DNA of 64,000 nt from Edwardsiella tarda ATCC 15947 = NBRC 105688. GTDB lineage: Bacteria; Pseudomonadota; Gammaproteobacteria; Enterobacterales; Enterobacteriaceae. The first letter of the stretch is position 1; the number at the start of each line of letters is the position of its first letter. Positions 1 to 64,000 of this stretch are shown in pieces. Below the pieces are notes generated by a model that saw only the letters and a list, made by a program, of their open reading frames with translations, had not been told where the DNA came from and ran no database searches. The translations under genes and the position numbers were made by a program. The stretch covers positions 3,576,683 through 3,640,682 of the forward strand of contig NZ_CP084506.1 of assembly GCF_003113495.2 (NCBI RefSeq). Reading direction: 5' to 3'.

Positions 1-112
1 CCTGCACCCGCTGACGTACACTCTCACTCACGAAGCGATTGTTATTGATCACATGGGATACGGTCGAGGTGGAGACGCCCGCTAAGCGAGCGACATCCTT
101 CATAGTTGCCAC
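1..112 (-). CDS. rbsR: Ribose operon repressor RbsR (LacI family), N-terminal fragment
   Basis: This is the first 37 codons of a LacI-family repressor; the rest lies outside the window. Read on the minus strand from a GTG start at 112 it begins [12 protein letters not shown] and continues with [11 protein letters not shown], the standard LacI helix-turn-helix and nearly identical to E. coli RbsR. It follows rbsK by only 6 bases, so it is the last gene of the rbs operon, as in E. coli. The expected role is repression of rbs in the absence of ribose. Two palindromes upstream of rbsD fit its known operator. The truncation is a window edge effect. Confidence 0.93.
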
Positions 113-118
113 GTACGC

Positions 119-1048
119 TTACTCCTGATGGGCCTGCAAGAATGCATCGATCTCCCTGCGCCAGGGTACGGAGGGTTGCGCGCCTTCACGCGTCACCGCG
201 ATAGCGGCGGCCGCATGCGCGAAGCGTACTGCGTCAGATAAGGGATTCCCCTCCAACAAGGCGGTCAACAACGCACCATTAAAGGTATCGCCAGCGGCGA
301 TGGTATCGATAGCCTCTACCCGGAAGCCGGGAATAATGCCCCCTAGCCCCTCCTGACTGACCCACACGCCACGACTGCCGAGGGTAATCATCACGGTAGC
401 GATCCCCTTACCATGCAATACTGCGGCGGCCTGGCGGGCACTCTCATCATCGTGCACTTGAATGCCGGTCAGACATTCTGCCTCGGTTTCATTAGGCGTG
501 ATCACATCGATATGATGTAACAACGCCTCTGGGAGCTCCCGCGCCGGGGCCGGGTTGAGGATCACCTTGGTGTTATGGGCTCGCGCCAGCTTCGCCGCCG
601 CCAATACCGTCTCGATGGGGGATTCCAACTGCATCAGTAAGGCGTCTGCCTGCGTCACCAACGCCTGATAGCGCGCCAGATACTGCGGCGTCAGGGCCGC
701 GTTAGCACCCGCATGGATGCCAATAACATTCTCACCGTCCTGGTTAACAAAGATCAGCGCCACGCCGGTGCTCTCTCCCGCCACGGCCTCAACGGCAGCG
801 ATATTCACGCCATCGCTGACCAACTGGCTGCGGATCCGTTCACCGATATCATCGGCGCCCACACAGGCAATGAAGGCGACATCGGCACCGCTACGTCCGG
901 CAGCAACCGCCTGGTTGGCTCCCTTACCACCGAATGCTACTTGATACCCCTTGCCTGTTAGGGTCTCCCCCGGGCGGGGAAAGTGTTCAACCTTAAGGAT
1001 ATGATCAGCATTGATGCTGCCTAATACGACCAGTTTGCCTGTTTGCAT
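119..1048 (-). CDS. rbsK: Ribokinase
   Basis: A 309-residue PfkB-family sugar kinase, the length of E. coli RbsK. It phosphorylates D-ribose to ribose 5-phosphate in the cytoplasm after uptake by RbsABC. The N-terminal signature GGKGANQAVAAGRSG and the C-terminal signature DTIAAGDTFNGALL are both visible; the latter contains the catalytic aspartate of the family near residue 250. It lies between rbsB and rbsR, so the operon has the usual rbsD-A-C-B-K-R order. Overlapping plus-strand ORFs are shadows. Confidence 0.97.
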   Translation of the reverse strand: MQTGKLVVLGSINADHILKVEHFPRPGETLTGKGYQVAFGGKGANQAVAAGRSGADVAFIACVGADDIGERIRSQLVSDGVNIAAVEAVAGESTGVALIFVNQDGENVIGIHAGANAALTPQYLARYQALVTQADALLMQLESPIETVLAAAKLARAHNTKVILNPAPARELPEALLHHIDVITPNETEAECLTGIQVHDDESARQAAAVLHGKGIATVMITLGSRGVWVSQEGLGGIIPGFRVEAIDTIAAGDTFNGALLTALLEGNPLSDAVRFAHAAAAIAVTREGAQPSVPWRREIDAFLQAHQE

Positions 1049-1069
1049 ACTCTGTATTCCTACTTATCT

Positions 1070-1095
1070 ACCGCCGCCGCTTCACCGACGGCGGT
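1070..1095 (-). other. rbsB-rbsK intercistronic hairpin
   Basis: The 73-base gap between rbsB and rbsK contains inverted 7-base arms, ACCGCCG at 1070-1076 and CGGCGGT at 1089-1095, with a 12-base loop. No T-run follows, so it is more likely an mRNA-stabilising or partial-termination hairpin than a full terminator. In other sugar-binding-protein operons such hairpins keep expression of the binding-protein gene higher than that of downstream genes; that role is inferred here. Confidence 0.4.
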
Positions 1096-1121
1096 ACTGC
1101 CCAGATCTTATCCGCGGCGTA

Positions 1122-2009
1122 TTACTTGGTCACCAGCTTCAGCTCAACGGGAATATTAGCCGGGACTTTCTCCCCTTTGATCACCTTATCGGCGGTTTCT
1201 ACGCCAATGACGCCGATCTGCTCCGGCTGCTGTGCCACCGTGGCACCCAGCTTACCACTCTGTACCGCTTTTTCGCCGTCTTGCGTGCCATCGAAGCCGA
1301 CGACCAAGACATCGTTACGCCCTGCCGTTTGCAAAGCACGCAGGGCGCCCAAGGCCATCTCATCGTTCTGCGCGAAGACGGCCTGTACCTGCGGGTGAGC
1401 GGTAAGCAAATTCTGCATGACGTTCAATCCTTTGGTACGATCGAAGTCGGCTGGCTGACTGGCCAAGACGTCAAACTTATGGGCAGCGACAGCCTGCTTA
1501 AAGCCCTCGCCCCGCTCACGTGCTGCGGAGGTTCCCGCGATCCCTTCCAACTGGATCACCTTAGCGCCGGCCCCCAGTTTCTGGGCGATAAAATCACCAG
1601 CCAGCTTACCGCCCGCGACGTTGTCGGAGGCGATATGACTAACGACCTGACCTTGACTGGCAGCACGGTCCAAGGTGATCACCGGAATGTTGGCCTGATT
1701 CGCCATTTTTACCGCATTACCGACCGCATCGGAATCGGTCGGGTTAATCAACATCAGTTTCGCGCCGCGCACCGTCAAGTCCTGCACGTTCGCCAACTCT
1801 TTAGCCGGATTATTCTGGGAGTCTAAGACCACTAGCTTGTAGCCCAGTTTATTCGCTTCCTTCTGTGCCCCATCTTTCATCGAAACAAAGAAGGGGTTAT
1901 TCAGGGTAGATACCACCAAGGCGATCGTATCCTGCGCCAGGGCGTTAGCACTGAGAGAGGCGCTCAGCGCCGCGGCAGAGATCAGGGTTGCCAGTTTTTT
2001 CATGTTCAT
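1122..2009 (-). CDS. rbsB: Periplasmic D-ribose-binding protein
   Basis: A 295-residue periplasmic binding protein that delivers ribose to RbsAC and, in E. coli, to the Trg chemoreceptor. A Sec signal peptide (MNMKK, a hydrophobic alanine/serine/leucine stretch, then cleavage after ANALA) starts it. The mature part begins [15 protein letters not shown] and keeps [14 protein letters not shown] and [16 protein letters not shown], all close to E. coli RbsB. It sits between rbsC (23 bases upstream) and rbsK. Length and motifs are intact. Confidence 0.97.
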
Positions 2010-2032
2010 CTCATCGATTCCTGTAGGTAAGG

Positions 2033-3013
2033 TTATTTATTGCTTTTGTTGTCTACCAAAACCGCCAACAGAATCACCGCAGCCTTGACGATCATTTGGT
2101 AGTAGGAGGAGACACCGAGTAAGTTTAATCCGTTATTCAAGAAGCCCAAGATCAAGGCACCGATCAGTGTTCCCATGATCCGCCCCTTGCCACCCGCTAA
2201 GCTAGTTCCACCCAACACCACTGCCGCGATGGCATCCAGCTCATAACCAGTCCCGGCGGTCGGCTGTGCCGAGGAGAGACGAGCCACTTCAATCACGCCA
2301 GCCAAGGCCGATAACAGGCCGCATAAGGCATAAACCACAATCTTGACGCGATCGACATTGATACCCGATAAACGGGTCGCGGCTTCATTTCCCCCCAGCG
2401 CGTAGATATAACGCCCTAAACGCGTGTGGTGCAGCATGTACCAAGCCAGCGCAAATACGATAATCATCAGCCAGATCGGCGTCGGCATCCCCAATGGACG
2501 ACCGATACCGAACCAACCAAAGAGGTCCGCCTGCGCCGAGAAACCAGTATTGACCGGGCTTCCATCGGTATACACCATGGTGACCCCGCGCAGCAGTAGC
2601 ATCATCACCAGGGTCGCGATAAAGGCTTGCACCTTCCCTTTCGCCACAATGATACCGGTACACCCACCGATCGCCGCCCCCAACGCCAGCGCCGCACCGA
2701 CGGCCAGTAACGCATTGACATCCAAACCGACGATGGACGCCGCCACCGCACCGGTCAAGGCCAACAACGAACCAACGGATAGATCGATGCCAGAGGTCAG
2801 GATCACGAGCGTCATACCAACGGCCATGATGGCATTGACGGAGGTCTGTTGCAGAATGTTGAACAGGTTATTCAAGGTGAAAAAATTGGGGCTCATGGAG
2901 GAGACCACCGCGATCAGCACCAATAAGGCGATCAGCGACTTCTGCTCCACCAGCCAGGTTTTGAGCCGGGCTTTGCTGAATCCGCCCTGATTGACTGAGA
3001 CTTGGTTATTCAT
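2033..3013 (-). CDS. rbsC: Ribose ABC transporter permease
   Basis: A 326-residue inner-membrane permease with many hydrophobic segments and the BPD_transp_2 family signature [12 protein letters not shown] near residue 75. E. coli RbsC has 321 residues; the extra residues are in the hydrophilic N-terminus ([14 protein letters not shown]). It forms the membrane channel for ribose with RbsA as the energising ATPase and RbsB as the binding protein. It lies 6 bases after rbsA and 23 before rbsB, so the three are cotranscribed. Confidence 0.96.
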
Positions 3014-3019
3014 CGGGGA

Positions 3020-4525
3020 TTACTCCTGCTTAACGCCGTATTGCTTGCCGACGGCGGCCGCCATCAGCACTTCTTGTGTTGCCTGTTCGATCGGGAACTC
3101 CCCGCTCAGATGCCCTTCATGCATCACCAGGATACGATCACTCATTCCCAGTACTTCAGGCATCTCCGAGGAGACCAGGATGATGCTCAAACCATCCGCC
3201 TTAAACTGGTTAATTAGCTGATAGATCTCTTTTTTTGCACCGACATCGACGCCTCGCGTCGGCTCATCGAGGATCAATACCTTGGGGCGTGTCATTAACC
3301 CACGCGCGATAGCGACCTTCTGTTGGTTACCACCGGAAAGTAAACCGATCGCCTGCTCCATCGATGGTGTCTTGATATTGAACAACGAGATAAAGTCGCT
3401 GACCGCCTCCTGCTCTTCACCATGCTTAAGCGATCCATTGAGACGGCTGAAATAGCGCAGCGCCGTCAGCGACATGTTCTCCTTCACCGACATACCCAGC
3501 ACCAAGCCATCACGTTTACGATCTTCCGAGATATAAACGATGCCGTTGGCCAATCCCTCTTGAGGCAAACGGATCTGCACGTCATGCCCTTCCAACGTGA
3601 TCGAACCCTGGGTTCGTGGCAATGCGCCATACAGGATCTTCATCAGCTCAGTACGCCCGGCCCCCATCAATCCGGAGATGCCTAAGATCTCGCCGCTACG
3701 CAGGGTAAAGGAGACGGCATTCACGCCCGGGCCGGACAACTGCTCAACCTGTAAACGCAACGCCCCGGGAGCCTTATCCAGACGTGGATACTGCTCCTCC
3801 AGTTTGCGCCCAACCATCATTTCGATCAGTGTGTCTTCTGTCAGCTCGTCAACGGGCCGCTCGGCGATAAACTGACCGTCGCGGAATACCGTCACGTCAT
3901 CGCAAATCTCAAAAATCTCTTTCAAGCGATGAGAGATATAGACGATGCCACGCCCCTGTGCCTTGAGTTCGCGGATCACACTGAACAGCGACTCGGTCTC
4001 CGTATCGGTCAACGCATCCGTCGGTTCATCCATGATGATCACCCGCGACTCGAAACTCAGAACCTTGGCGATCTCCACCATCTGCTGTTCACCGATAGAC
4101 AACTCACCGACCAGACGATGGCTGCTATACCCTAGATTGAGACGTGCCAATAGCTTGTCGGCCTCAGCGTACATCTTTGTCCAGTCGATGCGCCCCCAGC
4201 GATTAGTAAACTCACGCCCTAAAAAGATATTCTCCGCAATGGTAAGCTGCGGAATGAGATTCAACTCTTGATGAATGATGCCGATGCCCGCCTCTTGAGA
4301 GGATTTCGGGCCACTAAACGCGGTCTCCTGTCCCAAGTAATGCAGCGAGCCGGCATCTTTCTGGTAGATCCCGGTCAGCACCTTCATCATGGTGGATTTG
4401 CCCGCACCATTTTCCCCCACCAGCGCCATCACGCGGCCGGGATACACATTCAATGACGCGCCGGATAACGCCTTCACGCCAGGAAAAGACTTATCGATTG
4501 CGTTTAACGCCAGTAACGGTTGCAT
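3020..4525 (-). CDS. rbsA: Ribose ABC transporter, double ATP-binding subunit
   Basis: A 501-residue cytoplasmic ATPase with two ABC domains, the same length as E. coli RbsA. The first half has Walker A GENGAGKS (about residues 37-44), the signature [13 protein letters not shown] and Walker [12 protein letters not shown]. The second half has a degenerate P-loop-like GLMGAGRTE, then [15 protein letters not shown] and [16 protein letters not shown], the usual asymmetric arrangement of sugar ABC ATPases. It follows rbsD by 7 bases. It powers ribose import through RbsC. Confidence 0.97.
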
Positions 4526-4532
4526 AATGGCC

Positions 4533-4952
4533 TCAGAAGGTCACGCCGGCATACAGCAGTACATTGGCGTAGGGAGAGCATTCACCGCTACGGATGATCG
4601 CCTTACTCTCAGCGCTCAGCGTCTTAAACTGGCTATGCGTGACATAATCGATTTGAATGTCATTTCCCTGACGCCGACCTAACTGCTGTAGCCAATCCAG
4701 CAATTGCTGGTGGACGTCAGGATTGATCTGCGCCATCTCCTGCGCCACAACGGCACGCTCCACCTGCATTTCCGCCGTTACCGTCTCCACAACCTGCATA
4801 AAACGCGGAATATCATGGGTCAACGCCAGATCGATACGCGCCACCCGATCAGGGATCGGTAAACCCGCATCCCCGATGGCGACGCTATCCGTATGGCCAA
4901 GACGGGCGACTAACGCCGAAACCTCAGAATTCAGTACTGTGCCTTTTTTCAT
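4533..4952 (-). CDS. rbsD: D-ribose pyranase
   Basis: A 139-residue RbsD/FucU family mutarotase, first gene of the rbs operon. It interconverts beta-pyranose and beta-furanose forms of ribose so that ribokinase receives its substrate. The start [22 protein letters not shown] and the end [14 protein letters not shown] match the family's active-site region and C-terminus. A clear ribosome-binding site (GGTGGAG) lies about 8 bases upstream of the ATG. The operon promoter and repressor sites lie directly upstream. Confidence 0.97.
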
Positions 4953-4965
4953 GACTCACTCCACC

Positions 4966-4981
4966 AGCGAAACGTTTCGCT
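4966..4981. promoter_or_regulatory. RbsR operator, promoter-proximal
   Basis: A perfect 16-base palindrome, AGCGAAACGTTTCGCT, starts 14 bases upstream of the rbsD ATG. It matches the LacI/PurR-type RbsR operator known upstream of E. coli rbsD. It lies just downstream of the predicted -10 box, so bound repressor would block transcription initiation. The site is seen directly; the assignment to RbsR rests on similarity and on rbsR being in the same operon. Confidence 0.85.
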
Positions 4982-4990
4982 CATCGGCTA

Positions 4991-5019
4991 AGTGTAAGGG
5001 GAGGGTGAGAACGAACCAA
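4991..5019 (-). promoter_or_regulatory. rbs operon promoter
   Basis: On the minus strand, -35 TTGGTT (5014-5019) and -10 TACACT (4991-4996) are separated by 17 bases. They stand between the two RbsR-like palindromes. A TGTGA half-site at 5036-5040 could be part of a CRP site, since rbs is CRP-activated in E. coli, but its other half is weak. Confidence 0.6.
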
Positions 5020-5046
5020 GGAAAAAATAAAAAAATGTGATCGCTA

Positions 5047-5060
5047 TCGAAACGTTTCGA
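5047..5060. promoter_or_regulatory. Second RbsR-like operator
   Basis: A perfect 14-base palindrome, TCGAAACGTTTCGA, whose centre is exactly 80 bases from that of the promoter-proximal operator. The core GAAACGTTTC is identical in both. The pair could support cooperative or looped repression by RbsR; that is inferred. Confidence 0.65.
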
Positions 5061-5097
5061 GGCAAAAGCGATTCAGCCAAAGCGCGGTTTCAATCAA

Positions 5098-5121
5098 AAA
5101 GGGCGCCCAATGGCGCCCTTT
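5098..5121 (-). terminator. kup transcription terminator
   Basis: A 10-base perfect stem, AAAGGGCGCC with GGCGCCCTTT, surrounds a 4-base loop. Read on the minus strand it ends in a TTTTT run and lies 28 bases after the kup stop codon, a typical intrinsic terminator. It also separates kup from the rbs promoter. Confidence 0.85.
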
Positions 5122-5148
5122 CGTAAGAAATCAGGTCGGGATACGACG

Positions 5149-7017
5149 TTAGATCTCGACCTGCGTCCCTAACTCGATCACCCGGTTAGGTGGGATCTCA
5201 AACTGATCGGCCGCTTGGAGCGCATTACGGCTCAAGGCCATAAATAGGCGACCACGAGCCTTGAGGTACCAGGGACGATGCCCCAACAGTAACGACTCAT
5301 GCGACATGAAGAAGGAGGTTTCAATGATACGGCAGGGTAATCCCTCCAACCCACAGCGATGGAAAATTTCCTCGACGTTCGGCGTCTCTTTAAAACCGTA
5401 ACTGGCTACGACACGCCAGAAGGTCGGCGAAAGTTGCTCCAGGGTCACTCGCCGCACATTATGCACGTAGGGGGCATCCTCGGTACGCAACGTCAACAGG
5501 ATCACCCGTTCATGCAATACCTTGTTATGTTTTAGATTATGCAACATTGCCAAGGGGATAACATTCACCGCGCGCGACATATACACCGCCGTGCCAGGCA
5601 CCCGTACCGGTGGTGACTTCTCCAGAGAGGCAATCATCGCCTCCAGAGAGTTACCGTGTTCATGCAAACGACGTAGTAAACGAAAACGCTCGCTCTTCCA
5701 GGTCGTCATGATGATAAACATCAGCAGACCCAAGGTCAGCGGCAACCAGCCGCCTGATAGGATCTTCATCGCGTTGGCGCTAAATAGCGGCACATCGAGG
5801 CACAACAACCCCAGCAGCAACACGGCCACGATGAAGCGGTTCCAGTGCCAGTTCTTCAATGCCACGGTACAAGAGAGCATGCTGGTCAGTACCATGGTAC
5901 CGGTCACCGCAATACCATACGCCGCCGCTAGATTGCTAGAGCGCTCGAAGCCGATGATCACCAATACCACGCTGATGTACAACGCCCAGTTGATCGCCGG
6001 AATGTAGATCTGCCCGGCCTCCATATCCGAAGTATGGATGATACGCATCGGCGGCAGATAGCCTAAACGCACCGCCTGACGCGTCAGGGAGAAGACCCCG
6101 GAGATTACCGCTTGCGAAGCGATCACCGTCGCCAGGGTCGCCAGGACCAACAAGGGGATCAGCGCCCAGTCTGGCGCCAGCAAGAAGAAGGGGTTTTTAA
6201 TCGCGGTCGGATCGGTCAGCAATAATGCCCCCTGCCCGAAATAGTTCAGCATCAGCGAGGGGATGACAAACAGGAACCAGGCCAAGCGAATCGGCTTCTT
6301 GCCGAAGTGCCCCATGTCGGCATACAACGCCTCGACCCCGGTGATCGACAACACTACAGCCCCCAATGCAAAGAAGGCGAGGCTCTTATATTCGACAAAG
6401 AAGTTGATTGCCCAGCGTGGGTCCAAGGCATGTAGTACCTGAGGGTTAGCGAGAATACTACGTCCCCCAAGGATCGCCAGCGATAGGAACCATAACACCA
6501 TCACTGGGGCAAACAGGCGACCGATGCTTCCGGTACCGTGCTTCTGGATAAAAAATAACACGGTCAATACTAAGACGGAGAGGGGGACGATATAGGGATC
6601 GAGCGAGGGCGCGGCAATCTCCAGCCCCTCGATAGCCGACATCACGGAAATGGCTGGTGTGATCACCACCTCACCGTAGAAGAAGCTACCGCCGATCAAC
6701 CCGAGGATCACCAGTGTCGCCGTGACCTTCGCCGTCGTATTACGCCCAGCCAGCGACATCAACGTTAAGATGCCCCCTTCACCGGCGTTATCCGCCCGCA
6801 TGACAAAGGTCAGATACTTCAGCGAAACGATGAGGATCTGCATCCAAAAGATCAACGAGAGAAAACCGAAGACAATCTCCGGCTTCACTTCGAAGCCATA
6901 ATGTCCGGCAAAGCACTCGCGGAGTGTATAAAGAGGACTGGTACCGATATCGCCATACACTACGCCGATAGCCGCCAGGGTCACTGTGGTCAGTGAGCGT
7001 TTCTGTTCTGTACTCAT
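5149..7017 (-). CDS. kup: Low-affinity potassium transporter Kup
   Basis: A 622-residue inner-membrane K+ uptake protein, the same length as E. coli Kup, probably a K+/H+ symporter. The start MSTEQKRSL followed by [19 protein letters not shown] is the family N-terminus; an in-frame extension reaches further upstream but has no homologous residues, so the ATG at 7017 was chosen. About 12 hydrophobic segments are followed by a hydrophilic C-terminal domain from about residue 440. It is divergent from ravA-viaA and ends at its own terminator. Confidence 0.95.
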
Positions 7018-7277
7018 AACATTTTTCGTTGTGAAATTTCCGTCAGCCATAGATGCGCCAACATCCCGAGCGCAGATAAAGGTTGCACAGTATGCATAAA
7101 TACCCTCGCATTCCCACCGTAAAACCCGCAAGAATATCGTTGATTATGTAACAAACAACATGGCGTCTTGGCGCTTGGCCCTCTCTCTTCACCATCCCGA
7201 CACGGGCGAAATAAAGCTGGTCATACACCTTATAAATAGATACAACAAAATCATCCATGTCATGAATAGAGATTAGT

Positions 7278-8792
7278 ATGACGCAACCCCGTCAATTGGC
7301 CGAACGTATTTCTCGGCTGAGCCATGCATTGGAGTCAGGTTTATATGAGCGGCAACAAGCGGTACGCCTATGCCTATTGGCGGCACTGTGCGGCGAGAGT
7401 GTGTTTTTACTCGGTCCGCCCGGCATCGCTAAGAGCCTAATCGCGCGCCGGCTCAAGTTCGCCTTTCGCGATGCGCGCGCATTCGAATACCTGATGACGC
7501 GCTTCTCCACGCCAGAAGAGGTCTTCGGCCCCCTCTCTATCCAGGCGTTAAAAGATGAAGGGCGTTATCAACGCCTGACTCAGGGCTACCTGCCCGAAGC
7601 AGAGATCGTCTTCTTAGACGAGATCTGGAAGGCGGGCCCCGCGATCCTGAACACCCTATTGACCGCCATCAACGAACGCCGTTTCCGTAACGGTGAATGC
7701 GAAGTAGCCATTCCCCTACGCCTACTGGTCACCGCCTCAAACGAACTACCGGAGGCTGATGGTGGACTCGAAGCACTGTATGACCGCATGCTGATTCGGC
7801 TATGGTTAGATAAGGTACAGGAAAAGAACAATTTCCGCGCCCTGATCAACAGCCATCAGGATGATGGCTATAACCCCGTACCCGCTAGCCTCACCATCGG
7901 CAGCGAAGAGTTTCAACAGTGGCAACAACAGCTGATCAGCGTCACGCTGCCGGATAGCGTCTTCGAGCTGATCTTTCAGTTACGCCAGCATATCGATTCG
8001 TTGGAAAACGCGCCCTATATTTCTGATCGGCGCTGGAAAAAAGCCGTCCGTCTGTTACAAGCCTGCGCCTTCTTTAGCGGACGTAGTAGTGTCGCACCGC
8101 TGGATCTGATCCTGTTGAAGGAGTGTCTCTGGCACGACCTGCCCTCACGCCAACTGCTCAATCAACATATTCAATTGATCCTAACCCAGCAGGCCTATCG
8201 TCAACAGGCACTCCTGTTGCAAATACAACAACTGGAGACACAGTGGCTACAGAGTCAGCGCGACTATCAACAGACCCGAGCCCTGACGCTGCAAACCAAA
8301 GCCGGGCTCTTCAACCGTAAGTCTCAGCACGCCTTACCGGATGGACTCGATACATCACAGCTGACGCTCCTGCTGCTGCAACCGCTGCGCCTACATGATA
8401 TGCAAGTCACCCATTTGGTGATCGAAACGGCCACCCTCAACCGCTGGCTCCAGAAGGGCGGCGAGTTACGAGCCCGCCTCAATGGGATCGGTTTTGCCCT
8501 AAGCATCGATGTTGCCATTACCACACAGCATCAGTTGGAGGTGCGCGACATCAGCCAACAATCCAGTCTATTGAGCCTGCCGGGCGATCCGCGTCAACGA
8601 GCGAGCGACGATATTCTGGCCAACCTCGATAAACTGCGCCAAGCGTTGCAGCAACAACGTCAACAATTCGCCAGCCAACAGCCTTGTCTCTTCGTCAGTA
8701 GCGACTGGCTCGCTCAAATCGAAGCCAGCCTGCTGGAAGTCGAAGAGCACCTTAACGCGCTTGCCGCACGCTTACAGGGAGAGACGATCTGA
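7278..8792 (+). CDS. ravA: MoxR-type AAA+ ATPase RavA
   Basis: A 504-residue AAA+ ATPase (E. coli RavA 498). Walker A GPPGIAKS is at residues 46-53, Walker [12 protein letters not shown] near 108-118, and a sensor region [15 protein letters not shown] follows. In E. coli RavA forms hexamers, binds the lysine decarboxylase LdcI and works with ViaA, affecting respiratory complexes and aminoglycoside sensitivity. The next gene, viaA, starts 2 bases after the stop, so the pair is translationally coupled. The C-terminal half carries the LARA-like region. Confidence 0.95.
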
Positions 8793-8793
8793 C

Positions 8794-10248
8794 ATGCCAT
8801 CGCTCGAGGCCGTCGAAGCCTTCCTGGTCATGAATGAAAGCGAGTTGCTACAAGACTTTTTGGTCGGCCTCATCGCCGCCCCCCAGTTGGCAGCGTTTTT
8901 TGAGAAGCACCCGCGTCTGCGTCAGCTTATCGATCGGGAGTGGCCCGGTTGGCAACGACGGTTGCGTAAGCGGATCAGTGAAACCAATGTCCCCGATGAC
9001 TTGGCGCAAGAGTTCACCCTATACCAACATCAGCTGCTGTTAGGCAACGGAGAGTTCTTCCGCAACTTACCCACGACACTCACCTGGCTTACCAACCAGG
9101 ACTCCCCTTTTAATCACGAGGCGCGTCAACTGTGTCCACAAGGAAACTTTCCCCACAGCGACAGTTTCCATGCGCTGTTTCTACAACGCTGGCGCCTTAG
9201 CTTAGTCGCACGCACGCTGACACTCCATCATCAGGTGATGGAGGAAGAACGCGCACTCCTGCAACAAGAGTTACAACAACGTCTACAACTGAGCGGAGCC
9301 CTCGAACCGGTATTGGCAGAAAATGAAAACGCAGCAGGACGTCTATGGGACCTCAGTCGCTCGACGCCTCAACATGGCGACTATCAGCTACTGGTGCAGT
9401 ATGGCGACTTCCTGGCTGGCCAACCTGATTTGCAACAATTAGCCGAACGTCTAGGACGTAGCCGCGCTGCCGAAGCGAAAGAGGAGGCCGACACTCAGCA
9501 AGAGATTCGTCATGTCTTATTACGTGAGCCCTCCGTGATGCCGGAGGAGGTCAGTGGTATTCACCAGAGCGACGAGATCCTACGCCTCATGCCGAGCGAA
9601 CTCTCGATTCTGGGATTGAGTGAGTTGGAGTATGAATTCTACCGCCGCTTACTGGAAAAGCGGCTGATGACCTATCGCCTGCAGGGGGATGCCTGGCGTG
9701 AACAGCCGGTACAACGCCTGATCGCTTACCATCACCACCAACAGCAACCTAAGGGGCCTTTTATCGTCTGCGTCGACACCTCGGGCTCGATGGGTGGCTT
9801 CCATGAACAGTGCGCTAAAGCCTTTTGCCTGGCGTTGATGCGTATCGCTCTGGCCGATAATCGTCGCTGTTACATCATGTTATTTTCCAGCGACATCGTA
9901 CAACACGAACTCACCGCCGATGATGGCATCGATCAGGCGATCCGCTTCCTCAGCCAACGCTTTAGGGGGGGGACCGATCTGGCTCGTTGCCTGGCACAGA
10001 CCAGCACGTTATTACAACAACCGGCCTGGCAGCAGGCGGATGCGGTGGTCATTTCTGACTTTATCGCCCAACGTCTCCCTGAAGAGACGCAGCGAGAAAT
10101 AAAACAGCTGCAAAAACAGAATGGCCACTGCTTTCACGCAGTGGCCATGTCGCCACATGGCAAGCCCAGCATAATGAAAGTCTTTGATTATATTTGGCGC
10201 TTTGATAGCGGTATTAAGGGGCGCCTGCTGCGTCGCTGGCGCCGTTAG
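8794..10248 (+). CDS. viaA: VWA-domain protein ViaA
   Basis: A 484-residue partner of RavA (E. coli ViaA 483). The C-terminal von Willebrand factor A domain has the MIDAS motif DTSGSMGG near residue 330, followed by FNEQ-like FHEQCAKAFCLALMRIAL and FRGGTDLA. In E. coli ViaA stimulates RavA ATPase activity and associates with respiratory proteins such as Nuo and Frd. The ATG at 8794, just past the ravA stop and with GGGAGAG upstream, fits better than an earlier in-frame ATG inside ravA. Confidence 0.94.
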   Translation: MPSLEAVEAFLVMNESELLQDFLVGLIAAPQLAAFFEKHPRLRQLIDREWPGWQRRLRKRISETNVPDDLAQEFTLYQHQLLLGNGEFFRNLPTTLTWLTNQDSPFNHEARQLCPQGNFPHSDSFHALFLQRWRLSLVARTLTLHHQVMEEERALLQQELQQRLQLSGALEPVLAENENAAGRLWDLSRSTPQHGDYQLLVQYGDFLAGQPDLQQLAERLGRSRAAEAKEEADTQQEIRHVLLREPSVMPEEVSGIHQSDEILRLMPSELSILGLSELEYEFYRRLLEKRLMTYRLQGDAWREQPVQRLIAYHHHQQQPKGPFIVCVDTSGSMGGFHEQCAKAFCLALMRIALADNRRCYIMLFSSDIVQHELTADDGIDQAIRFLSQRFRGGTDLARCLAQTSTLLQQPAWQQADAVVISDFIAQRLPEETQREIKQLQKQNGHCFHAVAMSPHGKPSIMKVFDYIWRFDSGIKGRLLRRWRR

Positions 10249-10259
10249 TGTCAGGACAG

Positions 10260-11252
10260 TTAGAGGATCGCCGGCACTTGCTGGCGAATCGCCGGCGGCC
10301 ACACACCACACTGCACCTGACCGATATGCTGTTGTTGCAGCAATAACATCACTAAACGGGATTGGCCGATACCACCGCCGATAGTCTGCGGCATCTCACC
10401 ACGCAGCAACGACTGATGCCACTCCAGTGCCATGCGGTCCTCATCATCGGTGAGCGCCAGTTGACGCTTTAACGCCTGCGCATCCACACGGATCCCCATT
10501 GAAGACAGTTCAAAGGCATCCTCCAATACCGGGTTCCACACCAGAATATCGCCGTTCAGCCCCCCCAGTCCCTCAGAACCGAGCGATGTCCAATCATCAT
10601 AGTCCGGCGCTCGCACATCATGTGCTTGGCCGTTCGACAGGCACCCACCGATCCCCATCAGGAACACGGCACCCAATTCACGTGTAATGGCGCGCTCACG
10701 CTCTTTAGCATCCAGATCAGGGTAACGACGCAGTAGCATCTCACTGTGAATAAAGTGGATCTCCGCCGGTAAGAAGGGCGTTAAGCCATAGCGTTCACAG
10801 ACCTCTTGTTCCGTCGTCTTCATCGCCGCATAGATCTGACGAACGGTGTCCTGCAGATACGCCGGAGTACGCTCTCCATCGCCCATCACTCGCTCCCAGT
10901 CCCACTGATCCACATAGACCGAATGAATGGCTGATAGACGATCTTCATCCGGGCGTAGGGCCTTCATATGGGTATACAACCCTTCCCCCGGGGCAAAATC
11001 ATAGGTTCCGAGCGTCTTACGCTTCCACTTCGCCAATGAATGAACCACTTCAAAGGTATCCTGCGGTAGGTTTTTAACCTTTACCTGGACCGCTTTCTCA
11101 TGACCTGACAGGTTATCTTGAGTACCATCGCCCAAACGGCTCAGGATAGGCGCTTGGACCTCGATTAAGCCAAGTCGCTGCTCCAACTGACGAGAGAAAT
11201 GCTGCTTTACAAAGCTGATCTGTTGTTGTTTTTCAATATAGTATTTTTTCAT
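10260..11252 (-). CDS. asnA: Aspartate--ammonia ligase (asparagine synthetase A)
   Basis: A 330-residue class II tRNA-synthetase-like enzyme, the same length as E. coli AsnA. It makes asparagine from aspartate, ammonia and ATP. Conserved stretches include [54 protein letters not shown] and the C-terminal [11 protein letters not shown]. Start MKKYYIEKQ was chosen over a slightly longer reading. It converges on viaA and is divergent from its regulator asnC. Confidence 0.97.
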
Positions 11253-11406
11253 GACTGTACTCACCACCTGTCTGTCCTGTTGCTATAGATTAAGCAACAG
11301 AAGTGGCATTGAATTCAATAATCAACAACAAATATCGCCAGTTAGGTTTTAATCGTTCATTATATCGCATCAAAAATTATTAATTATTCAAAAACCGAGG
11401 ATAAAA

Positions 11407-11868
11407 ATGGCAGAAATTTATCCGATCGATAATCTCGATCGCGGCATCCTTAACGCATTGATGAAGAATGCCCGTACGCCCTACGCCGAATTGGCTAAAA
11501 ACTTTAACGTCAGCCCAGGAACGATCCATGTACGCGTAGAAAAGATGAAGCAAGCCGGCGTGATCAGCGGTGCCTGCGTACAAGTCAGTCCGAAAATGTT
11601 GGGCTACGACGTCTGCTGTTTTATCGGCATCATCTTAAAAAGTGCTAAAGACTATCCCTCAGCCTTAGCCCGTCTGGAGAGCCTAGATGAGGTAGTTGAG
11701 GCTTACTACACCACCGGTCACTACAGTATTTTCATCAAGGTGATGACTAAGTCCATCGAGGCGCTGCAGCATGTACTTATCAACAAGATCCAGACTATCG
11801 ATGAGATCCAGTCGACGGAGACCCTAATCTCGCTACAAAACCCGATCATGCGGGACATTAAGCCCTGA
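11407..11868 (+). CDS. asnC: Lrp/AsnC family regulator AsnC
   Basis: A 153-residue Lrp/AsnC family protein (E. coli AsnC 152). The N-terminal HTH (about residues 8-55, NLDRGILNALMKNARTPYAELAKN) binds DNA and the C-terminal RAM domain binds asparagine. In E. coli AsnC activates asnA when asparagine is low and represses itself. Ribosome-binding site GAGG lies 6 bases before the ATG. The 154-base AT-rich gap to asnA is the divergent control region. Confidence 0.96.
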   Translation: MAEIYPIDNLDRGILNALMKNARTPYAELAKNFNVSPGTIHVRVEKMKQAGVISGACVQVSPKMLGYDVCCFIGIILKSAKDYPSALARLESLDEVVEAYYTTGHYSIFIKVMTKSIEALQHVLINKIQTIDEIQSTETLISLQNPIMRDIKP

Positions 11869-11900
11869 AGGCGAAGAAACGATCCCTTTTCATTCCCATA

Positions 11901-11909
11901 TTATCCACA
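11901..11909 (+). promoter_or_regulatory. DnaA box upstream of mioC
   Basis: A consensus DnaA box, TTATCCACA, lies 62 bases before mioC. In E. coli a DnaA box in the mioC promoter represses transcription that would otherwise run into oriC. The same position and sequence are seen here. Confidence 0.8.
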
Positions 11910-11970
11910 GCTAGATCCCAGCAAATTCGCAGCGTACAATAGCGCCTCCGAATCACAGGCTGGGATCATC

Positions 11971-12414
11971 ATGGCACACATCACCGTAATCAGCGGCAGT
12001 ACTCTGGGTAATGCCGAATATGTCGCAGAACATCTAGCCGATAAGCTGCTTGCACAAGGGCATGAGGTGCAGGTACTGCACGGTCCCGAGCTTGATGAAG
12101 TGCCACAACAAGGGATTTGGCTGGTGGTGACCTCAACGCATGGCGCAGGTGAACTCCCCGACAACTTACAGCCCTTGTTTGAGCAGATTGAAACTCAACA
12201 GCCGGATCTCACCGGGATCCATTTCGGCGCAGTGGGGATCGGTAGTAGTGAATACGACACCTTCTGCGGAGGGATCGCTATTGTCGATCGCATTTTGATC
12301 GCATTCGGTGCCCAACGGATCGGTGAAGTGATCAAGATCGACATCAAGCAGCACGATGTTCCCGAGGATCCAGCAGAAGAATGGCTTGCCGAGTGGGAAA
12401 AACTTATTCATTAA
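11971..12414 (+). CDS. mioC: Flavodoxin-like protein MioC
   Basis: A 147-residue FMN-binding flavodoxin-domain protein (E. coli MioC 147). The FMN phosphate loop is GSTLGNAEYVAEHL near residues 9-22, with later STHGAGELPDNL and GIGSSEYDTFCG. E. coli MioC is implicated as an electron carrier for biotin synthase. Its position immediately left of oriC is the conserved enterobacterial arrangement. Confidence 0.96.
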   Translation: MAHITVISGSTLGNAEYVAEHLADKLLAQGHEVQVLHGPELDEVPQQGIWLVVTSTHGAGELPDNLQPLFEQIETQQPDLTGIHFGAVGIGSSEYDTFCGGIAIVDRILIAFGAQRIGEVIKIDIKQHDVPEDPAEEWLAEWEKLIH

Positions 12415-12437
12415 GTCTGTTTTTTGTCCACTTAGTC

Positions 12438-12715
12438 TGTGTATAAGTCTTGTTATAAGCAGTAAGAAACAGGTAGTTATCCCAATAACAACCGCTAGCC
12501 ATTTTTTGTCCTGTGCATAACAACCAATAAAGATCCCAGCTTTTACGGTCTGGGATCACCGATCTTCCACAGTAAATGATCCTGCGTAGTCACTTGATCC
12601 TTATTGAGAAAAACGTGTTATCCACAAAGGATCACGATCCTAATAGAAGATCTAATAAAGAGATCTTTAAATAAAAAAGATCTTTTAAATACTGGGCGAA
12701 GGATCCACGATCCTC
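12438..12715. other. oriC: Chromosomal replication origin oriC
   Basis: The mioC-mnmG gap holds all hallmarks of an enterobacterial oriC. DnaA boxes: consensus TTATCCACA at 12618-12626 (R1-like), TGTGTATAA at 12438-12446 (R4-like position), TGTGCATAA at 12512-12520, and a weak TTATCCCAA at 12477-12485. The duplex-unwinding element has three AT-rich 13-mers starting GATCT on the minus strand at 12640-12652, 12653-12665 and 12670-12682. Twelve GATC sites lie between 12531 and 12715, expected targets of Dam and SeqA. IHF and Fis sites cannot be called reliably by eye. Confidence 0.95.
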
Positions 12716-12720
12716 TTCGG

Positions 12721-12749
12721 TTGGACCTACGCCTAAACTTGAGTAGAAT
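12721..12749 (+). promoter_or_regulatory. mnmG promoter next to oriC
   Basis: -35 TTGGAC (12721-12726) and -10 TAGAAT (12744-12749) are separated by 17 bases and point towards mnmG, immediately beside the oriC unwinding element. In E. coli transcription of this gene (gidA) away from oriC assists initiation. Confidence 0.65.
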
Positions 12750-12810
12750 CCCCACCCCTAGGCAAATAACGATCGTTGACAGCCTTTCGGTTAGCGCGAG
12801 GTGCAGTACC

Positions 12811-14700
12811 ATGTTTTACCCCGATCCCTTTGATGTCATCATTATCGGCGGCGGCCATGCCGGTACCGAAGCGGCCATGGCTTCAGCCCGAATGGGCCGC
12901 CAGGCCCTACTGTTAACTCACAATATCGACACGCTTGGCCATATGTCATGTAATCCGGCTATCGGCGGCATCGGTAAGGGACACTTAGTTAAAGAGGTCG
13001 ATGCCCTGGGTGGATTAATGGCTCAGGCGATCGACAAAGGCGGGATCCAATTCCGGATCCTCAACGGCAGCAAGGGCCCCGCGGTGCGGGCGACACGTGC
13101 GCAAGCGGATCGTGTGTTGTACCGCCAAGCGGTTCGTATGGCATTGGAAAACCAGCCTAATCTGATGATCTTCCAACAGGCCGTCGAGGATCTGATCGTC
13201 GAAAACGATCGTGTCGTTGGCGCGATCACTCAGATGGGACTAAAGTTCCGGGCGAAAGCGGTCGTATTGACGGTTGGAACCTTCCTAAACGGTAAGATCC
13301 ATATCGGTCTGGAAAACTACAGTGGGGGTCGTGCCGGGGATCCGCCTTCGATCGGTCTTGCCCATCGACTGCGTGAACTGCCATTACGCGTCAACCGGTT
13401 GAAGACGGGAACTCCGCCCCGTTTGGATGCTCGAACCATCGATCTCGCCGCCTTAGCACAGCAACATGGCGATAATCCGGCACCGGTGTTCTCCTTCCTG
13501 GGTGACGCAAGTCAACATCCGCGTCAGCTACCCTGTTATATCACCCATACTAACGAACGTACTCATGAGGTGATCCGTAACAATCTGGATCGTAGCCCGA
13601 TGTATGCAGGGATCATCGAAGGGATCGGCCCACGCTATTGCCCTTCGATCGAAGATAAAGTCATGCGCTTTGCCGATCGTAACGCGCATCAGATCTTCTT
13701 AGAGCCAGAAGGGCTAACCAGCAACGAGATCTACCCTAACGGCATCTCCACCAGCCTGCCATTCGATGTTCAGATGGCGATCGTGCGCTCGATGGATGGA
13801 ATGCAAAATGCCCGAATCGTGCGCCCAGGCTATGCTATCGAGTATGACTTTTTCGATCCGCGCGATCTGAAGCCAACATTGGAAAGCAAGTATATCCAGG
13901 GATTATTCTTCGCCGGTCAGATTAATGGCACCACCGGTTACGAAGAAGCCGCTGCCCAAGGTCTGCTGGCGGGCCTCAATGCTGGGCGTTGTGCCGCCGA
14001 GTTGGAAGGTTGGGCTCCACGGCGAGATCAGGCTTATCTCGGTGTCTTGGTGGATGATCTCTGCACTCTAGGGACCAAAGAGCCGTACCGTATGTTCACT
14101 TCGCGGGCCGAATATCGCCTGATGCTACGCGAAGACAATGCCGATCTGCGCCTCACACCGATCGGGCGTGAATTGGGTCTGGTTGACGATGAACGTTGGG
14201 CTCACTTCAACCGGAAGTTAGAAAACATGGAACGGGAGCGTCAGCGTCTGCGTGATACCTGGGTACATCCCCAGGCCGAGCAGGCGGCGACAATCAATGC
14301 GTTGCTGAAGACGCCGTTATCGCGCGAGGCTAATGGCGAAGATCTGCTGCGGCGCCCGGAGATGGATTACGCTGCGCTCACTTCATTAGCCCCGTTTGCG
14401 CCCCCGCTAGAGGATCGTCAGGCGGCCGAGCAGGTTGAGATTCAAGTTAAATATCAAGGTTATATTGCTAGACAGCAGGATGAGATCGAAAAGCAGATGC
14501 GTAACGAGCACACCCTGTTGCCGGCCGATTTGGATTATCGCCAGGTGAATGGCTTGTCTAACGAGGTGATCGCCAAGCTTAACGATCATAAACCAAGTTC
14601 TATCGGGCAAGCATCGCGTATCTCCGGCATCACTCCGGCCGCGATCTCCATTCTACTGGTTTGGTTGAAGAAGCAGGGAATGCTACGCCGCAGCGTTTAA
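12811..14700 (+). CDS. mnmG: tRNA uridine-5-carboxymethylaminomethyl modification enzyme MnmG
   Basis: A 629-residue FAD protein, the same length as E. coli MnmG (GidA). With MnmE it forms the complex that makes cmnm5U34 in tRNA wobble positions. The N-terminal FAD-binding motif is [21 protein letters not shown], followed by the cysteine motif [14 protein letters not shown] and the GTPPRLD segment. The ATG at 12811 was chosen because homology begins at [15 protein letters not shown]; upstream in-frame sequence is oriC. Its partner mnmE is at 55715-57082 in this window. Confidence 0.97.
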
Positions 14701-14797
14701 CTATGGCTTCCGAGCCGCCTTAGCGCGGCTCATCACTTCGTTCTGGCCTCCGCAGTGTTGCTGCGGCCGAGCTGGATTTGACAGAGGAAAAGAACCC

Positions 14798-15418
14798 GTG
14801 CACAAGCAACTGGATACGCTGCTGGCGCAGGCTGGCATTTCGTTAACCGATCAGCAAAAACAGCAGCTATTGGCGTATGTCGAGCTGCTGGATAAGTGGA
14901 ATAAGGCGTATAACCTGACTTCCGTACGCGATCCGCGTGAGATGTTGGTTCGCCATATCATGGACAGCATCGTGGTCAGTCCTCATCTGCAAGGACAACG
15001 CTTTATCGATGTGGGTACGGGACCCGGACTACCGGGGATTCCGTTGGCTATCGTACGTCCCGAGTCTCACTTCACGCTATTGGATAGTCTGGGGAAACGG
15101 GTACGTTTCCTACGCCAAGTACAGCATGCGCTGCAACTGAACAATATCGAGCCGGTACAGAGCCGGGTAGAAAGCTTTGTGGCTGAACCGCCATTCGATG
15201 GTGTTATCAGTCGTGCCTTCGCCTCGTTACAGGATATGCTCGCTTGGTGTCATCACCTACCGGCCGCTCCGCATGGGCGGTTTTATGCGCTGAAGGGCGT
15301 GGTCCCGCAGGATGAATTGCAGAGTTTACCTGATGGCGTGACCTTGGAATCGGTGATCCGCTTGCAGGTACCGATGCTGGAAGGGGAGCGTCATCTGGTG
15401 GTGCTTAAAGCACATTAA
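14798..15418 (+). CDS. rsmG: 16S rRNA (guanine527-N7)-methyltransferase RsmG
   Basis: A 206-residue SAM-dependent methyltransferase (GidB, E. coli 207). It methylates G527 of 16S rRNA; loss in other bacteria gives low-level streptomycin resistance. The SAM-binding motif [17 protein letters not shown] and [13 protein letters not shown] are seen. It uses a GTG start with AGAGGAAAAG upstream. A 97-base gap after mnmG contains a GC-rich hairpin at 14712-14731 without a T-run. Confidence 0.96.
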
Positions 15419-16068
15419 TTTTGTTTTTTATCAAAAAAAATCAAAAAAACCATTGATTGAGAAATAAACAGAATCCTGGAGGCCGAGCCTAACCATCAAT
15501 TCATTGCCGAGCACTCTGTTTTACTTTTTTTTACACGGGTGACCAGGTGAAGGGTATCGGTGTACGGGGATCGACGTATCGTATCCCCCCATTTGCCGGG
15601 TGTTTTCGCCCTTTGAGGCGGGGGCGATGGGGGGAACGACGTGGGTTACTCCGTATGTCAATAGGCTGTTTCTATTTGGTTTTACTTAGTAGATTGTTGC
15701 GTTAATAACCTAACTTTATGATTTTAAATGTCTATATTAGCAATTTTGGCTAAAGATTAGCCTTAACCCTATGGTATACAGGCTTTTTTATCGCTTTATT
15801 TTGTGATCATCTACGCTGGCAAAAATGTAATATTGGAATTGTCAGATGTATCACTAAAAATGATTATTACGTCGATTCTGTGGCTTTGACGATAAAACGT
15901 GAAAATATTTAAATTACTATTCACTTTTTGGCTACTTATGCATTGAATTTGTAGGTGTGCACCGTATAATTTTCACGTTTTTCTGGCTTGACTCTGCCTC
16001 GTAAAGGCAGTTTTATTACGTCACTCAAATCAGCATACCTCCTGGGGGGTACGGAGAGAGCAAACGTC
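15419..16068. other. AT-rich rsmG-atpI intergenic region
   Basis: A 650-base gap with no convincing gene. It starts with poly-A/T tracts after rsmG. GC-rich self-complementary segments follow around 15565-15640: GGGGATCGACGTATCGTATCCCC can fold, and another lies near 15600-15635. A strongly AT-rich part precedes the atp promoter. It could hold additional promoters or an unrecognised small RNA; nothing more specific is supported. Confidence 0.5.
15943..15970 (+). promoter_or_regulatory. atp operon promoter
   Basis: -35 TTGAAT (15943-15948) and a perfect -10 TATAAT (15965-15970), 16 bases apart, lie 98 bases upstream of the atpI ATG. This is the best promoter in the gap. Confidence 0.7.
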
Positions 16069-16446
16069 ATGTCTGGAGCACTCTATGGCGGGAAGACAGT
16101 ACGTAACCTGCTGATTCTACAGTTAGTGACCTTTGTTCTATTCAGTATTTGTCTGTCGATGAAAACGGCGAACTGGGGATGGTCCGCACTCTTGGGCGGT
16201 CTATCAGCCTGGTTACCCAATGCTGTCTTTATGCTGTTTGCTTTACGTCAGCGAGTAGGGGAGCCGGGAGAGGGACGTATCGCTTGGGCATTTGTCACCG
16301 GCGAGGCGCTGAAGGTGGTCTGTACGATCGCGCTGCTTATCGTGTCGCTAGGGTGGTTGAAAGCGGTCTTTCTTCCGCTAGGCCTGACTTACATTGCGGT
16401 GCTGGTGGTGCAGATCACCGCGCCAGCATTTATTAGTCGTAATTAA
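16069..16446 (+). CDS. atpI: ATP synthase accessory protein AtpI
   Basis: A 125-residue inner-membrane protein with four hydrophobic segments (E. coli AtpI 126). It is thought to help assemble the c-ring. Family residues include WGWSALLGGLSAWLPNAVF and a C-terminal LVVQITAPAFI. The ATG at 16069 with GGAGAGAG upstream is preferred over an upstream in-frame start, whose 27 extra residues have no counterpart in E. coli. First gene of atpIBEFHAGDC. Confidence 0.9.
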   Translation: MSGALYGGKTVRNLLILQLVTFVLFSICLSMKTANWGWSALLGGLSAWLPNAVFMLFALRQRVGEPGEGRIAWAFVTGEALKVVCTIALLIVSLGWLKAVFLPLGLTYIAVLVVQITAPAFISRN

Positions 16447-16471
16447 AACAGTTACCGTATTAACTACTTAA

Positions 16472-17305
<834 letters not shown>

Positions 17306-17334
17306 TTATTTTTTAACAACACTACTGCGTTTAA

Positions 17335-17628
<294 letters not shown>

Positions 17629-17653
17629 TAACTAATTTAAGAGGCATTGTGCT

Positions 17654-18124
17654 GTGAATCTTAACGCAACAATCCTCGGCCAGGCCATCGCGTTTGTCCT
17701 GTTCGTCTGGTTCTGTATGAAGTATGTATGGCCGCCGATTATGGCTGCCATCGAGAAGCGTCAGAAAGAGATTGCTGACGGTCTCTCTTCCGCAGAGCGT
17801 GCGAAAAAAGATCTGGACTTGGCGCAAGCCAATGCGACCGACCAGCTGAAAAAGGCGAAGGCTGACGCACAGGTGATCATCGAGCAAGCGAATAAGCGTA
17901 AGTCTCAGATCATCGATGAGGCGAAAGCCGAAGCGGAACAGGAACGTGCCAAGATCGTCGCGCAGGCGCAGGCAGAAATCGATGCCGAGCGTAAGCGTGC
18001 GCGTGAAGAGCTGCGTAAACAGGTCGCCATGCTGGCTATCGCCGGTGCCGAGAAGATTATTGAACGTTCCGTGGATGAAGCTGCGAACAGCGACATCGTC
18101 GATAAACTAGTCGCTGAACTGTAA
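17654..18124 (+). CDS. atpF: F0 ATP synthase subunit b
   Basis: A 156-residue peripheral stalk protein, same length as E. coli. One N-terminal membrane helix (about residues 5-25) is followed by a long charged coiled coil rich in [15 protein letters not shown] repeats, ending [10 protein letters not shown]. The start is GTG (17654), as in E. coli. As a dimer it holds the F1 head static. Confidence 0.97.
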
Positions 18125-18138
18125 GGAGGGAGGGGCCG

Positions 18139-18672
18139 ATGTCTGAATTTATCACGGTAGCTCGCCCCTACGCCAAAGCAGCTTTTGACTTTGCTGTTGA
18201 GCATAACAGCCTGGATCGTTGGCAGACTATGCTGGCATTCAGCGCTGAGGTGACCCGCAATGAAAGCGTGGCCGAAATGTTGTCCGGTGCCCTGGCTCCG
18301 GAGACCCTTGCGGCGTGTTTCATCAAGATTTGCGGTGACCAGCTCGATCAATCCGGTCAGAACTTCATTAGAGTGATGGCGGAAAACGGACGTTTACAGG
18401 TTATTCCTGACGTGCTGCAGCAGTTTATTGCGCTGCGAGATGCGATGGAAGCGACGGCGGATGTAGAAGTCACCTCTGCCGCGCCTCTGAGTCAGACGCA
18501 GCTGGATAAAATCAGCGCCGCAATGGAACAACGTCTGTCACGTAAAGTGAAGCTGAATTGCAAAATTGATAAGTCTGTATTGGCCGGCGTGGTGATCCGC
18601 GCGGGTGACTTGGTGATCGATGGCAGCATCCGCGGCCGTCTGGATCGCCTAGCAGACGTCTTGCAGTCTTAA
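18139..18672 (+). CDS. atpH: F1 ATP synthase subunit delta
   Basis: A 177-residue protein, same length as E. coli, connecting subunit b to the top of the alpha3beta3 head. The N-terminal [12 protein letters not shown] and C-terminal [22 protein letters not shown] are the two family signatures. A strong GGAGGGAGGGG ribosome-binding site lies before the ATG. Confidence 0.97.
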
Positions 18673-18684
18673 GGGGACTGGAGC

Positions 18685-20226
18685 ATGCAACTGAATTCCA
18701 CCGAAATCAGCGAACTGATCAAGCAGCGCATTGCTCAGTTCGACGTGGTGAGCGAGGCTCACAACGAAGGTACAATCGTCTCCGTGAGCGACGGGATTAT
18801 CCGTGTTCACGGTTTGGCGGATGTCATGCAGGGCGAGATGATCGCGCTGCCGGGCAACCGCTACGCTATCGCACTGAACCTGGAGCGCGACTCTGTTGGG
18901 GCGGTAGTGATGGGGCCCTACGCTGACCTGGCCGAAGGCATGAAGGTCAAGTGTACCGGCCGTATTCTGGAAGTTCCGGTAGGCCGTGGTCTGCTGGGCC
19001 GCGTGGTGAACACCCTGGGTGAACCGATCGACGGTAAAGGTCCGGTCGAGCACGACGGCTTCTCCGCCGTTGAAGCTATCGCCCCGGGCGTTATCGAGCG
19101 TCAGTCGGTCGATCAACCAGTACAGACGGGCTATAAGTCTGTCGATGCCATGATCCCGATCGGCCGTGGTCAGCGTGAGTTGATCATCGGCGACCGTCAG
19201 ACCGGTAAAACCGCGCTGGCCGTCGATGCCATCATCAACCAGCGTGACTCCGGCATTAAGTGTATCTATGTCGCTATCGGTCAGAAGGCCTCTACCATCG
19301 CGAACGTGGTGCGTAAGCTGGAAGAGCACGGTGCACTGGCGAACACCATCGTCGTGGTCGCTTCGGCTTCTGAATCCGCTGCATTGCAATACCTGGCACC
19401 GTATGCCGGTTGTGCAATGGGTGAGTATTTCCGTGATCGCGGCGAAGACGCGCTGATCATCTACGATGATCTGTCCAAGCAAGCGGTCGCTTATCGTCAA
19501 ATCTCCCTGCTGCTCCGTCGTCCGCCTGGACGTGAAGCATTCCCGGGCGACGTATTCTACCTCCACTCCCGTCTTCTGGAGCGTGCGGCGCGTGTTAACG
19601 CCGATTACGTCGAGGCTTTCACTAAGGGTGAAGTCAAGGGACAAACGGGCTCACTGACGGCGCTGCCGATCATTGAAACCCAAGCCGGGGACGTTTCCGC
19701 GTTCGTTCCGACCAACGTAATCTCGATTACCGATGGTCAGATCTTCCTGGAATCCAACCTGTTTAACGCCGGTATCCGTCCTGCGGTTAACCCGGGGATC
19801 TCCGTATCCCGTGTGGGTGGCGCGGCACAGACCAAGATCATGAAGAAACTGTCCGGTGGTATTCGTACCGCGTTGGCACAGTATCGTGAACTGGCAGCTT
19901 TCTCCCAGTTCGCCTCTGATCTGGATGACGCGACCCGTAAACAGTTGAGCCATGGTCAGAAAGTTACCGAACTGCTGAAACAGAAGCAGTACGCGCCGAT
20001 GTCCGTTGCCGCACAGTCGCTGGTGCTGTTTGCCGCCGAACGTGGCTACTTGGAAGACGTCGAACTGGCGAAGATTGGTGCCTTTGAAGCGGCATTGATG
20101 GCTTACGTTGAGCGTGAGCAGGCCGACCTGATGCAACAAATCAACCAGACCGGTGCTTATAACGACGAGATCGAAGGCAAGCTGAAAGGCATCCTCGATA
20201 CCTTCAAAGCAACCCAGTCCTGGTAA
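18685..20226 (+). CDS. atpA: F1 ATP synthase subunit alpha
   Basis: A 513-residue subunit, same length as E. coli. It carries a non-catalytic nucleotide site with P-loop GDRQTGKT near residue 170 and the signature [17 protein letters not shown] near residues 363-379. It alternates with beta in the F1 hexamer. It follows atpH by 12 bases. Confidence 0.98.
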
Positions 20227-20288
20227 TAGCCTTACGGCCTGCCGGCAGTAATACGGTGGGCCGTAAAAGGTTTTGAGGAGAAGCAGAG

Positions 20289-21152
20289 ATGGCCGGCGCG
20301 AAAGAGATACGTAGCAAGATCGCCAGCGTGCAAAACACGCAAAAGATCACGAAAGCGATGGAGATGGTCGCCGCCTCCAAAATGCGTAAAACGCAGGATC
20401 GCATGGCGGCCAGCCGTCCCTATGCAGAAACCATGCGCAAAGTGATTGGTCACCTTGCGCTGGGGAATCTGGAATACAAACACCCGTACCTGGAAGAGCG
20501 CGATGTGAAGCGCGTGGGGTATCTGGTGGTTTCTACCGACCGTGGTCTGTGCGGTGGCTTGAACATTAACCTGTTTAAGAAACTGCTGACAGAGATGAAA
20601 GAGTGGAACCAGAAGAGCGTGGACATCGATCTCGCGCTGATCGGTTCGAAAGCGGTCTCTTTCTTTGGGTCCGTGGGTGGCAATGTTGTCGCTCAGGTTA
20701 CCGGTATGGGGGATAACCCCTCGCTGTCCGAGTTGATCGGTCCGGTGAAGGTGATGCTGCAGGCCTATGATGAAGGCCGTCTGGATCGCCTGTATGTGGT
20801 GAGCAACAAGTTCATCAATACCATGGCCCAAGAACCACAGGTCCTTCAGTTGTTGCCGTTGCCGAAGGCTGACGATGCAGAGCTGAAGCGGAAATCATGG
20901 GATTACCTGTACGAACCGGATCCTAAGGCGCTGTTGGATACCTTGCTGCGCCGTTATGTGGAATCTCAGGTTTATCAGGGCGTCGTGGAAAACCTGGCCA
21001 GTGAGCAGGCCGCGCGAATGGTTGCTATGAAGGCAGCAACCGATAACGGCGGCAACCTGATCAAAGAGCTGCAGTTGGTCTACAACAAGGCTCGTCAGGC
21101 CAGCATCACCCAGGAGCTGACCGAGATCGTCTCGGGTGCTGCTGCGGTTTAA
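20289..21152 (+). CDS. atpG: F1 ATP synthase subunit gamma
   Basis: A 287-residue rotor shaft (E. coli 287). Terminal coiled-coil helices are visible: [20 protein letters not shown] at the N-terminus and [15 protein letters not shown] at the C-terminus, with [11 protein letters not shown] in between. It couples c-ring rotation to catalysis in beta. Confidence 0.97.
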
Positions 21153-21159
21153 GAGCTAG

Positions 21160-22569
<1,410 letters not shown>

Positions 22570-22588
22570 CGCCTGATAGGAGGGTGAT

Positions 22589-23008
22589 ATGGCTATGACT
22601 TTCCATCTGGATGTGGTCAGCGCGGAGCGTCAGATGTTCTCCGGGCTGGTGCAAAAAATCCAGGTGACGGGTAGTGAAGGTGAGCTGGGTATCTACCCGG
22701 GTCATGCTCCGCTGCTTACTGCCATTAAGCCTGGCATGGTGCGTATCGTTAAACAGCACGGCGAGGAAGAGTTTATCTACTTGTCCGGCGGCATCCTTGA
22801 GGTGCAGTCCAGCGCGGTAACCGTGCTGGCCGATACCGCTATCCGTGGTCAAGACCTCGACGAGGCGCGCGCGATGGAATCGAAGCGTAAAGCCGAAGAG
22901 CACATCCGTAGCTCGCACGGCGATGTCGACTATGCTCAGGCATCCGCAGAGCTGGCCAAGGCGATTGCGAAACTGCGTGTAATCGAACTGACCAAAAAAG
23001 CGATGTAA
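22589..23008 (+). CDS. atpC: F1 ATP synthase subunit epsilon
   Basis: A 139-residue subunit, same length as E. coli. The N-terminal beta-sandwich contains [19 protein letters not shown] and the C-terminal helical hairpin can inhibit ATPase activity. It is the last gene of the atp operon and is followed directly by a strong terminator. Confidence 0.97.
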
Positions 23009-23024
23009 GCAGACAGACTGCCGC

Positions 23025-23055
23025 AAAAACCTCTCCCATTGGAGAGGTTTTTTTT
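23025..23055 (+). terminator. atp operon terminator
   Basis: A 9-base stem AACCTCTCC/GGAGAGGTT with loop CATT is followed by a run of eight T, 17 bases after atpC. A textbook intrinsic terminator. Confidence 0.92.
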
Positions 23056-23288
23056 ATGGTGAAAAAAAGTGTTCTCCCCTAATCGATTACGGGTTGCTTA
23101 TTAAGCGCTAACCCTAAAAACAGCGCACGAGGCAGAGAGTGTTTGCCCTTGCGGCGCCAAGTTATCTATCATCACCCCATCCCTTCAGGCTCACGGGTCT
23201 GAGCGTGTTTTGAGTAGAGAAATATGTAGTAATCCTGCTGGCTAACAGGTTTACTTGAGCCCATCAATTTGAATGGATCAGATTGCTT

Positions 23289-24659
23289 ATGTCGACACAT
23301 CCGTTAAGCGTGGTCATCCTTGCCGCCGGTAAGGGGACCCGCATGTATTCCGATCTTCCCAAGGTATTGCATCCGCTGGCAGGTAAGCCGATGGTGCAAC
23401 ATGTCATCGACAGCGCATTGACGCTGGGCGCACATCAGGTTCATCTGGTCTATGGTCATGGCGGCGAGTTATTGCAGTCTCGTTTGGCCGGTCAGCCATT
23501 GAATTGGGTCTTACAGGCACAGCAGTTAGGTACCGGTCATGCGATGCAGCAGGCGGCACCTTATTTTGCCGATGATGAAGATATCCTGATGTTATACGGT
23601 GACGTGCCGCTGATCGCGACTGCGACGCTGCAACGCCTGATCGCTGCCAAACCGCAGGGAGGGATTGGACTATTGACCGTCAAACTCACCGATCCGACAG
23701 GCTATGGTCGTATCGTGCGTCAGGATGGTGTGGTTACGGGTATCGTCGAACATAAGGATGCCAGTGAAGCACAGCGCCATATCGATGAGATTAATACCGG
23801 TATTCTGGTGGCGAATGGTGCGGATCTGAAACGTTGGTTGGCACGTCTGGATAACAATAATGCCCAGGGTGAGTTTTACATCACCGACATTATCGCCATG
23901 GCTCATCAAGAAGGGCGGCGGATTGAGGCGGTACATCCCGATCACCTGTATGAGGTTGAGGGCGTGAATAACCGCTTGCAACTGGCTGGCTTGGAGCGAG
24001 CTTATCAGCAGCAGCAGGCGCAGCGTCTGTTGTTAGCGGGCGTCATGTTGCTCGACCCGGCGCGTTTCGATCTGCGCGGGGAGTTGTGTCATGGACGTGA
24101 TGTGATCATCGATACCAATGTGATCATTGAGGGTAAGGTGACATTGGGTGATCGGGTGCATATCGGCAGCGGTTGCGTGCTGAAGGATTGTCAGATTGCC
24201 GCCGATAGCGTGATCAGTCCCTACACGGTGATCGAGGGGGCGGCGCTCGCCGAATCCTGTACTGTGGGGCCATTTGCGCGCCTGCGCCCCGGTGCCCGTT
24301 TGGATGCTCAAGCGCATGTGGGTAACTTCGTCGAAATGAAGAAGGCGCATTTAGGCCATGGTTCTAAAGCCGGTCATTTGAGTTACCTCGGGGATGCGCA
24401 GATTGGTGCGGGGGTGAATATCGGCGCCGGTACGATCACCTGTAACTATGACGGTGCCAATAAGCATCAGACGGTGATCGGTGATGATGTATTTGTCGGT
24501 TCCGATAGCCAACTGGTGGCGCCGGTTACCATTGGCCGCGGCGCGACCATTGCGGCGGGTACAACGGTAACGAAAGACGTTGGCGACGATGAGTTAGTCC
24601 TTAGCCGGGTGAAACAGTCACAGATCCGCGGTTGGAAACGGCCGGTGAAGAAAAAATAA
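23289..24659 (+). CDS. glmU: Bifunctional N-acetylglucosamine-1-P uridyltransferase / glucosamine-1-P acetyltransferase
   Basis: A 456-residue enzyme, same length as E. coli GlmU, making UDP-GlcNAc for peptidoglycan and lipopolysaccharide. The N-terminal nucleotidyltransferase has [18 protein letters not shown]; the C-terminal half is a left-handed beta-helix of hexapeptide repeats with [14 protein letters not shown]. The ATG at 23289 gives the family length; an upstream TTG adds two residues. It precedes glmS as in E. coli, so the two probably share a transcript. Confidence 0.96.
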
Positions 24660-24666
24660 GCGCGAT

Positions 24667-24695
24667 CGCTGCGGCCTGACGGCCGCAGCGGTTTT
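24667..24695 (+). terminator. GC-rich hairpin after glmU
   Basis: A perfect 10-base stem CGCTGCGGCC/GGCCGCAGCG with loop TGAC begins 7 bases after the glmU stop and is followed by GTTTT. It looks like an intrinsic terminator with a short T-run, or a processing/stability hairpin in a glmUS transcript. It abuts a second, longer hairpin. Confidence 0.6.
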
Positions 24696-24729
24696 GCGCT
24701 GTACTCCAAGCAGGAGTACAGCGCAAAAC
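24691..24729. repeat. 17-base perfect inverted repeat in the glmU-glmS gap
   Basis: Arms GTTTTGCGCTGTACTCC (24691-24707) and its exact complement at 24713-24729 flank a 5-base loop AAGCA. The hairpin follows directly on the GC-rich one. In E. coli the glmUS mRNA is processed near the glmU stop and glmS translation is activated by sRNA GlmZ; whether this hairpin serves that control is not known. Confidence 0.7.
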
Positions 24730-24872
24730 ATAATAACGCGCCCTACAACAGATAAGGCGTGGCCCCACTCTCTACAAGGCTCGGGGCAACGACGTAATAC
24801 GTCGTTTATCAATCAGATCGATACGGGCATCGACAAACCGCCTTGGTGGTTTTGTTATAGGAATTAAATCGT

Positions 24873-26702
24873 ATGTGTGGAATTGTTGGCGCAGTGGCGC
24901 AACGTGATGTCGCAGATATTCTGTTAGAAGGCCTGCGCCGTTTAGAGTATCGCGGTTATGACTCGGCGGGATTGGCGATAGTCGATTCTCAAGGCCATGT
25001 ACAACGTTTACGCCGAGTCGGCAAGGTCAAGGCATTGAGCGATGCTGTCGCCCTATCTCCGATGATCGGGGGAACCGGTATTGCCCATACCCGTTGGGCG
25101 ACTCATGGTGAGCCGAGTGAACAGAATGCGCACCCCCATGTGTCCGGCCACATTAGCGTGGTACACAACGGTATCATCGAAAATCATGAAATACTGCGCG
25201 CGCAATTGATCGAGCGTGGTTATCACTTTACCTCTGAAACCGATACCGAAGTGATTGCCCATTTGGTGAACTGGGAGCAGCGTCAAGGCGGATCCCTGTT
25301 AGAGGTCGTTAAGCGGGTGATCCCACAACTACGAGGTGCTTACGGTACCGTCGTCATGGATAGCCAACAGCCTAACGTACTGGTCTGTGCACGCTCCGGT
25401 AGTCCATTGGTCATCGGTCGCGGTATGGGAGAGAACTTCCTCGCCTCCGATCAGCTTGCCTTGCTACCCGTAACGCGTCGCTTCATCTTCCTGGAAGAGG
25501 GGGATATTGCCGAGGTGACGCGTCATAGCGTGACCATTTTCGATGCGAGTGGTGCGGCGGTAGAACGCGCCGAGATTGAGTCCAACGTGCAGTACGATGC
25601 TGGTGACAAAGGCAATTATCGTCACTACATGCAAAAGGAGATCTATGAACAGCCTCAGGCCATTAAAAATACCCTTGAGGGGCGTTTTAGCCATGGCTGC
25701 ATCGATCTGAGCGAACTGGGTGAGGCAGGGGATCGCCTGTTATCACAGGTGGAGCATGTGCAAATCATCGCCTGCGGCACCTCTTATCATTCTGGCATGG
25801 TGGCGCGTTATTGGTTTGAGGCATTGGCCGGTATTCCTTGTGATGTGGAGATCGCGTCGGAGTTCCGCTATCGCAAGTCTGCGGTGCGCAAGAACAGCCT
25901 GATCATCACGCTATCTCAGTCCGGTGAAACGGCTGATACTCTAGCGGCGTTGCGTCTGTCAAAGGCGATCGGCTACCTGGGATCGCTGGCGATTTGTAAC
26001 GTCGCCAGTTCATCGCTGGTGCGTGAGTCCGACCTGGCATTGATGACGCGTGCCGGTACCGAGATCGGTGTGGCTTCAACCAAGGCCTTCACCACGCAAT
26101 TAACGGTGTTGCTGATGCTGGTGGCGCGTATCGGTCGTCTGCATGGTATGGCTGCCGATATCGAGCATGATATTGTTCATGCGCTACAAGCCTTGCCGAG
26201 CCGTATCGAACAGATGCTGTCGCTGGATCGTAGCATCGAAGCGTTAGCTGAGGAGTTCCTGGATAAGCATCATGCATTGTTCTTAGGGCGTGGTGATCAG
26301 TACCCGATCGCGATGGAAGGTGCGCTGAAGCTGAAGGAGATCTCCTATATTCATGCCGAAGCCTACGCCGCTGGCGAGCTGAAGCATGGTCCATTAGCAC
26401 TGATCGATTCCGATATGCCCGTGGTGGTGGTCGCTCCGAACAATGAACTGTTGGAGAAACTAAAATCCAACATTGAAGAGGTGCGCGCCCGCGGTGGTCT
26501 GCTGTACGTTTTCGCCGCCCAAAGCGCCGGGTTTAGCGAAAGTGAAGGGATGCGTATCATTGCGTTGCCGCATGTAGAAGAGGTGATCGCGCCGATTTTC
26601 TACACGGTCCCATTACAGCTGCTTTCGTACCATGTTGCATTGATCAAAGGTACTGACGTAGATCAGCCGCGTAATTTGGCTAAATCTGTCACCGTTGAGT
26701 AA
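24873..26702 (+). CDS. glmS: Glucosamine--fructose-6-phosphate aminotransferase (isomerising)
   Basis: A 609-residue enzyme, same length as E. coli GlmS. It makes glucosamine 6-phosphate from fructose 6-phosphate and glutamine. The N-terminal glutaminase starts with catalytic Cys2 ([11 protein letters not shown]); two SIS domains follow, with [14 protein letters not shown] and the C-terminus [14 protein letters not shown] 213-base leader with three hairpin-forming segments precedes it, one being AACGACG/CGTCGTT near 24786-24804. Confidence 0.97.
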
Positions 26703-26720
26703 GTCTTCGTCTGTGATGAT

Positions 26721-26746
26721 AAGGGGATGAGTATTCATCCCCTTTT
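26721..26746 (+). terminator. glmS terminator
   Basis: A 10-base stem AAGGGGATGA/TCATCCCCTT with loop GTAT runs into TTTTTT, 18 bases after glmS. The minus-strand gene at 26771 ends just beyond. Confidence 0.9.
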
Positions 26747-26770
26747 TTAGTGGCGCTCTGCAAGCGTGCG

Positions 26771-27607
26771 TTAGCGGGCTAACGAAGCGAAGAGATAACG
26801 TAACCACCACAGCGGTTTCCACCAACGTTTTTGCTGCGGCAACGTTACCGGGAATAGATTATGACGGTAGATGATACGCCATTCAAAATTAAGGAACATA
26901 CGACTGTGCCCATATTCATCGCCATAGTTTTCACACTCATACCGTTTTTGCCGATCGATCGGTGTATTCGCCGATAAGTCACGCTCTAGACTATGATAGC
27001 TTTTTTCACGATCTAACTTTCTTTCATAACAGACAAACTTTTTAGGCAAATATTTCTGTCGAGAACCATGGTATTTGTGATATTTAACAAAGCGATAGTC
27101 TTCCGCACCATAATTCCCAGCGAACTCTTCGTCATAGCCAAAGTGACGGAAGAAACGCGCTCGCGACATAAAAAAGAGATTGGAATGGCCTTTGTAGAGG
27201 CCACGCTCATCGCTGCGGCGATAAATTTTATAAAAATTTCTACCTGGGTTTTTAGTTTTAATTAAATAGCTTAACGTCTCTTCGGGTAGTTCATGGTCAA
27301 GATCAGTGAGCAATATCTTATCTGACTTTGCATAGGTCACACCGAGATTGCGCGCTCCGGCTTGGTTCCACTTAATATCTTCAGTAATTTTTAGCCAGGT
27401 AATGTTTAAATCAAACTTTTCAATTTGATAAGAAATCGGTGAGCCATCATCGATGATAATAAATTCAATTGCGCTACGCAGGGATAACGGTAGTTGCTCA
27501 TACTTTCTCAACAAAGAAAATATAGATTCAAGACTTTTCTGATTGCAATAAAAATGTGTCACATAAGACAGTTTAATATGTTGCTTATCGTTATCTTGGT
27601 GAATCAT
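26771..27607 (-). CDS. Family 2-like glycosyltransferase
   Basis: A 278-residue protein with GT-A glycosyltransferase features: a nucleotide-sugar motif FIIIDDGSP near residues 48-56, a DxD-like LLTDLDHE near 98-105, and GAEDYRF near 165-171, the ED motif found in many GT2 enzymes. No signal peptide is seen. The C-terminal region, rich in W, R and Y and ending LWWLRYLFASLAR, may contact the membrane. Donor and acceptor are unknown; a role in lipopolysaccharide or another surface glycan is a guess. It is a single gene between glmS and the pst operon and is markedly AT-rich (about 35% GC by hand in 27241-27300), suggesting acquisition by transfer. Confidence 0.75.
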   Translation of the reverse strand: MIHQDNDKQHIKLSYVTHFYCNQKSLESIFSLLRKYEQLPLSLRSAIEFIIIDDGSPISYQIEKFDLNITWLKITEDIKWNQAGARNLGVTYAKSDKILLTDLDHELPEETLSYLIKTKNPGRNFYKIYRRSDERGLYKGHSNLFFMSRARFFRHFGYDEEFAGNYGAEDYRFVKYHKYHGSRQKYLPKKFVCYERKLDREKSYHSLERDLSANTPIDRQKRYECENYGDEYGHSRMFLNFEWRIIYRHNLFPVTLPQQKRWWKPLWWLRYLFASLAR

Positions 27608-27834
27608 TTATTAGTTACCCTGTAAACATATCTTATGATATAGAAAATTTTTATATTATCCCATGAATGGTTAGCAATATCATCAAAGAGATAGATGATT
27701 ATCTGATCGTAAATGTGATACTGTCTAGAAAGTTGCATAAGAAGCTTATCCTCGCCACTGGGCTGTCGTTCATAAACGTGGTCGTCTCGGATGCTCCTCT
27801 GACTTCTTCTCCTCCTTCTCCCTCCCACGATCAA
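27608..27834. other. AT-rich gap upstream of the pst Pho boxes
   Basis: This is the first part of a 349-base stretch without a gene; the Pho boxes and pstS leader (27835-27956) fill the rest. It contains the upstream region of the minus-strand glycosyltransferase gene and a pyrimidine-rich tract near 27796-27829. No ORF here is convincing. Confidence 0.5.
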
Positions 27835-27907
27835 CTGTCATAAAACTGTCATAATCCATACATTTTACTGTCATCAAACTGCCTTATTTTGCTTCCTGCA
27901 CCATACT
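27835..27907 (+). promoter_or_regulatory. Two Pho boxes and promoter of pstS
   Basis: A near-consensus PhoB box CTGTCATAAAACTGTCAT lies at 27835-27852 and a second, weaker one, CTGTCATCAAACTGCCT, at 27868-27884. A plausible -10 CATACT is at 27902-27907, about 17 bases beyond the second box, the spacing expected when PhoB replaces a -35 element. E. coli pstS also has two Pho boxes. The operon should be induced by phosphate starvation through PhoBR. Confidence 0.88.
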
Positions 27908-27956
27908 TGATCCGATTGTTGATACGTTAGCTTGATAACGCTTCCCTGGAGGGAAT

Positions 27957-28997
27957 ATGAAACTGATGCGTACCGCTGTCGCTGGGATTGTCGCCGCGAC
28001 CGTCTCCTTGAGTGCCACCCCGGCCTTCGCCGCTGAGAGCCTGACAGGTGCCGGCGCTACCTTCCCGGCGCCGGTTTATGCCAAGTGGGCCGATTCCTAC
28101 CAGAAAGAAACCGGTAACAAAGTGAATTATCAAGGTATTGGTTCTTCAGGCGGCGTGAAGCAGATCATCGCGAACACCGTCGATTTCGGTGCCTCCGATG
28201 CACCGCTAAGCGATGAGAAGCTGGCGGCCGACGGTCTGTTTCAATTCCCTACCGTGATCGGTGGGGTCGTGATGGCAGTGAACCTACCGGGGGTGAAGTC
28301 GGGTGAGTTGACATTAGATGGTGAGACGCTGGGCGACATCTACCTGGGTAAGATTAAGAAGTGGAATGACGCGGCGATCGCCAAACTCAATCCGGGCGTT
28401 AAACTGCCGGATCAGAATATTGCCGTGGTGCGGCGTGCGGATGGTTCCGGTACCTCTTTCGTCTTTACCAGCTACTTGAGCAAAGTTAATCCGCAATGGA
28501 AGGCCGATGTTGGTGCCGGTTCGACGGTGAATTGGCCGACCGGTTTAGGGGGTAAGGGCAATGACGGCGTCGCCGCTTTTGTCCAGCGTCTGCCGGGCTC
28601 TATTGGCTACGTCGAGTATGCCTACGCTAAACAGAATAAGTTGGCGTACACCAAACTGGTTTCTGCTGATGGTCAAGCGGTTAGCCCGACGGAGGTCAGC
28701 TTCAGCAATGCGGCTAAAGGGGCCGATTGGAGCCGCTCTTTCGCTCAGGATCTGACGAACCAGGCGGGCGATAATGTATGGCCGATCACCTCGACGACGT
28801 TTATTCTGGTGCATAAGGCATCGACCAAGCCAAAGCAGACGGCTGAGGTACTGAAGTTCTTCGATTGGGCCTATAACGATGGCGCCAAGCAGGCCAATGC
28901 ATTGGATTATGCCACCTTACCCGCGTCCGTGGTGGAGCAGATCCGCGCGGCCTGGAAGACGAGCGTCAAGGATAGCGGCGGTAACGCCCTGTATTGA
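27957..28997 (+). CDS. pstS: Periplasmic phosphate-binding protein PstS
   Basis: A 346-residue protein (E. coli 346) with a Sec signal peptide cleaved after TPAFA. The mature N-terminus [19 protein letters not shown] and the phosphate-binding [12 protein letters not shown] segment are conserved. It captures phosphate for PstCAB. A GGAGG ribosome-binding site precedes the ATG. First gene of pstSCAB-phoU. Confidence 0.97.
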
Positions 28998-29057
28998 TGA
29001 TTTTTCGGCACGCCCTTCCGGGCGTGCCCTATCATGATCGTTTAAGAAGAGATAGAC

Positions 29058-30029
29058 ATGGCTGATTCGCCTTCCGTTAATAAACAGCCGATGATGAGAG
29101 CGCCGAGTAAGCTCGGAGATGTGATTTTTGCGCTGTTGGTCAAGCTGGCGGCGCTGATCACGTTGTTGTTGCTGGGAGGCATCATCGTTTCCCTGATCAT
29201 CGCCGCGCTGCCCAGCATGGAGAAGTTTGGCTTCGCCTTCCTGTGGAGCAAAGAATGGGATGCGCCAGCAGAGCAGTTCGGGGCTTTGGTGCCGATCTAC
29301 GGTACCTTGGTGACCTCGCTGATCGCGTTGATCATTGCCGTCCCGGTCAGTTTCGGTATTGCGCTATTCTTGACCGAGTTGGCTCCCAACTGGTTGCGTC
29401 GTCCTTTAGGGGTGGCGATCGAACTGTTGGCGGCGATCCCCAGTATCGTCTACGGCATGTGGGGGCTGTTTATCTTCGCGCCATTGTTTGCCGAATATTT
29501 TCAAACCCCGGTGGGTGAATTGCTGGCTGGCATTCCCATCGTCGGTACCCTATTTTCTGGCCCGGCCTTCGGCATCGGCATCCTGGCTGCCGGGGTGATC
29601 CTGGCTATCATGATCATCCCTTACATCGCGGCGGTAATGCGCGATGTGTTTGAGCAGACGCCGGTGATGATGAAAGAGTCGGCTTATGGCATCGGCTGTA
29701 CCACCTGGGAGGTCATCTGGCGCATCGTTTTACCCTTCACCAAAAATGGGGTGATCGGTGGCATCATGCTGGGTCTGGGGCGTGCGCTGGGGGAGACCAT
29801 GGCGGTCACTTTCGTTATCGGTAATACCTACCAGCTGGATAGCTTCTCGTTGTATATGCCGGGTAACAGTATTACCTCGGCATTGGCCAACGAGTTCGCC
29901 GAGGCCGAGTCTGGGTTGCACACCGCCGCGCTGATGGAGCTGGGACTGATCCTGTTCGTGATTACCTTCATCGTGTTGGCGTTGTCCAAGCTGATGATCC
30001 TGCGCCTGGCGAAAAATGAGGGACGTTAA
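29058..30029 (+). CDS. pstC: Phosphate ABC transporter permease PstC
   Basis: A 323-residue inner-membrane permease (E. coli 319) with about six hydrophobic segments. The EAA loop region near [18 protein letters not shown] and [18 protein letters not shown] is typical. It pairs with PstA to form the phosphate channel. It ends one base before the pstA start, suggesting translational coupling. Confidence 0.96.
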
Positions 30030-30030
30030 G

Positions 30031-30918
30031 ATGGCAACGATGGATGTGCAAAACCCGCAGCAGCTGGCGGAGTCTCGTCGCCGCATGCAGGCTTGGCGTC
30101 GGCAGAAGAACCGCATCGCCCTGTGCCTGTCGATGGGCACCATGGCCTTTGGTCTGTTCTGGTTGGTATGGATCCTATTCTCTACCTTCACCCGTGGCAT
30201 CGATGGTATGTCGTTGGCGCTGTTTACTGAGATGACGCCACCGCCGAATACCGAGGGGGGCGGGTTGGCTAACGCCATCGTCGGCTCCGGGTTGTTGATC
30301 CTGTGGGCAACGGTGATCGGCACGCCGCTGGGCATCATGGCGGGGATCTACCTGGCTGAGTATGGCCGTAATAGTCTGTTGGCTAACGTGACTCGCTTTA
30401 TTAACGATATCTTACTGTCTGCGCCATCGATCGTCGTCGGTCTGTTCGTCTATACCATCGTCGTGGCGAAGATGCAGCACTTCTCCGGTTGGGCTGGCGT
30501 GATTGCGCTAGCGCTGTTGCAGGTGCCCATCGTTATTCGTACCACCGAGAATATGTTGAAGCTGGTGCCTGATAGCCTACGTGAGGCCGCTTATGCGCTG
30601 GGTACGCCGAAGTGGAAGATGATTTCGGCGATCACCCTAAAAGCGTCGGTCTCGGGGATTATTACCGGGGTACTGTTGGCCATCGCCCGTATCGCCGGTG
30701 AGACCGCGCCGCTGCTGTTTACGTCACTCTCCAACCAGTTCTGGAGCACCGACATGATGCAGCCGCTGGCTAACCTGCCGGTCACCATCTTTAAGTTTGC
30801 CATGAGTCCGTTTGCGGAGTGGCAACAGCTGGCTTGGGCTGGTGTACTGCTGATCACGCTGTGTGTCTTGCTGCTGAATATCGTGGCCCGCGTGATTTTC
30901 GCCAAGAAAAAATACTAA
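30031..30918 (+). CDS. pstA: Phosphate ABC transporter permease PstA
   Basis: A 295-residue permease (E. coli 296). Conserved [23 protein letters not shown] and [22 protein letters not shown] are seen. The ATG at 30031 is chosen because AGGGACG lies just upstream, inside the pstC end, and because homology starts there; a longer reading begins within pstC. It is followed by pstB after 45 bases. Confidence 0.96.
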
Positions 30919-31743
<825 letters not shown>

Positions 31744-31760
31744 TGGTTGAGGAAGGGAAT

Positions 31761-32483
31761 ATGGATAATTTGAATTTAAACAAGCATACCTCCGGCCAGT
31801 TTAATGCCGAGCTTGAGCATATCCGCACTCAGGTAATGAGCATGGGGGGCCTGGTAGAGCAGCAACTCACCGATGCCATTACTGCCATGCATAATCAGGA
31901 TGCCGAGTTGGCGCGTCGTGTGATCGAGGGAGATGCCAAGGTCAATATGATGGAGATCGCCATCGATGAGGCCTGTGTCAAAATTATTGCCAAGCGTCAG
32001 CCGACCGCCAGCGATTTACGCCTGGTGATGGCAATCATCAAGACTATCTCTGAGCTGGAGCGCATCGGTGATGTGGCCGATAAGATCTGTCGTACCGCGT
32101 TGGAGAAGTTCTCCCAGCAGCATCAACCGTTGCTGGTTAGCCTGGAGTCATTGGGGCAGCATACGGTGCAGATGCTGCACGATGTACTGGATGCCTTCGC
32201 GCGTATGGATTTGCATGAAGCCATTCGTATCTATCGGGAAGATAAGAAGGTCGATCAGGAGTATGAAGGGATCGTTCGTCAGCTGATGACCTATATGATG
32301 GAAGATTCACGGACCATCCCCAGCGTCCTGACGGCGTTATTCTGTGCCCGCTCCATCGAGCGCATCGGCGATCGTTGCCAGAATATCTGCGAATTTATTT
32401 TCTACTATGTGAAAGGTCAGGATTTCCGCCATATCGGTGGCGACGATCTGGAGCAGTTGTTAGCCGGAAGTCGAGAGCAGTAA
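31761..32483 (+). CDS. phoU: Phosphate signalling protein PhoU
   Basis: A 240-residue protein of paired three-helix bundles (E. coli 241). Start [25 protein letters not shown] and the two metal-binding repeats around [17 protein letters not shown] and [18 protein letters not shown] are conserved. It negatively regulates the Pho regulon with PstSCAB and PhoR. The ATG at 31761 has AGGAAGGG upstream and matches the E. coli start. Confidence 0.97.
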
Positions 32484-32507
32484 GCCTATCTGGCCAATAC
32501 GTTTTAC

Positions 32508-32542
32508 CGACGAGCCGCCCTGCATCGCAGGGCGGCTCGTCG
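32508..32542. terminator. Bidirectional hairpin between phoU and yieH
   Basis: A perfect 16-base stem starting CGACGAGCCGCCCTGC, with a 3-base loop ATC, lies between the convergent phoU and yieH. There is no long T-run, but the position and stability suit a bidirectional terminator. Confidence 0.75.
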
Positions 32543-32553
32543 CTATAAGGAGG

Positions 32554-33225
32554 CTAGGCGGTGTGAGTCAGTTGCCAGCCGCGTTGGCGCCATAGCGAGG
32601 GTAATTGGCGCAGATCATCGAAGGCGGTCACCAGGGGATGATCGATGGGCGGATTATGGGGATCGGCGCAAAAGTAGAAGACCGGAATACCCGCGGCGAT
32701 CCCGGCATGTGCGCCGGCCGGTGAGTCATCCACCAGAATGCACTCCTCGATCGTCACTCCCATGCTTTGCGCCGCATGGTGCATCAGATCCGGTTCGGGT
32801 TTCCAACTTTGGATATCATAGCCGCTGTACAGATGATCGCCGAAGAATGGCAGCATACCGGTAGCGCCGAGTGAGCTTTGCATCTTACTGACCGGCCCGT
32901 TCGAGGCGGTACACATAGGGACGCAGATCTGACTCAATAACTCGTGGGCGTGTGGGATCGGCTGGAGTTCGCTAGCGAACAGGCGCGCGACTTCGGCGCG
33001 GTAGTGAGACTCCATCTCGGCGCGATCGGCGTGAAAAGGGTGACGACGTTGGATGATATCGATGATGTCATACAGTCTCACCCCTTTGAACTCGCGATAG
33101 ATCTCATCCAGGGATAGCGTTATCCCATAGCGCGCGAACATACTGACATAGGCTTTACTACAGATGATTTCGCTGTCTACCAGCGTTCCGTCACAGTCGA
33201 AGAGAATACAGCGGATACTGCTCAT
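32554..33225 (-). CDS. yieH: HAD-family phosphatase YieH
   Basis: A 223-residue haloacid-dehalogenase phosphatase (E. coli YieH 221, reported as a 6-phosphogluconate phosphatase). Motif I is FDCDGTLVDSE near residues 9-19, motif II CTASNGP, and the C-terminal ILVDDSPAGAHAG carries the metal-binding aspartates. The genes ade, adeP and yieE follow in the neighbourhood; E. coli has yieE, adeP (yieG) and yieH close together, but ade elsewhere. Confidence 0.92.
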   Translation of the reverse strand: MSSIRCILFDCDGTLVDSEIICSKAYVSMFARYGITLSLDEIYREFKGVRLYDIIDIIQRRHPFHADRAEMESHYRAEVARLFASELQPIPHAHELLSQICVPMCTASNGPVSKMQSSLGATGMLPFFGDHLYSGYDIQSWKPEPDLMHHAAQSMGVTIEECILVDDSPAGAHAGIAAGIPVFYFCADPHNPPIDHPLVTAFDDLRQLPSLWRQRGWQLTHTA

Positions 33226-33288
33226 GGTCGTCCCTTTTGGCCAGTCGGCGCGGAAAGCACCCGCGCCGTATCAAGATTTCTGCCTAGT

Positions 33289-35064
33289 TTAAACGCTCTC
33301 CTCGTCCATGCGAACCTCGGTAAAGCAGAAGTGATCGACATCGAACAGACCGAGGCTAGTCAGTTTGAGTGACGGGATCACCGGCAGGGAAAGGAACGCC
33401 ATCTGGATGAAGGGTTCGTTCAAGGTCATACCGCATGCGTGGCAAGCCTGTTTGAGTTGGTCGATTACCTCAGCGATCTCTTCGGCCGACAAAGAGCTCA
33501 TTAAACCGGCGATAGGTAATGGCAGATGCGCCTGGACCTGACCGTCGGCAACGACGCATAGCCCACCGCCGTCTTGGATGAGTTGATTGACGGCTTGCGC
33601 CATCTCTGCCGGATCGTGCCCGATGGTGACGATGTTATGGCTGTCGTGGCTGACGGTGGCCGCCAGGGCTCCTTTATTCAGACCGCTGTTATGCAGTAGA
33701 CCCAACGCCGGGGCCTTCCCGTGGCCATAGCGCTCCATCACCGCCATACGGCAGACATCTGGGGTATCGAAATCATCACCCTGCCAGCGGACGATGCAGG
33801 CCGGGGTAATCAGCTCATTGGGGATCAGCGTCAGTGCGCGGTAGGCCGTACCGGGTGTCAGCGTCAGCGTCAAATCGTCGGCGCTTAATGGCGCCCGCTG
33901 TACGGTGTTGTGCTGCGGCGGGCAACTCGCCAGCTGGCGCGCCGCAGCATCGCGCAGTAACTGTGCACCATCAACGGGTTGACCTCCCGCGAAAACTTGG
34001 CGGATGGTGACCTGTTCGACATCATCCAGCAGGACGATGTCGGCCTTTTTCCCTGGGGCGATCAGACCTAGCCGTTTTAGGCCATAGTGGCGCGCTGCCG
34101 ACCAACTGGCGACGCGATACGCCACATGCGGCGCCAGATGATGCTGTTGGATCAGGCGGCGGATCAGGGCATCGATATGCCCCTCATGGGCGATCTCCCA
34201 TGGATTGCGGTCATCGGTACATAGCATGCATTGTGGGCTATTGAACTCGGTGATCAGCGGTGCCAGGGTATCCAGGTTACGCGCCGCCGACCCTTCTCGA
34301 ATCATCAGCGCCATGCCGAGTGCCAACTTCTCCCGTCCCTCCTCTAGCGCCATGGTTTCATGGCAGTTCTCTATTCCTGCCGCCAGATAGGCATTCAGCG
34401 CCTTGCCGTGCAACGTTGGACTATGGCCATCCAGCGTGAGATGGCGGAAGGCATCCAGTTTATCTAGGGTGGATTCATCGCCAGCGATGACACCAGGGAA
34501 ATTCATCATCTCCGCCAAGCCTAAAACATGGGGATGATCGCGGTAATGCAACATCGCCGGCAGCGGAAACTCGGCGCCATTGACATCGGTGCCAGCCAAT
34601 GCGGGTACGCAAGAGCTGACTTGGACAAACTGATTCTGCCGGGCACCGTCGGCGCAGCGTAAGAACCAGGCTAGCCCCGCTTCGCCCATCACATTGATAA
34701 TCTCATGGGGGTCGCAGACGATGGTGGTCACCCCAAGCGGTAGCGTCACACTCTCGAAGGTGATCGGTGTCATCATGCTGGATTCAATGTGGAGATGAGC
34801 ATCGATAAAACCGGGTACGGCGACGGCGCCACCGGCATCGATATGCTGGCGGGCCGGGGCATCGGCATAGTCGGGGCCGACGCCGGCGATGCTATCGCCG
34901 CTGATCAGGATGGGGCCCGGTCGAGTGCCGCCGTTGATGAGATCTAGCAGTAAAACATTATCGATACGAATATCGGCAGGTTGCTCGCCACGGGAAACGG
35001 CCAGAAGATGCAACATTGCTGTGCGAGAAAGCGATTGCGTGTGCTTGAGGCTAATATTTTTCAT
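33289..35064 (-). CDS. ade: Adenine deaminase
   Basis: A 591-residue amidohydrolase (E. coli Ade 588) converting adenine to hypoxanthine and ammonia. The metal-binding [16 protein letters not shown] motif lies near residues 85-100, with [17 protein letters not shown] and the C-terminal cyclase-like region containing [11 protein letters not shown]. It is divergent from the adenine permease adeP, so import and deamination of adenine are adjacent and possibly coregulated across the 210-base gap. Confidence 0.95.
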
Positions 35065-35274
35065 TGTGATTACCTTAATCTTGTTGTTTTTATCATTTTG
35101 ATATTAAAGCGTTTTTCTTTGTCTATTGTAGCGATTTTATGTATATAAGCGTTTGCGTTACATCACATTGGCTGATCGGTGGCAAAAAAACACCAAAAAA
35201 AGGATGTGACAGACATCATAATTTGGCATTTTTAGTATAGGATAACCATCCAAGACACTATACGGATTTCATGT

Positions 35275-36612
35275 ATGAGCCCATCCCAGTCCACGACACC
35301 CTCTTCCCGGGGCGTATTCGAGCGCGTCTTTAAGCTGCAGGCGCATGGTACCACCGTTAGGACCGAGGTGATCGCCGGTTTCACCACCTTCCTTACCATG
35401 GTGTACATTGTCTTCGTTAACCCGCAGATCTTGAGTGCGGCCGGCATGGACACCCAGGCGGTATTTGTCACCACCTGTCTGATCGCCGCCTTCGGGAGTA
35501 TTCTGATGGGGTTGCTGGCCAACCTGCCGGTTGCTTTGGCACCGGCCATGGGATTGAACGCCTTCTTCGCCTTTGTCGTCGTTGGTGCCATGGGGATCTC
35601 TTGGCAAATCGGTATGGGGGCGATCTTCTGGGGCGCTGTCGGCCTGTTTCTATTGACGGTATTCCGCATCCGTTACTGGATGATCGCCAATATTCCGCTG
35701 AGCCTGCGTGTCGGGATCACCAGCGGGATTGGTCTATTCATCGCCATGATGGGGCTGAAGAACGCGGGCATCATCGTGCCAAATAAAGATACGCTGGTGA
35801 CAGTCGGTGAGCTGACTTCGCACCATGTATTGCTGGGGGCTCTGGGTTTCTTCATTATTGCCGTCCTGGCTTCCCGTAATATCCACGCCGCCGTCCTGGT
35901 CTCCATTGTAGTGACAACCACCATTGGCTTGCTGCTGGGTGACGTGCAGTACAGCGGGATATTCTCCATGCCGCCGAGTGTGACCAGTGTGGTCGGTCAG
36001 GTGGATCTGAGCGGAGCACTCAACATCGGCCTGTCTGGCGTCATCTTCTCGTTTATGCTGGTGAACCTGTTCGACTCCTCCGGTACGCTGATCGGGGTGA
36101 CGGATAAGGCCGGACTGACGGATGCCAACGGTAAGTTTCCCCGCATGCAGCAGGCGCTGTATGTCGATAGCATCAGCTCGGTGGCCGGCTCGTTCATTGG
36201 TACCTCCTCCGTTACCGCCTATATCGAAAGCTCCTCTGGCGTCTCCGTCGGCGGCCGTACCGGCCTGACTGCCGTGGTGGTGGGGCTGTTGTTTATGCTG
36301 GTGATCTTCCTCTCTCCGCTGGCTGCTATGGTGCCGGCCTACGCCGCCGCGGGGGCGTTGATCTATGTCGGCGTATTGATGACGTCGAGTCTGGCTCGAG
36401 TGAAGTGGGACGATCTCACTGAGGCGGTACCGGCTTTTATTACCGCCGTGATGATGCCCTTTAGCTTCTCGATCACCGAAGGCATTGCGTTGGGCTTCAT
36501 CTCCTATTGCGTGATGAAGGCGTTTACCGGTCGCTGGCGTGAAATCAGCCCCTGTGTTGTCGCGGTCGCGCTGCTGTTTGTGCTGAAGATTGTATTGGTT
36601 GACGCGCACTGA
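35275..36612 (+). CDS. adeP: Adenine permease AdeP
   Basis: A 445-residue NCS2/AzgA-family purine transporter, the same length as E. coli AdeP (YieG). About 12 or more hydrophobic segments are present, with ARTEVIAGFTTFLTMVYIVFV-type N-terminal residues (here VRTEVIAGFTTFL) and NLFDSSGTLIGVTDKAGL. It imports adenine with protons. Divergent ade supplies the matching catabolic step. Confidence 0.94.
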   Translation: MSPSQSTTPSSRGVFERVFKLQAHGTTVRTEVIAGFTTFLTMVYIVFVNPQILSAAGMDTQAVFVTTCLIAAFGSILMGLLANLPVALAPAMGLNAFFAFVVVGAMGISWQIGMGAIFWGAVGLFLLTVFRIRYWMIANIPLSLRVGITSGIGLFIAMMGLKNAGIIVPNKDTLVTVGELTSHHVLLGALGFFIIAVLASRNIHAAVLVSIVVTTTIGLLLGDVQYSGIFSMPPSVTSVVGQVDLSGALNIGLSGVIFSFMLVNLFDSSGTLIGVTDKAGLTDANGKFPRMQQALYVDSISSVAGSFIGTSSVTAYIESSSGVSVGGRTGLTAVVVGLLFMLVIFLSPLAAMVPAYAAAGALIYVGVLMTSSLARVKWDDLTEAVPAFITAVMMPFSFSITEGIALGFISYCVMKAFTGRWREISPCVVAVALLFVLKIVLVDAH

Positions 36613-36638
36613 TCATCGGGACATGCGCATGATACGAC

Positions 36639-36660
36639 AGGGAGGGCTTCGGCCCTCCCT
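36639..36660 (+). terminator. adeP terminator
   Basis: A 9-base stem AGGGAGGGC/GCCCTCCCT capped by a TTCG tetraloop follows adeP by 26 bases and is followed by TGTTATT. It may also terminate the convergent yieE. Confidence 0.8.
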
Positions 36661-36688
36661 TGTTATTGGTGGCGCGCCGATGTCGCGC

Positions 36689-37426
36689 TCAGTCCGGGAG
36701 CGCCTGTAGGATGGTATGACTCGTAAAGCGGAGAAAACTGGGAGAGTGGTCTAACTCTTGGCGTTTCTCCTTATCGACGTTGGCCAAGCGTCCATTCGGC
36801 TGCATGTGCCAGTAGTGTAGGCGTTGCAATGCCGGGCTGCGGCTACAGGGCCAGGCCATGTCATGATGGATGGCGCTCAAGGTCTCAACCTGAGGCGTTA
36901 TGCTGGATCGCAGCTTACCGGCGCCGGGCTGGATATGTAGGGTCGGCAGCCCGCTGTCGCCGAGCCCAGAGATTTTTAAGATCGACTGGCGGATGGTCCA
37001 GAGCTGGGTTATCGCCTCTAAACGATCCTCCTGCCGGGCAATCCAGGCTTTCTCTGTGTTACTCAACCACTGTTGTTGCAAGGGGATAAATCCCCCTTGG
37101 CGCGCTCGGATCACCTCGATGTCGAGGCCAACCTGACCGGTGCAGCCTAGCATCACACCGACGATATGGCCGGCGTAGGCCAGGCTAAAGTCGGGCAGCG
37201 TTGGATCGATAAAGAAAGGGCGACCATGGCGGTCGATCGCCGTGCGTGGCAACTTACTGTAGCCATACAGAATCGCCATCAGTTCGGCTAGTGCCACGCG
37301 GGCATGCAGATAGCGCTCACGTCGCTTGGGTGAGTAGTGGAGCGAGGTGGCGATGACGTCTTCGGTCAGGCGATGGACGTCTAACGGGCGATGCTCTGTG
37401 TTCCACCAGATAAAGTGGCTTTCCAT
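36689..37426 (-). CDS. yieE: YieE, phosphopantetheinyl-transferase-like protein
   Basis: A 245-residue homologue of E. coli YieE. It has a recognisable 4'-phosphopantetheinyl transferase fold: LPDFSLAYAGHIVGV and the metal-binding GLDIEVIRAR. The second motif, normally W..KEA..K, reads WTIRQSILKISG, lacking the usual glutamate and first lysine; E. coli YieE shows a similar deviation (LRRSVLKLTG), so activity is uncertain for the family. The ATG at 37426 has AGGGAG 6 bases upstream. It lies next to adeP, as in E. coli. Confidence 0.82.
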   Translation of the reverse strand: MESHFIWWNTEHRPLDVHRLTEDVIATSLHYSPKRRERYLHARVALAELMAILYGYSKLPRTAIDRHGRPFFIDPTLPDFSLAYAGHIVGVMLGCTGQVGLDIEVIRARQGGFIPLQQQWLSNTEKAWIARQEDRLEAITQLWTIRQSILKISGLGDSGLPTLHIQPGAGKLRSSITPQVETLSAIHHDMAWPCSRSPALQRLHYWHMQPNGRLANVDKEKRQELDHSPSFLRFTSHTILQALPD

Positions 37427-37612
37427 AGTCACTCCCTGCATTATCGAGCCAGATTGTGCGACAGGCGCCGATAAGTTGAGCGCATGTATGTTGTCTATAA
37501 CCCTGAGAATTATTTATCCTTTGGCAAAATTTGATAATTGCCATGTATGTAATGTGTGGCGCAGCGCACTGATTTGCGTCAGTTGGCTGTCGCGAGTGTG
37601 AACTGAGAGGTC

Positions 37613-38321
37613 ATGATGATGGAAAAGAAGGGGTAAGCGCGGGTTCGCCTGGGCCGCGTTGATATTGCTGGTGGTCGGCCTCGCGTGTACGCCATTACGC
37701 GCGTTGTGTTCGGATCTGGCGGCGCTGCGTCAACTGCTCGGTGCATTCGGATTTTGTTATGGGGCGATCGGCTATGTGCTACTTTTCGTCGTTGCCTCGC
37801 TGTTACTGTTTCCGGGCAGCGCCTTGGTGATCGCGGCGGCGCTGCTGTTTGGCGCCTTCTGGGGCACATTGCTCTCCTTGTTGGCCGCGACATTGGCGTC
37901 GGCCTGTGCCTTCTTGTTGGCCCGTCATTTAGGACGTGAGTGGTTATTGTCACGTTTCGGCGATCGTCCCCTGTTTCAACGTATCGCCCGCGGAATCGAT
38001 GCCTATGGCGTCGATTTTTTGATCTTTACCCGCTTAGTCCCCTTGTTCCCCTATAACATCCAGAACTATGCCTATGGGCTGACGGATATCGGCTTCTGGC
38101 GTTATACCCTGATATCGTTCTTAACGTTGTTGCCGGGAACCTGGGTGTATAGTTACCTGGCGGCAACGTTGGCTGAGCAAGGTATCACCTGGCGTGTCAG
38201 TGTGGAGTTGTTGCTGTGTGGACTGCTGTTGTTCGCCTTGACGCAGGCGGCCCGTCGAGTGTATCGGCGTTGTCTGACGGTGGTTCAGGATCAACCCTCA
38301 CGCGTGGAGACTAAGCGATGA
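37613..38321 (+). pseudogene. TVP38/VTT (DedA-like) membrane protein with probable N-terminal frameshift
   Basis: The body (from a possible TTG at 37659 to 38321) encodes a roughly 220-residue VTT-domain membrane protein like E. coli YdjZ, with LLLFPGSALVIAAALLFGAF, FTRLVPLFPYNIQNYAYGLT and LPGTWVYSYLAATLAEQG. It has no in-frame ATG. A run of three ATGs at 37613-37621 with an AGAGG ribosome-binding site reads MMMEKKG and then hits TAA at 37634. Removing one G from the GGGG run (37630-37633) would join this start to the body as MEKKGKRGFAWAALILLVVG, a sensible N-terminus. So this is either a frameshift mutation, a sequencing error, or a gene using TTG. Confidence 0.65.
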
Positions 38322-38911
38322 GTCAGGAAGAGGACGTGATGGAGCACGATGTGCTGTTTCATCAGGCGATGGTCGGGGTGAAGCCTTTACTCTCCGATCG
38401 GGTACAGCTTACCTTGCAGAGCGCACCGAGCGAGGCTCAGCTCGCCCGGCGTGCGGCGGCGCAGCAGGTATCGACGGCGTCGTCGGATTATCTCTCGCTG
38501 GAGGGCGTCGAGATGTTACGCCCCCACGATCTGGTGGGGTTTAAACGCGACGGGATCCAGGAGGGGGTCTACCGTAAGCTACGCCTGGGAAAATATGCGT
38601 TGCAGGCGGTACTGGATTTGCATCGTCATACCCTGAACGAGGCCCGGAGCGCCTTACTACAGTTTATCGCGGACTGTTTAGCTCGCGACATCCGCACCGT
38701 ACTGGTGTTGCATGGTAAGGGGGAGCGTAGCCAGCCCCAGGCGCTGCTGAAGAGTTATGTCAGCGCCTGGCTACCGCAGATCCCCGCGGTGATGGCGCTA
38801 CACAGTGCCGAGCGGCGTCACGGCGGTAGCGGTGCCCTATATGTCCTACTGCGTAAGAGCGAGCGGCGTAAGGCCGATAACCGTGAACGCCATCAGAAGC
38901 GCTTAGGCTGA
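38318..38911 (+). CDS. smrA: DNA endonuclease SmrA (Smr domain)
   Basis: A 197-residue protein with a C-terminal Smr domain: DLHRHTLNEARSALLQFI, VLHGKGERSQ and HGGSGALYVLLRK are the diagnostic blocks. E. coli SmrA (YdaL, 187 residues) nicks DNA in vitro. The start overlaps the preceding gene's stop (ATGA), so the two are coupled. It is the last backbone gene before the island; attL begins 36 bases after its stop. Confidence 0.88.
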   Translation: MSQEEDVMEHDVLFHQAMVGVKPLLSDRVQLTLQSAPSEAQLARRAAAQQVSTASSDYLSLEGVEMLRPHDLVGFKRDGIQEGVYRKLRLGKYALQAVLDLHRHTLNEARSALLQFIADCLARDIRTVLVLHGKGERSQPQALLKSYVSAWLPQIPAVMALHSAERRHGGSGALYVLLRKSERRKADNRERHQKRLG

Positions 38912-38946
38912 ACTTGGCGGGGTTAATCACCCCGCCGCCCTCTCAC

Positions 38947-38964
38947 TTATTTGCCGATGCAGAA
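38947..38964 (-). repeat. Left attachment site attL
   Basis: TTATTTGCCGATGCAGAA; on the minus strand it reads TTC TGC ATC GGC AAA TAA, the last codons of an mnmE gene (FCIGK-stop). It matches attR at 16 of 18 positions. It is probably the original chromosomal mnmE tail displaced by insertion. Confidence 0.88.
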
Positions 38965-39068
38965 TGTAAATAATCTATTATCTTCAATTTGTTAGTGGCT
39001 TTTCGTGGGCCGCTTGGGGTACAAGTAACTAAAACAGCATATTGAGAGGCCGCTCACGGGTTCCTGCT

Positions 39069-39120
39069 ATCGTGCAGCGTTCCCACATAGTCCATTATCA
39101 ATCGTGCAGCCTCCCCATAT
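39069..39120 (+). repeat. Two imperfect 20-base direct repeats at the left island end
   Basis: ATCGTGCAGCGTTCCCACAT (39069-39088) and ATCGTGCAGCCTCCCCATAT (39101-39120) match at 17 of 20 positions, 32 bases apart; a weaker related segment follows near 39126-39142. They could be integrase arm sites, transposon-end remnants or iteron-like sites. The 300 bases from attL to about 39280 hold no gene that I can support. Confidence 0.45.
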
Positions 39121-39280
39121 CAATCAATGCGAGGCCCCCACACGCAGTCAAAGCCGCTTTTTAGGTGAGTTTTTAATATATTTTGAACCGGCTATAGCAC
39201 GGCTATCTTAAAGGATAGAGGATAATCACGTTGGGTACGTTTGAACTCAGTCATCATCACGTTCTCCATATTTTAGTCAG

Positions 39281-39656
39281 GAGCGTGCCAACGCTATTCA
39301 GGTCGGGTTAGAGAACGAATCCGGGGCTACGCTGGCACGGCCAGGGCTTCCGACTTCCTGGGTGGCATTACAGGGGAACAGCCGCGCCGAGTTCACCAGC
39401 GCCATCTTGCAGGCTGTAAATGGCATGCTGTTGGATATGCTCGCAGCCGTCGCTCGTAAAGACTATGAAGATCGCCGTCGCAGGCAGCAGCAGGGTATTG
39501 CCAAGGCCAGGGATGAAGGGAAATACCAAGGATGAGAAGAAGCGTCAGCACATCGCTAGGCTGTTGGTGACAGGCCACAGTTATTCCGCGATTCAGGAGA
39601 TGCTTGGTTGCTCAAGGTACCTTATCGCCAGTGTGGCCAAGGAGGCGCGCAGTTAG
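39281..39656 (+). pseudogene. Serine recombinase (resolvase), C-terminal part, frameshifted
   Basis: The first frame (39281 to a TGA at 39533) reads GNSRAEFTSAILQAVNGMLL then DMLAAVARKDYEDRRRRQQQGIAKARDEGKYQG, the end of a serine-recombinase catalytic domain. The following frame continues with DEKKRQHIARLLVTGHSYSAIQEMLGCS, the C-terminal HTH of the same family, to a TAG at 39654. A frameshift near 39530 therefore splits it, and the N-terminal catalytic part with the active serine is missing. It is a decayed resolvase, probably from a Tn3-type transposon or plasmid. Confidence 0.75.
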
Positions 39657-39808
39657 CTCCGGAAGTAGCCATTTTTGATGACTGGCCCACCCTTACGCTT
39701 TGGACGCGGGGTTGCCTTGAGGGTTTTCGCTGTCCAGATAAGTGCGATGCTCAGCGCTGTGAACAGCCCGGCGGGCCAGTGCCAGCAGGTGAGGGCGGCA
39801 AGAGCCAT
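39653..39808 (-). CDS. Small membrane protein (third of three overlapping short ORFs)
   Basis: A 51-residue ORF starting MALAALTCWHWPAGLFTALS, with one hydrophobic segment and a basic tail ending KRKGGPVIKNGYFRS. Its ATG overlaps the stop of the preceding ORF in TAATG, a sign of translational coupling. It ends convergently, overlapping the last bases of the resolvase remnant. I do not recognise it. The coupled arrangement and the membrane character of all three ORFs argue that they are real genes. Confidence 0.45.
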   Translation of the reverse strand: MALAALTCWHWPAGLFTALSIALIWTAKTLKATPRPKRKGGPVIKNGYFRS

Positions 39809-39975
39809 TAACTGCAACCTGGCCGTGATGGGGCGCCTGGTGGCTCATGCCAGTATTGGCCAGCACCATACACCAGCGGCAGACAGATCAGTAGCCAAGC
39901 GAACAGCGTGTTGCCAAGTGCTATCAAGCCCAGCGCAACCACCGCCATGAGGGCGATATCAGCGATCGGTTTCAT
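39808..39975 (-). CDS. Small membrane protein (second of three overlapping short ORFs)
   Basis: A 55-residue ORF beginning MKPIADIALMAVVALGLIAL with about two hydrophobic segments. Its start lies inside the end of the first ORF (stop at 39959) and its stop overlaps the third ORF's start. No function is recognised; small hydrophobic proteins of this kind occur in plasmid maintenance and transfer modules, but that is only a possibility. Confidence 0.5.
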   Translation of the reverse strand: MKPIADIALMAVVALGLIALGNTLFAWLLICLPLVYGAGQYWHEPPGAPSRPGCS

Positions 39976-40078
39976 GGTGTCTCTCTTTTGCATGCGCCTT
40001 GTAGCTATACAGACTCCACACGAAGACAAGCGTGAAGAAGGCCAGCAAGCCTACCATCCCCCAACTGAACGCATCCAT
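39959..40078 (-). CDS. Small membrane protein (first of three overlapping short ORFs)
   Basis: A 39-residue ORF beginning MDAFSWGMVGLLAFFTLVFV, one membrane segment followed by a charged tail KAHAKERHHETDR. Its last 17 bases overlap the next ORF. The layout (acidic N-terminus, single helix, basic/histidine-rich tail) is reminiscent of small subunits of membrane complexes, but no family is recognised. Confidence 0.45.
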   Translation of the reverse strand: MDAFSWGMVGLLAFFTLVFVWSLYSYKAHAKERHHETDR

Positions 40079-40277
40079 CGGGTTACTCCATCACTGAACA
40101 TAATTCCAGCATGGCACCGAAGGCCTTAGTGTTCAATCAACTTGTTGAAAATGTTTATTTTGTTCGTTCGTGACAAAGTTGGAGTTCTGGAATCCTGACA
40201 AGTTTACACCCTGTTTGTTAGGATATAGCCCTATAGATGGGTGTTCCTCAAGGTTTGTTGCCTAAAAAACGACCAGA

Positions 40278-40481
40278 ATGGAGTCCAAAATGGAAGACAG
40301 ATGGTTATCCGTTGATGAAATTGCAGATTACCTCGGCATTAAGCGAGACACGGTATACAAGTAGATTGCAGAGAAAGGTATGCCTGCACACAAGATTGGA
40401 CGTCTTTGGAAATTTAAAAAGGATGAAGTAGATGGCTGGGTACGCGATGGCAAGGCTGGCGAAAGCAGTGATCAAGAATAA
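40278..40481 (+). pseudogene. Excisionase-type HTH protein with in-frame amber codon
   Basis: Reads MESKMEDRWLSVDEIADYLG then IKRDTVYK-stop-IAEKGMPAHKIGRLWKFKKDEV and ends DGWVRDGKAGESSDQE. This is the MerR-like HTH_17/excisionase fold, where the stopped codon is normally tryptophan (TVYKWIAEKG). The TAG at 40362-40364 is one base change from TGG. The rest of the frame is intact, so the mutation is probably recent. The gene lies 24 bases before the DUF499 gene and may have been the regulator of the defence operon. Upstream, 40079-40277 holds no gene and presumably the promoter. Confidence 0.8.
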
Positions 40482-40505
40482 AAAAGCAGATTTAGGAGCA
40501 GTGTA

Positions 40506-43500
40506 ATGAAAACCGTACGTAATGCATGCCAGTTGCAGCCGAAGGCATTGGAAATCAATGTCGGCGATCAAATCGAGCAGCTTGATCAAATAATCAACGA
40601 CACCAATGGCCAAGAGTACTTTAAAAAGACCTTCATCACTGATGGTTTTAAAACATTGCTCGCCAAGGGTATGGCCCGTTTAGCTGGAAAATCAAATGAC
40701 ACTGTCTTCCACCTCAAGCAAGCAATGGGTGGTGGTAAAACCCACTTGATGGTCGGCTTTGGTTTATTGGCCAAAGACGCTGCGCTTCGCAATAGTCACA
40801 TAGGCGCAATGCCATACCAGTCTGATTATGGTTCAGCCAAAATAGCCGCCTTCAACGGGCGTAATAATCCCCACACTTATTTCTGGGGCGAAATAGCGCA
40901 CCAGTTAGGTAGAGAAGGTGTATTCCGGGAGTACTGGGAATCTGGTGCCAAGGCACCAGACGAACAAGCTTGGGTTAACCTATTTGATGGGGATGAACCT
41001 ATTCTTATTTTATTGGATGAGATGCCTCCTTACTTTCATTACTACAGCACCCAAGTACTTGGGCAAGGAACCATTGCAGATGTAGTTACACGGGCTTTCT
41101 CCAATATGCTGACAGCTGCACAGAAGAAAAAGAATGTGTGTATTGTCGTGTCAGACCTTGAAGCCGCCTACGACACAGGGGGCAAGCTGATTCAACGAGC
41201 TTTAGATGATGCTACACAAGAACTTGGGCGTGCAGAGGTTTCAATTACGCCTGTAAATCTGGAGTCAAATGAAATTTATGAAATTCTAAGAAAGCGCTTG
41301 TTTTTAGCTCTTCCTGATAAAAGTGAAATTTCTGAGATCGCCTCTGTTTACGCAACAAGACTTGCTGAAGCAGCTAAAGCCAAAACTGTTGAGCGAAGTG
41401 CTGAGGCTTTAGCAAATGACATTGAATCAACATATCCTTTCCATCCTAGCTTCAAAAGCATAGTTGCACTCTTCAAAGAGAATGAAAAATTCAAACAAAC
41501 GCGGGGTTTGATGGAGTTAGTTTCCCGATTGTTGAAATCCGTTTGGGAAAGTGACGAGGACGTATATTTAATTGGAGCTCAACACTTTGATCTTTCAATC
41601 CACGATGTTAGAGAAAAATTGGCTGAAATATCTGAGATGCGAGATGTTATCGCACGAGATCTTTGGGATTCAACCGATAGTGCACATGCACAAATTATTG
41701 ATTTAAATAGCGGCACCCACTATGCCAAGCAAGTGGGTACAATTTTGCTAACGGCAAGCCTATCAACAGCTGTAAATTCGGTTAAAGGTTTAACTGAGAG
41801 CGAAATGCTTGAGTGCTTGATTGATCCTAATCATCAAGGGAGTGATTACAGAGCTGCATTTGCAGAATTAGCCAAGTCAGCATGGTATCTACATCAAACT
41901 CAAGAAGGCAGAAATTATTTTAGCCATCAAGAAAACCTAACCAAGAAGCTTCAAGGTTATGCAGATAAAGCCCCAGAGAATAAAGTCCGGGAGTTGATTA
42001 GTTTCCGCCTCGAAGAAATGTATCGTCCAGTTACAAAGGAGGCTTACGAAAAAGTGTTGCCACTTCCTGAAATGGATGATGCAGAAGCAGCATTGAAGTC
42101 TTCAAGAGCACTATTAATCATAAGTCCAGATGGAAAAAATCCACCAGGGTTTGTAGCAAATTTCTTTAGAAGCTTAATTAATAAAAACAATATACTTGTT
42201 TTAACTGGTGATAAGTCATCAATTGCAAGTATTGAAAAAGCCGCACGTCATGTTTATGCAGTTACAAAGGCCGATAATGAGATTCCAACCTCTCATCCTC
42301 AACGTAAAGAGCTGGATGAAAAGAAAGCCCAATATGAGCAGGACTTTCAAACGACAGTTCTTACTGTTTTCGATAAAGTATTGTTCCCTGGTAATGGTGG
42401 CGGGCAAGATTTGCTGCGCTCAAAGGCGTTAGATAGTACCTATCCATCAAATGAGTCTTACAATGGCGAACGACAAATAATCAAGACGTTGACGTCTGAC
42501 CCAATCAAACTATATACGCAAATCACAGAAAACTTTGATGCGTTGAGAGCAAGATCTGAGTCATTGCTATTTGGACCTCAGGATGAAGCTCGTAAAACCG
42601 ATTTGCTTGATAAAATGAAGCAAAAGACACAGATGCCATGGCTACCAAGCAAAGGTTTTGAGCAACTTTCAATAGAAGCTTATCAGAGAGGTGTTTGGGA
42701 AGATCTTGGAAATGGATATATCACCAAAAAGCCTAAGCCAAAAACAACAGAAGTGATTGTAAGTGAGGACTCATCACCTGATGATTCTGGAACTGTACGT
42801 TTGAAGATAGATGTTGCCAATGCAGGAAACTGCCCTAGGATACATTATGCGGAGGATGGTGAAGTTTCAGAAAATAGTCCCGTTTTAGGGGAAAATATTC
42901 TGGCAACCAAAGCTTTGCGTGTTCAATTCCTTGCCGTTGATCCAACTGGAAAAAATCTCACAGGGACTCCTACAACATGGAAAAATCGACTAACCATTCG
43001 CAATCGGTTTGATGAAATTGCTAGAACCGTAGAGTTGTTTGTAGCCCCAAAAGGAAACATAAAGTTCACCCTCGATGGCTCAGAAGCCAGAAACGGTGAG
43101 TCATACAATGGACCAATTCAGTTATCCGATCAGGAAACTACGGTTTATGTTTTTGCTGAATGTGATGGATTAGAAGAGAAGCGTAACTTCACTTTTGCGG
43201 AGTCGGGTTCCAAAGAGATTCCCATTGTAAAAGATAAGCCCGCGATCTTAGTGAGCCCCTCTCCAAAACGAATGGACAGCTCAACCAAAACCTATGAAGG
43301 CCTAAAAATTGCGCAGGAAAAGGGCATAGAGTTTGAGCAAGTAAGTCTAATGGTTGGGTCTGCTCCAAAAGTGATTCATTTATCTTTGGGTGAGATGAAA
43401 ATAAGCGCTCAATTTGTTGAAACGGCTTTGGCTCATTTACAAAGTATTCTTAGTCCTGAAGCACCTGTAGTGATGACTTTTAAGAAAGTATATACGAAGA

Positions 43501-43574
43501 CAGGTCATGATTTGGAGCAATTTACCAAGCAATTAGGAATTGAAATTGGAACCGGTGAGGTCGAGCAACGATGA
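40506..43574 (+). CDS. Anti-phage-associated DUF499 AAA-type ATPase
   Basis: A 1022-residue protein of the DUF499 (COG1483) family. Walker A GGGKTH is at residues 75-80 and Walker B LILLDEMPP at about 168-175; the C-terminal third looks beta-rich. It starts at an ATG with AGGAGCAG upstream. It is the first gene of a four-gene operon whose members overlap or abut. DUF499 ATPases, DUF1156 methylases and PLD/SNF2 helicases were predicted to form a defence system from their recurrence in defence islands; I recall PADLOC's name Hma (helicase, methylase, ATPase) for a system of this composition. The ATPase probably powers recognition or regulation of DNA cleavage; its exact role is unknown. Confidence 0.85.
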   Translation: MKTVRNACQLQPKALEINVGDQIEQLDQIINDTNGQEYFKKTFITDGFKTLLAKGMARLAGKSNDTVFHLKQAMGGGKTHLMVGFGLLAKDAALRNSHIGAMPYQSDYGSAKIAAFNGRNNPHTYFWGEIAHQLGREGVFREYWESGAKAPDEQAWVNLFDGDEPILILLDEMPPYFHYYSTQVLGQGTIADVVTRAFSNMLTAAQKKKNVCIVVSDLEAAYDTGGKLIQRALDDATQELGRAEVSITPVNLESNEIYEILRKRLFLALPDKSEISEIASVYATRLAEAAKAKTVERSAEALANDIESTYPFHPSFKSIVALFKENEKFKQTRGLMELVSRLLKSVWESDEDVYLIGAQHFDLSIHDVREKLAEISEMRDVIARDLWDSTDSAHAQIIDLNSGTHYAKQVGTILLTASLSTAVNSVKGLTESEMLECLIDPNHQGSDYRAAFAELAKSAWYLHQTQEGRNYFSHQENLTKKLQGYADKAPENKVRELISFRLEEMYRPVTKEAYEKVLPLPEMDDAEAALKSSRALLIISPDGKNPPGFVANFFRSLINKNNILVLTGDKSSIASIEKAARHVYAVTKADNEIPTSHPQRKELDEKKAQYEQDFQTTVLTVFDKVLFPGNGGGQDLLRSKALDSTYPSNESYNGERQIIKTLTSDPIKLYTQITENFDALRARSESLLFGPQDEARKTDLLDKMKQKTQMPWLPSKGFEQLSIEAYQRGVWEDLGNGYITKKPKPKTTEVIVSEDSSPDDSGTVRLKIDVANAGNCPRIHYAEDGEVSENSPVLGENILATKALRVQFLAVDPTGKNLTGTPTTWKNRLTIRNRFDEIARTVELFVAPKGNIKFTLDGSEARNGESYNGPIQLSDQETTVYVFAECDGLEEKRNFTFAESGSKEIPIVKDKPAILVSPSPKRMDSSTKTYEGLKIAQEKGIEFEQVSLMVGSAPKVIHLSLGEMKISAQFVETALAHLQSILSPEAPVVMTFKKVYTKTGHDLEQFTKQLGIEIGTGEVEQR

Positions 43575-44158
43575 GTAAAACAGTTGACTTCGGTGCACCG
43601 TCTGATTTTGGCATGCATCACTTTTATGTAGAAATTCCCGCAGCACCCCGAGATGCCGTAGTGATTTATGAGGACTATGGCTTCGATGGTGATGAAGCCC
43701 GCAGGGAAACGGTAGAGCGCCGCCTGATTTTGGCAAGGGAGCTATGGACCAAGATTCGCGATGATGCTCGCCGAGATTTCAATGCTCGCCTAAAAGTGAA
43801 AAAACAAGGTTCTGGTACCTGGTCTACCGGAAAAGTAAAGCTCGACCGCTTTCTTGGGCGTGAGTTGTGCGTGCTTGGCTGGGCTGCTGAACATGCCTCT
43901 CCTGACGAATGTCTAGTGATTTGCCAAAAGTGGTTGGCTCTGCGCCCAGAAGAAAGATGGTGGCTTTATAGTAAAACCGCTGCCGAAGCGGGTCGAGACG
44001 ATCAAATGCAGCGCGGCTGGCGTAAAGCGATTTACTGTGCGCTATCGGATGGAGCCAATATTAAATTGGAAACCAAAAGGAAGCCAAAGTCTAAAAAGAT
44101 TCAAGCTGAAGACGAACCCCAGGATCTGTTTGGATTTATGGAAAAGGGAGAGTTTTAA
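43571..44158 (+). CDS. DUF3780 defence-associated protein
   Basis: A 195-residue protein starting MSKTVDFGAPSDFGMHHFYV, which I recognise as the DUF3780 family found with DUF499 and DUF1156 genes. No catalytic motif is evident; the N-terminal half is acidic/aromatic, and the C-terminus is lysine-rich (ETKRKPKSKKIQ) and ends in an acidic helix DLFGFMEKGEF. The ATG overlaps the DUF499 stop (ATGA), and its own stop overlaps the methylase start (TAATG), so the product is likely made in step with both. It may be an adaptor or specificity subunit; that is inference. Confidence 0.78.
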   Translation: MSKTVDFGAPSDFGMHHFYVEIPAAPRDAVVIYEDYGFDGDEARRETVERRLILARELWTKIRDDARRDFNARLKVKKQGSGTWSTGKVKLDRFLGRELCVLGWAAEHASPDECLVICQKWLALRPEERWWLYSKTAAEAGRDDQMQRGWRKAIYCALSDGANIKLETKRKPKSKKIQAEDEPQDLFGFMEKGEF

Positions 44159-47004
44159 TGGCATTACAACCGTTTGAATGGAAAGACAAGCCGGCTCTGA
44201 TTGAGCACCTCTTTCCTGTGCAAAAATTATCTGCTGAAAGTTTTAAAGAGCAGAGCGCCGTTCAAAGCAAGACTTTAGTAGCATTAGGTAGTTATTGGAA
44301 AGGTCGCAAACCTCTAGTCTTGAACAAGGCTTGCATTTTAGGTTCTCTGCTTCCAGTGACCGAGAATCGCTTAAAAGATTTAGAAATCTTTGAGCTTCTT
44401 ATGGGTATGGACCCTGAATCAATGCAAAGGCGAATTGAAGAAAATTTACCTGCTTCAAAACGGGAGGATGTTGGGGATTACTTAGTACTTCCTTTTAATG
44501 ATCAAGTTCGCGCAGGAAAGCGTGCGGAGGAAGTTGGAGATTCACTTTTTGCTCTTATCTGGAACAGAGTTAATTCTCACTTAGGAACCTCCGCAAACTC
44601 GATTCCTGGGTTAGTAGAGCAAATGGGAATAGCACGTTTTGGTCATAGGCCAAAGGTTGCAGACGTATTTGCTGGCTCTGGACAAATTCCTTTTGAAGCC
44701 GCTCGACTCGGTTGCAATGTATATGCCTCTGATTTAAATCCCATGGCATGCCTTTTGACGTGGGGGAGTTTCAATATCGTCGGCGCGCAAGCGAACAGCA
44801 AATCAGGTTTTGCGGCGGCTCAAGCAAAATTGGTTGAAAGAGTTCAGAAAGAAATTGATGAGCTTGAAGTTGAGGTTGATGGTCGAGGCTGGAGAGCAAA
44901 GGCATACCTTTATTGTGTTGAAGTAATTTGTCCAGAAAGTGGCTGGGCGGTTCCGGTTCTTCCGACACTTGTAGTTAGCGCTAGCAAGTTTGTAGTTGTT
45001 AGATTAATTCCAGTTGAATCGGAAAAGCGGTATGAGATTGAGGTTAAGTACTGCAAAAATAAGAATGAAATGGAGGTGCTGGATAATCCAACTGTTAATG
45101 ATGGTTATTTGATTCACAGCCCCAATCCGGGACAACATTATAGATCAAAAATTAGCAGTATCCGTGGTGATGTTCGTGTCGGTAGAATTACTACATCATT
45201 TCTTCGGAAATGGGAAAGAAGTGATTTTATCCCAAGAAAAGATGATATTTTTCAAGAACGCCTTTACTGCGTTCAGTGGGAAAAAATGATCGATGGAAAA
45301 TCCCGCCTTGAAACCGAGTTTCGATCAGTTACTAATGATGATCTAAAGCGAGAATCTAAGGTCGTTGACTATGTTGCTTCTCATTTTAATGAATGGCAGG
45401 AAAATGGTTTCATACCAGATATGGTAATCGAGAGGGGATATAACACAGATCAACCAATAAGAGAACGAGGCTGGACATATTGGCATCATTTGTTTGCTCC
45501 TAGGCAACTTTTGATGTTAGGGATCATAAAAAAGACGCTCCTAGCGGACCCAGAATTTTCAGAGCAGCTATATGTATCATTCAGTAGGCTGTTAGATTGG
45601 TCCACAAAACTATGTCGGTACGGAACTGGTGCTGCGCGCGAATCAATCTCGCAAACATTCTACAATCAGGCTCTAAATACTTTTTACAACTATGGAGTAA
45701 GACCATTCTCTTTTGCTTCTAAATATCTGCTAGAGAAAACCTATAGCTTTCCGTTACCAGCTAAAGCGTTCGTAAACTGTCATCCGGCGCATAATATAGA
45801 AGTAGAAAATGATATATACGTAACTGACCCTCCGTATGGAGATGCGGTTAAGTATGAAGAGATTACAGAGTTTTTTATTGCTTGGTTACGAAAAAATCCG
45901 CCAAAGGAGTTTGCCCACTGGATTTGGGATAGTAGACGAGCTATTGCTATTAAGGGGGAGGACGACAGCTTCCGCGCAGGTATGGTCGCGGCCTATCGAA
46001 AGATGGCGCAGAAGATGCCAGACAATGGCTTGCAGGTGCTGATGTTTACCCATCAAAGCGGTGCCATTTGGGCGGACATGGCTAATATTATCTGGGCCAG
46101 CGGCTTGCAGGTGACGGCAGCGTGGTACGTAGTGACTGAAACTGACTCAGCATTGCGTGGAGGCTCTAACGTAAAAGGCACCATCATTCTGATTTTGCGT
46201 AAGCGTCATCAAGCACTAGAAACCTTTCGTGATGATTTGGGCTGGGAAATCGAAGAAGCCGTTAAAGAACAAGTTGAATCGTTAATTGGATTAGACAAAA
46301 AGGTTCGCGCACAAGGTGCTGAAGGCCTTTACACCGATGCAGACCTGCAAATGGCTGGTTATGCAGCCGCGTTGAAAGTATTAACGGCTTATTCGTGTAT
46401 CGACGGTAAAGACATGGTGACTGAAGCCGAAGCTCCGCGCCAAAAAGGTAAAAAAACGTTTGTCGATGAATTGATTGATTTTGCGGTGCAAACTGCCGTT
46501 CAGTTTTTGGTGCCTGTTGGTTTTGAGAAAGGCGAATGGCAGAAGCTCCAATCGGTTGAGCGCTTCTACCTGAAAATGGCAGAAATGGAGCACCAAGGCG
46601 AAAAAACCTTGGATAACTATCAAAATTTCGCCAAAGCGTTCAAGGTTCACCATTTTGATCAACTCATGAGTGATGCCTCAAAGGCCAACTCTGCGCGGCT
46701 TAAACTATCGACTGAGTTCAGAAGCGCCATGATGGTCGGTGATGCTGAAATGGCAGGCACACCGCTGCGGGCGCTGCTCTATGCCTTATTTGAGCTTTCA
46801 AAAGAAGTTGAAGTAGACGATGTGCTTTTGCATCTTATGGAGAACTGCCCGAACTACCTTCCTAACAAGCAACTGCTTGCCAAAATAGCGGATTACTTGG
46901 CTGAAAAGCGTGAGGGTTTAAAAGGCACCAAAACGTTCAGCCCAGAGCAGGAAGCTAGCTGTGCGCGTGTTCTTGCGGAAGCTATTCGAAACCAGAGGCT
47001 GTAA
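44158..47004 (+). CDS. DUF1156 adenine-type DNA methyltransferase
   Basis: A 948-residue protein of the COG1743 family. An N-terminal DUF1156 segment is followed by SAM motif I VADVFAGSGQIPFEAARLG (from residue 167) and, after a long insert (about 230-540), the catalytic DPPYGD at residues 557-562. DPPY is typical of N6-adenine (or N4-cytosine) methylases. The insert contains a CPESGWAVP segment resembling half of a zinc ribbon. It presumably marks host DNA so the system spares it, as in DISARM and BREX. Base composition changes inside the gene: by hand about 35% GC at 45001-45060 and 60% at 45961-46020, suggesting a mosaic. Confidence 0.85.
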   Translation: MALQPFEWKDKPALIEHLFPVQKLSAESFKEQSAVQSKTLVALGSYWKGRKPLVLNKACILGSLLPVTENRLKDLEIFELLMGMDPESMQRRIEENLPASKREDVGDYLVLPFNDQVRAGKRAEEVGDSLFALIWNRVNSHLGTSANSIPGLVEQMGIARFGHRPKVADVFAGSGQIPFEAARLGCNVYASDLNPMACLLTWGSFNIVGAQANSKSGFAAAQAKLVERVQKEIDELEVEVDGRGWRAKAYLYCVEVICPESGWAVPVLPTLVVSASKFVVVRLIPVESEKRYEIEVKYCKNKNEMEVLDNPTVNDGYLIHSPNPGQHYRSKISSIRGDVRVGRITTSFLRKWERSDFIPRKDDIFQERLYCVQWEKMIDGKSRLETEFRSVTNDDLKRESKVVDYVASHFNEWQENGFIPDMVIERGYNTDQPIRERGWTYWHHLFAPRQLLMLGIIKKTLLADPEFSEQLYVSFSRLLDWSTKLCRYGTGAARESISQTFYNQALNTFYNYGVRPFSFASKYLLEKTYSFPLPAKAFVNCHPAHNIEVENDIYVTDPPYGDAVKYEEITEFFIAWLRKNPPKEFAHWIWDSRRAIAIKGEDDSFRAGMVAAYRKMAQKMPDNGLQVLMFTHQSGAIWADMANIIWASGLQVTAAWYVVTETDSALRGGSNVKGTIILILRKRHQALETFRDDLGWEIEEAVKEQVESLIGLDKKVRAQGAEGLYTDADLQMAGYAAALKVLTAYSCIDGKDMVTEAEAPRQKGKKTFVDELIDFAVQTAVQFLVPVGFEKGEWQKLQSVERFYLKMAEMEHQGEKTLDNYQNFAKAFKVHHFDQLMSDASKANSARLKLSTEFRSAMMVGDAEMAGTPLRALLYALFELSKEVEVDDVLLHLMENCPNYLPNKQLLAKIADYLAEKREGLKGTKTFSPEQEASCARVLAEAIRNQRL

Positions 47005-47007
47005 TTG

Positions 47008-49731
47008 ATGGCTATTCGGCGTTTTTCTTCTCGCACAGAAAGATTGGATACGGAATTCCTGGCTGAATCATTAAAAGGGGCTGCCAAATACTTCCGCATC
47101 GCAGGCTATTTCAGAAGCTCCATTTTTGAGCTGGTCGGCGAAGAGATTGCAAAAATCCCAGAAGTTAAGATCATCTGCAACTCTGAGCTTGAGCTGGCTG
47201 ACTTTCAGGTAGCTACAGGTAGGAATACAGCTCTTAAAGAGCGCTGGAATGAGGTGGATGTAGAAGCTGAGGCGCTTCTGAAAAAGGAACGCTATCAGAT
47301 TCTGGATCAGCTATTGCTATCGGGAAATGTTGAGATTCGCGTAGTCCCCAGAGAGCGGTTATTCCTTCACGGAAAAGCGGGCTCGATTCATTATGCAGAT
47401 GGTAGCCGTAAGTCTTTCATTGGCTCAGTGAATGAATCCAAAAGCGCGTTCGCTCATAATTACGAGCTGGTTTGGCAAGATGATGATGAAGAAAGTGCTG
47501 ATTGGGTAGAGAAAGAATTTTGGGCGCTCTGGAATGATGGAGTGCCACTACCCGAAGCAATATTGTCCGAAATCAACCGAGTAGCCAACCGGTGTGAAGT
47601 CACAATTGAGGTTTTAAAACCAGAGGAAGTTCCTGCGGCGGCTATGGCTGAAGCGCCTATTTACCGCGGAGGGGAGCAATTACAGCCTTGGCAACGCTCG
47701 TTTGTGACTATGTTTCTGGAACATAGGGAGATCTATGGCAAGGCTCGCCTGCTATTGGCTGATGAGGTGGGTGTTGGTAAAACGCTATCCATGGCAACCA
47801 GTGCACTAGTCAGTGCTTTGTTAGATGATGGCCCTGTTCTGATATTGGCACCTTCGACGCTCACGATTCAGTGGCAAATTGAGATGATGGACAAGCTTGG
47901 CGTGCCCACTGCGGTGTGGTCCTCACAGAAGAAGGTTTGGTTGGGTGTGGAGGGGCAAATACTTTCACCCCGAGGTGATGCTTCTTCCATTAAAAAATGC
48001 CCCTATCGAATTGCCATTGTCTCTACCGGACTGATTATGCATCAGCGGGAGAAGGCTGACTTTGTTAAAGAAGCTGGAATGCTTCTGAAGAATCGTTTTG
48101 GCACCGTCATTCTCGATGAGGCGCATAAAGCCCGTGCCCGTGGGGGCCTAGGTGACCAAGATTCTGAACCTAACAATCTCATGGCTTTTATGCAGCAGAT
48201 CGGCAGGCGTACGCGGCATCTAATATTAGGTACTGCGACACCGATTCAAACTGATGTTCGAGAGTTATGGGATTTGCTGGGTATTTTGAACTCGGGAGCG
48301 GAGTTTGTATTAGGCGATGTGCTATCGCCATGGCATGACCATGAACAAGCGATTCCTATGATCACCGGCAGGGCTAAGGTAACATCTGAAGCTGAAGTTT
48401 GGCATTGGTTAAGCAACCCATTACCTCCGGGCAATGAACACCATATCGTTCAGCAAATACGGGATTACCTGACGATTGATAGCAAATCTTTTGGCTGTTC
48501 GCATCACTTCGAAAACCTCGACTATATGATTCAGAGCCTATGGCTTTCAGAATGCATGACACCAAGTTTCTTTAAAGAGAACAATCCTGTCCTACGTCAC
48601 ACGGTACTACGCAAGCGTAAGCAGCTTGAAGATGATGGTCTGTTGGAACGAGTTGGGGTAAACACACACCCAATAACACGAAACCTAGTCCAGTATCAGT
48701 CGCGGTTTGTAGGACTTGGCATTCCGACCAATACGCCATTCCAGGTTGCTTACGAAAAAGCTGAAGAGTTCAACAAGCTCCTTCAGTCTCGTACACGATC
48801 CGCAGGCTTCATGAAGTCTTTGATGTTGCAACGGATCTGCTCAAGCTTTGCGTCGGGCTTAAAAACTGCCCAGAAGATGCTGAAGCATACTGTTTCTGAC
48901 GAAGACGAAGATGTGGTTGAGGATGTTGAGCACGTACTCTCGGAAATGACTCCTGCGGAAGTCGCTTGTTTAAGAGAGATTGAAAAACAGCTTTCGCGTC
49001 CTGAAGCCGTAGATTCAAAACTAAATACAGTGAAGTGGTTTTTAACGGAATTCCGCACTGATGGAAAAACCTGGCTGGAACATGGCTGTATTATTTTTAG
49101 TCAGTATTACGACACGGCAGAGTGGATAGCAAAAGAGCTGGCCAAGTCTCTAAAGGGCGAAGTAATAGCTGTTTACGCAGGCGTTGGCAAAAGTGGGTTA
49201 TTCAGAGGCGAGCAGTTCAACAATGTTGAGCGCGAAGTAATTAAGGCCGCTGTGAAGACACGCGAGATTCGATTAGTCGTAGCAACGGATGCTGCTTGCG
49301 AGGGCTTGAACCTGCAAACGTTGGGTACGCTCATCAATATCGACCTTCCTTGGAACCCATCCCGTTTAGAGCAGCGCCTTGGGCGAATCAAGCGTTTTGG
49401 TCAGACGCGTAAATTTGTAGATATGCTCAATCTTGTTTATAGCGAAACGCAGGATGAGAAAGTTTATAACGTTTTGTCGGAACGTTTGCGCGATACGTAT
49501 GACATTTTTGGCAGTCTGCCAGATACGATTGATGACGACTGGATCGATAACGAAGAAGAGCTCAACAACCGCATGAATGAATATATGCACGAGCGGAAAA
49601 ATGCGCAAGATGCATTCTCGGTGAAGTATCGCGGAACCCTTGATCCCGATGCCCATCTCTGGGAGCGCTGCGCTACGGTTCTATCCCGGAGAGACATAGT
49701 TGGTAAGCTTAGCGAGCCATGGGGAAATTGA
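47008..49731 (+). CDS. PLD-nuclease / SNF2-type helicase defence protein
   Basis: A 907-residue fusion. The N-terminal phospholipase-D-like domain has the HKD-type segment LHGKAGSIHYADG (H121, K123) followed by FIGSVNESKSAF. The helicase has Walker A ADEVGVGKT near residue 253, DEAH at about 370-373, motif III LGTATPI, and motifs V-VI ATDAACEGLNLQTLG and RLEQRLGRIKRFGQ near 790. It resembles DrmD-like/SNF2 helicases of defence systems and could translocate on and cut unmodified DNA. The ATG at 47008 follows the methylase stop by 3 bases. Its stop is about 24 bases from the IS remnant, so the operon appears to end intact. Confidence 0.85.
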   Translation: MAIRRFSSRTERLDTEFLAESLKGAAKYFRIAGYFRSSIFELVGEEIAKIPEVKIICNSELELADFQVATGRNTALKERWNEVDVEAEALLKKERYQILDQLLLSGNVEIRVVPRERLFLHGKAGSIHYADGSRKSFIGSVNESKSAFAHNYELVWQDDDEESADWVEKEFWALWNDGVPLPEAILSEINRVANRCEVTIEVLKPEEVPAAAMAEAPIYRGGEQLQPWQRSFVTMFLEHREIYGKARLLLADEVGVGKTLSMATSALVSALLDDGPVLILAPSTLTIQWQIEMMDKLGVPTAVWSSQKKVWLGVEGQILSPRGDASSIKKCPYRIAIVSTGLIMHQREKADFVKEAGMLLKNRFGTVILDEAHKARARGGLGDQDSEPNNLMAFMQQIGRRTRHLILGTATPIQTDVRELWDLLGILNSGAEFVLGDVLSPWHDHEQAIPMITGRAKVTSEAEVWHWLSNPLPPGNEHHIVQQIRDYLTIDSKSFGCSHHFENLDYMIQSLWLSECMTPSFFKENNPVLRHTVLRKRKQLEDDGLLERVGVNTHPITRNLVQYQSRFVGLGIPTNTPFQVAYEKAEEFNKLLQSRTRSAGFMKSLMLQRICSSFASGLKTAQKMLKHTVSDEDEDVVEDVEHVLSEMTPAEVACLREIEKQLSRPEAVDSKLNTVKWFLTEFRTDGKTWLEHGCIIFSQYYDTAEWIAKELAKSLKGEVIAVYAGVGKSGLFRGEQFNNVEREVIKAAVKTREIRLVVATDAACEGLNLQTLGTLINIDLPWNPSRLEQRLGRIKRFGQTRKFVDMLNLVYSETQDEKVYNVLSERLRDTYDIFGSLPDTIDDDWIDNEEELNNRMNEYMHERKNAQDAFSVKYRGTLDPDAHLWERCATVLSRRDIVGKLSEPWGN

Positions 49732-50409
49732 TTATGGTTCAGACTGGTATTCGTGGGCCTTGTTGAACAATTCATCCATGAGGTCGGCGAGCCCCAACCC
49801 CATTCGGGATCAGCACACTATTTCGCTGACGGGCATGCCCAAGGCAGTCATTTTGTTCAACGCCGCGACCCGTGCCAACGCTTCGCCGACCTGACCGTTG
49901 TAGTTGCGCAGTCGCAGCAGGTTGTCCGTCAGCTGTTTGAATCACCACATCGCCGTCTCGCCGATTGAACGCTGATGGTAGCCATTGGCTGCTTTCCACT
50001 CGCTTAAGCGTCCCGCTTTGAAGGCTTCAACCGCCTCATCACGGGGATGACCTTCTTCCCACTGCCCGGCATTTTTTCTTAATGGGATGCGGGCGGCAGC
50101 GCCTTTTTTGGCTATATCTTCATAGCATTGCCGGCTGTCGTAGGCGCCGTCGCCGTAGACAATCCCTATCTGGCGCCGCAGTGGCCGCAACATCAGGCCC
50201 AGCACTGCGTTGTCACCGACATTCTCCAAGGAGACTTTGGCACAGATGAGATGATGGGATTGGCCATCCACGCCCAGGTGTAGCTTGCCCCTGGTACGCC
50301 GTTTTTCCTTGCCGTGCTTGCGGATCCTAGATTGGCCCCTTGAAGATCCAGACACTTCGCCCCTCTTAACTTAAGAGGTAGTCTTGGAACTATGTTCAGT
50401 ACTAGTCGC

Positions 50410-50787
50410 AACGAGAAGATGGTCGAAGTGTTAACAGGGGCTGAGCGCCGTCGACGCCGGACTCCGCAGGAAAAGATCTCCATCGTGCGGCAGACCTTTG
50501 AGCCCGGAATAACCGTCTCTCATGTCGCTCGCTTGCACGACGTCAACGCCAACCAGCTTTTCAAATGGCGTAAGCAATTCCAGGAAGGGTCTCTCACGGC
50601 GATCACCGCCGGTGAGGATGTTGTTCCAGCCTCCGAGTTGGCTGCTGCCATCAAGCAGATCCGAAAGCTCCAGCGTCTGCTCGGGAAGAAGACCATGGAG
50701 AACGAGATCCTCAAAGAAGCCGTGGAGTATGGTCGAGCAAAAAAATGGATTGCGCATGCGCCCTTGTTGCCGGGGGACGACGATTAA
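50410..50787 (+). CDS. IS2-like OrfA (InsC-type) DNA-binding protein
   Basis: About 125 residues from an ATG at 50419 or 50392; the part from [20 protein letters not shown] matches IS2 InsC. It has an N-terminal HTH ([20 protein letters not shown]) and a C-terminal leucine-zipper-like part ending [15 protein letters not shown]. OrfA binds the terminal repeats and is fused to OrfB by -1 frameshifting in IS2 to give the transposase. The exact start is uncertain. Confidence 0.85.
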
Positions 50788-51623
50788 GTGCTGTGAGCCA
50801 GGCCCTTAATGTATCGCGTGCGCAGCTATCCGTTCGTGTTCATCGAAAACCAGGTTGGCAAGATGCTCGTCATCATCGCCAGCATGATGATGCTGCCTTA
50901 CTTGGCCGGATCATGGAGGCGATAGCTGAGCTTCCCTCCTATGGCTATCGCCGAGTCTGGGCGCTGTTACGGCGTCAGTCAGAGGCAACACGACAGCCTG
51001 TGGTAAACGCCAAACGGGTATATCGCGTCATGCTCGATCATGGACTGCTGCTGGAAAGAAAACCGGCTGCACCATTGACCCAGCGGGCACATAAGGGGTG
51101 TGTTGCCGTCAAAGAGAGCAATCGACGTTGGTGCTCAGATGGCTTCGAGTTTCGCTGCGATAACGGTGAAAAACTACGAGTCACGTTCGCCATGGCCTGC
51201 TGTGACAGGGAAACCTTGGATTGGGCTGCCAGTACCGGGGGTTACGACAGTGACACGGTGCAAGATGTCATGCTGAGGTCTGTCGAACGTCGCTTCGGGG
51301 ATTCGTTGCCGGCATCACCGGTAGAGTGGCTGACTGATAATGGCTCGGCGTATCGAGCCCATGAGACCCGCGCGTTTGCACGAGAAATCGGGTTGGAGCC
51401 CAGAACGACTGCGGTGAGAAGCCCACAGAGCAACGGTATAGCGGAGAGCTTCGTCAAGACGATGAAGTGAGACTATATCGAGATGATGCCGAAACCAGAT
51501 AGCCGAATAGCGGTAGGCAATTTGGCCATCGCGTTTGAGCATTATAACGAACACCAGCCGCACAGCACCTTGGGATACCGTTCACTCCGGGAATTTCTGC
51601 GCAGTCGGGTATCACAACCCTAA
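50745..51623 (+). pseudogene. IS2-like OrfB (InsD-type) transposase with in-frame stop
   Basis: The frame reads a DDE integrase core: [18 protein letters not shown] with the first aspartate, [13 protein letters not shown] with the second, and [12 protein letters not shown] with the glutamate. A TGA follows directly at 51468-51470, where IS2 has an arginine codon (VKTIKRDYI); the frame continues [20 protein letters not shown] and ends at 51623. A CGA-to-TGA change would explain it. The truncated protein keeps the catalytic triad but loses about 50 C-terminal residues. Confidence 0.82.
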
Positions 51624-52098
51624 GCGGGAAAAAGTGTCTGGACCTATGGGGTCAAATCCAGATCCTCCACCCCCCTTCGCCGTAGACTTTGAGGCCTGTG
51701 GCATCGAATATCAGGTGGGCGACCGGCCTCTTGGGGCGGCGAATATCCACCATCAGGGTCTTGGTCCGCTTGCTGATACTGCTGTAGTCCGGGCTAGTGA
51801 GGTCCAGCCCCATCCGCTGGAACAAGGCATTGATGAAGCCTTCCGTCTGACGCAGGCTGAGGTTGAAGATGGCCTGAACCATCAAAGTGGTGGTGATAGC
51901 CAGGTCGCTGTAGAGGTGGGTTTGGCCTCGTTTGTGGCTCTGCGGAGTGTTGTGCCAGTGCCTGATGGCGTGCTCATCTATCCAGAAAGTCGGAGCGCCA
52001 CGGTGGACCAGGAAGGCATTGTATTTAGGCCAGTTATAGACAAGCCCTTTAGGGTACTGCGGACTTAGGGAAACGAAACTGTGCTTAGATGCTTACAC

Positions 52099-52120
52099 AA
52101 ACTTTCACATGTGAAAGTTT
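52099..52120. promoter_or_regulatory. 22-base perfect palindrome upstream of HTH-repA-repC
   Basis: The half-site AAACTTTCACA is followed directly by its exact complement, centred between 52109 and 52110. It lies 115 bases before the HTH gene at 52235, in a gap (52077-52234) with no gene. A palindrome this long is likely an operator for a dimeric regulator or a plasmid-type control site. The binding protein is unknown. Confidence 0.6.
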
Positions 52121-52234
52121 TCCTCCGTAGAAAACGCTCTTGGTGCCTAAATTGGACAACTACAGCGACGAGGATTTCGTTAGGTCCTCGGTACGCTCTT
52201 GCATGTTGATGTTTGTTACAGGGAGATCATCTGC

Positions 52235-52570
52235 ATGCGTGAGCAAAATCCATCAGTTTACAGCGATCCTAACGGGTCAATTCTGAAAGAGCTTTATGAG
52301 CTTAAGCAGCTGGTAATCCAGCAACGACAGGCGCAAAAAGAGGTGCTTTCTGCCGAGGAGTGCGCCGAGTTACTGGGGGTTTCTGTCAGCTATGTGTACC
52401 GGCTGACCAGTGAAAAGCGTCTGCCGCATTACAAGCCACAAGGCAAAAAGATCTACTTCAAACGCGTTGAGCTGCTGGACTGGCTGCTCTCCCACCGCAT
52501 TTCACCGGACGCCGAACTCACTGAGCATGTGACCAAGCGTGTACGGCAAGCTAGTTATGGGCGGTTGTGA
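52235..52570 (+). CDS. Excisionase/AlpA-like HTH protein
   Basis: A 111-residue protein whose C-terminal half is a helix-turn-helix of the HTH_17/excisionase type: LSAEECAELLGVSVSYVYRL near residues 38-57, then LPHYKPQGKKIYFKRVELLDWL. The N-terminal third looks like a short coiled coil. The ATG at 52235 with GGGAG upstream is preferred to an upstream in-frame ATG. It precedes repA by 7 bases. It may be the recombination directionality factor of the integrase or a regulator of repAC; both are inferred from context. Confidence 0.75.
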   Translation: MREQNPSVYSDPNGSILKELYELKQLVIQQRQAQKEVLSAEECAELLGVSVSYVYRLTSEKRLPHYKPQGKKIYFKRVELLDWLLSHRISPDAELTEHVTKRVRQASYGRL

Positions 52571-52577
52571 GGCTGTT

Positions 52578-53429
52578 ATGGAACGAGATCTCATAGCATC
52601 TCACAGGCCTCAGGACCTCCGATCGGCTTTTGTTGAACCTCCGAAACCCCTCGATTTTGTCCTCCCGGGGCTGCCGGTGGGCTGCGTTGGTGCTTTGGTG
52701 TCACCGGGAGGAGTGGGCAAGTCGATGTTGGCATTGCAACTGGCAATACAGATCGCCGGTGGGCCGGATTGGATTAAACTTGGCAAGCTGGGCAGGGGAG
52801 CTGTGCTCTACCTGCCTGCTGAGGACCCTTGGCCTGTACTGCACCAGCGCTTGTTTGTCTTGGGCAGAGGTCTTGATGCTGAACTTCGTGCCAACGTTGA
52901 ACGAGACCTTCGTTTGATATCGCTTCAGGGGGCCAGTCCGAATGTGCTGGATAGCCACTGGTGGGAAGCGATTGCTATTTGGGCTGAAGGGGTGAGGTTG
53001 ATTGTCATCGATACTTTGAGGCGCTTCCACGATGCCGACGAGAATACGGCCTGTGCCATGACGCAGGTACTAGGTCAGTTGGAACGGCTGGCCATGGGGC
53101 TGGGATGCGCTGTGCTGTTTGTACACCACACCAGTAAATCTGCGGTATTCCAAGAAGCTGGCGATCAGCAGCAGGCAAGCCGTGGTTCGTCGGTACTGGT
53201 GGACAACATTCGCTGGCAGGCCTATCTCGCCACTATGACCAAGAAAGAGGCGCAGAAGCTGGGCGTATCGGTAGAGAAGAGCCAGCTTTACGTGCGGTTT
53301 GGGGTAAGCAAAAGCAATTATGGGCCGCCACTACCGGAGCGATGGCTGGAGCGGAAGGAAGGTGGCGTGCTGTACCCCGCTGGTTTGGACGAAATACGCT
53401 GGGCTGGGGGCAAACGTGCCTTGCTTTGA
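52578..53429 (+). CDS. repA: IncQ-type RepA replicative helicase
   Basis: A 283-residue RecA-fold ATPase of the RSF1010 RepA type (AAA_25). Walker A SPGGVGKS is at residues 42-49, with Walker B LIVIDTL near 140 and the conserved FVHHTSK region near 190. In IncQ plasmids RepA is the hexameric 5'-3' helicase used at oriV. It overlaps repC by 14 bases, the same repA-repC order as RSF1010. The RepB primase usually encoded nearby is absent from this island. Confidence 0.88.
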   Translation: MERDLIASHRPQDLRSAFVEPPKPLDFVLPGLPVGCVGALVSPGGVGKSMLALQLAIQIAGGPDWIKLGKLGRGAVLYLPAEDPWPVLHQRLFVLGRGLDAELRANVERDLRLISLQGASPNVLDSHWWEAIAIWAEGVRLIVIDTLRRFHDADENTACAMTQVLGQLERLAMGLGCAVLFVHHTSKSAVFQEAGDQQQASRGSSVLVDNIRWQAYLATMTKKEAQKLGVSVEKSQLYVRFGVSKSNYGPPLPERWLERKEGGVLYPAGLDEIRWAGGKRALL

Positions 53430-54255
53430 ATTGACTCATGCCCGGCACGACCATATGCACTGCCTTGCTCCCGGGTTGTTTAGGGCGATCTCGCATGGCC
53501 AACGCCGCCGTGACAAGCTGGAGGTGATTTACCGTTTCGGTGGTGGCAATCAGATCGAGTTCTCCGGGCCTGAGCCGTTGGGTGCAGATGACCTCCGTGT
53601 GCTTCAGGGGTTGGTTGCCATGGCTGGACTTGAGTCACAAAGTAACGAGATTGAGCCAGTTGCAGTGAGCGAAACTGGGACGATATTGCGAGATCTTCTG
53701 GATCTTCGTTGGGCTGCCAACCAGCAAAGGGTATTGGTGGTCAGAAGCAGCCTGCGCAAACTGGCCAAGGAGATTGGATACGCCAATCCTCGGGATACCA
53801 ATACTGTACGTTGCTGTATCGAGCGATTGTGGAAGGTGTCGGTAATCGCAAAGGTGGCTGGCCAGCGTAGCGGATTTCGCTTATTGGCGAACTATGTCAG
53901 TGACACTCAGACTGATGGACTTTTTGTGGCGCTTAATCCCTTGCTGACCTACGCCATTATGGGTAATGGTCGCCATGTTCGTATCGACATGACAGAAGTT
54001 CGGCACTTGAATGGCAGCATCGCTCGGTTGTTGCATCAGCGGCTATGTGCCTGGGTGGATTGTGGTCAGAAAAGGGCAGTGCAGTTAGACACCTTGGTCG
54101 CTTATGCCTTTCCCGATGAGGTCAGCACGGCCATCCATCGCAAGCGGCAATCACGAGTTCGCAAGGCATTGGATGAGCTGACTGCTTTGGGCTGGTCTAT
54201 CTGCGAACATGCCAAGGGGCGGTTTACCATCGGCCGGCCTGCACTATCACGATAA
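53416..54255 (+). CDS. repC: IncQ-type RepC origin-binding initiator
   Basis: A 279-residue protein (RSF1010 RepC 283) with clear RepC blocks: RHDHMHCLAPGLFRAI, IEFSGPEPLGADDLRVLQGL, CIERLWKVSVIAKVAG, FVALNPLLTYAIMGNG and ARLLHQRLCAWVD. RepC binds oriV iterons and recruits RepA. The GTG at 53416 preceded by GGGGG, inside the end of repA, gives the family length and coupling. I see no iteron array in the 158 bases after it. Confidence 0.9.
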   Translation: MPCFELTHARHDHMHCLAPGLFRAISHGQRRRDKLEVIYRFGGGNQIEFSGPEPLGADDLRVLQGLVAMAGLESQSNEIEPVAVSETGTILRDLLDLRWAANQQRVLVVRSSLRKLAKEIGYANPRDTNTVRCCIERLWKVSVIAKVAGQRSGFRLLANYVSDTQTDGLFVALNPLLTYAIMGNGRHVRIDMTEVRHLNGSIARLLHQRLCAWVDCGQKRAVQLDTLVAYAFPDEVSTAIHRKRQSRVRKALDELTALGWSICEHAKGRFTIGRPALSR

Positions 54256-54341
54256 CGGTCACAAGCCAATTCAGTGAAACCCAGTTACCGCTTGGGCTAC
54301 AGGGCGATCCTGAAATCCGATCTATATTATCTAAAATAATC

Positions 54342-54369
54342 TAGGCCAGCGCATAGTTGCGCTGGCCTA
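54342..54369. terminator. Bidirectional terminator between repC and int
   Basis: A perfect 12-base stem TAGGCCAGCGCA/TGCGCTGGCCTA with a 4-base loop TAGT sits between the convergent repC and integrase genes, preceded by an A/T-rich stretch and followed by TTTGTT. Typical of a shared terminator. Confidence 0.85.
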
Positions 54370-54413
54370 TTTGTTGGCTCTTCCTGGCCATGATCTCGTC
54401 GAGGGTGCTTCTA

Positions 54414-55553
54414 TCACCCCAAGACATTGGGGAAATCGAGCATGGCATCTCGGCGCCGCGATTCAAGAATGTCGGCGTAGATCTCGGTAGTTCTCAGCTC
54501 GCTGTGCCCCAGCAAGCGGGAGAGGGCATAGATATCGACGCCGCGGTTAAGCTGGATGACGGCGAAGGTATGACGCGCGCTGTGGAAGGTTACCTTCTTG
54601 GTTATACCCGCCTGCAACGCCCACCGGGTGAGCTCCATGTTTTGCCAAGCCGAGTACTTGAGGCCCTTGAAGATCCGCTCTGTTGCCTTGCCTGGGCGCC
54701 CCATCAGCTGCATCGCCATGTCATTCAAATCCAGGTATTGCAGGCCGCTGGTCTTTTTCTGGGTGAAGACGATACGGTAATGGCCATAGAAGGGCTCCAG
54801 CTCGGCCCAGGTCAGCTTGTGAATGTCGGACCAGCGTAAGCCAGTGCAACAAGAGAACAGAAAGGCGCGCTTAAGAACGTCGTACCGGCACTCGGCCTGG
54901 GCCAGGGCTCGTACCTCGTCTTCGGTCAGATAAACCCGTTTGTTCTTCTCCCCCTGGATAGCTTTGACACGTCGTACCGGATTATCCGGTAGCAGCCGTT
55001 CCTGCTCAGCCTGGTTCAGGGCCGCCCTTAACTTGTTGAAATAGGCACTCTGGGTGTTGCGGCTCAGTGGTGTGCCGCTTTTGGTGCGGGCCTTGTGCAT
55101 CAGGTAATGCCGAAAACCCTCCAGGAACAGCTGATCTACTTCCTCGAAAGTCAGCTCCGGCAGCTTATGGTACTGGCGTAAATGCTTGAGGGCTGATATC
55201 CAGATGGAATGGTTGCTCTTGCTGCCTGCCGCTTTTTGGTCTGTAACCTCTTGGAAGTACTCGAAGAAGCTGGCCTTGTAGGCGTTCGAGAAATCCAGAT
55301 GGTGTTTACCAGTCTCGTACTCGAAGAGTCGCTTGGCGCGGATGGCTTCGGCTGCTCGCTGGGTTTCTTTGTTGTGGAGCCGCTGTGCTGGGGTACGCGG
55401 CTTGTCGTATAGGAAGAGATCCAGGGGCTCTCTGCTGCGTTTGTGCTTGCGGATGCCCGTAGTTGGTTCAAGGTAGGAGCCGGCGTAATAGGTTAAGCGC
55501 AGAGCGCGCTTGCCTTCGGCGTCAGGTTCGCGGTATTCGATGCTGATCTTCAT
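54414..55553 (-). CDS. int: Tyrosine integrase
   Basis: A 379-residue site-specific recombinase. The catalytic residues are visible: R240 (CCTGLRWSD), K around 266-267, H324-R327 (FHSARHTF), H350 (LLGHSELR) and nucleophile Y359 (TTEIYADI). The N-terminal region resembles an arm-binding domain and is followed by a SAM-like core-binding domain (about 95-195). The start MKISIEYREP with GGGGGAC upstream was chosen over a longer reading. Style and wording resemble Bacteroidota-type integrases (phage_int_SAM_5 class) more than lambda or P4 ones. It lies 161 bases from attR and presumably integrates the island at mnmE. Confidence 0.92.
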   Translation of the reverse strand: MKISIEYREPDAEGKRALRLTYYAGSYLEPTTGIRKHKRSREPLDLFLYDKPRTPAQRLHNKETQRAAEAIRAKRLFEYETGKHHLDFSNAYKASFFEYFQEVTDQKAAGSKSNHSIWISALKHLRQYHKLPELTFEEVDQLFLEGFRHYLMHKARTKSGTPLSRNTQSAYFNKLRAALNQAEQERLLPDNPVRRVKAIQGEKNKRVYLTEDEVRALAQAECRYDVLKRAFLFSCCTGLRWSDIHKLTWAELEPFYGHYRIVFTQKKTSGLQYLDLNDMAMQLMGRPGKATERIFKGLKYSAWQNMELTRWALQAGITKKVTFHSARHTFAVIQLNRGVDIYALSRLLGHSELRTTEIYADILESRRRDAMLDFPNVLG

Positions 55554-55557
55554 GAGT

Positions 55558-55602
55558 GTCCCCCGAAAGTCCCCCGAGAGGTTACTTTGGGGACTCTCGG
55601 GG
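55558..55602. repeat. Short repeats between int and attR
   Basis: GTCCCCCGA occurs twice (55558-55566, 55569-55577), 11 bases apart, and CCCCGAGAG (55572-55580) has an exact inverted partner CTCTCGGGG (55594-55602). They sit immediately upstream of the int start. They could be integrase arm sites, an excisionase site or an int operator. Confidence 0.5.
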
Positions 55603-55714
55603 TAAATTCTCACGAAACAAGATCAGGCAAGAATAGCCAGTAAAAAACAAAGTCAATTATTTACAATGCATTATGTTCTCACCGGCTACTTTTTATTGCT
55701 GATTTTTCACCACA

Positions 55715-55732
55715 TTATTTTCCAATGCAGAA
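55715..55732 (-). repeat. Right attachment site attR (3' end of mnmE)
   Basis: TTATTTTCCAATGCAGAA; read on the minus strand TTC TGC ATT GGA AAA TAA, the last codons of mnmE. It matches attL at 16 of 18 positions, and both differences are synonymous (ATT/ATC, GGA/GGC). Confidence 0.9.
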
Positions 55733-57082
55733 GCTGGTGAAGATGCGCCCCAACAGATCGTCGGAGGTAAACTCGCCGGTGATCTCGCTGAGGGATTGTT
55801 GGGCCAGGCGTAACTCTTCCGCGAGCAGCTCGCCGGCCATGGCACCGAGTAACTGATCTTTACCCTGTTGGAGATGGATAGCGGCCTGCTCCAGCGCCTG
55901 TAGGTGGCGGCGACGGGCCAGAAATCCCCCCTCAAGATGCGTCTCAAAGCCCATGCTTTGCTTCAAGTGATCGCGTAGCACATCGATACCCGCCCCGGTA
56001 CGGGCCGACAGACGCACCAGCGTGTGGCCGTGACTCGAACTGATCCCTAGCGGTTCGCCGGTCATATCGGCCTTATTGCGCACCACGGTGATCGGCAGGC
56101 TAGCCGGCAGACGCGCGATGAAATCGGGCCAGATAGTGGCGGGATCGGTGGCGTCGGTGGTGGTACCGTCGACCATAAACAGCACCCGATCGGCCTGCTC
56201 GATCTCTTGCCAGGCACGTTCGATACCGATGCGCTCCACCTCGTCGCTGGCCTCCCGTAAGCCGGCGGTATCGATGATATGCAACGGCATACCGTCAATG
56301 TGGATGTGTTCACGCAGGACATCGCGGGTGGTACCGGCAATATCGGTAACGATGGCGGCCTCTCGCCCCGCCAGGGCGTTGAGTAGGCTGGATTTCCCGG
56401 CGTTGGGCCGCCCGGCGATCACCACCTTCATGCCTTCGCGTAGCAGACTTCCCTGACGCGCCTCGGCGCGAACATCGGCCAGTTCATGCATCACCGCATT
56501 GAGCTGCGCCTCGATCTTACCGTCGGAGAGGAAGTCAATCTCCTCATCGGGAAAGTCGATGGCGGCCTCGACGTAGATCCGCAGGTGAGTCAGCGACTCG
56601 ACCAGTTGATTCACGCGTGCCGAAAAGACCCCTTGTAACGAGTTGACCGCCGAGCGCGCCGCTTGCTCAGAGCTGGCATCGATCAGATCGGCGATCGCCT
56701 CAGCCTGCGCCAGATCCATCTTATCATTCAGGAAAGCGCGTTCGGAGAACTCGCCGGGGCGGGCGATACGCAACCCAGGCAGCTGTAAGATACGCTTCAA
56801 CAGCAGATCGAGGATCACCGGGCCGCCGTGGCCTTGTAGCTCCAGTACATCTTCACCGGTGAAGGAGTTCGGTCCGGGAAAATAGAGGGCGATCCCCTGA
56901 TCCAGCAACGTCCCGTCCTGGTCGCGAAACGGTAAGTAGTCGGCGTAGCGCGGCTTAGGCAGTTTACCCAGGAGTGCTTGGGCAACGGCCTGAGCCTGTG
57001 GGCCGGAGACGCGCAGGATCCCTACGCCGCCGCGTCCCGGAGCGGTAGCCTGGGCGACGATGGTGTCGGATGGAGTGATCAT
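55715..57082 (-). CDS. mnmE: tRNA modification GTPase MnmE
   Basis: A 455-residue protein (E. coli 454). The N-terminal tetrahydrofolate-binding domain ([20 protein letters not shown]) is followed by a helical domain and a Ras-like G domain with GRPNAGKSS (P-loop), [14 protein letters not shown] and the NKAD motif as VVRNKADM; the C-terminus is FCIGK, with the catalytic cysteine of the C-[I/L]-G-K motif. With MnmG (12811-14700) it modifies tRNA wobble uridines. The island is inserted at its last 18 bases without altering the protein. Confidence 0.97.
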
Positions 57083-57137
57083 ATTCTCTCTCTTTTGGCG
57101 TTGAGTGCATGCCCGAGATGGCGAGCACGAAAACAAG

Positions 57138-57165
57138 AAAAAAGGGGCGGTCATCCGACCGCCCC
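57138..57165 (-). terminator. Terminator after yidC
   Basis: A 9-base stem GGGGCGGTC/GACCGCCCC with loop ATCC, followed on the minus strand by TTTTTT, lies 27 bases after the yidC stop. It separates yidC from mnmE. Confidence 0.85.
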
Positions 57166-57191
57166 CCTGGTACCTCATGCGTTAGCGCGGG

Positions 57192-58817
57192 TTATTTCTT
57201 ATCCCGGCTGTGCAGACCGCGTTTTTCCAAACCGCGGTAGATCAGCTGCTGCTGGATGATGGTTACCAGGTTGCTGACGATATAGTACAGCACCAGACCG
57301 GACGGGAACCACAGGAAGAAGACAGTAAAGATAACCGGCATAAAGGTCATGATCTTCTGCTGCATCGGATCGGTGACGGTGGTCGGTGACATCTTCTGGA
57401 TGAAGAACATGGTCACGCCCATCAGGATCGGCAGGATGTAGTACGGGCTCGGCGCGGCCAAGTCATGGATCCACAGGGCAAAAGGCGCCTGACGCAGCTC
57501 GACAGAGCCCATCAGCATGTAGTACAGGGCCAGGAAGATTGGCATCTGGATCAGCAGCGGGAAGCAGCCGCCCAGCGGGTTAACCTTCTCTGCCTTGTAC
57601 AGCGCCATCATCTCTTGGCTCATGCGCTGTTTGTCGTCACCGATACGCTCACGCATCGCCTGCAACTTGGGTTGCAGCATACGCATCTTGGCCATCGAGG
57701 TGTACTGCGCCTTGGTCAGCGGGTACATGATGCCGCGTACGATGAAGGTGATGATGATGATCGCGAAGCCCCAGTTACCGACGAAGCTGTGGATCAGCTG
57801 CAGCAGTTTGAACAGCGGCTGAGAGATAAACCACAGCCAACCGTAATCCACCGTTAAATCGAGGTGTGGAGCCACGGCAGCCATGTCGCTTTGCAGTTCA
57901 GGGCCGACCCACAACGTGGTGCTGAGAACCTGTTCGGTGTTCGGTGCGACGCTGACAGACGGTGCCTTGTAACCGATAGCTGCCTGGCCATTGCCTAGGT
58001 TAGCGGTATAGAAGGTATTCACGCCGCTGTCATGCGGGATCCACGCGGTGGCGAAGTACTGTTGCAGCATGGCGACCCAGCCGCCTTTAGTCTGCACGTT
58101 CAGGTTCTTGTCTTCGATATCGCTGAAGCTGTACTTCTGATACTTGTCATCGCTGGAGGAGTAGGCCGCGCCGCGGAAGGTGTGCAGCGCAAAGTTGCTG
58201 CTACCGGTATCGCGGTGTTTCGGCAGATCGACAGACTGCTTAAGCTGACCGAACAGGGTCAGATCCAGCGCCTCGTGGCTGTCGTTCTTCACCTTGTAGT
58301 CAACGGCGATGGCATAGTCATTGCGCTTGAGTACGAAGGTCTTGGTATAGACGACGCCGTTCGGTGCGGTATAAGTCAACGGAATACGTAACTCATCCTG
58401 TCCCGGCAGCATCTCATAGCTGGTTTGGTTCGCGTTATACAGCGGGCGCGGACCATTGGCCGGATTGTCCGGACCACTTTTACCCGTCAGACCGCTCTGA
58501 GCCTGATAGATAAACTGTGGCGTGGTTTCCAGCAGTTGGAATGGGGTATTTGAGCCCAGAGTAGCCGGATAGGCCAACAGATCGGCCTGCTCGATGTCAC
58601 CACCGCGGGTGTTGATGGTCAAAGCCAGTACATCGGTCTTAACCGTAATAAGCTTACCCTGGCCGCTTTCCGGTACTGCTTGGCTAGCGGCGTCGCTGAC
58701 GCTCTGTCCTGCTGTCTGAGCAACCGGCTGCGGATTGTGGTCCGTCTGCCAGGCCTGCCAGATTAAGAAGGACACGAACAGCAGAGCGACGAGGAATAGA
58801 TTACGTTGCGAATCCAT
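57192..58817 (-). CDS. yidC: Membrane protein insertase YidC
   Basis: A 541-residue inner-membrane insertase (E. coli 548). It has an N-terminal signal anchor ([21 protein letters not shown]), a large periplasmic beta domain, and five further membrane segments with the YidC/Oxa1 core ([20 protein letters not shown]; here NWGFAI). It inserts proteins such as subunit c and assists SecYEG. The ATG at 58817 is the family start; upstream in-frame codons belong to yidD. Confidence 0.97.
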
Positions 58818-58818
58818 C

Positions 58819-59073
58819 TTAATGTTCTCTGTTATTGGTTTTCGGCGGCACGGGATCATCGCCACCTGGGTTCAAAGGGTGGCATTTTAATACGCGTTTC
58901 AGTGTCAACCAACTGCCTTTTACCATTCCAAACCTGCGCAATGCCTCAATTCCGTATTGCGAGCAGGTGGGATGGAAGCGACAGTGTGGCCCAAGTAGCG
59001 GACTGATGAAACGCTGATAACCTCGTATCAGCGTAATCAGGAGGCGCGAACCTGGCGACAATGGCGACGCCAT
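58819..59073 (-). CDS. yidD: Membrane protein insertion efficiency factor YidD
   Basis: An 84-residue protein (E. coli 85) with the family core [29 protein letters not shown] and [12 protein letters not shown]. It is a peripheral inner-membrane protein that assists YidC-mediated insertion. It overlaps rnpA by 37 bases and ends one base before yidC, the conserved arrangement. Confidence 0.95.
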
Positions 59074-59396
59074 AATTTTTCCAACATCTCTGTCAGCGCC
59101 CGATTATCGAGTTCCTGAACGCCCTTTTTGACGATTACCACAAAGTCCATGGCTGGCAGCGAATGCTGACGCAAGCGGAAACTTTCACGTGTCAGACGCT
59201 TGATGCGGTTACGCTCATGAGCGCGTTTGACATGTTTTTTGGCGACAGTAAGACCGATGCGGGGATACCCCAGCGAGTTCATACGGCCGAGAATGGTAAG
59301 TTGGGGCGTACCGGCTCGTTGCGGTTGCTGGAAGACGAAATTGAAGTGATTGGGAGTTAACAAACGTAACTCCCTAGGAAAACTTAGCTTAACCAC
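59037..59396 (-). CDS. rnpA: Ribonuclease P protein component
   Basis: A 119-residue basic protein, same length as E. coli RnpA. The family motif is [18 protein letters not shown] near residues 56-73. It binds the RNA subunit to process tRNA 5' ends. It lies 17 bases after rpmH and is cotranscribed with it. Confidence 0.97.
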
Positions 59397-59413
59397 TAAT
59401 CTGGTCAGCTAAA

Positions 59414-59566
<153 letters not shown>

Positions 59567-59658
59567 CTAAACTTTAAATAATTACTGATCAGTAAACGCG
59601 TTTGGCTACTCGACGTGAGAACGACCGACGCCTCAATCGCATATATTAAAGAGGCAGG

Positions 59659-59687
59659 ATTGTAATAATTGTACAGTCCTGAGTCAA
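59659..59687 (-). promoter_or_regulatory. rpmH promoter
   Basis: On the minus strand, -35 TTGACT (59682-59687) and -10 TACAAT (59659-59664) are 17 bases apart, about 105 bases before the rpmH start. A strong sigma-70 promoter, as expected for a ribosomal protein operon. Confidence 0.8.
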
Positions 59688-60281
59688 TTGACTTATGCCA
59701 AGCAGCTCACCTGAGCTCAGACGGGTAAACCCGCCTCTCACCGTCACACCTAACCTTCCGGAGGGTTGGGATACTGCGTTTCCGGCAACAGAACGCAGGC
59801 GTAACGCGTGGGTGGCAAATTATACGGACTCCCTATCAAAGCGCAAGGATCTTAGTGTGATCCTTGTGTCGATCCTCGGATCGGTGCGTCGCCGCGCGAC
59901 GGTTTCTCTGAAATTCCCTACTTTGTGTCATTACTAACGCTATAGTGGATAGAAAAAGAGATAATCCATCATTGGTTTCGTCAGGGACTGTGGATAAAAA
60001 GGATCGATTCTGTGCAGAAGAAGAGGATCTTCTGTGTGGTTTAGGCTATGATCCGCCATCCTGATCGCGATCCCCACTACGGGAAAGCGGTTGTGCGAAA
60101 AGTCCGCGCAAGCGGTGACCAGGAAGTGGTCAAGTTGTGGGTAACCTGTTTATGATCCCCGCCTCCCTGTTGGGATCCGGACGCATTGCGTGTCGCGGGT
60201 TATCGACTGCACTTCCGGTAATGAAAAAACTCTGAGTATCCTAATCATTTCTTATTTATCTTTGTTCGAGTGGAGTCCGCC
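59688..60281 (+). promoter_or_regulatory. dnaA control region
   Basis: A gap without a supported gene. It holds a consensus DnaA box on the minus strand (TGTGGATAA, 59989-59997) and a one-mismatch copy (TGTGGGTAA, 60136-60144), consistent with autoregulation by DnaA. Eleven GATC sites occur between 59848 and 60178, far above chance, pointing to SeqA sequestration as known for E. coli dnaA. Exact dnaA promoters cannot be fixed by eye. An 80-codon ORF at 59695-59937 has no protein-like features. Confidence 0.7.
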
Positions 60282-61673
60282 GTGTCACTTTCGCTTTGGC
60301 AGCAGTGTCTTGCCCGATTGCAGGATGAGTTACCTGCCACAGAATTCAGCATGTGGATCCGTCCTCTTCAGGCGGAGCTCAGTGACAACACGCTGGCGCT
60401 GTATGCGCCCAACCGCTTTGTTCTCGATTGGGTTCGTGATAAATATTTAAATAATATCAATGGACTACTCAACGATTTTTGCGGTGCGGACGCTCCTGTT
60501 TTACGTTTCGAGGTCGGCAGCAAGCCAGCGGCGCCGAGCGTAGTGAGCCATCACGTGGGTAATGGCGCTAGTCCGGCGCCCACCAGCGTACGGGCCACTA
60601 GCCCGACTCGCCCGAGCTGGGAGCGCGTGGCAGCGCAGCCTGAGCTCTCTTACCGCTCGAATGTGAATCCAAAGCACACCTTCGATAACTTCGTCGAGGG
60701 TAAGTCTAACCAATTGGCGCGCGCGGCGGCGCGTCAGGTGGCGGATAACCCAGGCGGGGCTTACAATCCACTGTTCTTATATGGCGGCACCGGTTTAGGT
60801 AAGACTCACCTGTTACACGCTGTGGGCAATGGCATCATGGCGCGTAAGCCCAATGCTAAGGTGGTCTACATGCATTCCGAGCGCTTCGTACAGGATATGG
60901 TGAAAGCGTTGCAGAACAACGCGATCGAAGAGTTTAAGCGCTACTACCGCTCCGTCGACGCATTATTGATTGATGATATTCAGTTTTTCGCCAACAAAGA
61001 GCGTTCGCAGGAGGAGTTTTTCCATACCTTCAACGCGCTGCTGGAAGGCAATCAACAGATCATCTTGACCTCCGACCGCTATCCTAAAGAGATTAATGGG
61101 GTCGAGGATCGTCTGAAATCCCGCTTCGGCTGGGGATTGACGGTCGCCATCGAGCCACCGGAGTTGGAGACGCGCGTCGCCATCTTGATGAAGAAGGCCG
61201 ACGAGAACGACATCCGCTTGCCGGGTGAGGTGGCGTTCTTCATTGCCAAACGTCTGCGTTCCAATGTGCGCGAGTTGGAAGGTGCACTGAACCGCGTGAT
61301 TGCTAATGCTAACTTCACAGGACGCGCGATCACCATCGATTTTGTGCGTGAGGCGCTGCGAGATCTGCTAGCACTGCAAGAAAAACTGGTCACCATCGAT
61401 AACATTCAGAAGACGGTGGCGGAGTATTACAAAATTAAAGTGGCGGATCTGCTTTCCAAGCGCCGTTCCCGCTCGGTCGCGCGTCCACGTCAAATGGCGA
61501 TGGCCTTGGCCAAGGAGTTGACCAACCACAGTCTGCCGGAGATCGGGGATGCCTTTGGTGGCCGTGACCATACCACGGTACTGCATGCCTGCCGTAAGAT
61601 CGAGCAACTGCGGGAAGAGAGCCACGACATCAAAGAAGATTTTTCAAATCTAATCAGAACGTTGTCATCCTAA
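60282..61673 (+). CDS. dnaA: Chromosomal replication initiator DnaA
   Basis: A 463-residue AAA+ initiator (E. coli 467). The GTG start at 60282 with GAGTGGAGTCC upstream is the same as in E. coli. Domain I begins [18 protein letters not shown]; a shorter variable linker follows; Walker A is GGTGLGKTH and Walker [11 protein letters not shown]; the C-terminal DNA-binding domain has the signature around [15 protein letters not shown]. It binds the DnaA boxes at oriC (12438-12715). Confidence 0.98.
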
Positions 61674-61697
61674 TTACCTAACAGTCATCGTAGCGAT

Positions 61698-62798
61698 ATG
61701 AAATTTATTGTTGAGCGTGAGCATCTTATCAAGCCGTTGCAACAGGTGAGCAGTCCGCTGGGCGGCCGTCCTACGTTGCCGATCCTGGGTAACCTGTTGC
61801 TGCAGGTGGAAGATGGCCATCTGTCGCTGACCGGCACTGACCTGGAGATGGAGATGGTGGCCCGAGTGCCGCTGTCACAGCCCCATGAAGCGGGGGCGAC
61901 CACCGTACCGGCGCGCAAGTTTTTGGATATTTGTCGCGGCTTGCCGGACGGCGCCGAGATTTCGGTAGCGCTGGATGGCGATCGCATGCTGGTGCGCTCT
62001 GGGCGTAGTCGTTTCTCCCTGTCAACATTGCCAGCGGCGGACTTCCCCAATCTGGATGACTGGCAGAGTGAGGTCGAGTTTACCCTACCGCAGGCGACCC
62101 TGAAGCGCCTGATCGAGGCCACTCAATTCTCGATGGCCCACCAGGATGTACGCTACTATCTGAACGGTATGTTGTTCGAGACCGAGGGAGAAGAGCTACG
62201 TACCGTGGCGACAGACGGCCACCGTCTGGCCGTGTGTTCGATGCCTATCGGTCAAAGTCTGCCGCACCATTCGGTGATCGTGCCGCGTAAAGGGGTCATC
62301 GAGCTGATGCGACTCCTGGATGGGGGTGAGACGCCGTTGCGCTTGCAGATCGGCAGCAACAACCTGCGAGCACACGTCGGTGGCTTCATCTTCACCTCTA
62401 AGCTCGTTGACGGTCGTTTCCCAGATTATCGCCGCGTATTACCGAAAAACCCCGATAAAACGCTTGAAGCTGGCTGTGATGAATTGAAGCAGGCCTTCGC
62501 CCGGGCGGCGATTCTCTCGAACGAGAAATTCCGTGGGGTGCGTCTGCATGTCAGTCATAACCAGCTTAAGATCACCGCGAATAACCCCGAGCAGGAAGAG
62601 GCGGAAGAGTTGCTGGATGTCAATTATCCCGGCAGCGATCTGGAGATTGGGTTCAACGTCAGTTATGTGCTGGATGTCCTCAATGCGCTGAAGTGTGAGC
62701 GTGTGGTGATGATGTTGACGGATGCGGTATCCAGCGTGCAGATCGAAGATGCCGCCAGCCAGGCGGCGGTCTATGTCGTGATGCCGATGCGTCTGTGA
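61698..62798 (+). CDS. dnaN: DNA polymerase III beta sliding clamp
   Basis: A 366-residue clamp, same length as E. coli DnaN. It begins MKFIVEREHLIKPLQQVSSP and ends AAVYVVMPMRL, both strongly conserved. Dimers encircle DNA and tether polymerases. It lies 24 bases after dnaA in the usual dnaA-dnaN-recF operon. Confidence 0.98.
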   Translation: MKFIVEREHLIKPLQQVSSPLGGRPTLPILGNLLLQVEDGHLSLTGTDLEMEMVARVPLSQPHEAGATTVPARKFLDICRGLPDGAEISVALDGDRMLVRSGRSRFSLSTLPAADFPNLDDWQSEVEFTLPQATLKRLIEATQFSMAHQDVRYYLNGMLFETEGEELRTVATDGHRLAVCSMPIGQSLPHHSVIVPRKGVIELMRLLDGGETPLRLQIGSNNLRAHVGGFIFTSKLVDGRFPDYRRVLPKNPDKTLEAGCDELKQAFARAAILSNEKFRGVRLHVSHNQLKITANNPEQEEAEELLDVNYPGSDLEIGFNVSYVLDVLNALKCERVVMMLTDAVSSVQIEDAASQAAVYVVMPMRL

Positions 62799-62880
62799 TC
62801 ATGTGGGTCATTGACATTGTGCGTACGTTGGCGGTGTCGCCTCGCAGGAGAGGGGCGCCGTGCTCAGAGGGATGGTGCGC

Positions 62881-63957
62881 ATGGCGTTGACTCGTCTGAT
62901 GATCCGCGATTTTCGCAATATCGAGAGTGCCGATCTGGCGCCCTCGAGCGGGTTCAATTTCCTCGTCGGTGCCAATGGTAGCGGCAAGACCAGTGTCTTG
63001 GAGGCCATCTATACTTTGGGACATGGTCGAGCCTTTCGCAGCCAGCAGGCTGGGAGAGTGATCCGTCATGACTGTGCCACGTTCATCTTACATGGACGGA
63101 TCGATGCGGGTGGCGAGCGAGAATGGGCGGTGGGATTAAGTAAGAATCGCCAGGGCGACAGTAAGGTACGCATCGATGGCAGTGATGGTCATAAGGTGGC
63201 CGAGCTGGCACAGATGCTGCCGATGCAGCTGATTACGCCGGAAGGGTTCACGTTGCTTAATGGGGGGCCCAAATATCGGCGAGCCTTCCTTGATTGGGGC
63301 TGTTTCCACGGTGATGGAGATTTTTTTACCGCCTGGAGCAATCTCCGCCGCCTTCTCAAACAGCGTAACGCCGCGTTACGCCAAGTGACGCGTTATGCCC
63401 AAATCCGTCCCTGGGATCAGGAGTTGGTGCCGCTAGCCAATAAGGTCAGTGCCCTGCGTGCGGCCTATAGTGAGGCTATCGCGCAGGATATCGCGGCGAC
63501 ATGTAGCCAGTTTTTGCCTGAGTATGCACTATCCTTCTCGTTTATGCGTGGCTGGGATCGAGAGAGTGAGTATGGCGAATTGCTGGAGCGTCACTTTGAG
63601 CGCGATCGCGCGCTCACCTATACCGCGTTAGGGCCGCATAAGGCGGATTTTCGTATTCGTGCCGATGGGACGCCGGTCGAAGATCTGCTATCGCGTGGCC
63701 AGTTAAAGCTGTTGATGTGCGCCCTGCGTTTGGCGCAGGGGGAATACCTGACGCGTCACAGTGGCCGCCAATGCCTCTATCTGATCGATGATTTCGCCTC
63801 GGAGCTGGATGCCGGTCGGCGCCGTTTGTTGGCCGAACGGTTGAAAAGTACCGGTGCACAGGTGTTTGTCAGTGCGGTCAATGCCGATCAGGTCGGCGAC
63901 ATGGTTGATGAAAAGGGCAAGATGTTCCGCGTAGAACAGGGTAAAATAGCCGTTTAG
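62881..63957 (+). CDS. recF: DNA repair ATPase RecF
   Basis: A 358-residue SMC-like ATPase (E. coli 357) acting with RecO and RecR to load RecA at gaps. Walker A is GANGSGKTS near residues 30-38, the signature [18 protein letters not shown] and Walker [13 protein letters not shown] are near the C-terminus. The ATG at 62881 ([15 protein letters not shown]) fits homology; earlier in-frame ATGs add up to 7 residues. Confidence 0.96.
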
Positions 63958-63983
63958 ATTCGATTTATTACGATAGTTATCCA

Positions 63984-64000
63984 ATGAGCGAGAAAGGCTG
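63984..64000 (+). CDS. Possible start of gyrB (window edge)
   Basis: An ATG at 63984 opens a frame (MSEKG) to the end of the window. gyrB follows recF in enterobacteria at about this distance, but only five full codons are visible and no clear ribosome-binding site is seen. The identification rests on gene order alone. Confidence 0.35.

Follow-up and report, generated by a model that had tools for sequence, protein, structure and literature searches.

The operon and its genomic setting

The window analyzed was a stretch of 64,000 nucleotides from Edwardsiella tarda ATCC 15947. Four genes lie on its plus strand at positions 40506-49731, and all four ORFs are open. They encode an AAA+ ATPase of the DUF499 family (40506-43574, 1022 aa; ORC/Cdc6-like and BrxC-like), a DUF3780 protein (43571-44158, 195 aa), a DUF1156 DNA methyltransferase, probably of the adenine type (44158-47004, 948 aa), and a PLD (HKD) nuclease domain fused to an SNF2-type helicase/translocase (47008-49731, 907 aa from ATG 47008). 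In the ORF list the last gene starts at TTG 47005 and has 908 aa; the ATG at 47008 is the likelier start, and the PADLOC match to the protein begins at residue 2 of the ORF from TTG 47005. A preliminary description of this DNA had reported four large ORFs coupled by ATGA, TAATG and a 3-base gap. The couplings were confirmed: the DUF499 and DUF3780 genes share a 4-base ATGA overlap (43571-43574), the DUF3780 and methylase genes share a 1-base TAATG overlap at 44158, and the methylase and helicase genes are 3 bases apart, given the helicase start at ATG 47008. Four open ORFs are indeed present, although "large" was loose wording for a DUF3780 protein of this size.

The GC content of the operon is 0.447, compared to 0.562 in the left flank and 0.558 in the right flank, which marks the operon as foreign. 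An island of 16.8 kb carries it, inserted at the mnmE 3' end and bounded by imperfect 18-bp repeats. The left att-like repeat (38947-38964), the former 3' end of mnmE, matches the right copy (55715-55732), the present 3' end, at 16 of 18 bases, and the two copies are 16,768 bases apart. A tyrosine integrase gene adjoins mnmE (54414-55613, minus strand; Phage_integrase 2.9e-20, Phage_int_SAM_5 1.9e-21). The island also holds a replication/regulation module (52199-54255), with genes on the plus strand for an HTH_17 protein (52199-52570), a RepA-like AAA_25 protein (52539-53429) and RepC (53320-54255); the nearest plasmid matches of RepA/RepC were IncQ-type, with approximately 65% DNA identity over 11% of the query. 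IS remnants lie 3' of the operon (49942-51470) and consist of a DDE transposase gene (49942-50355, minus strand) and an IS3-type pair (50392-51470, plus strand). All 4 of the same-genus genomes compared had an empty site, where the Smr-domain gene found left of the island in Edwardsiella lies no more than about 50 bases from mnmE, without an island in between. Islands of the SGI1 family are likewise described as inserting at the 3' end of trmE/mnmE (PMC8409611, available text), but the cargo of the Edwardsiella island differs from theirs and its RepA/RepC are nearest to those of IncQ-type plasmids. The preliminary description had missed both this island and the exchanged recognition region reported below.

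DUF3780 was found in 1 of 5 same-genus and 1 of 40 related genomes, each time the Edwardsiella genome analyzed. The order as a whole yielded 3 carriers among 394 genomes, counting the Edwardsiella genome. Among 5426 E. coli genomes, 33 had close operons, with coverage of 80% or more in 31; the 34 places were all chromosomal. Close operons were also present on 7 plasmids of Acinetobacter among 72,556 plasmid records, and each of the 7 is predicted to be conjugative. Judged by these genome comparisons, the operon is patchy and mobile. On one of the Acinetobacter plasmids (L003), the operon adjoins Tn7-like tnsD and tnsE genes and an XRE regulator.

Directly 5' of the operon is a small HTH-like ORF (40290-40481, plus strand) whose product resembles an excisionase-family DNA-binding protein annotated at the corresponding position of the E. 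coli locus L002 (about 8785-8976). Edwardsiella and L002 share an in-frame TAG at one position of this ORF, and it is uninterrupted in an Advenella locus (L011) and a metagenome locus (L012). It may be a shared interrupted regulator or have an internal start. Small ORFs of this family precede the operon in several Pseudomonadota; none was present in the 420 bases before the operon in the Acinetobacter loci L003 and L010. The interrupted ORF, together with the IS remnants, could indicate that the operon is a genomic passenger no longer working in this host. We consider this very unlikely. All four operon ORFs are open and retain their motifs, and the upstream ORF is probably not required, since L002 shares the TAG and the two Acinetobacter loci have no such ORF.

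Family assignment and relation to known systems

Pfam matches were obtained for DUF499 on the ATPase (PF04465, 4.4e-26), for DUF3780 (PF12635, 1.5e-76) on what is a standalone protein inside the core locus, for DUF1156 at the N terminus of the methylase (PF06634, 4.8e-16), and for PLDc_2 (3.3e-13, residues 21-176), followed by SNF2 and Helicase_C, on the helicase protein. The helicase protein had no Pfam match to TUDOR at an E value of 0.01. When all four proteins were searched with PADLOC, a dedicated model was the best for each, near full length: DUF499 (PDLC02192) with 1970 bits, DUF3780 (PDLC02191) with 361 bits, DUF1156_MTase (PDLC02189) with 1743 bits and PLD_Helicase (PDLC02193) with 1835 bits. 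The NCBIfam models NF042961 through NF042964, described as anti-phage or anti-phage-associated, were all exceeded at their cut-offs. DUF499 (NF042962) scored 1473.5 bits versus a cut-off of 1200, DUF3780 (NF042961) scored 266.9 bits versus 200, and the equivalogs for the methylase (NF042963) and the helicase (NF042964) were both above cut-off. The initial view of the locus as a defense-type operon is borne out by these four anti-phage models.

By its gene content, the operon is a Type-2 BREX-related (BR) system in the sense of Rakesh and Krishnan 2026 (PMC12839542). In the available text of that survey, the four-gene form with DUF3780 and an HKD-helicase is termed Type-2 BR, is modeled as R-M-like, and is widespread, occurring in 1120 taxa with DUF3780 in 98% and the HKD-helicase in 83%. 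The Edwardsiella operon resembles this type in having a DUF499 ATPase, a standalone DUF3780 protein, a DUF1156 methylase and an N-terminal HKD (PLD)-SNF2 protein in one operon, and also in the Fn3-like part of the DUF499 C-terminal region; it differs in being without an extra internal gene. An earlier notice (PMC7641849, available text) described an operon of COG1743, DUF499 and an SWI2/SNF2-nuclease whose nuclease is PD-(D/E)XK or PLDc. The kind of system is therefore already known: the combination is published and is named by NCBI models. It is little studied, and protection against phage by this copy would be its predicted function. Gao et al. 2020 reportedly tested such a four-gene set.

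The operon had at first been identified as Hma. This identity was rejected because the dedicated PADLOC models score far above the Hma models, which reached 168 bits for HmaC, 66 bits for HmaB and 128 bits for HmaA. Hma, as described in the available text of Payne et al. (PMC8565338), is alike in combining a helicase, a methylase and an ATPase that are related to those of Edwardsiella, but it has three genes and no DUF3780; HmaB is predicted there to be an m5C methylase. Hma is counted among the DUF499-centered BR systems in PMC12839542 (available text), and would mainly correspond to Type-1 BR. Assignment to full BREX or DISARM was also unsupported by the four proteins. BREX Type 3 (BrxC/PglXI/BrxHII) has a related ATPase, methylase and SNF2 helicase, and PADLOC returned PglXI and BrxHII matches; the Edwardsiella operon, in contrast, is a four-gene set without PglZ, BrxA and BrxB, and has a PLD nuclease domain instead. 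Neither PglZ nor any other BREX core protein was detected among the four operon proteins with Pfam, PADLOC or NCBIfam. DISARM shares a related SNF2 helicase (DrmD, 151.5 bits in PADLOC), but the helicase reached only 186.8 bits versus the NCBIfam DrmD cut-off of 610, and the remaining three operon proteins gave no match to other DISARM proteins with Pfam, PADLOC or NCBIfam.

Relatives were collected by means of DUF3780. The best 80 of 195 DUF3780 relatives in named genomes, five viral-contig loci, E. coli L002, plasmid L003 and the Edwardsiella operon together gave 88 loci; a phage locus (L004) was kept outside this set. Genes were counted as full-length when the open frame covered at least 85% of the length of the Edwardsiella protein. 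The four families do co-occur elsewhere, with all four genes full-length in 56 of the 88 loci (including the best 80 of 195). With tblastn, all four proteins were matched in 67 of the 87 loci besides Edwardsiella, and at least one gene was missing in the other 20, many of which are short contigs, again in a set that includes the best 80 of 195 relatives. One of these 20 (L025) has the helicase gene immediately after DUF3780. Because the set was drawn by DUF3780, these counts apply to loci that have it, and the frequency of the other three genes without DUF3780 is not readable from them. In all 56 complete sets, from loci including the best 80 of 195, the four genes share a strand and are collinear, in agreement with the earlier claim of one functional unit. 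More than 400 nt separated two core genes in 21 of these 56 sets (from the best 80 of 195).

The presumed recognition region of the methylase and the proposed mechanism

Identity and tree analyses were performed on the 56 complete loci, excluding the 32 of 88 in which fewer than four ORFs were full-length. Three sets (16 close, 22 and 14 loci) took in 52 of the 56, and L027, L029, L031 and L032 belonged to none. The 16 close operons come from Pseudomonadota, Bacillota and Thermodesulfobacteriota. Among them, methylase residues 201-550 (44758-45807, plus strand), a hypervariable exchanged segment and the presumed target-recognition domain (TRD), were 35-81% identical per 25 residues, compared to 82-97% after residue 551. 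Residues 76-150 were likewise low (61-71%), and at the DNA level the divergent block extends from about 44256 to 45800. Mean pairwise identity was 0.57 for the segment and 0.75-0.91 for ten other segments, and nine recognition groups could be distinguished among the 16 loci at 78% identity or more.

The Edwardsiella segment was 83% identical to that of Acinetobacter L003/L010 and 45-47% identical to those of E. coli L002, Advenella L011 and the metagenome locus L012. The motor and AAA parts were 94-95% identical to L002/L011/L012 and 91% to Acinetobacter. The segment data rejected a clade of Edwardsiella with L002, L011 and L012 (log-likelihood 217 lower, p-AU 2e-52), and the backbone data rejected a clade of Edwardsiella with L003 and L010 (log-likelihood 118 lower, p-AU 3e-73); these p-AU values are descriptive, because the groups were chosen after the pairwise identities had been seen. 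Between L012 and Edwardsiella, DUF499 was 97.7% identical as protein and 92-99% identical as DNA per 150-nt block across 41256-43505, and DNA identity in the methylase block was 41-72%. In these two loci, ATPases that are almost the same accompany recognition regions that differ. Compared along 40506-49731, L012 is a mosaic, in which most of DUF499 (92-99% DNA identity) and the C-terminal part of the methylase (84-96%) alternate with divergent blocks in DUF3780 (68-80%), the N-terminal half of the methylase (41-72%) and the helicase (71-82%). Neither a recognition-region exchange in the methylase nor an mnmE island was found in the available text of PMC12839542; the present analysis adds both, a specificity region exchanged in nature and the island at mnmE.

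Motif I of the methylase (VFAGSG) is at residue 170 and motif IV (TDPPY) at residue 556. TDPPY is by convention the motif IV of adenine-type or amino-methylases. The DPPY of the Edwardsiella methylase, read by this convention, speaks for an amino-methylase as against the m5C methylase predicted for HmaB. A structure model of the methylase (of moderate confidence as a whole, pLDDT 68.4) placed a beta-rich part at residues of about 246-390 (mostly pLDDT of at least 80) between two methyltransferase-fold halves. On this model, the variable segment between VFAGSG and TDPPY would be an inserted TRD.

In the wider sets (22 and 14 loci), identity of the segment was again reduced (0.52 and 0.51), the remainder of the methylase being at 0.69-0.72. 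The C terminus of DUF499 was as variable as the segment in these sets (0.51 and 0.54); corresponding values were 0.60 and 0.54 for the Fn3 part, 0.36 and 0.38 for the DUF3780 tail, and 0.61 and 0.62 for the first 200 residues of the methylase with gaps counted as differences. The idea that variation is confined to the recognition region fits the 16 close loci but fails at larger distance. Co-variation was assessed by partial rank correlation with the recognition segment, other segments being controlled, and 499 permutations. The N-terminal 200 residues of the methylase co-varied with the segment in the close set (20 of 499 permutations) and in the 14-locus set (13 of 499). The DUF499 AAA part did so in the close set only (2 and 8 of 499 permutations reached the value in two runs) and the Fn3 part in the 22-locus set only (0 of 499). 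For DUF3780 in the close set, the count was 8 of 499 for the whole protein and 104 of 499 with the tail left out. No segment outside the methylase co-varied with the recognition segment in all three sets.

The segment is hypervariable, has a history of its own and is swapped among operons that match elsewhere. The methylase is therefore likely to be the subunit that sets specificity, both in marking and in restriction. The specificity subunit of BREX and Type I R-M systems serves restriction as well as marking. If one little-changed core of ATPase, DUF3780 and nuclease serves nine recognition groups, then restriction must read DNA through the methylase. The chances appear evenly balanced that the recognition region is an exchangeable cassette that re-addresses the whole complex, with restriction reading via the methylase and DUF3780 acting as an allele-independent coupler. 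The variability of the DUF499 C terminus in the wider sets means that the methylase need not be the sole reader, and there may be a second sensor in DUF499. The authors of PMC12839542 (available text) propose the RRM of DUF499 as an invader sensor; they describe a C-terminal RRM in Type-2 DUF499 with FnIII-like domains before it, the latter in 53% of taxa. The Edwardsiella DUF499 has a beta domain at residues 840-888, matched by CHB_HEX_C_1 (840-888) and, below its cut-off, by Fn3_assoc (842-888).

Sensing could also be arranged in a Type IV-like manner, with DUF3780 or the DUF499 C terminus reading modified phage DNA and the methylase serving only as host protection or antitoxin. Fusions of DUF3780 to ASCH/PUA or RAMA readers occur in some cases (PMC12839542, available text), EVE proteins are partners of related operons in archaea (PMC7641849, available text), and the DUF499 C terminus is fast-evolving. 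However, no reader domain was matched on the Edwardsiella DUF3780 by Pfam, and exchange of a segment beside a little-changed ATPase and nuclease is easiest to understand if restriction follows methylase specificity. We therefore regard this arrangement as quite unlikely. The structure model of DUF3780 (pLDDT 70.5) has four strands and five helices, in agreement with PMC12839542 (available text), and structure and fold searches gave no convincing PDB match; its earlier designation as an uncharacterized fourth subunit was judged right. In the literature searched, which included few subscription papers, the word DUF3780 occurred only in that survey. An alignment of 25 DUF3780 rows, comprising two subfamilies about 38% identical, had invariant HHF, FN-RLK and EERWWL. 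The protein would act as a coupling subunit independent of the methylase allele.

Taken together, we consider it probable that this is a Type-2 BREX-related, R-M-like phage-defense operon on an mnmE-integrated island, with the methylase as its specificity subunit. The preliminary description, with its presumed methyl-marking of self and cutting of unmodified DNA, was right in that an R-M-like mechanism is the likeliest. Gene content, gene order, motifs, mobility and the exchange of the recognition region were observed and form the basis of this proposal. The DUF1156 methylase would read the DNA sequence via its central target-recognition region and, in the host genome, mark a single base that is probably N6-adenine. 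The DUF499 ATPase and DUF3780 would act as a common core, through which recognition of an unmarked site is relayed to the PLD-SNF2 protein, and the latter would move along invading DNA and cut it. If the methylase is the reader, swapping of the segment in nature is suggested to change the DNA sequence that the system recognizes. Because a single segment is exchanged between otherwise matching operons, the question of specificity is directly testable, and natural pairs such as Edwardsiella and L012, with near-identical DUF499 and unlike recognition regions, provide ready controls.

The motifs of the effector bear on how restriction would end. DUF499 has Walker A (GGGKTH) and Walker B (ILLDE) motifs, and the PLD-SNF2 protein has HGK...GSVN, GVGKT, DEAH, GTATP and QRLGRIKRFGQ. 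The preliminary description had called the motifs intact. Nucleotide-binding, DPPY, HxK...GSxN and SF2 helicase motifs are present in the operon; the canonical HxKx4D of PLD, with its aspartate, is absent, as it is from 53 of the 56 complete sets (from the best 80 of 195 relatives). Over the 56 sets, methylase motif I was present in 42, TDPPY in 54, DPPY in 56, DEAH in 53 and helicase motif III in 55. The missing HxKx4D, and the fact that the nearest PDB sequences of the helicase are RapA, would suit a BREX-like exclusion in which phage DNA replication is blocked or proteins are stripped from DNA, the SNF2 motor being the main effector and the PLD part minor or inactive. DUF499 is BrxC-like (PMC12839542 and PMC13326643, available texts), the methylase resembles PglXI (PADLOC 1.2e-12), and BREX restricts by inhibiting phage DNA replication (PMC13326643, available text). 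We nevertheless find this exclusion fairly unlikely: HxK...GSxN is kept in 56 of 56 complete sets (from the best 80 of 195 relatives), the PLD part and the motor are equally conserved in the 22- and 14-locus sets, and PglZ, the BREX effector in PMC12839542 (available text), has no counterpart among the four proteins.

Phage-borne copies and inserted genes

The temperate Proteus phage vB_PvuS_Pm34 (L004, 19380-20468) carries a piece resembling the DUF499 C terminus, followed by a truncated DUF3780. The methylase and helicase had no match in the 21.6 kb of this phage examined, and Pm34 was the one record with such a fragment among 50,697 phage records. Among the 120 listed of 3170 relatives of the Pm34 DUF3780, identities were 73-84%, nearly all proteins were about 190-224 aa versus 171 aa in the phage, and the named relatives were bacterial. 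Because these relatives are nearly all longer and the named ones bacterial, the Pm34 piece is likelier a captured operon fragment than a conserved inhibitor or decoy. A role of the phage DUF3780 as an anti-defense inhibitor was judged less likely on the same grounds. A scan of viral contigs with the phage query yielded 5 loci, and all four proteins were matched in 5 of 5; a scan with the Edwardsiella query yielded none.

Several relatives carry additional genes between the core genes. A DarT-DarG toxin-antitoxin pair (DNA ADP-ribosylation) lies between DUF3780 and the methylase in L007 (10624-12350) and L089 (10567-12291), the two scanned loci in which it was confirmed by NCBIfam and PADLOC. 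A similar insert occupies the same gap in L008 and L009, and inserts from 4 of the 56 complete operons fall into one cluster; L008 and L089 are possibly one locus. The words DarT and macrodomain are absent from the main text of PMC12839542. Another inserted gene (a cluster of 10 ORFs) recurs between core genes in L027, L029, L032, L044, L050, L052, L059 and others. By eye, its product resembles an AlbA_2/Schlafen-type ATP-binding wHTH protein, and Schlafen effectors are reported in BR systems in the available text of PMC12839542.
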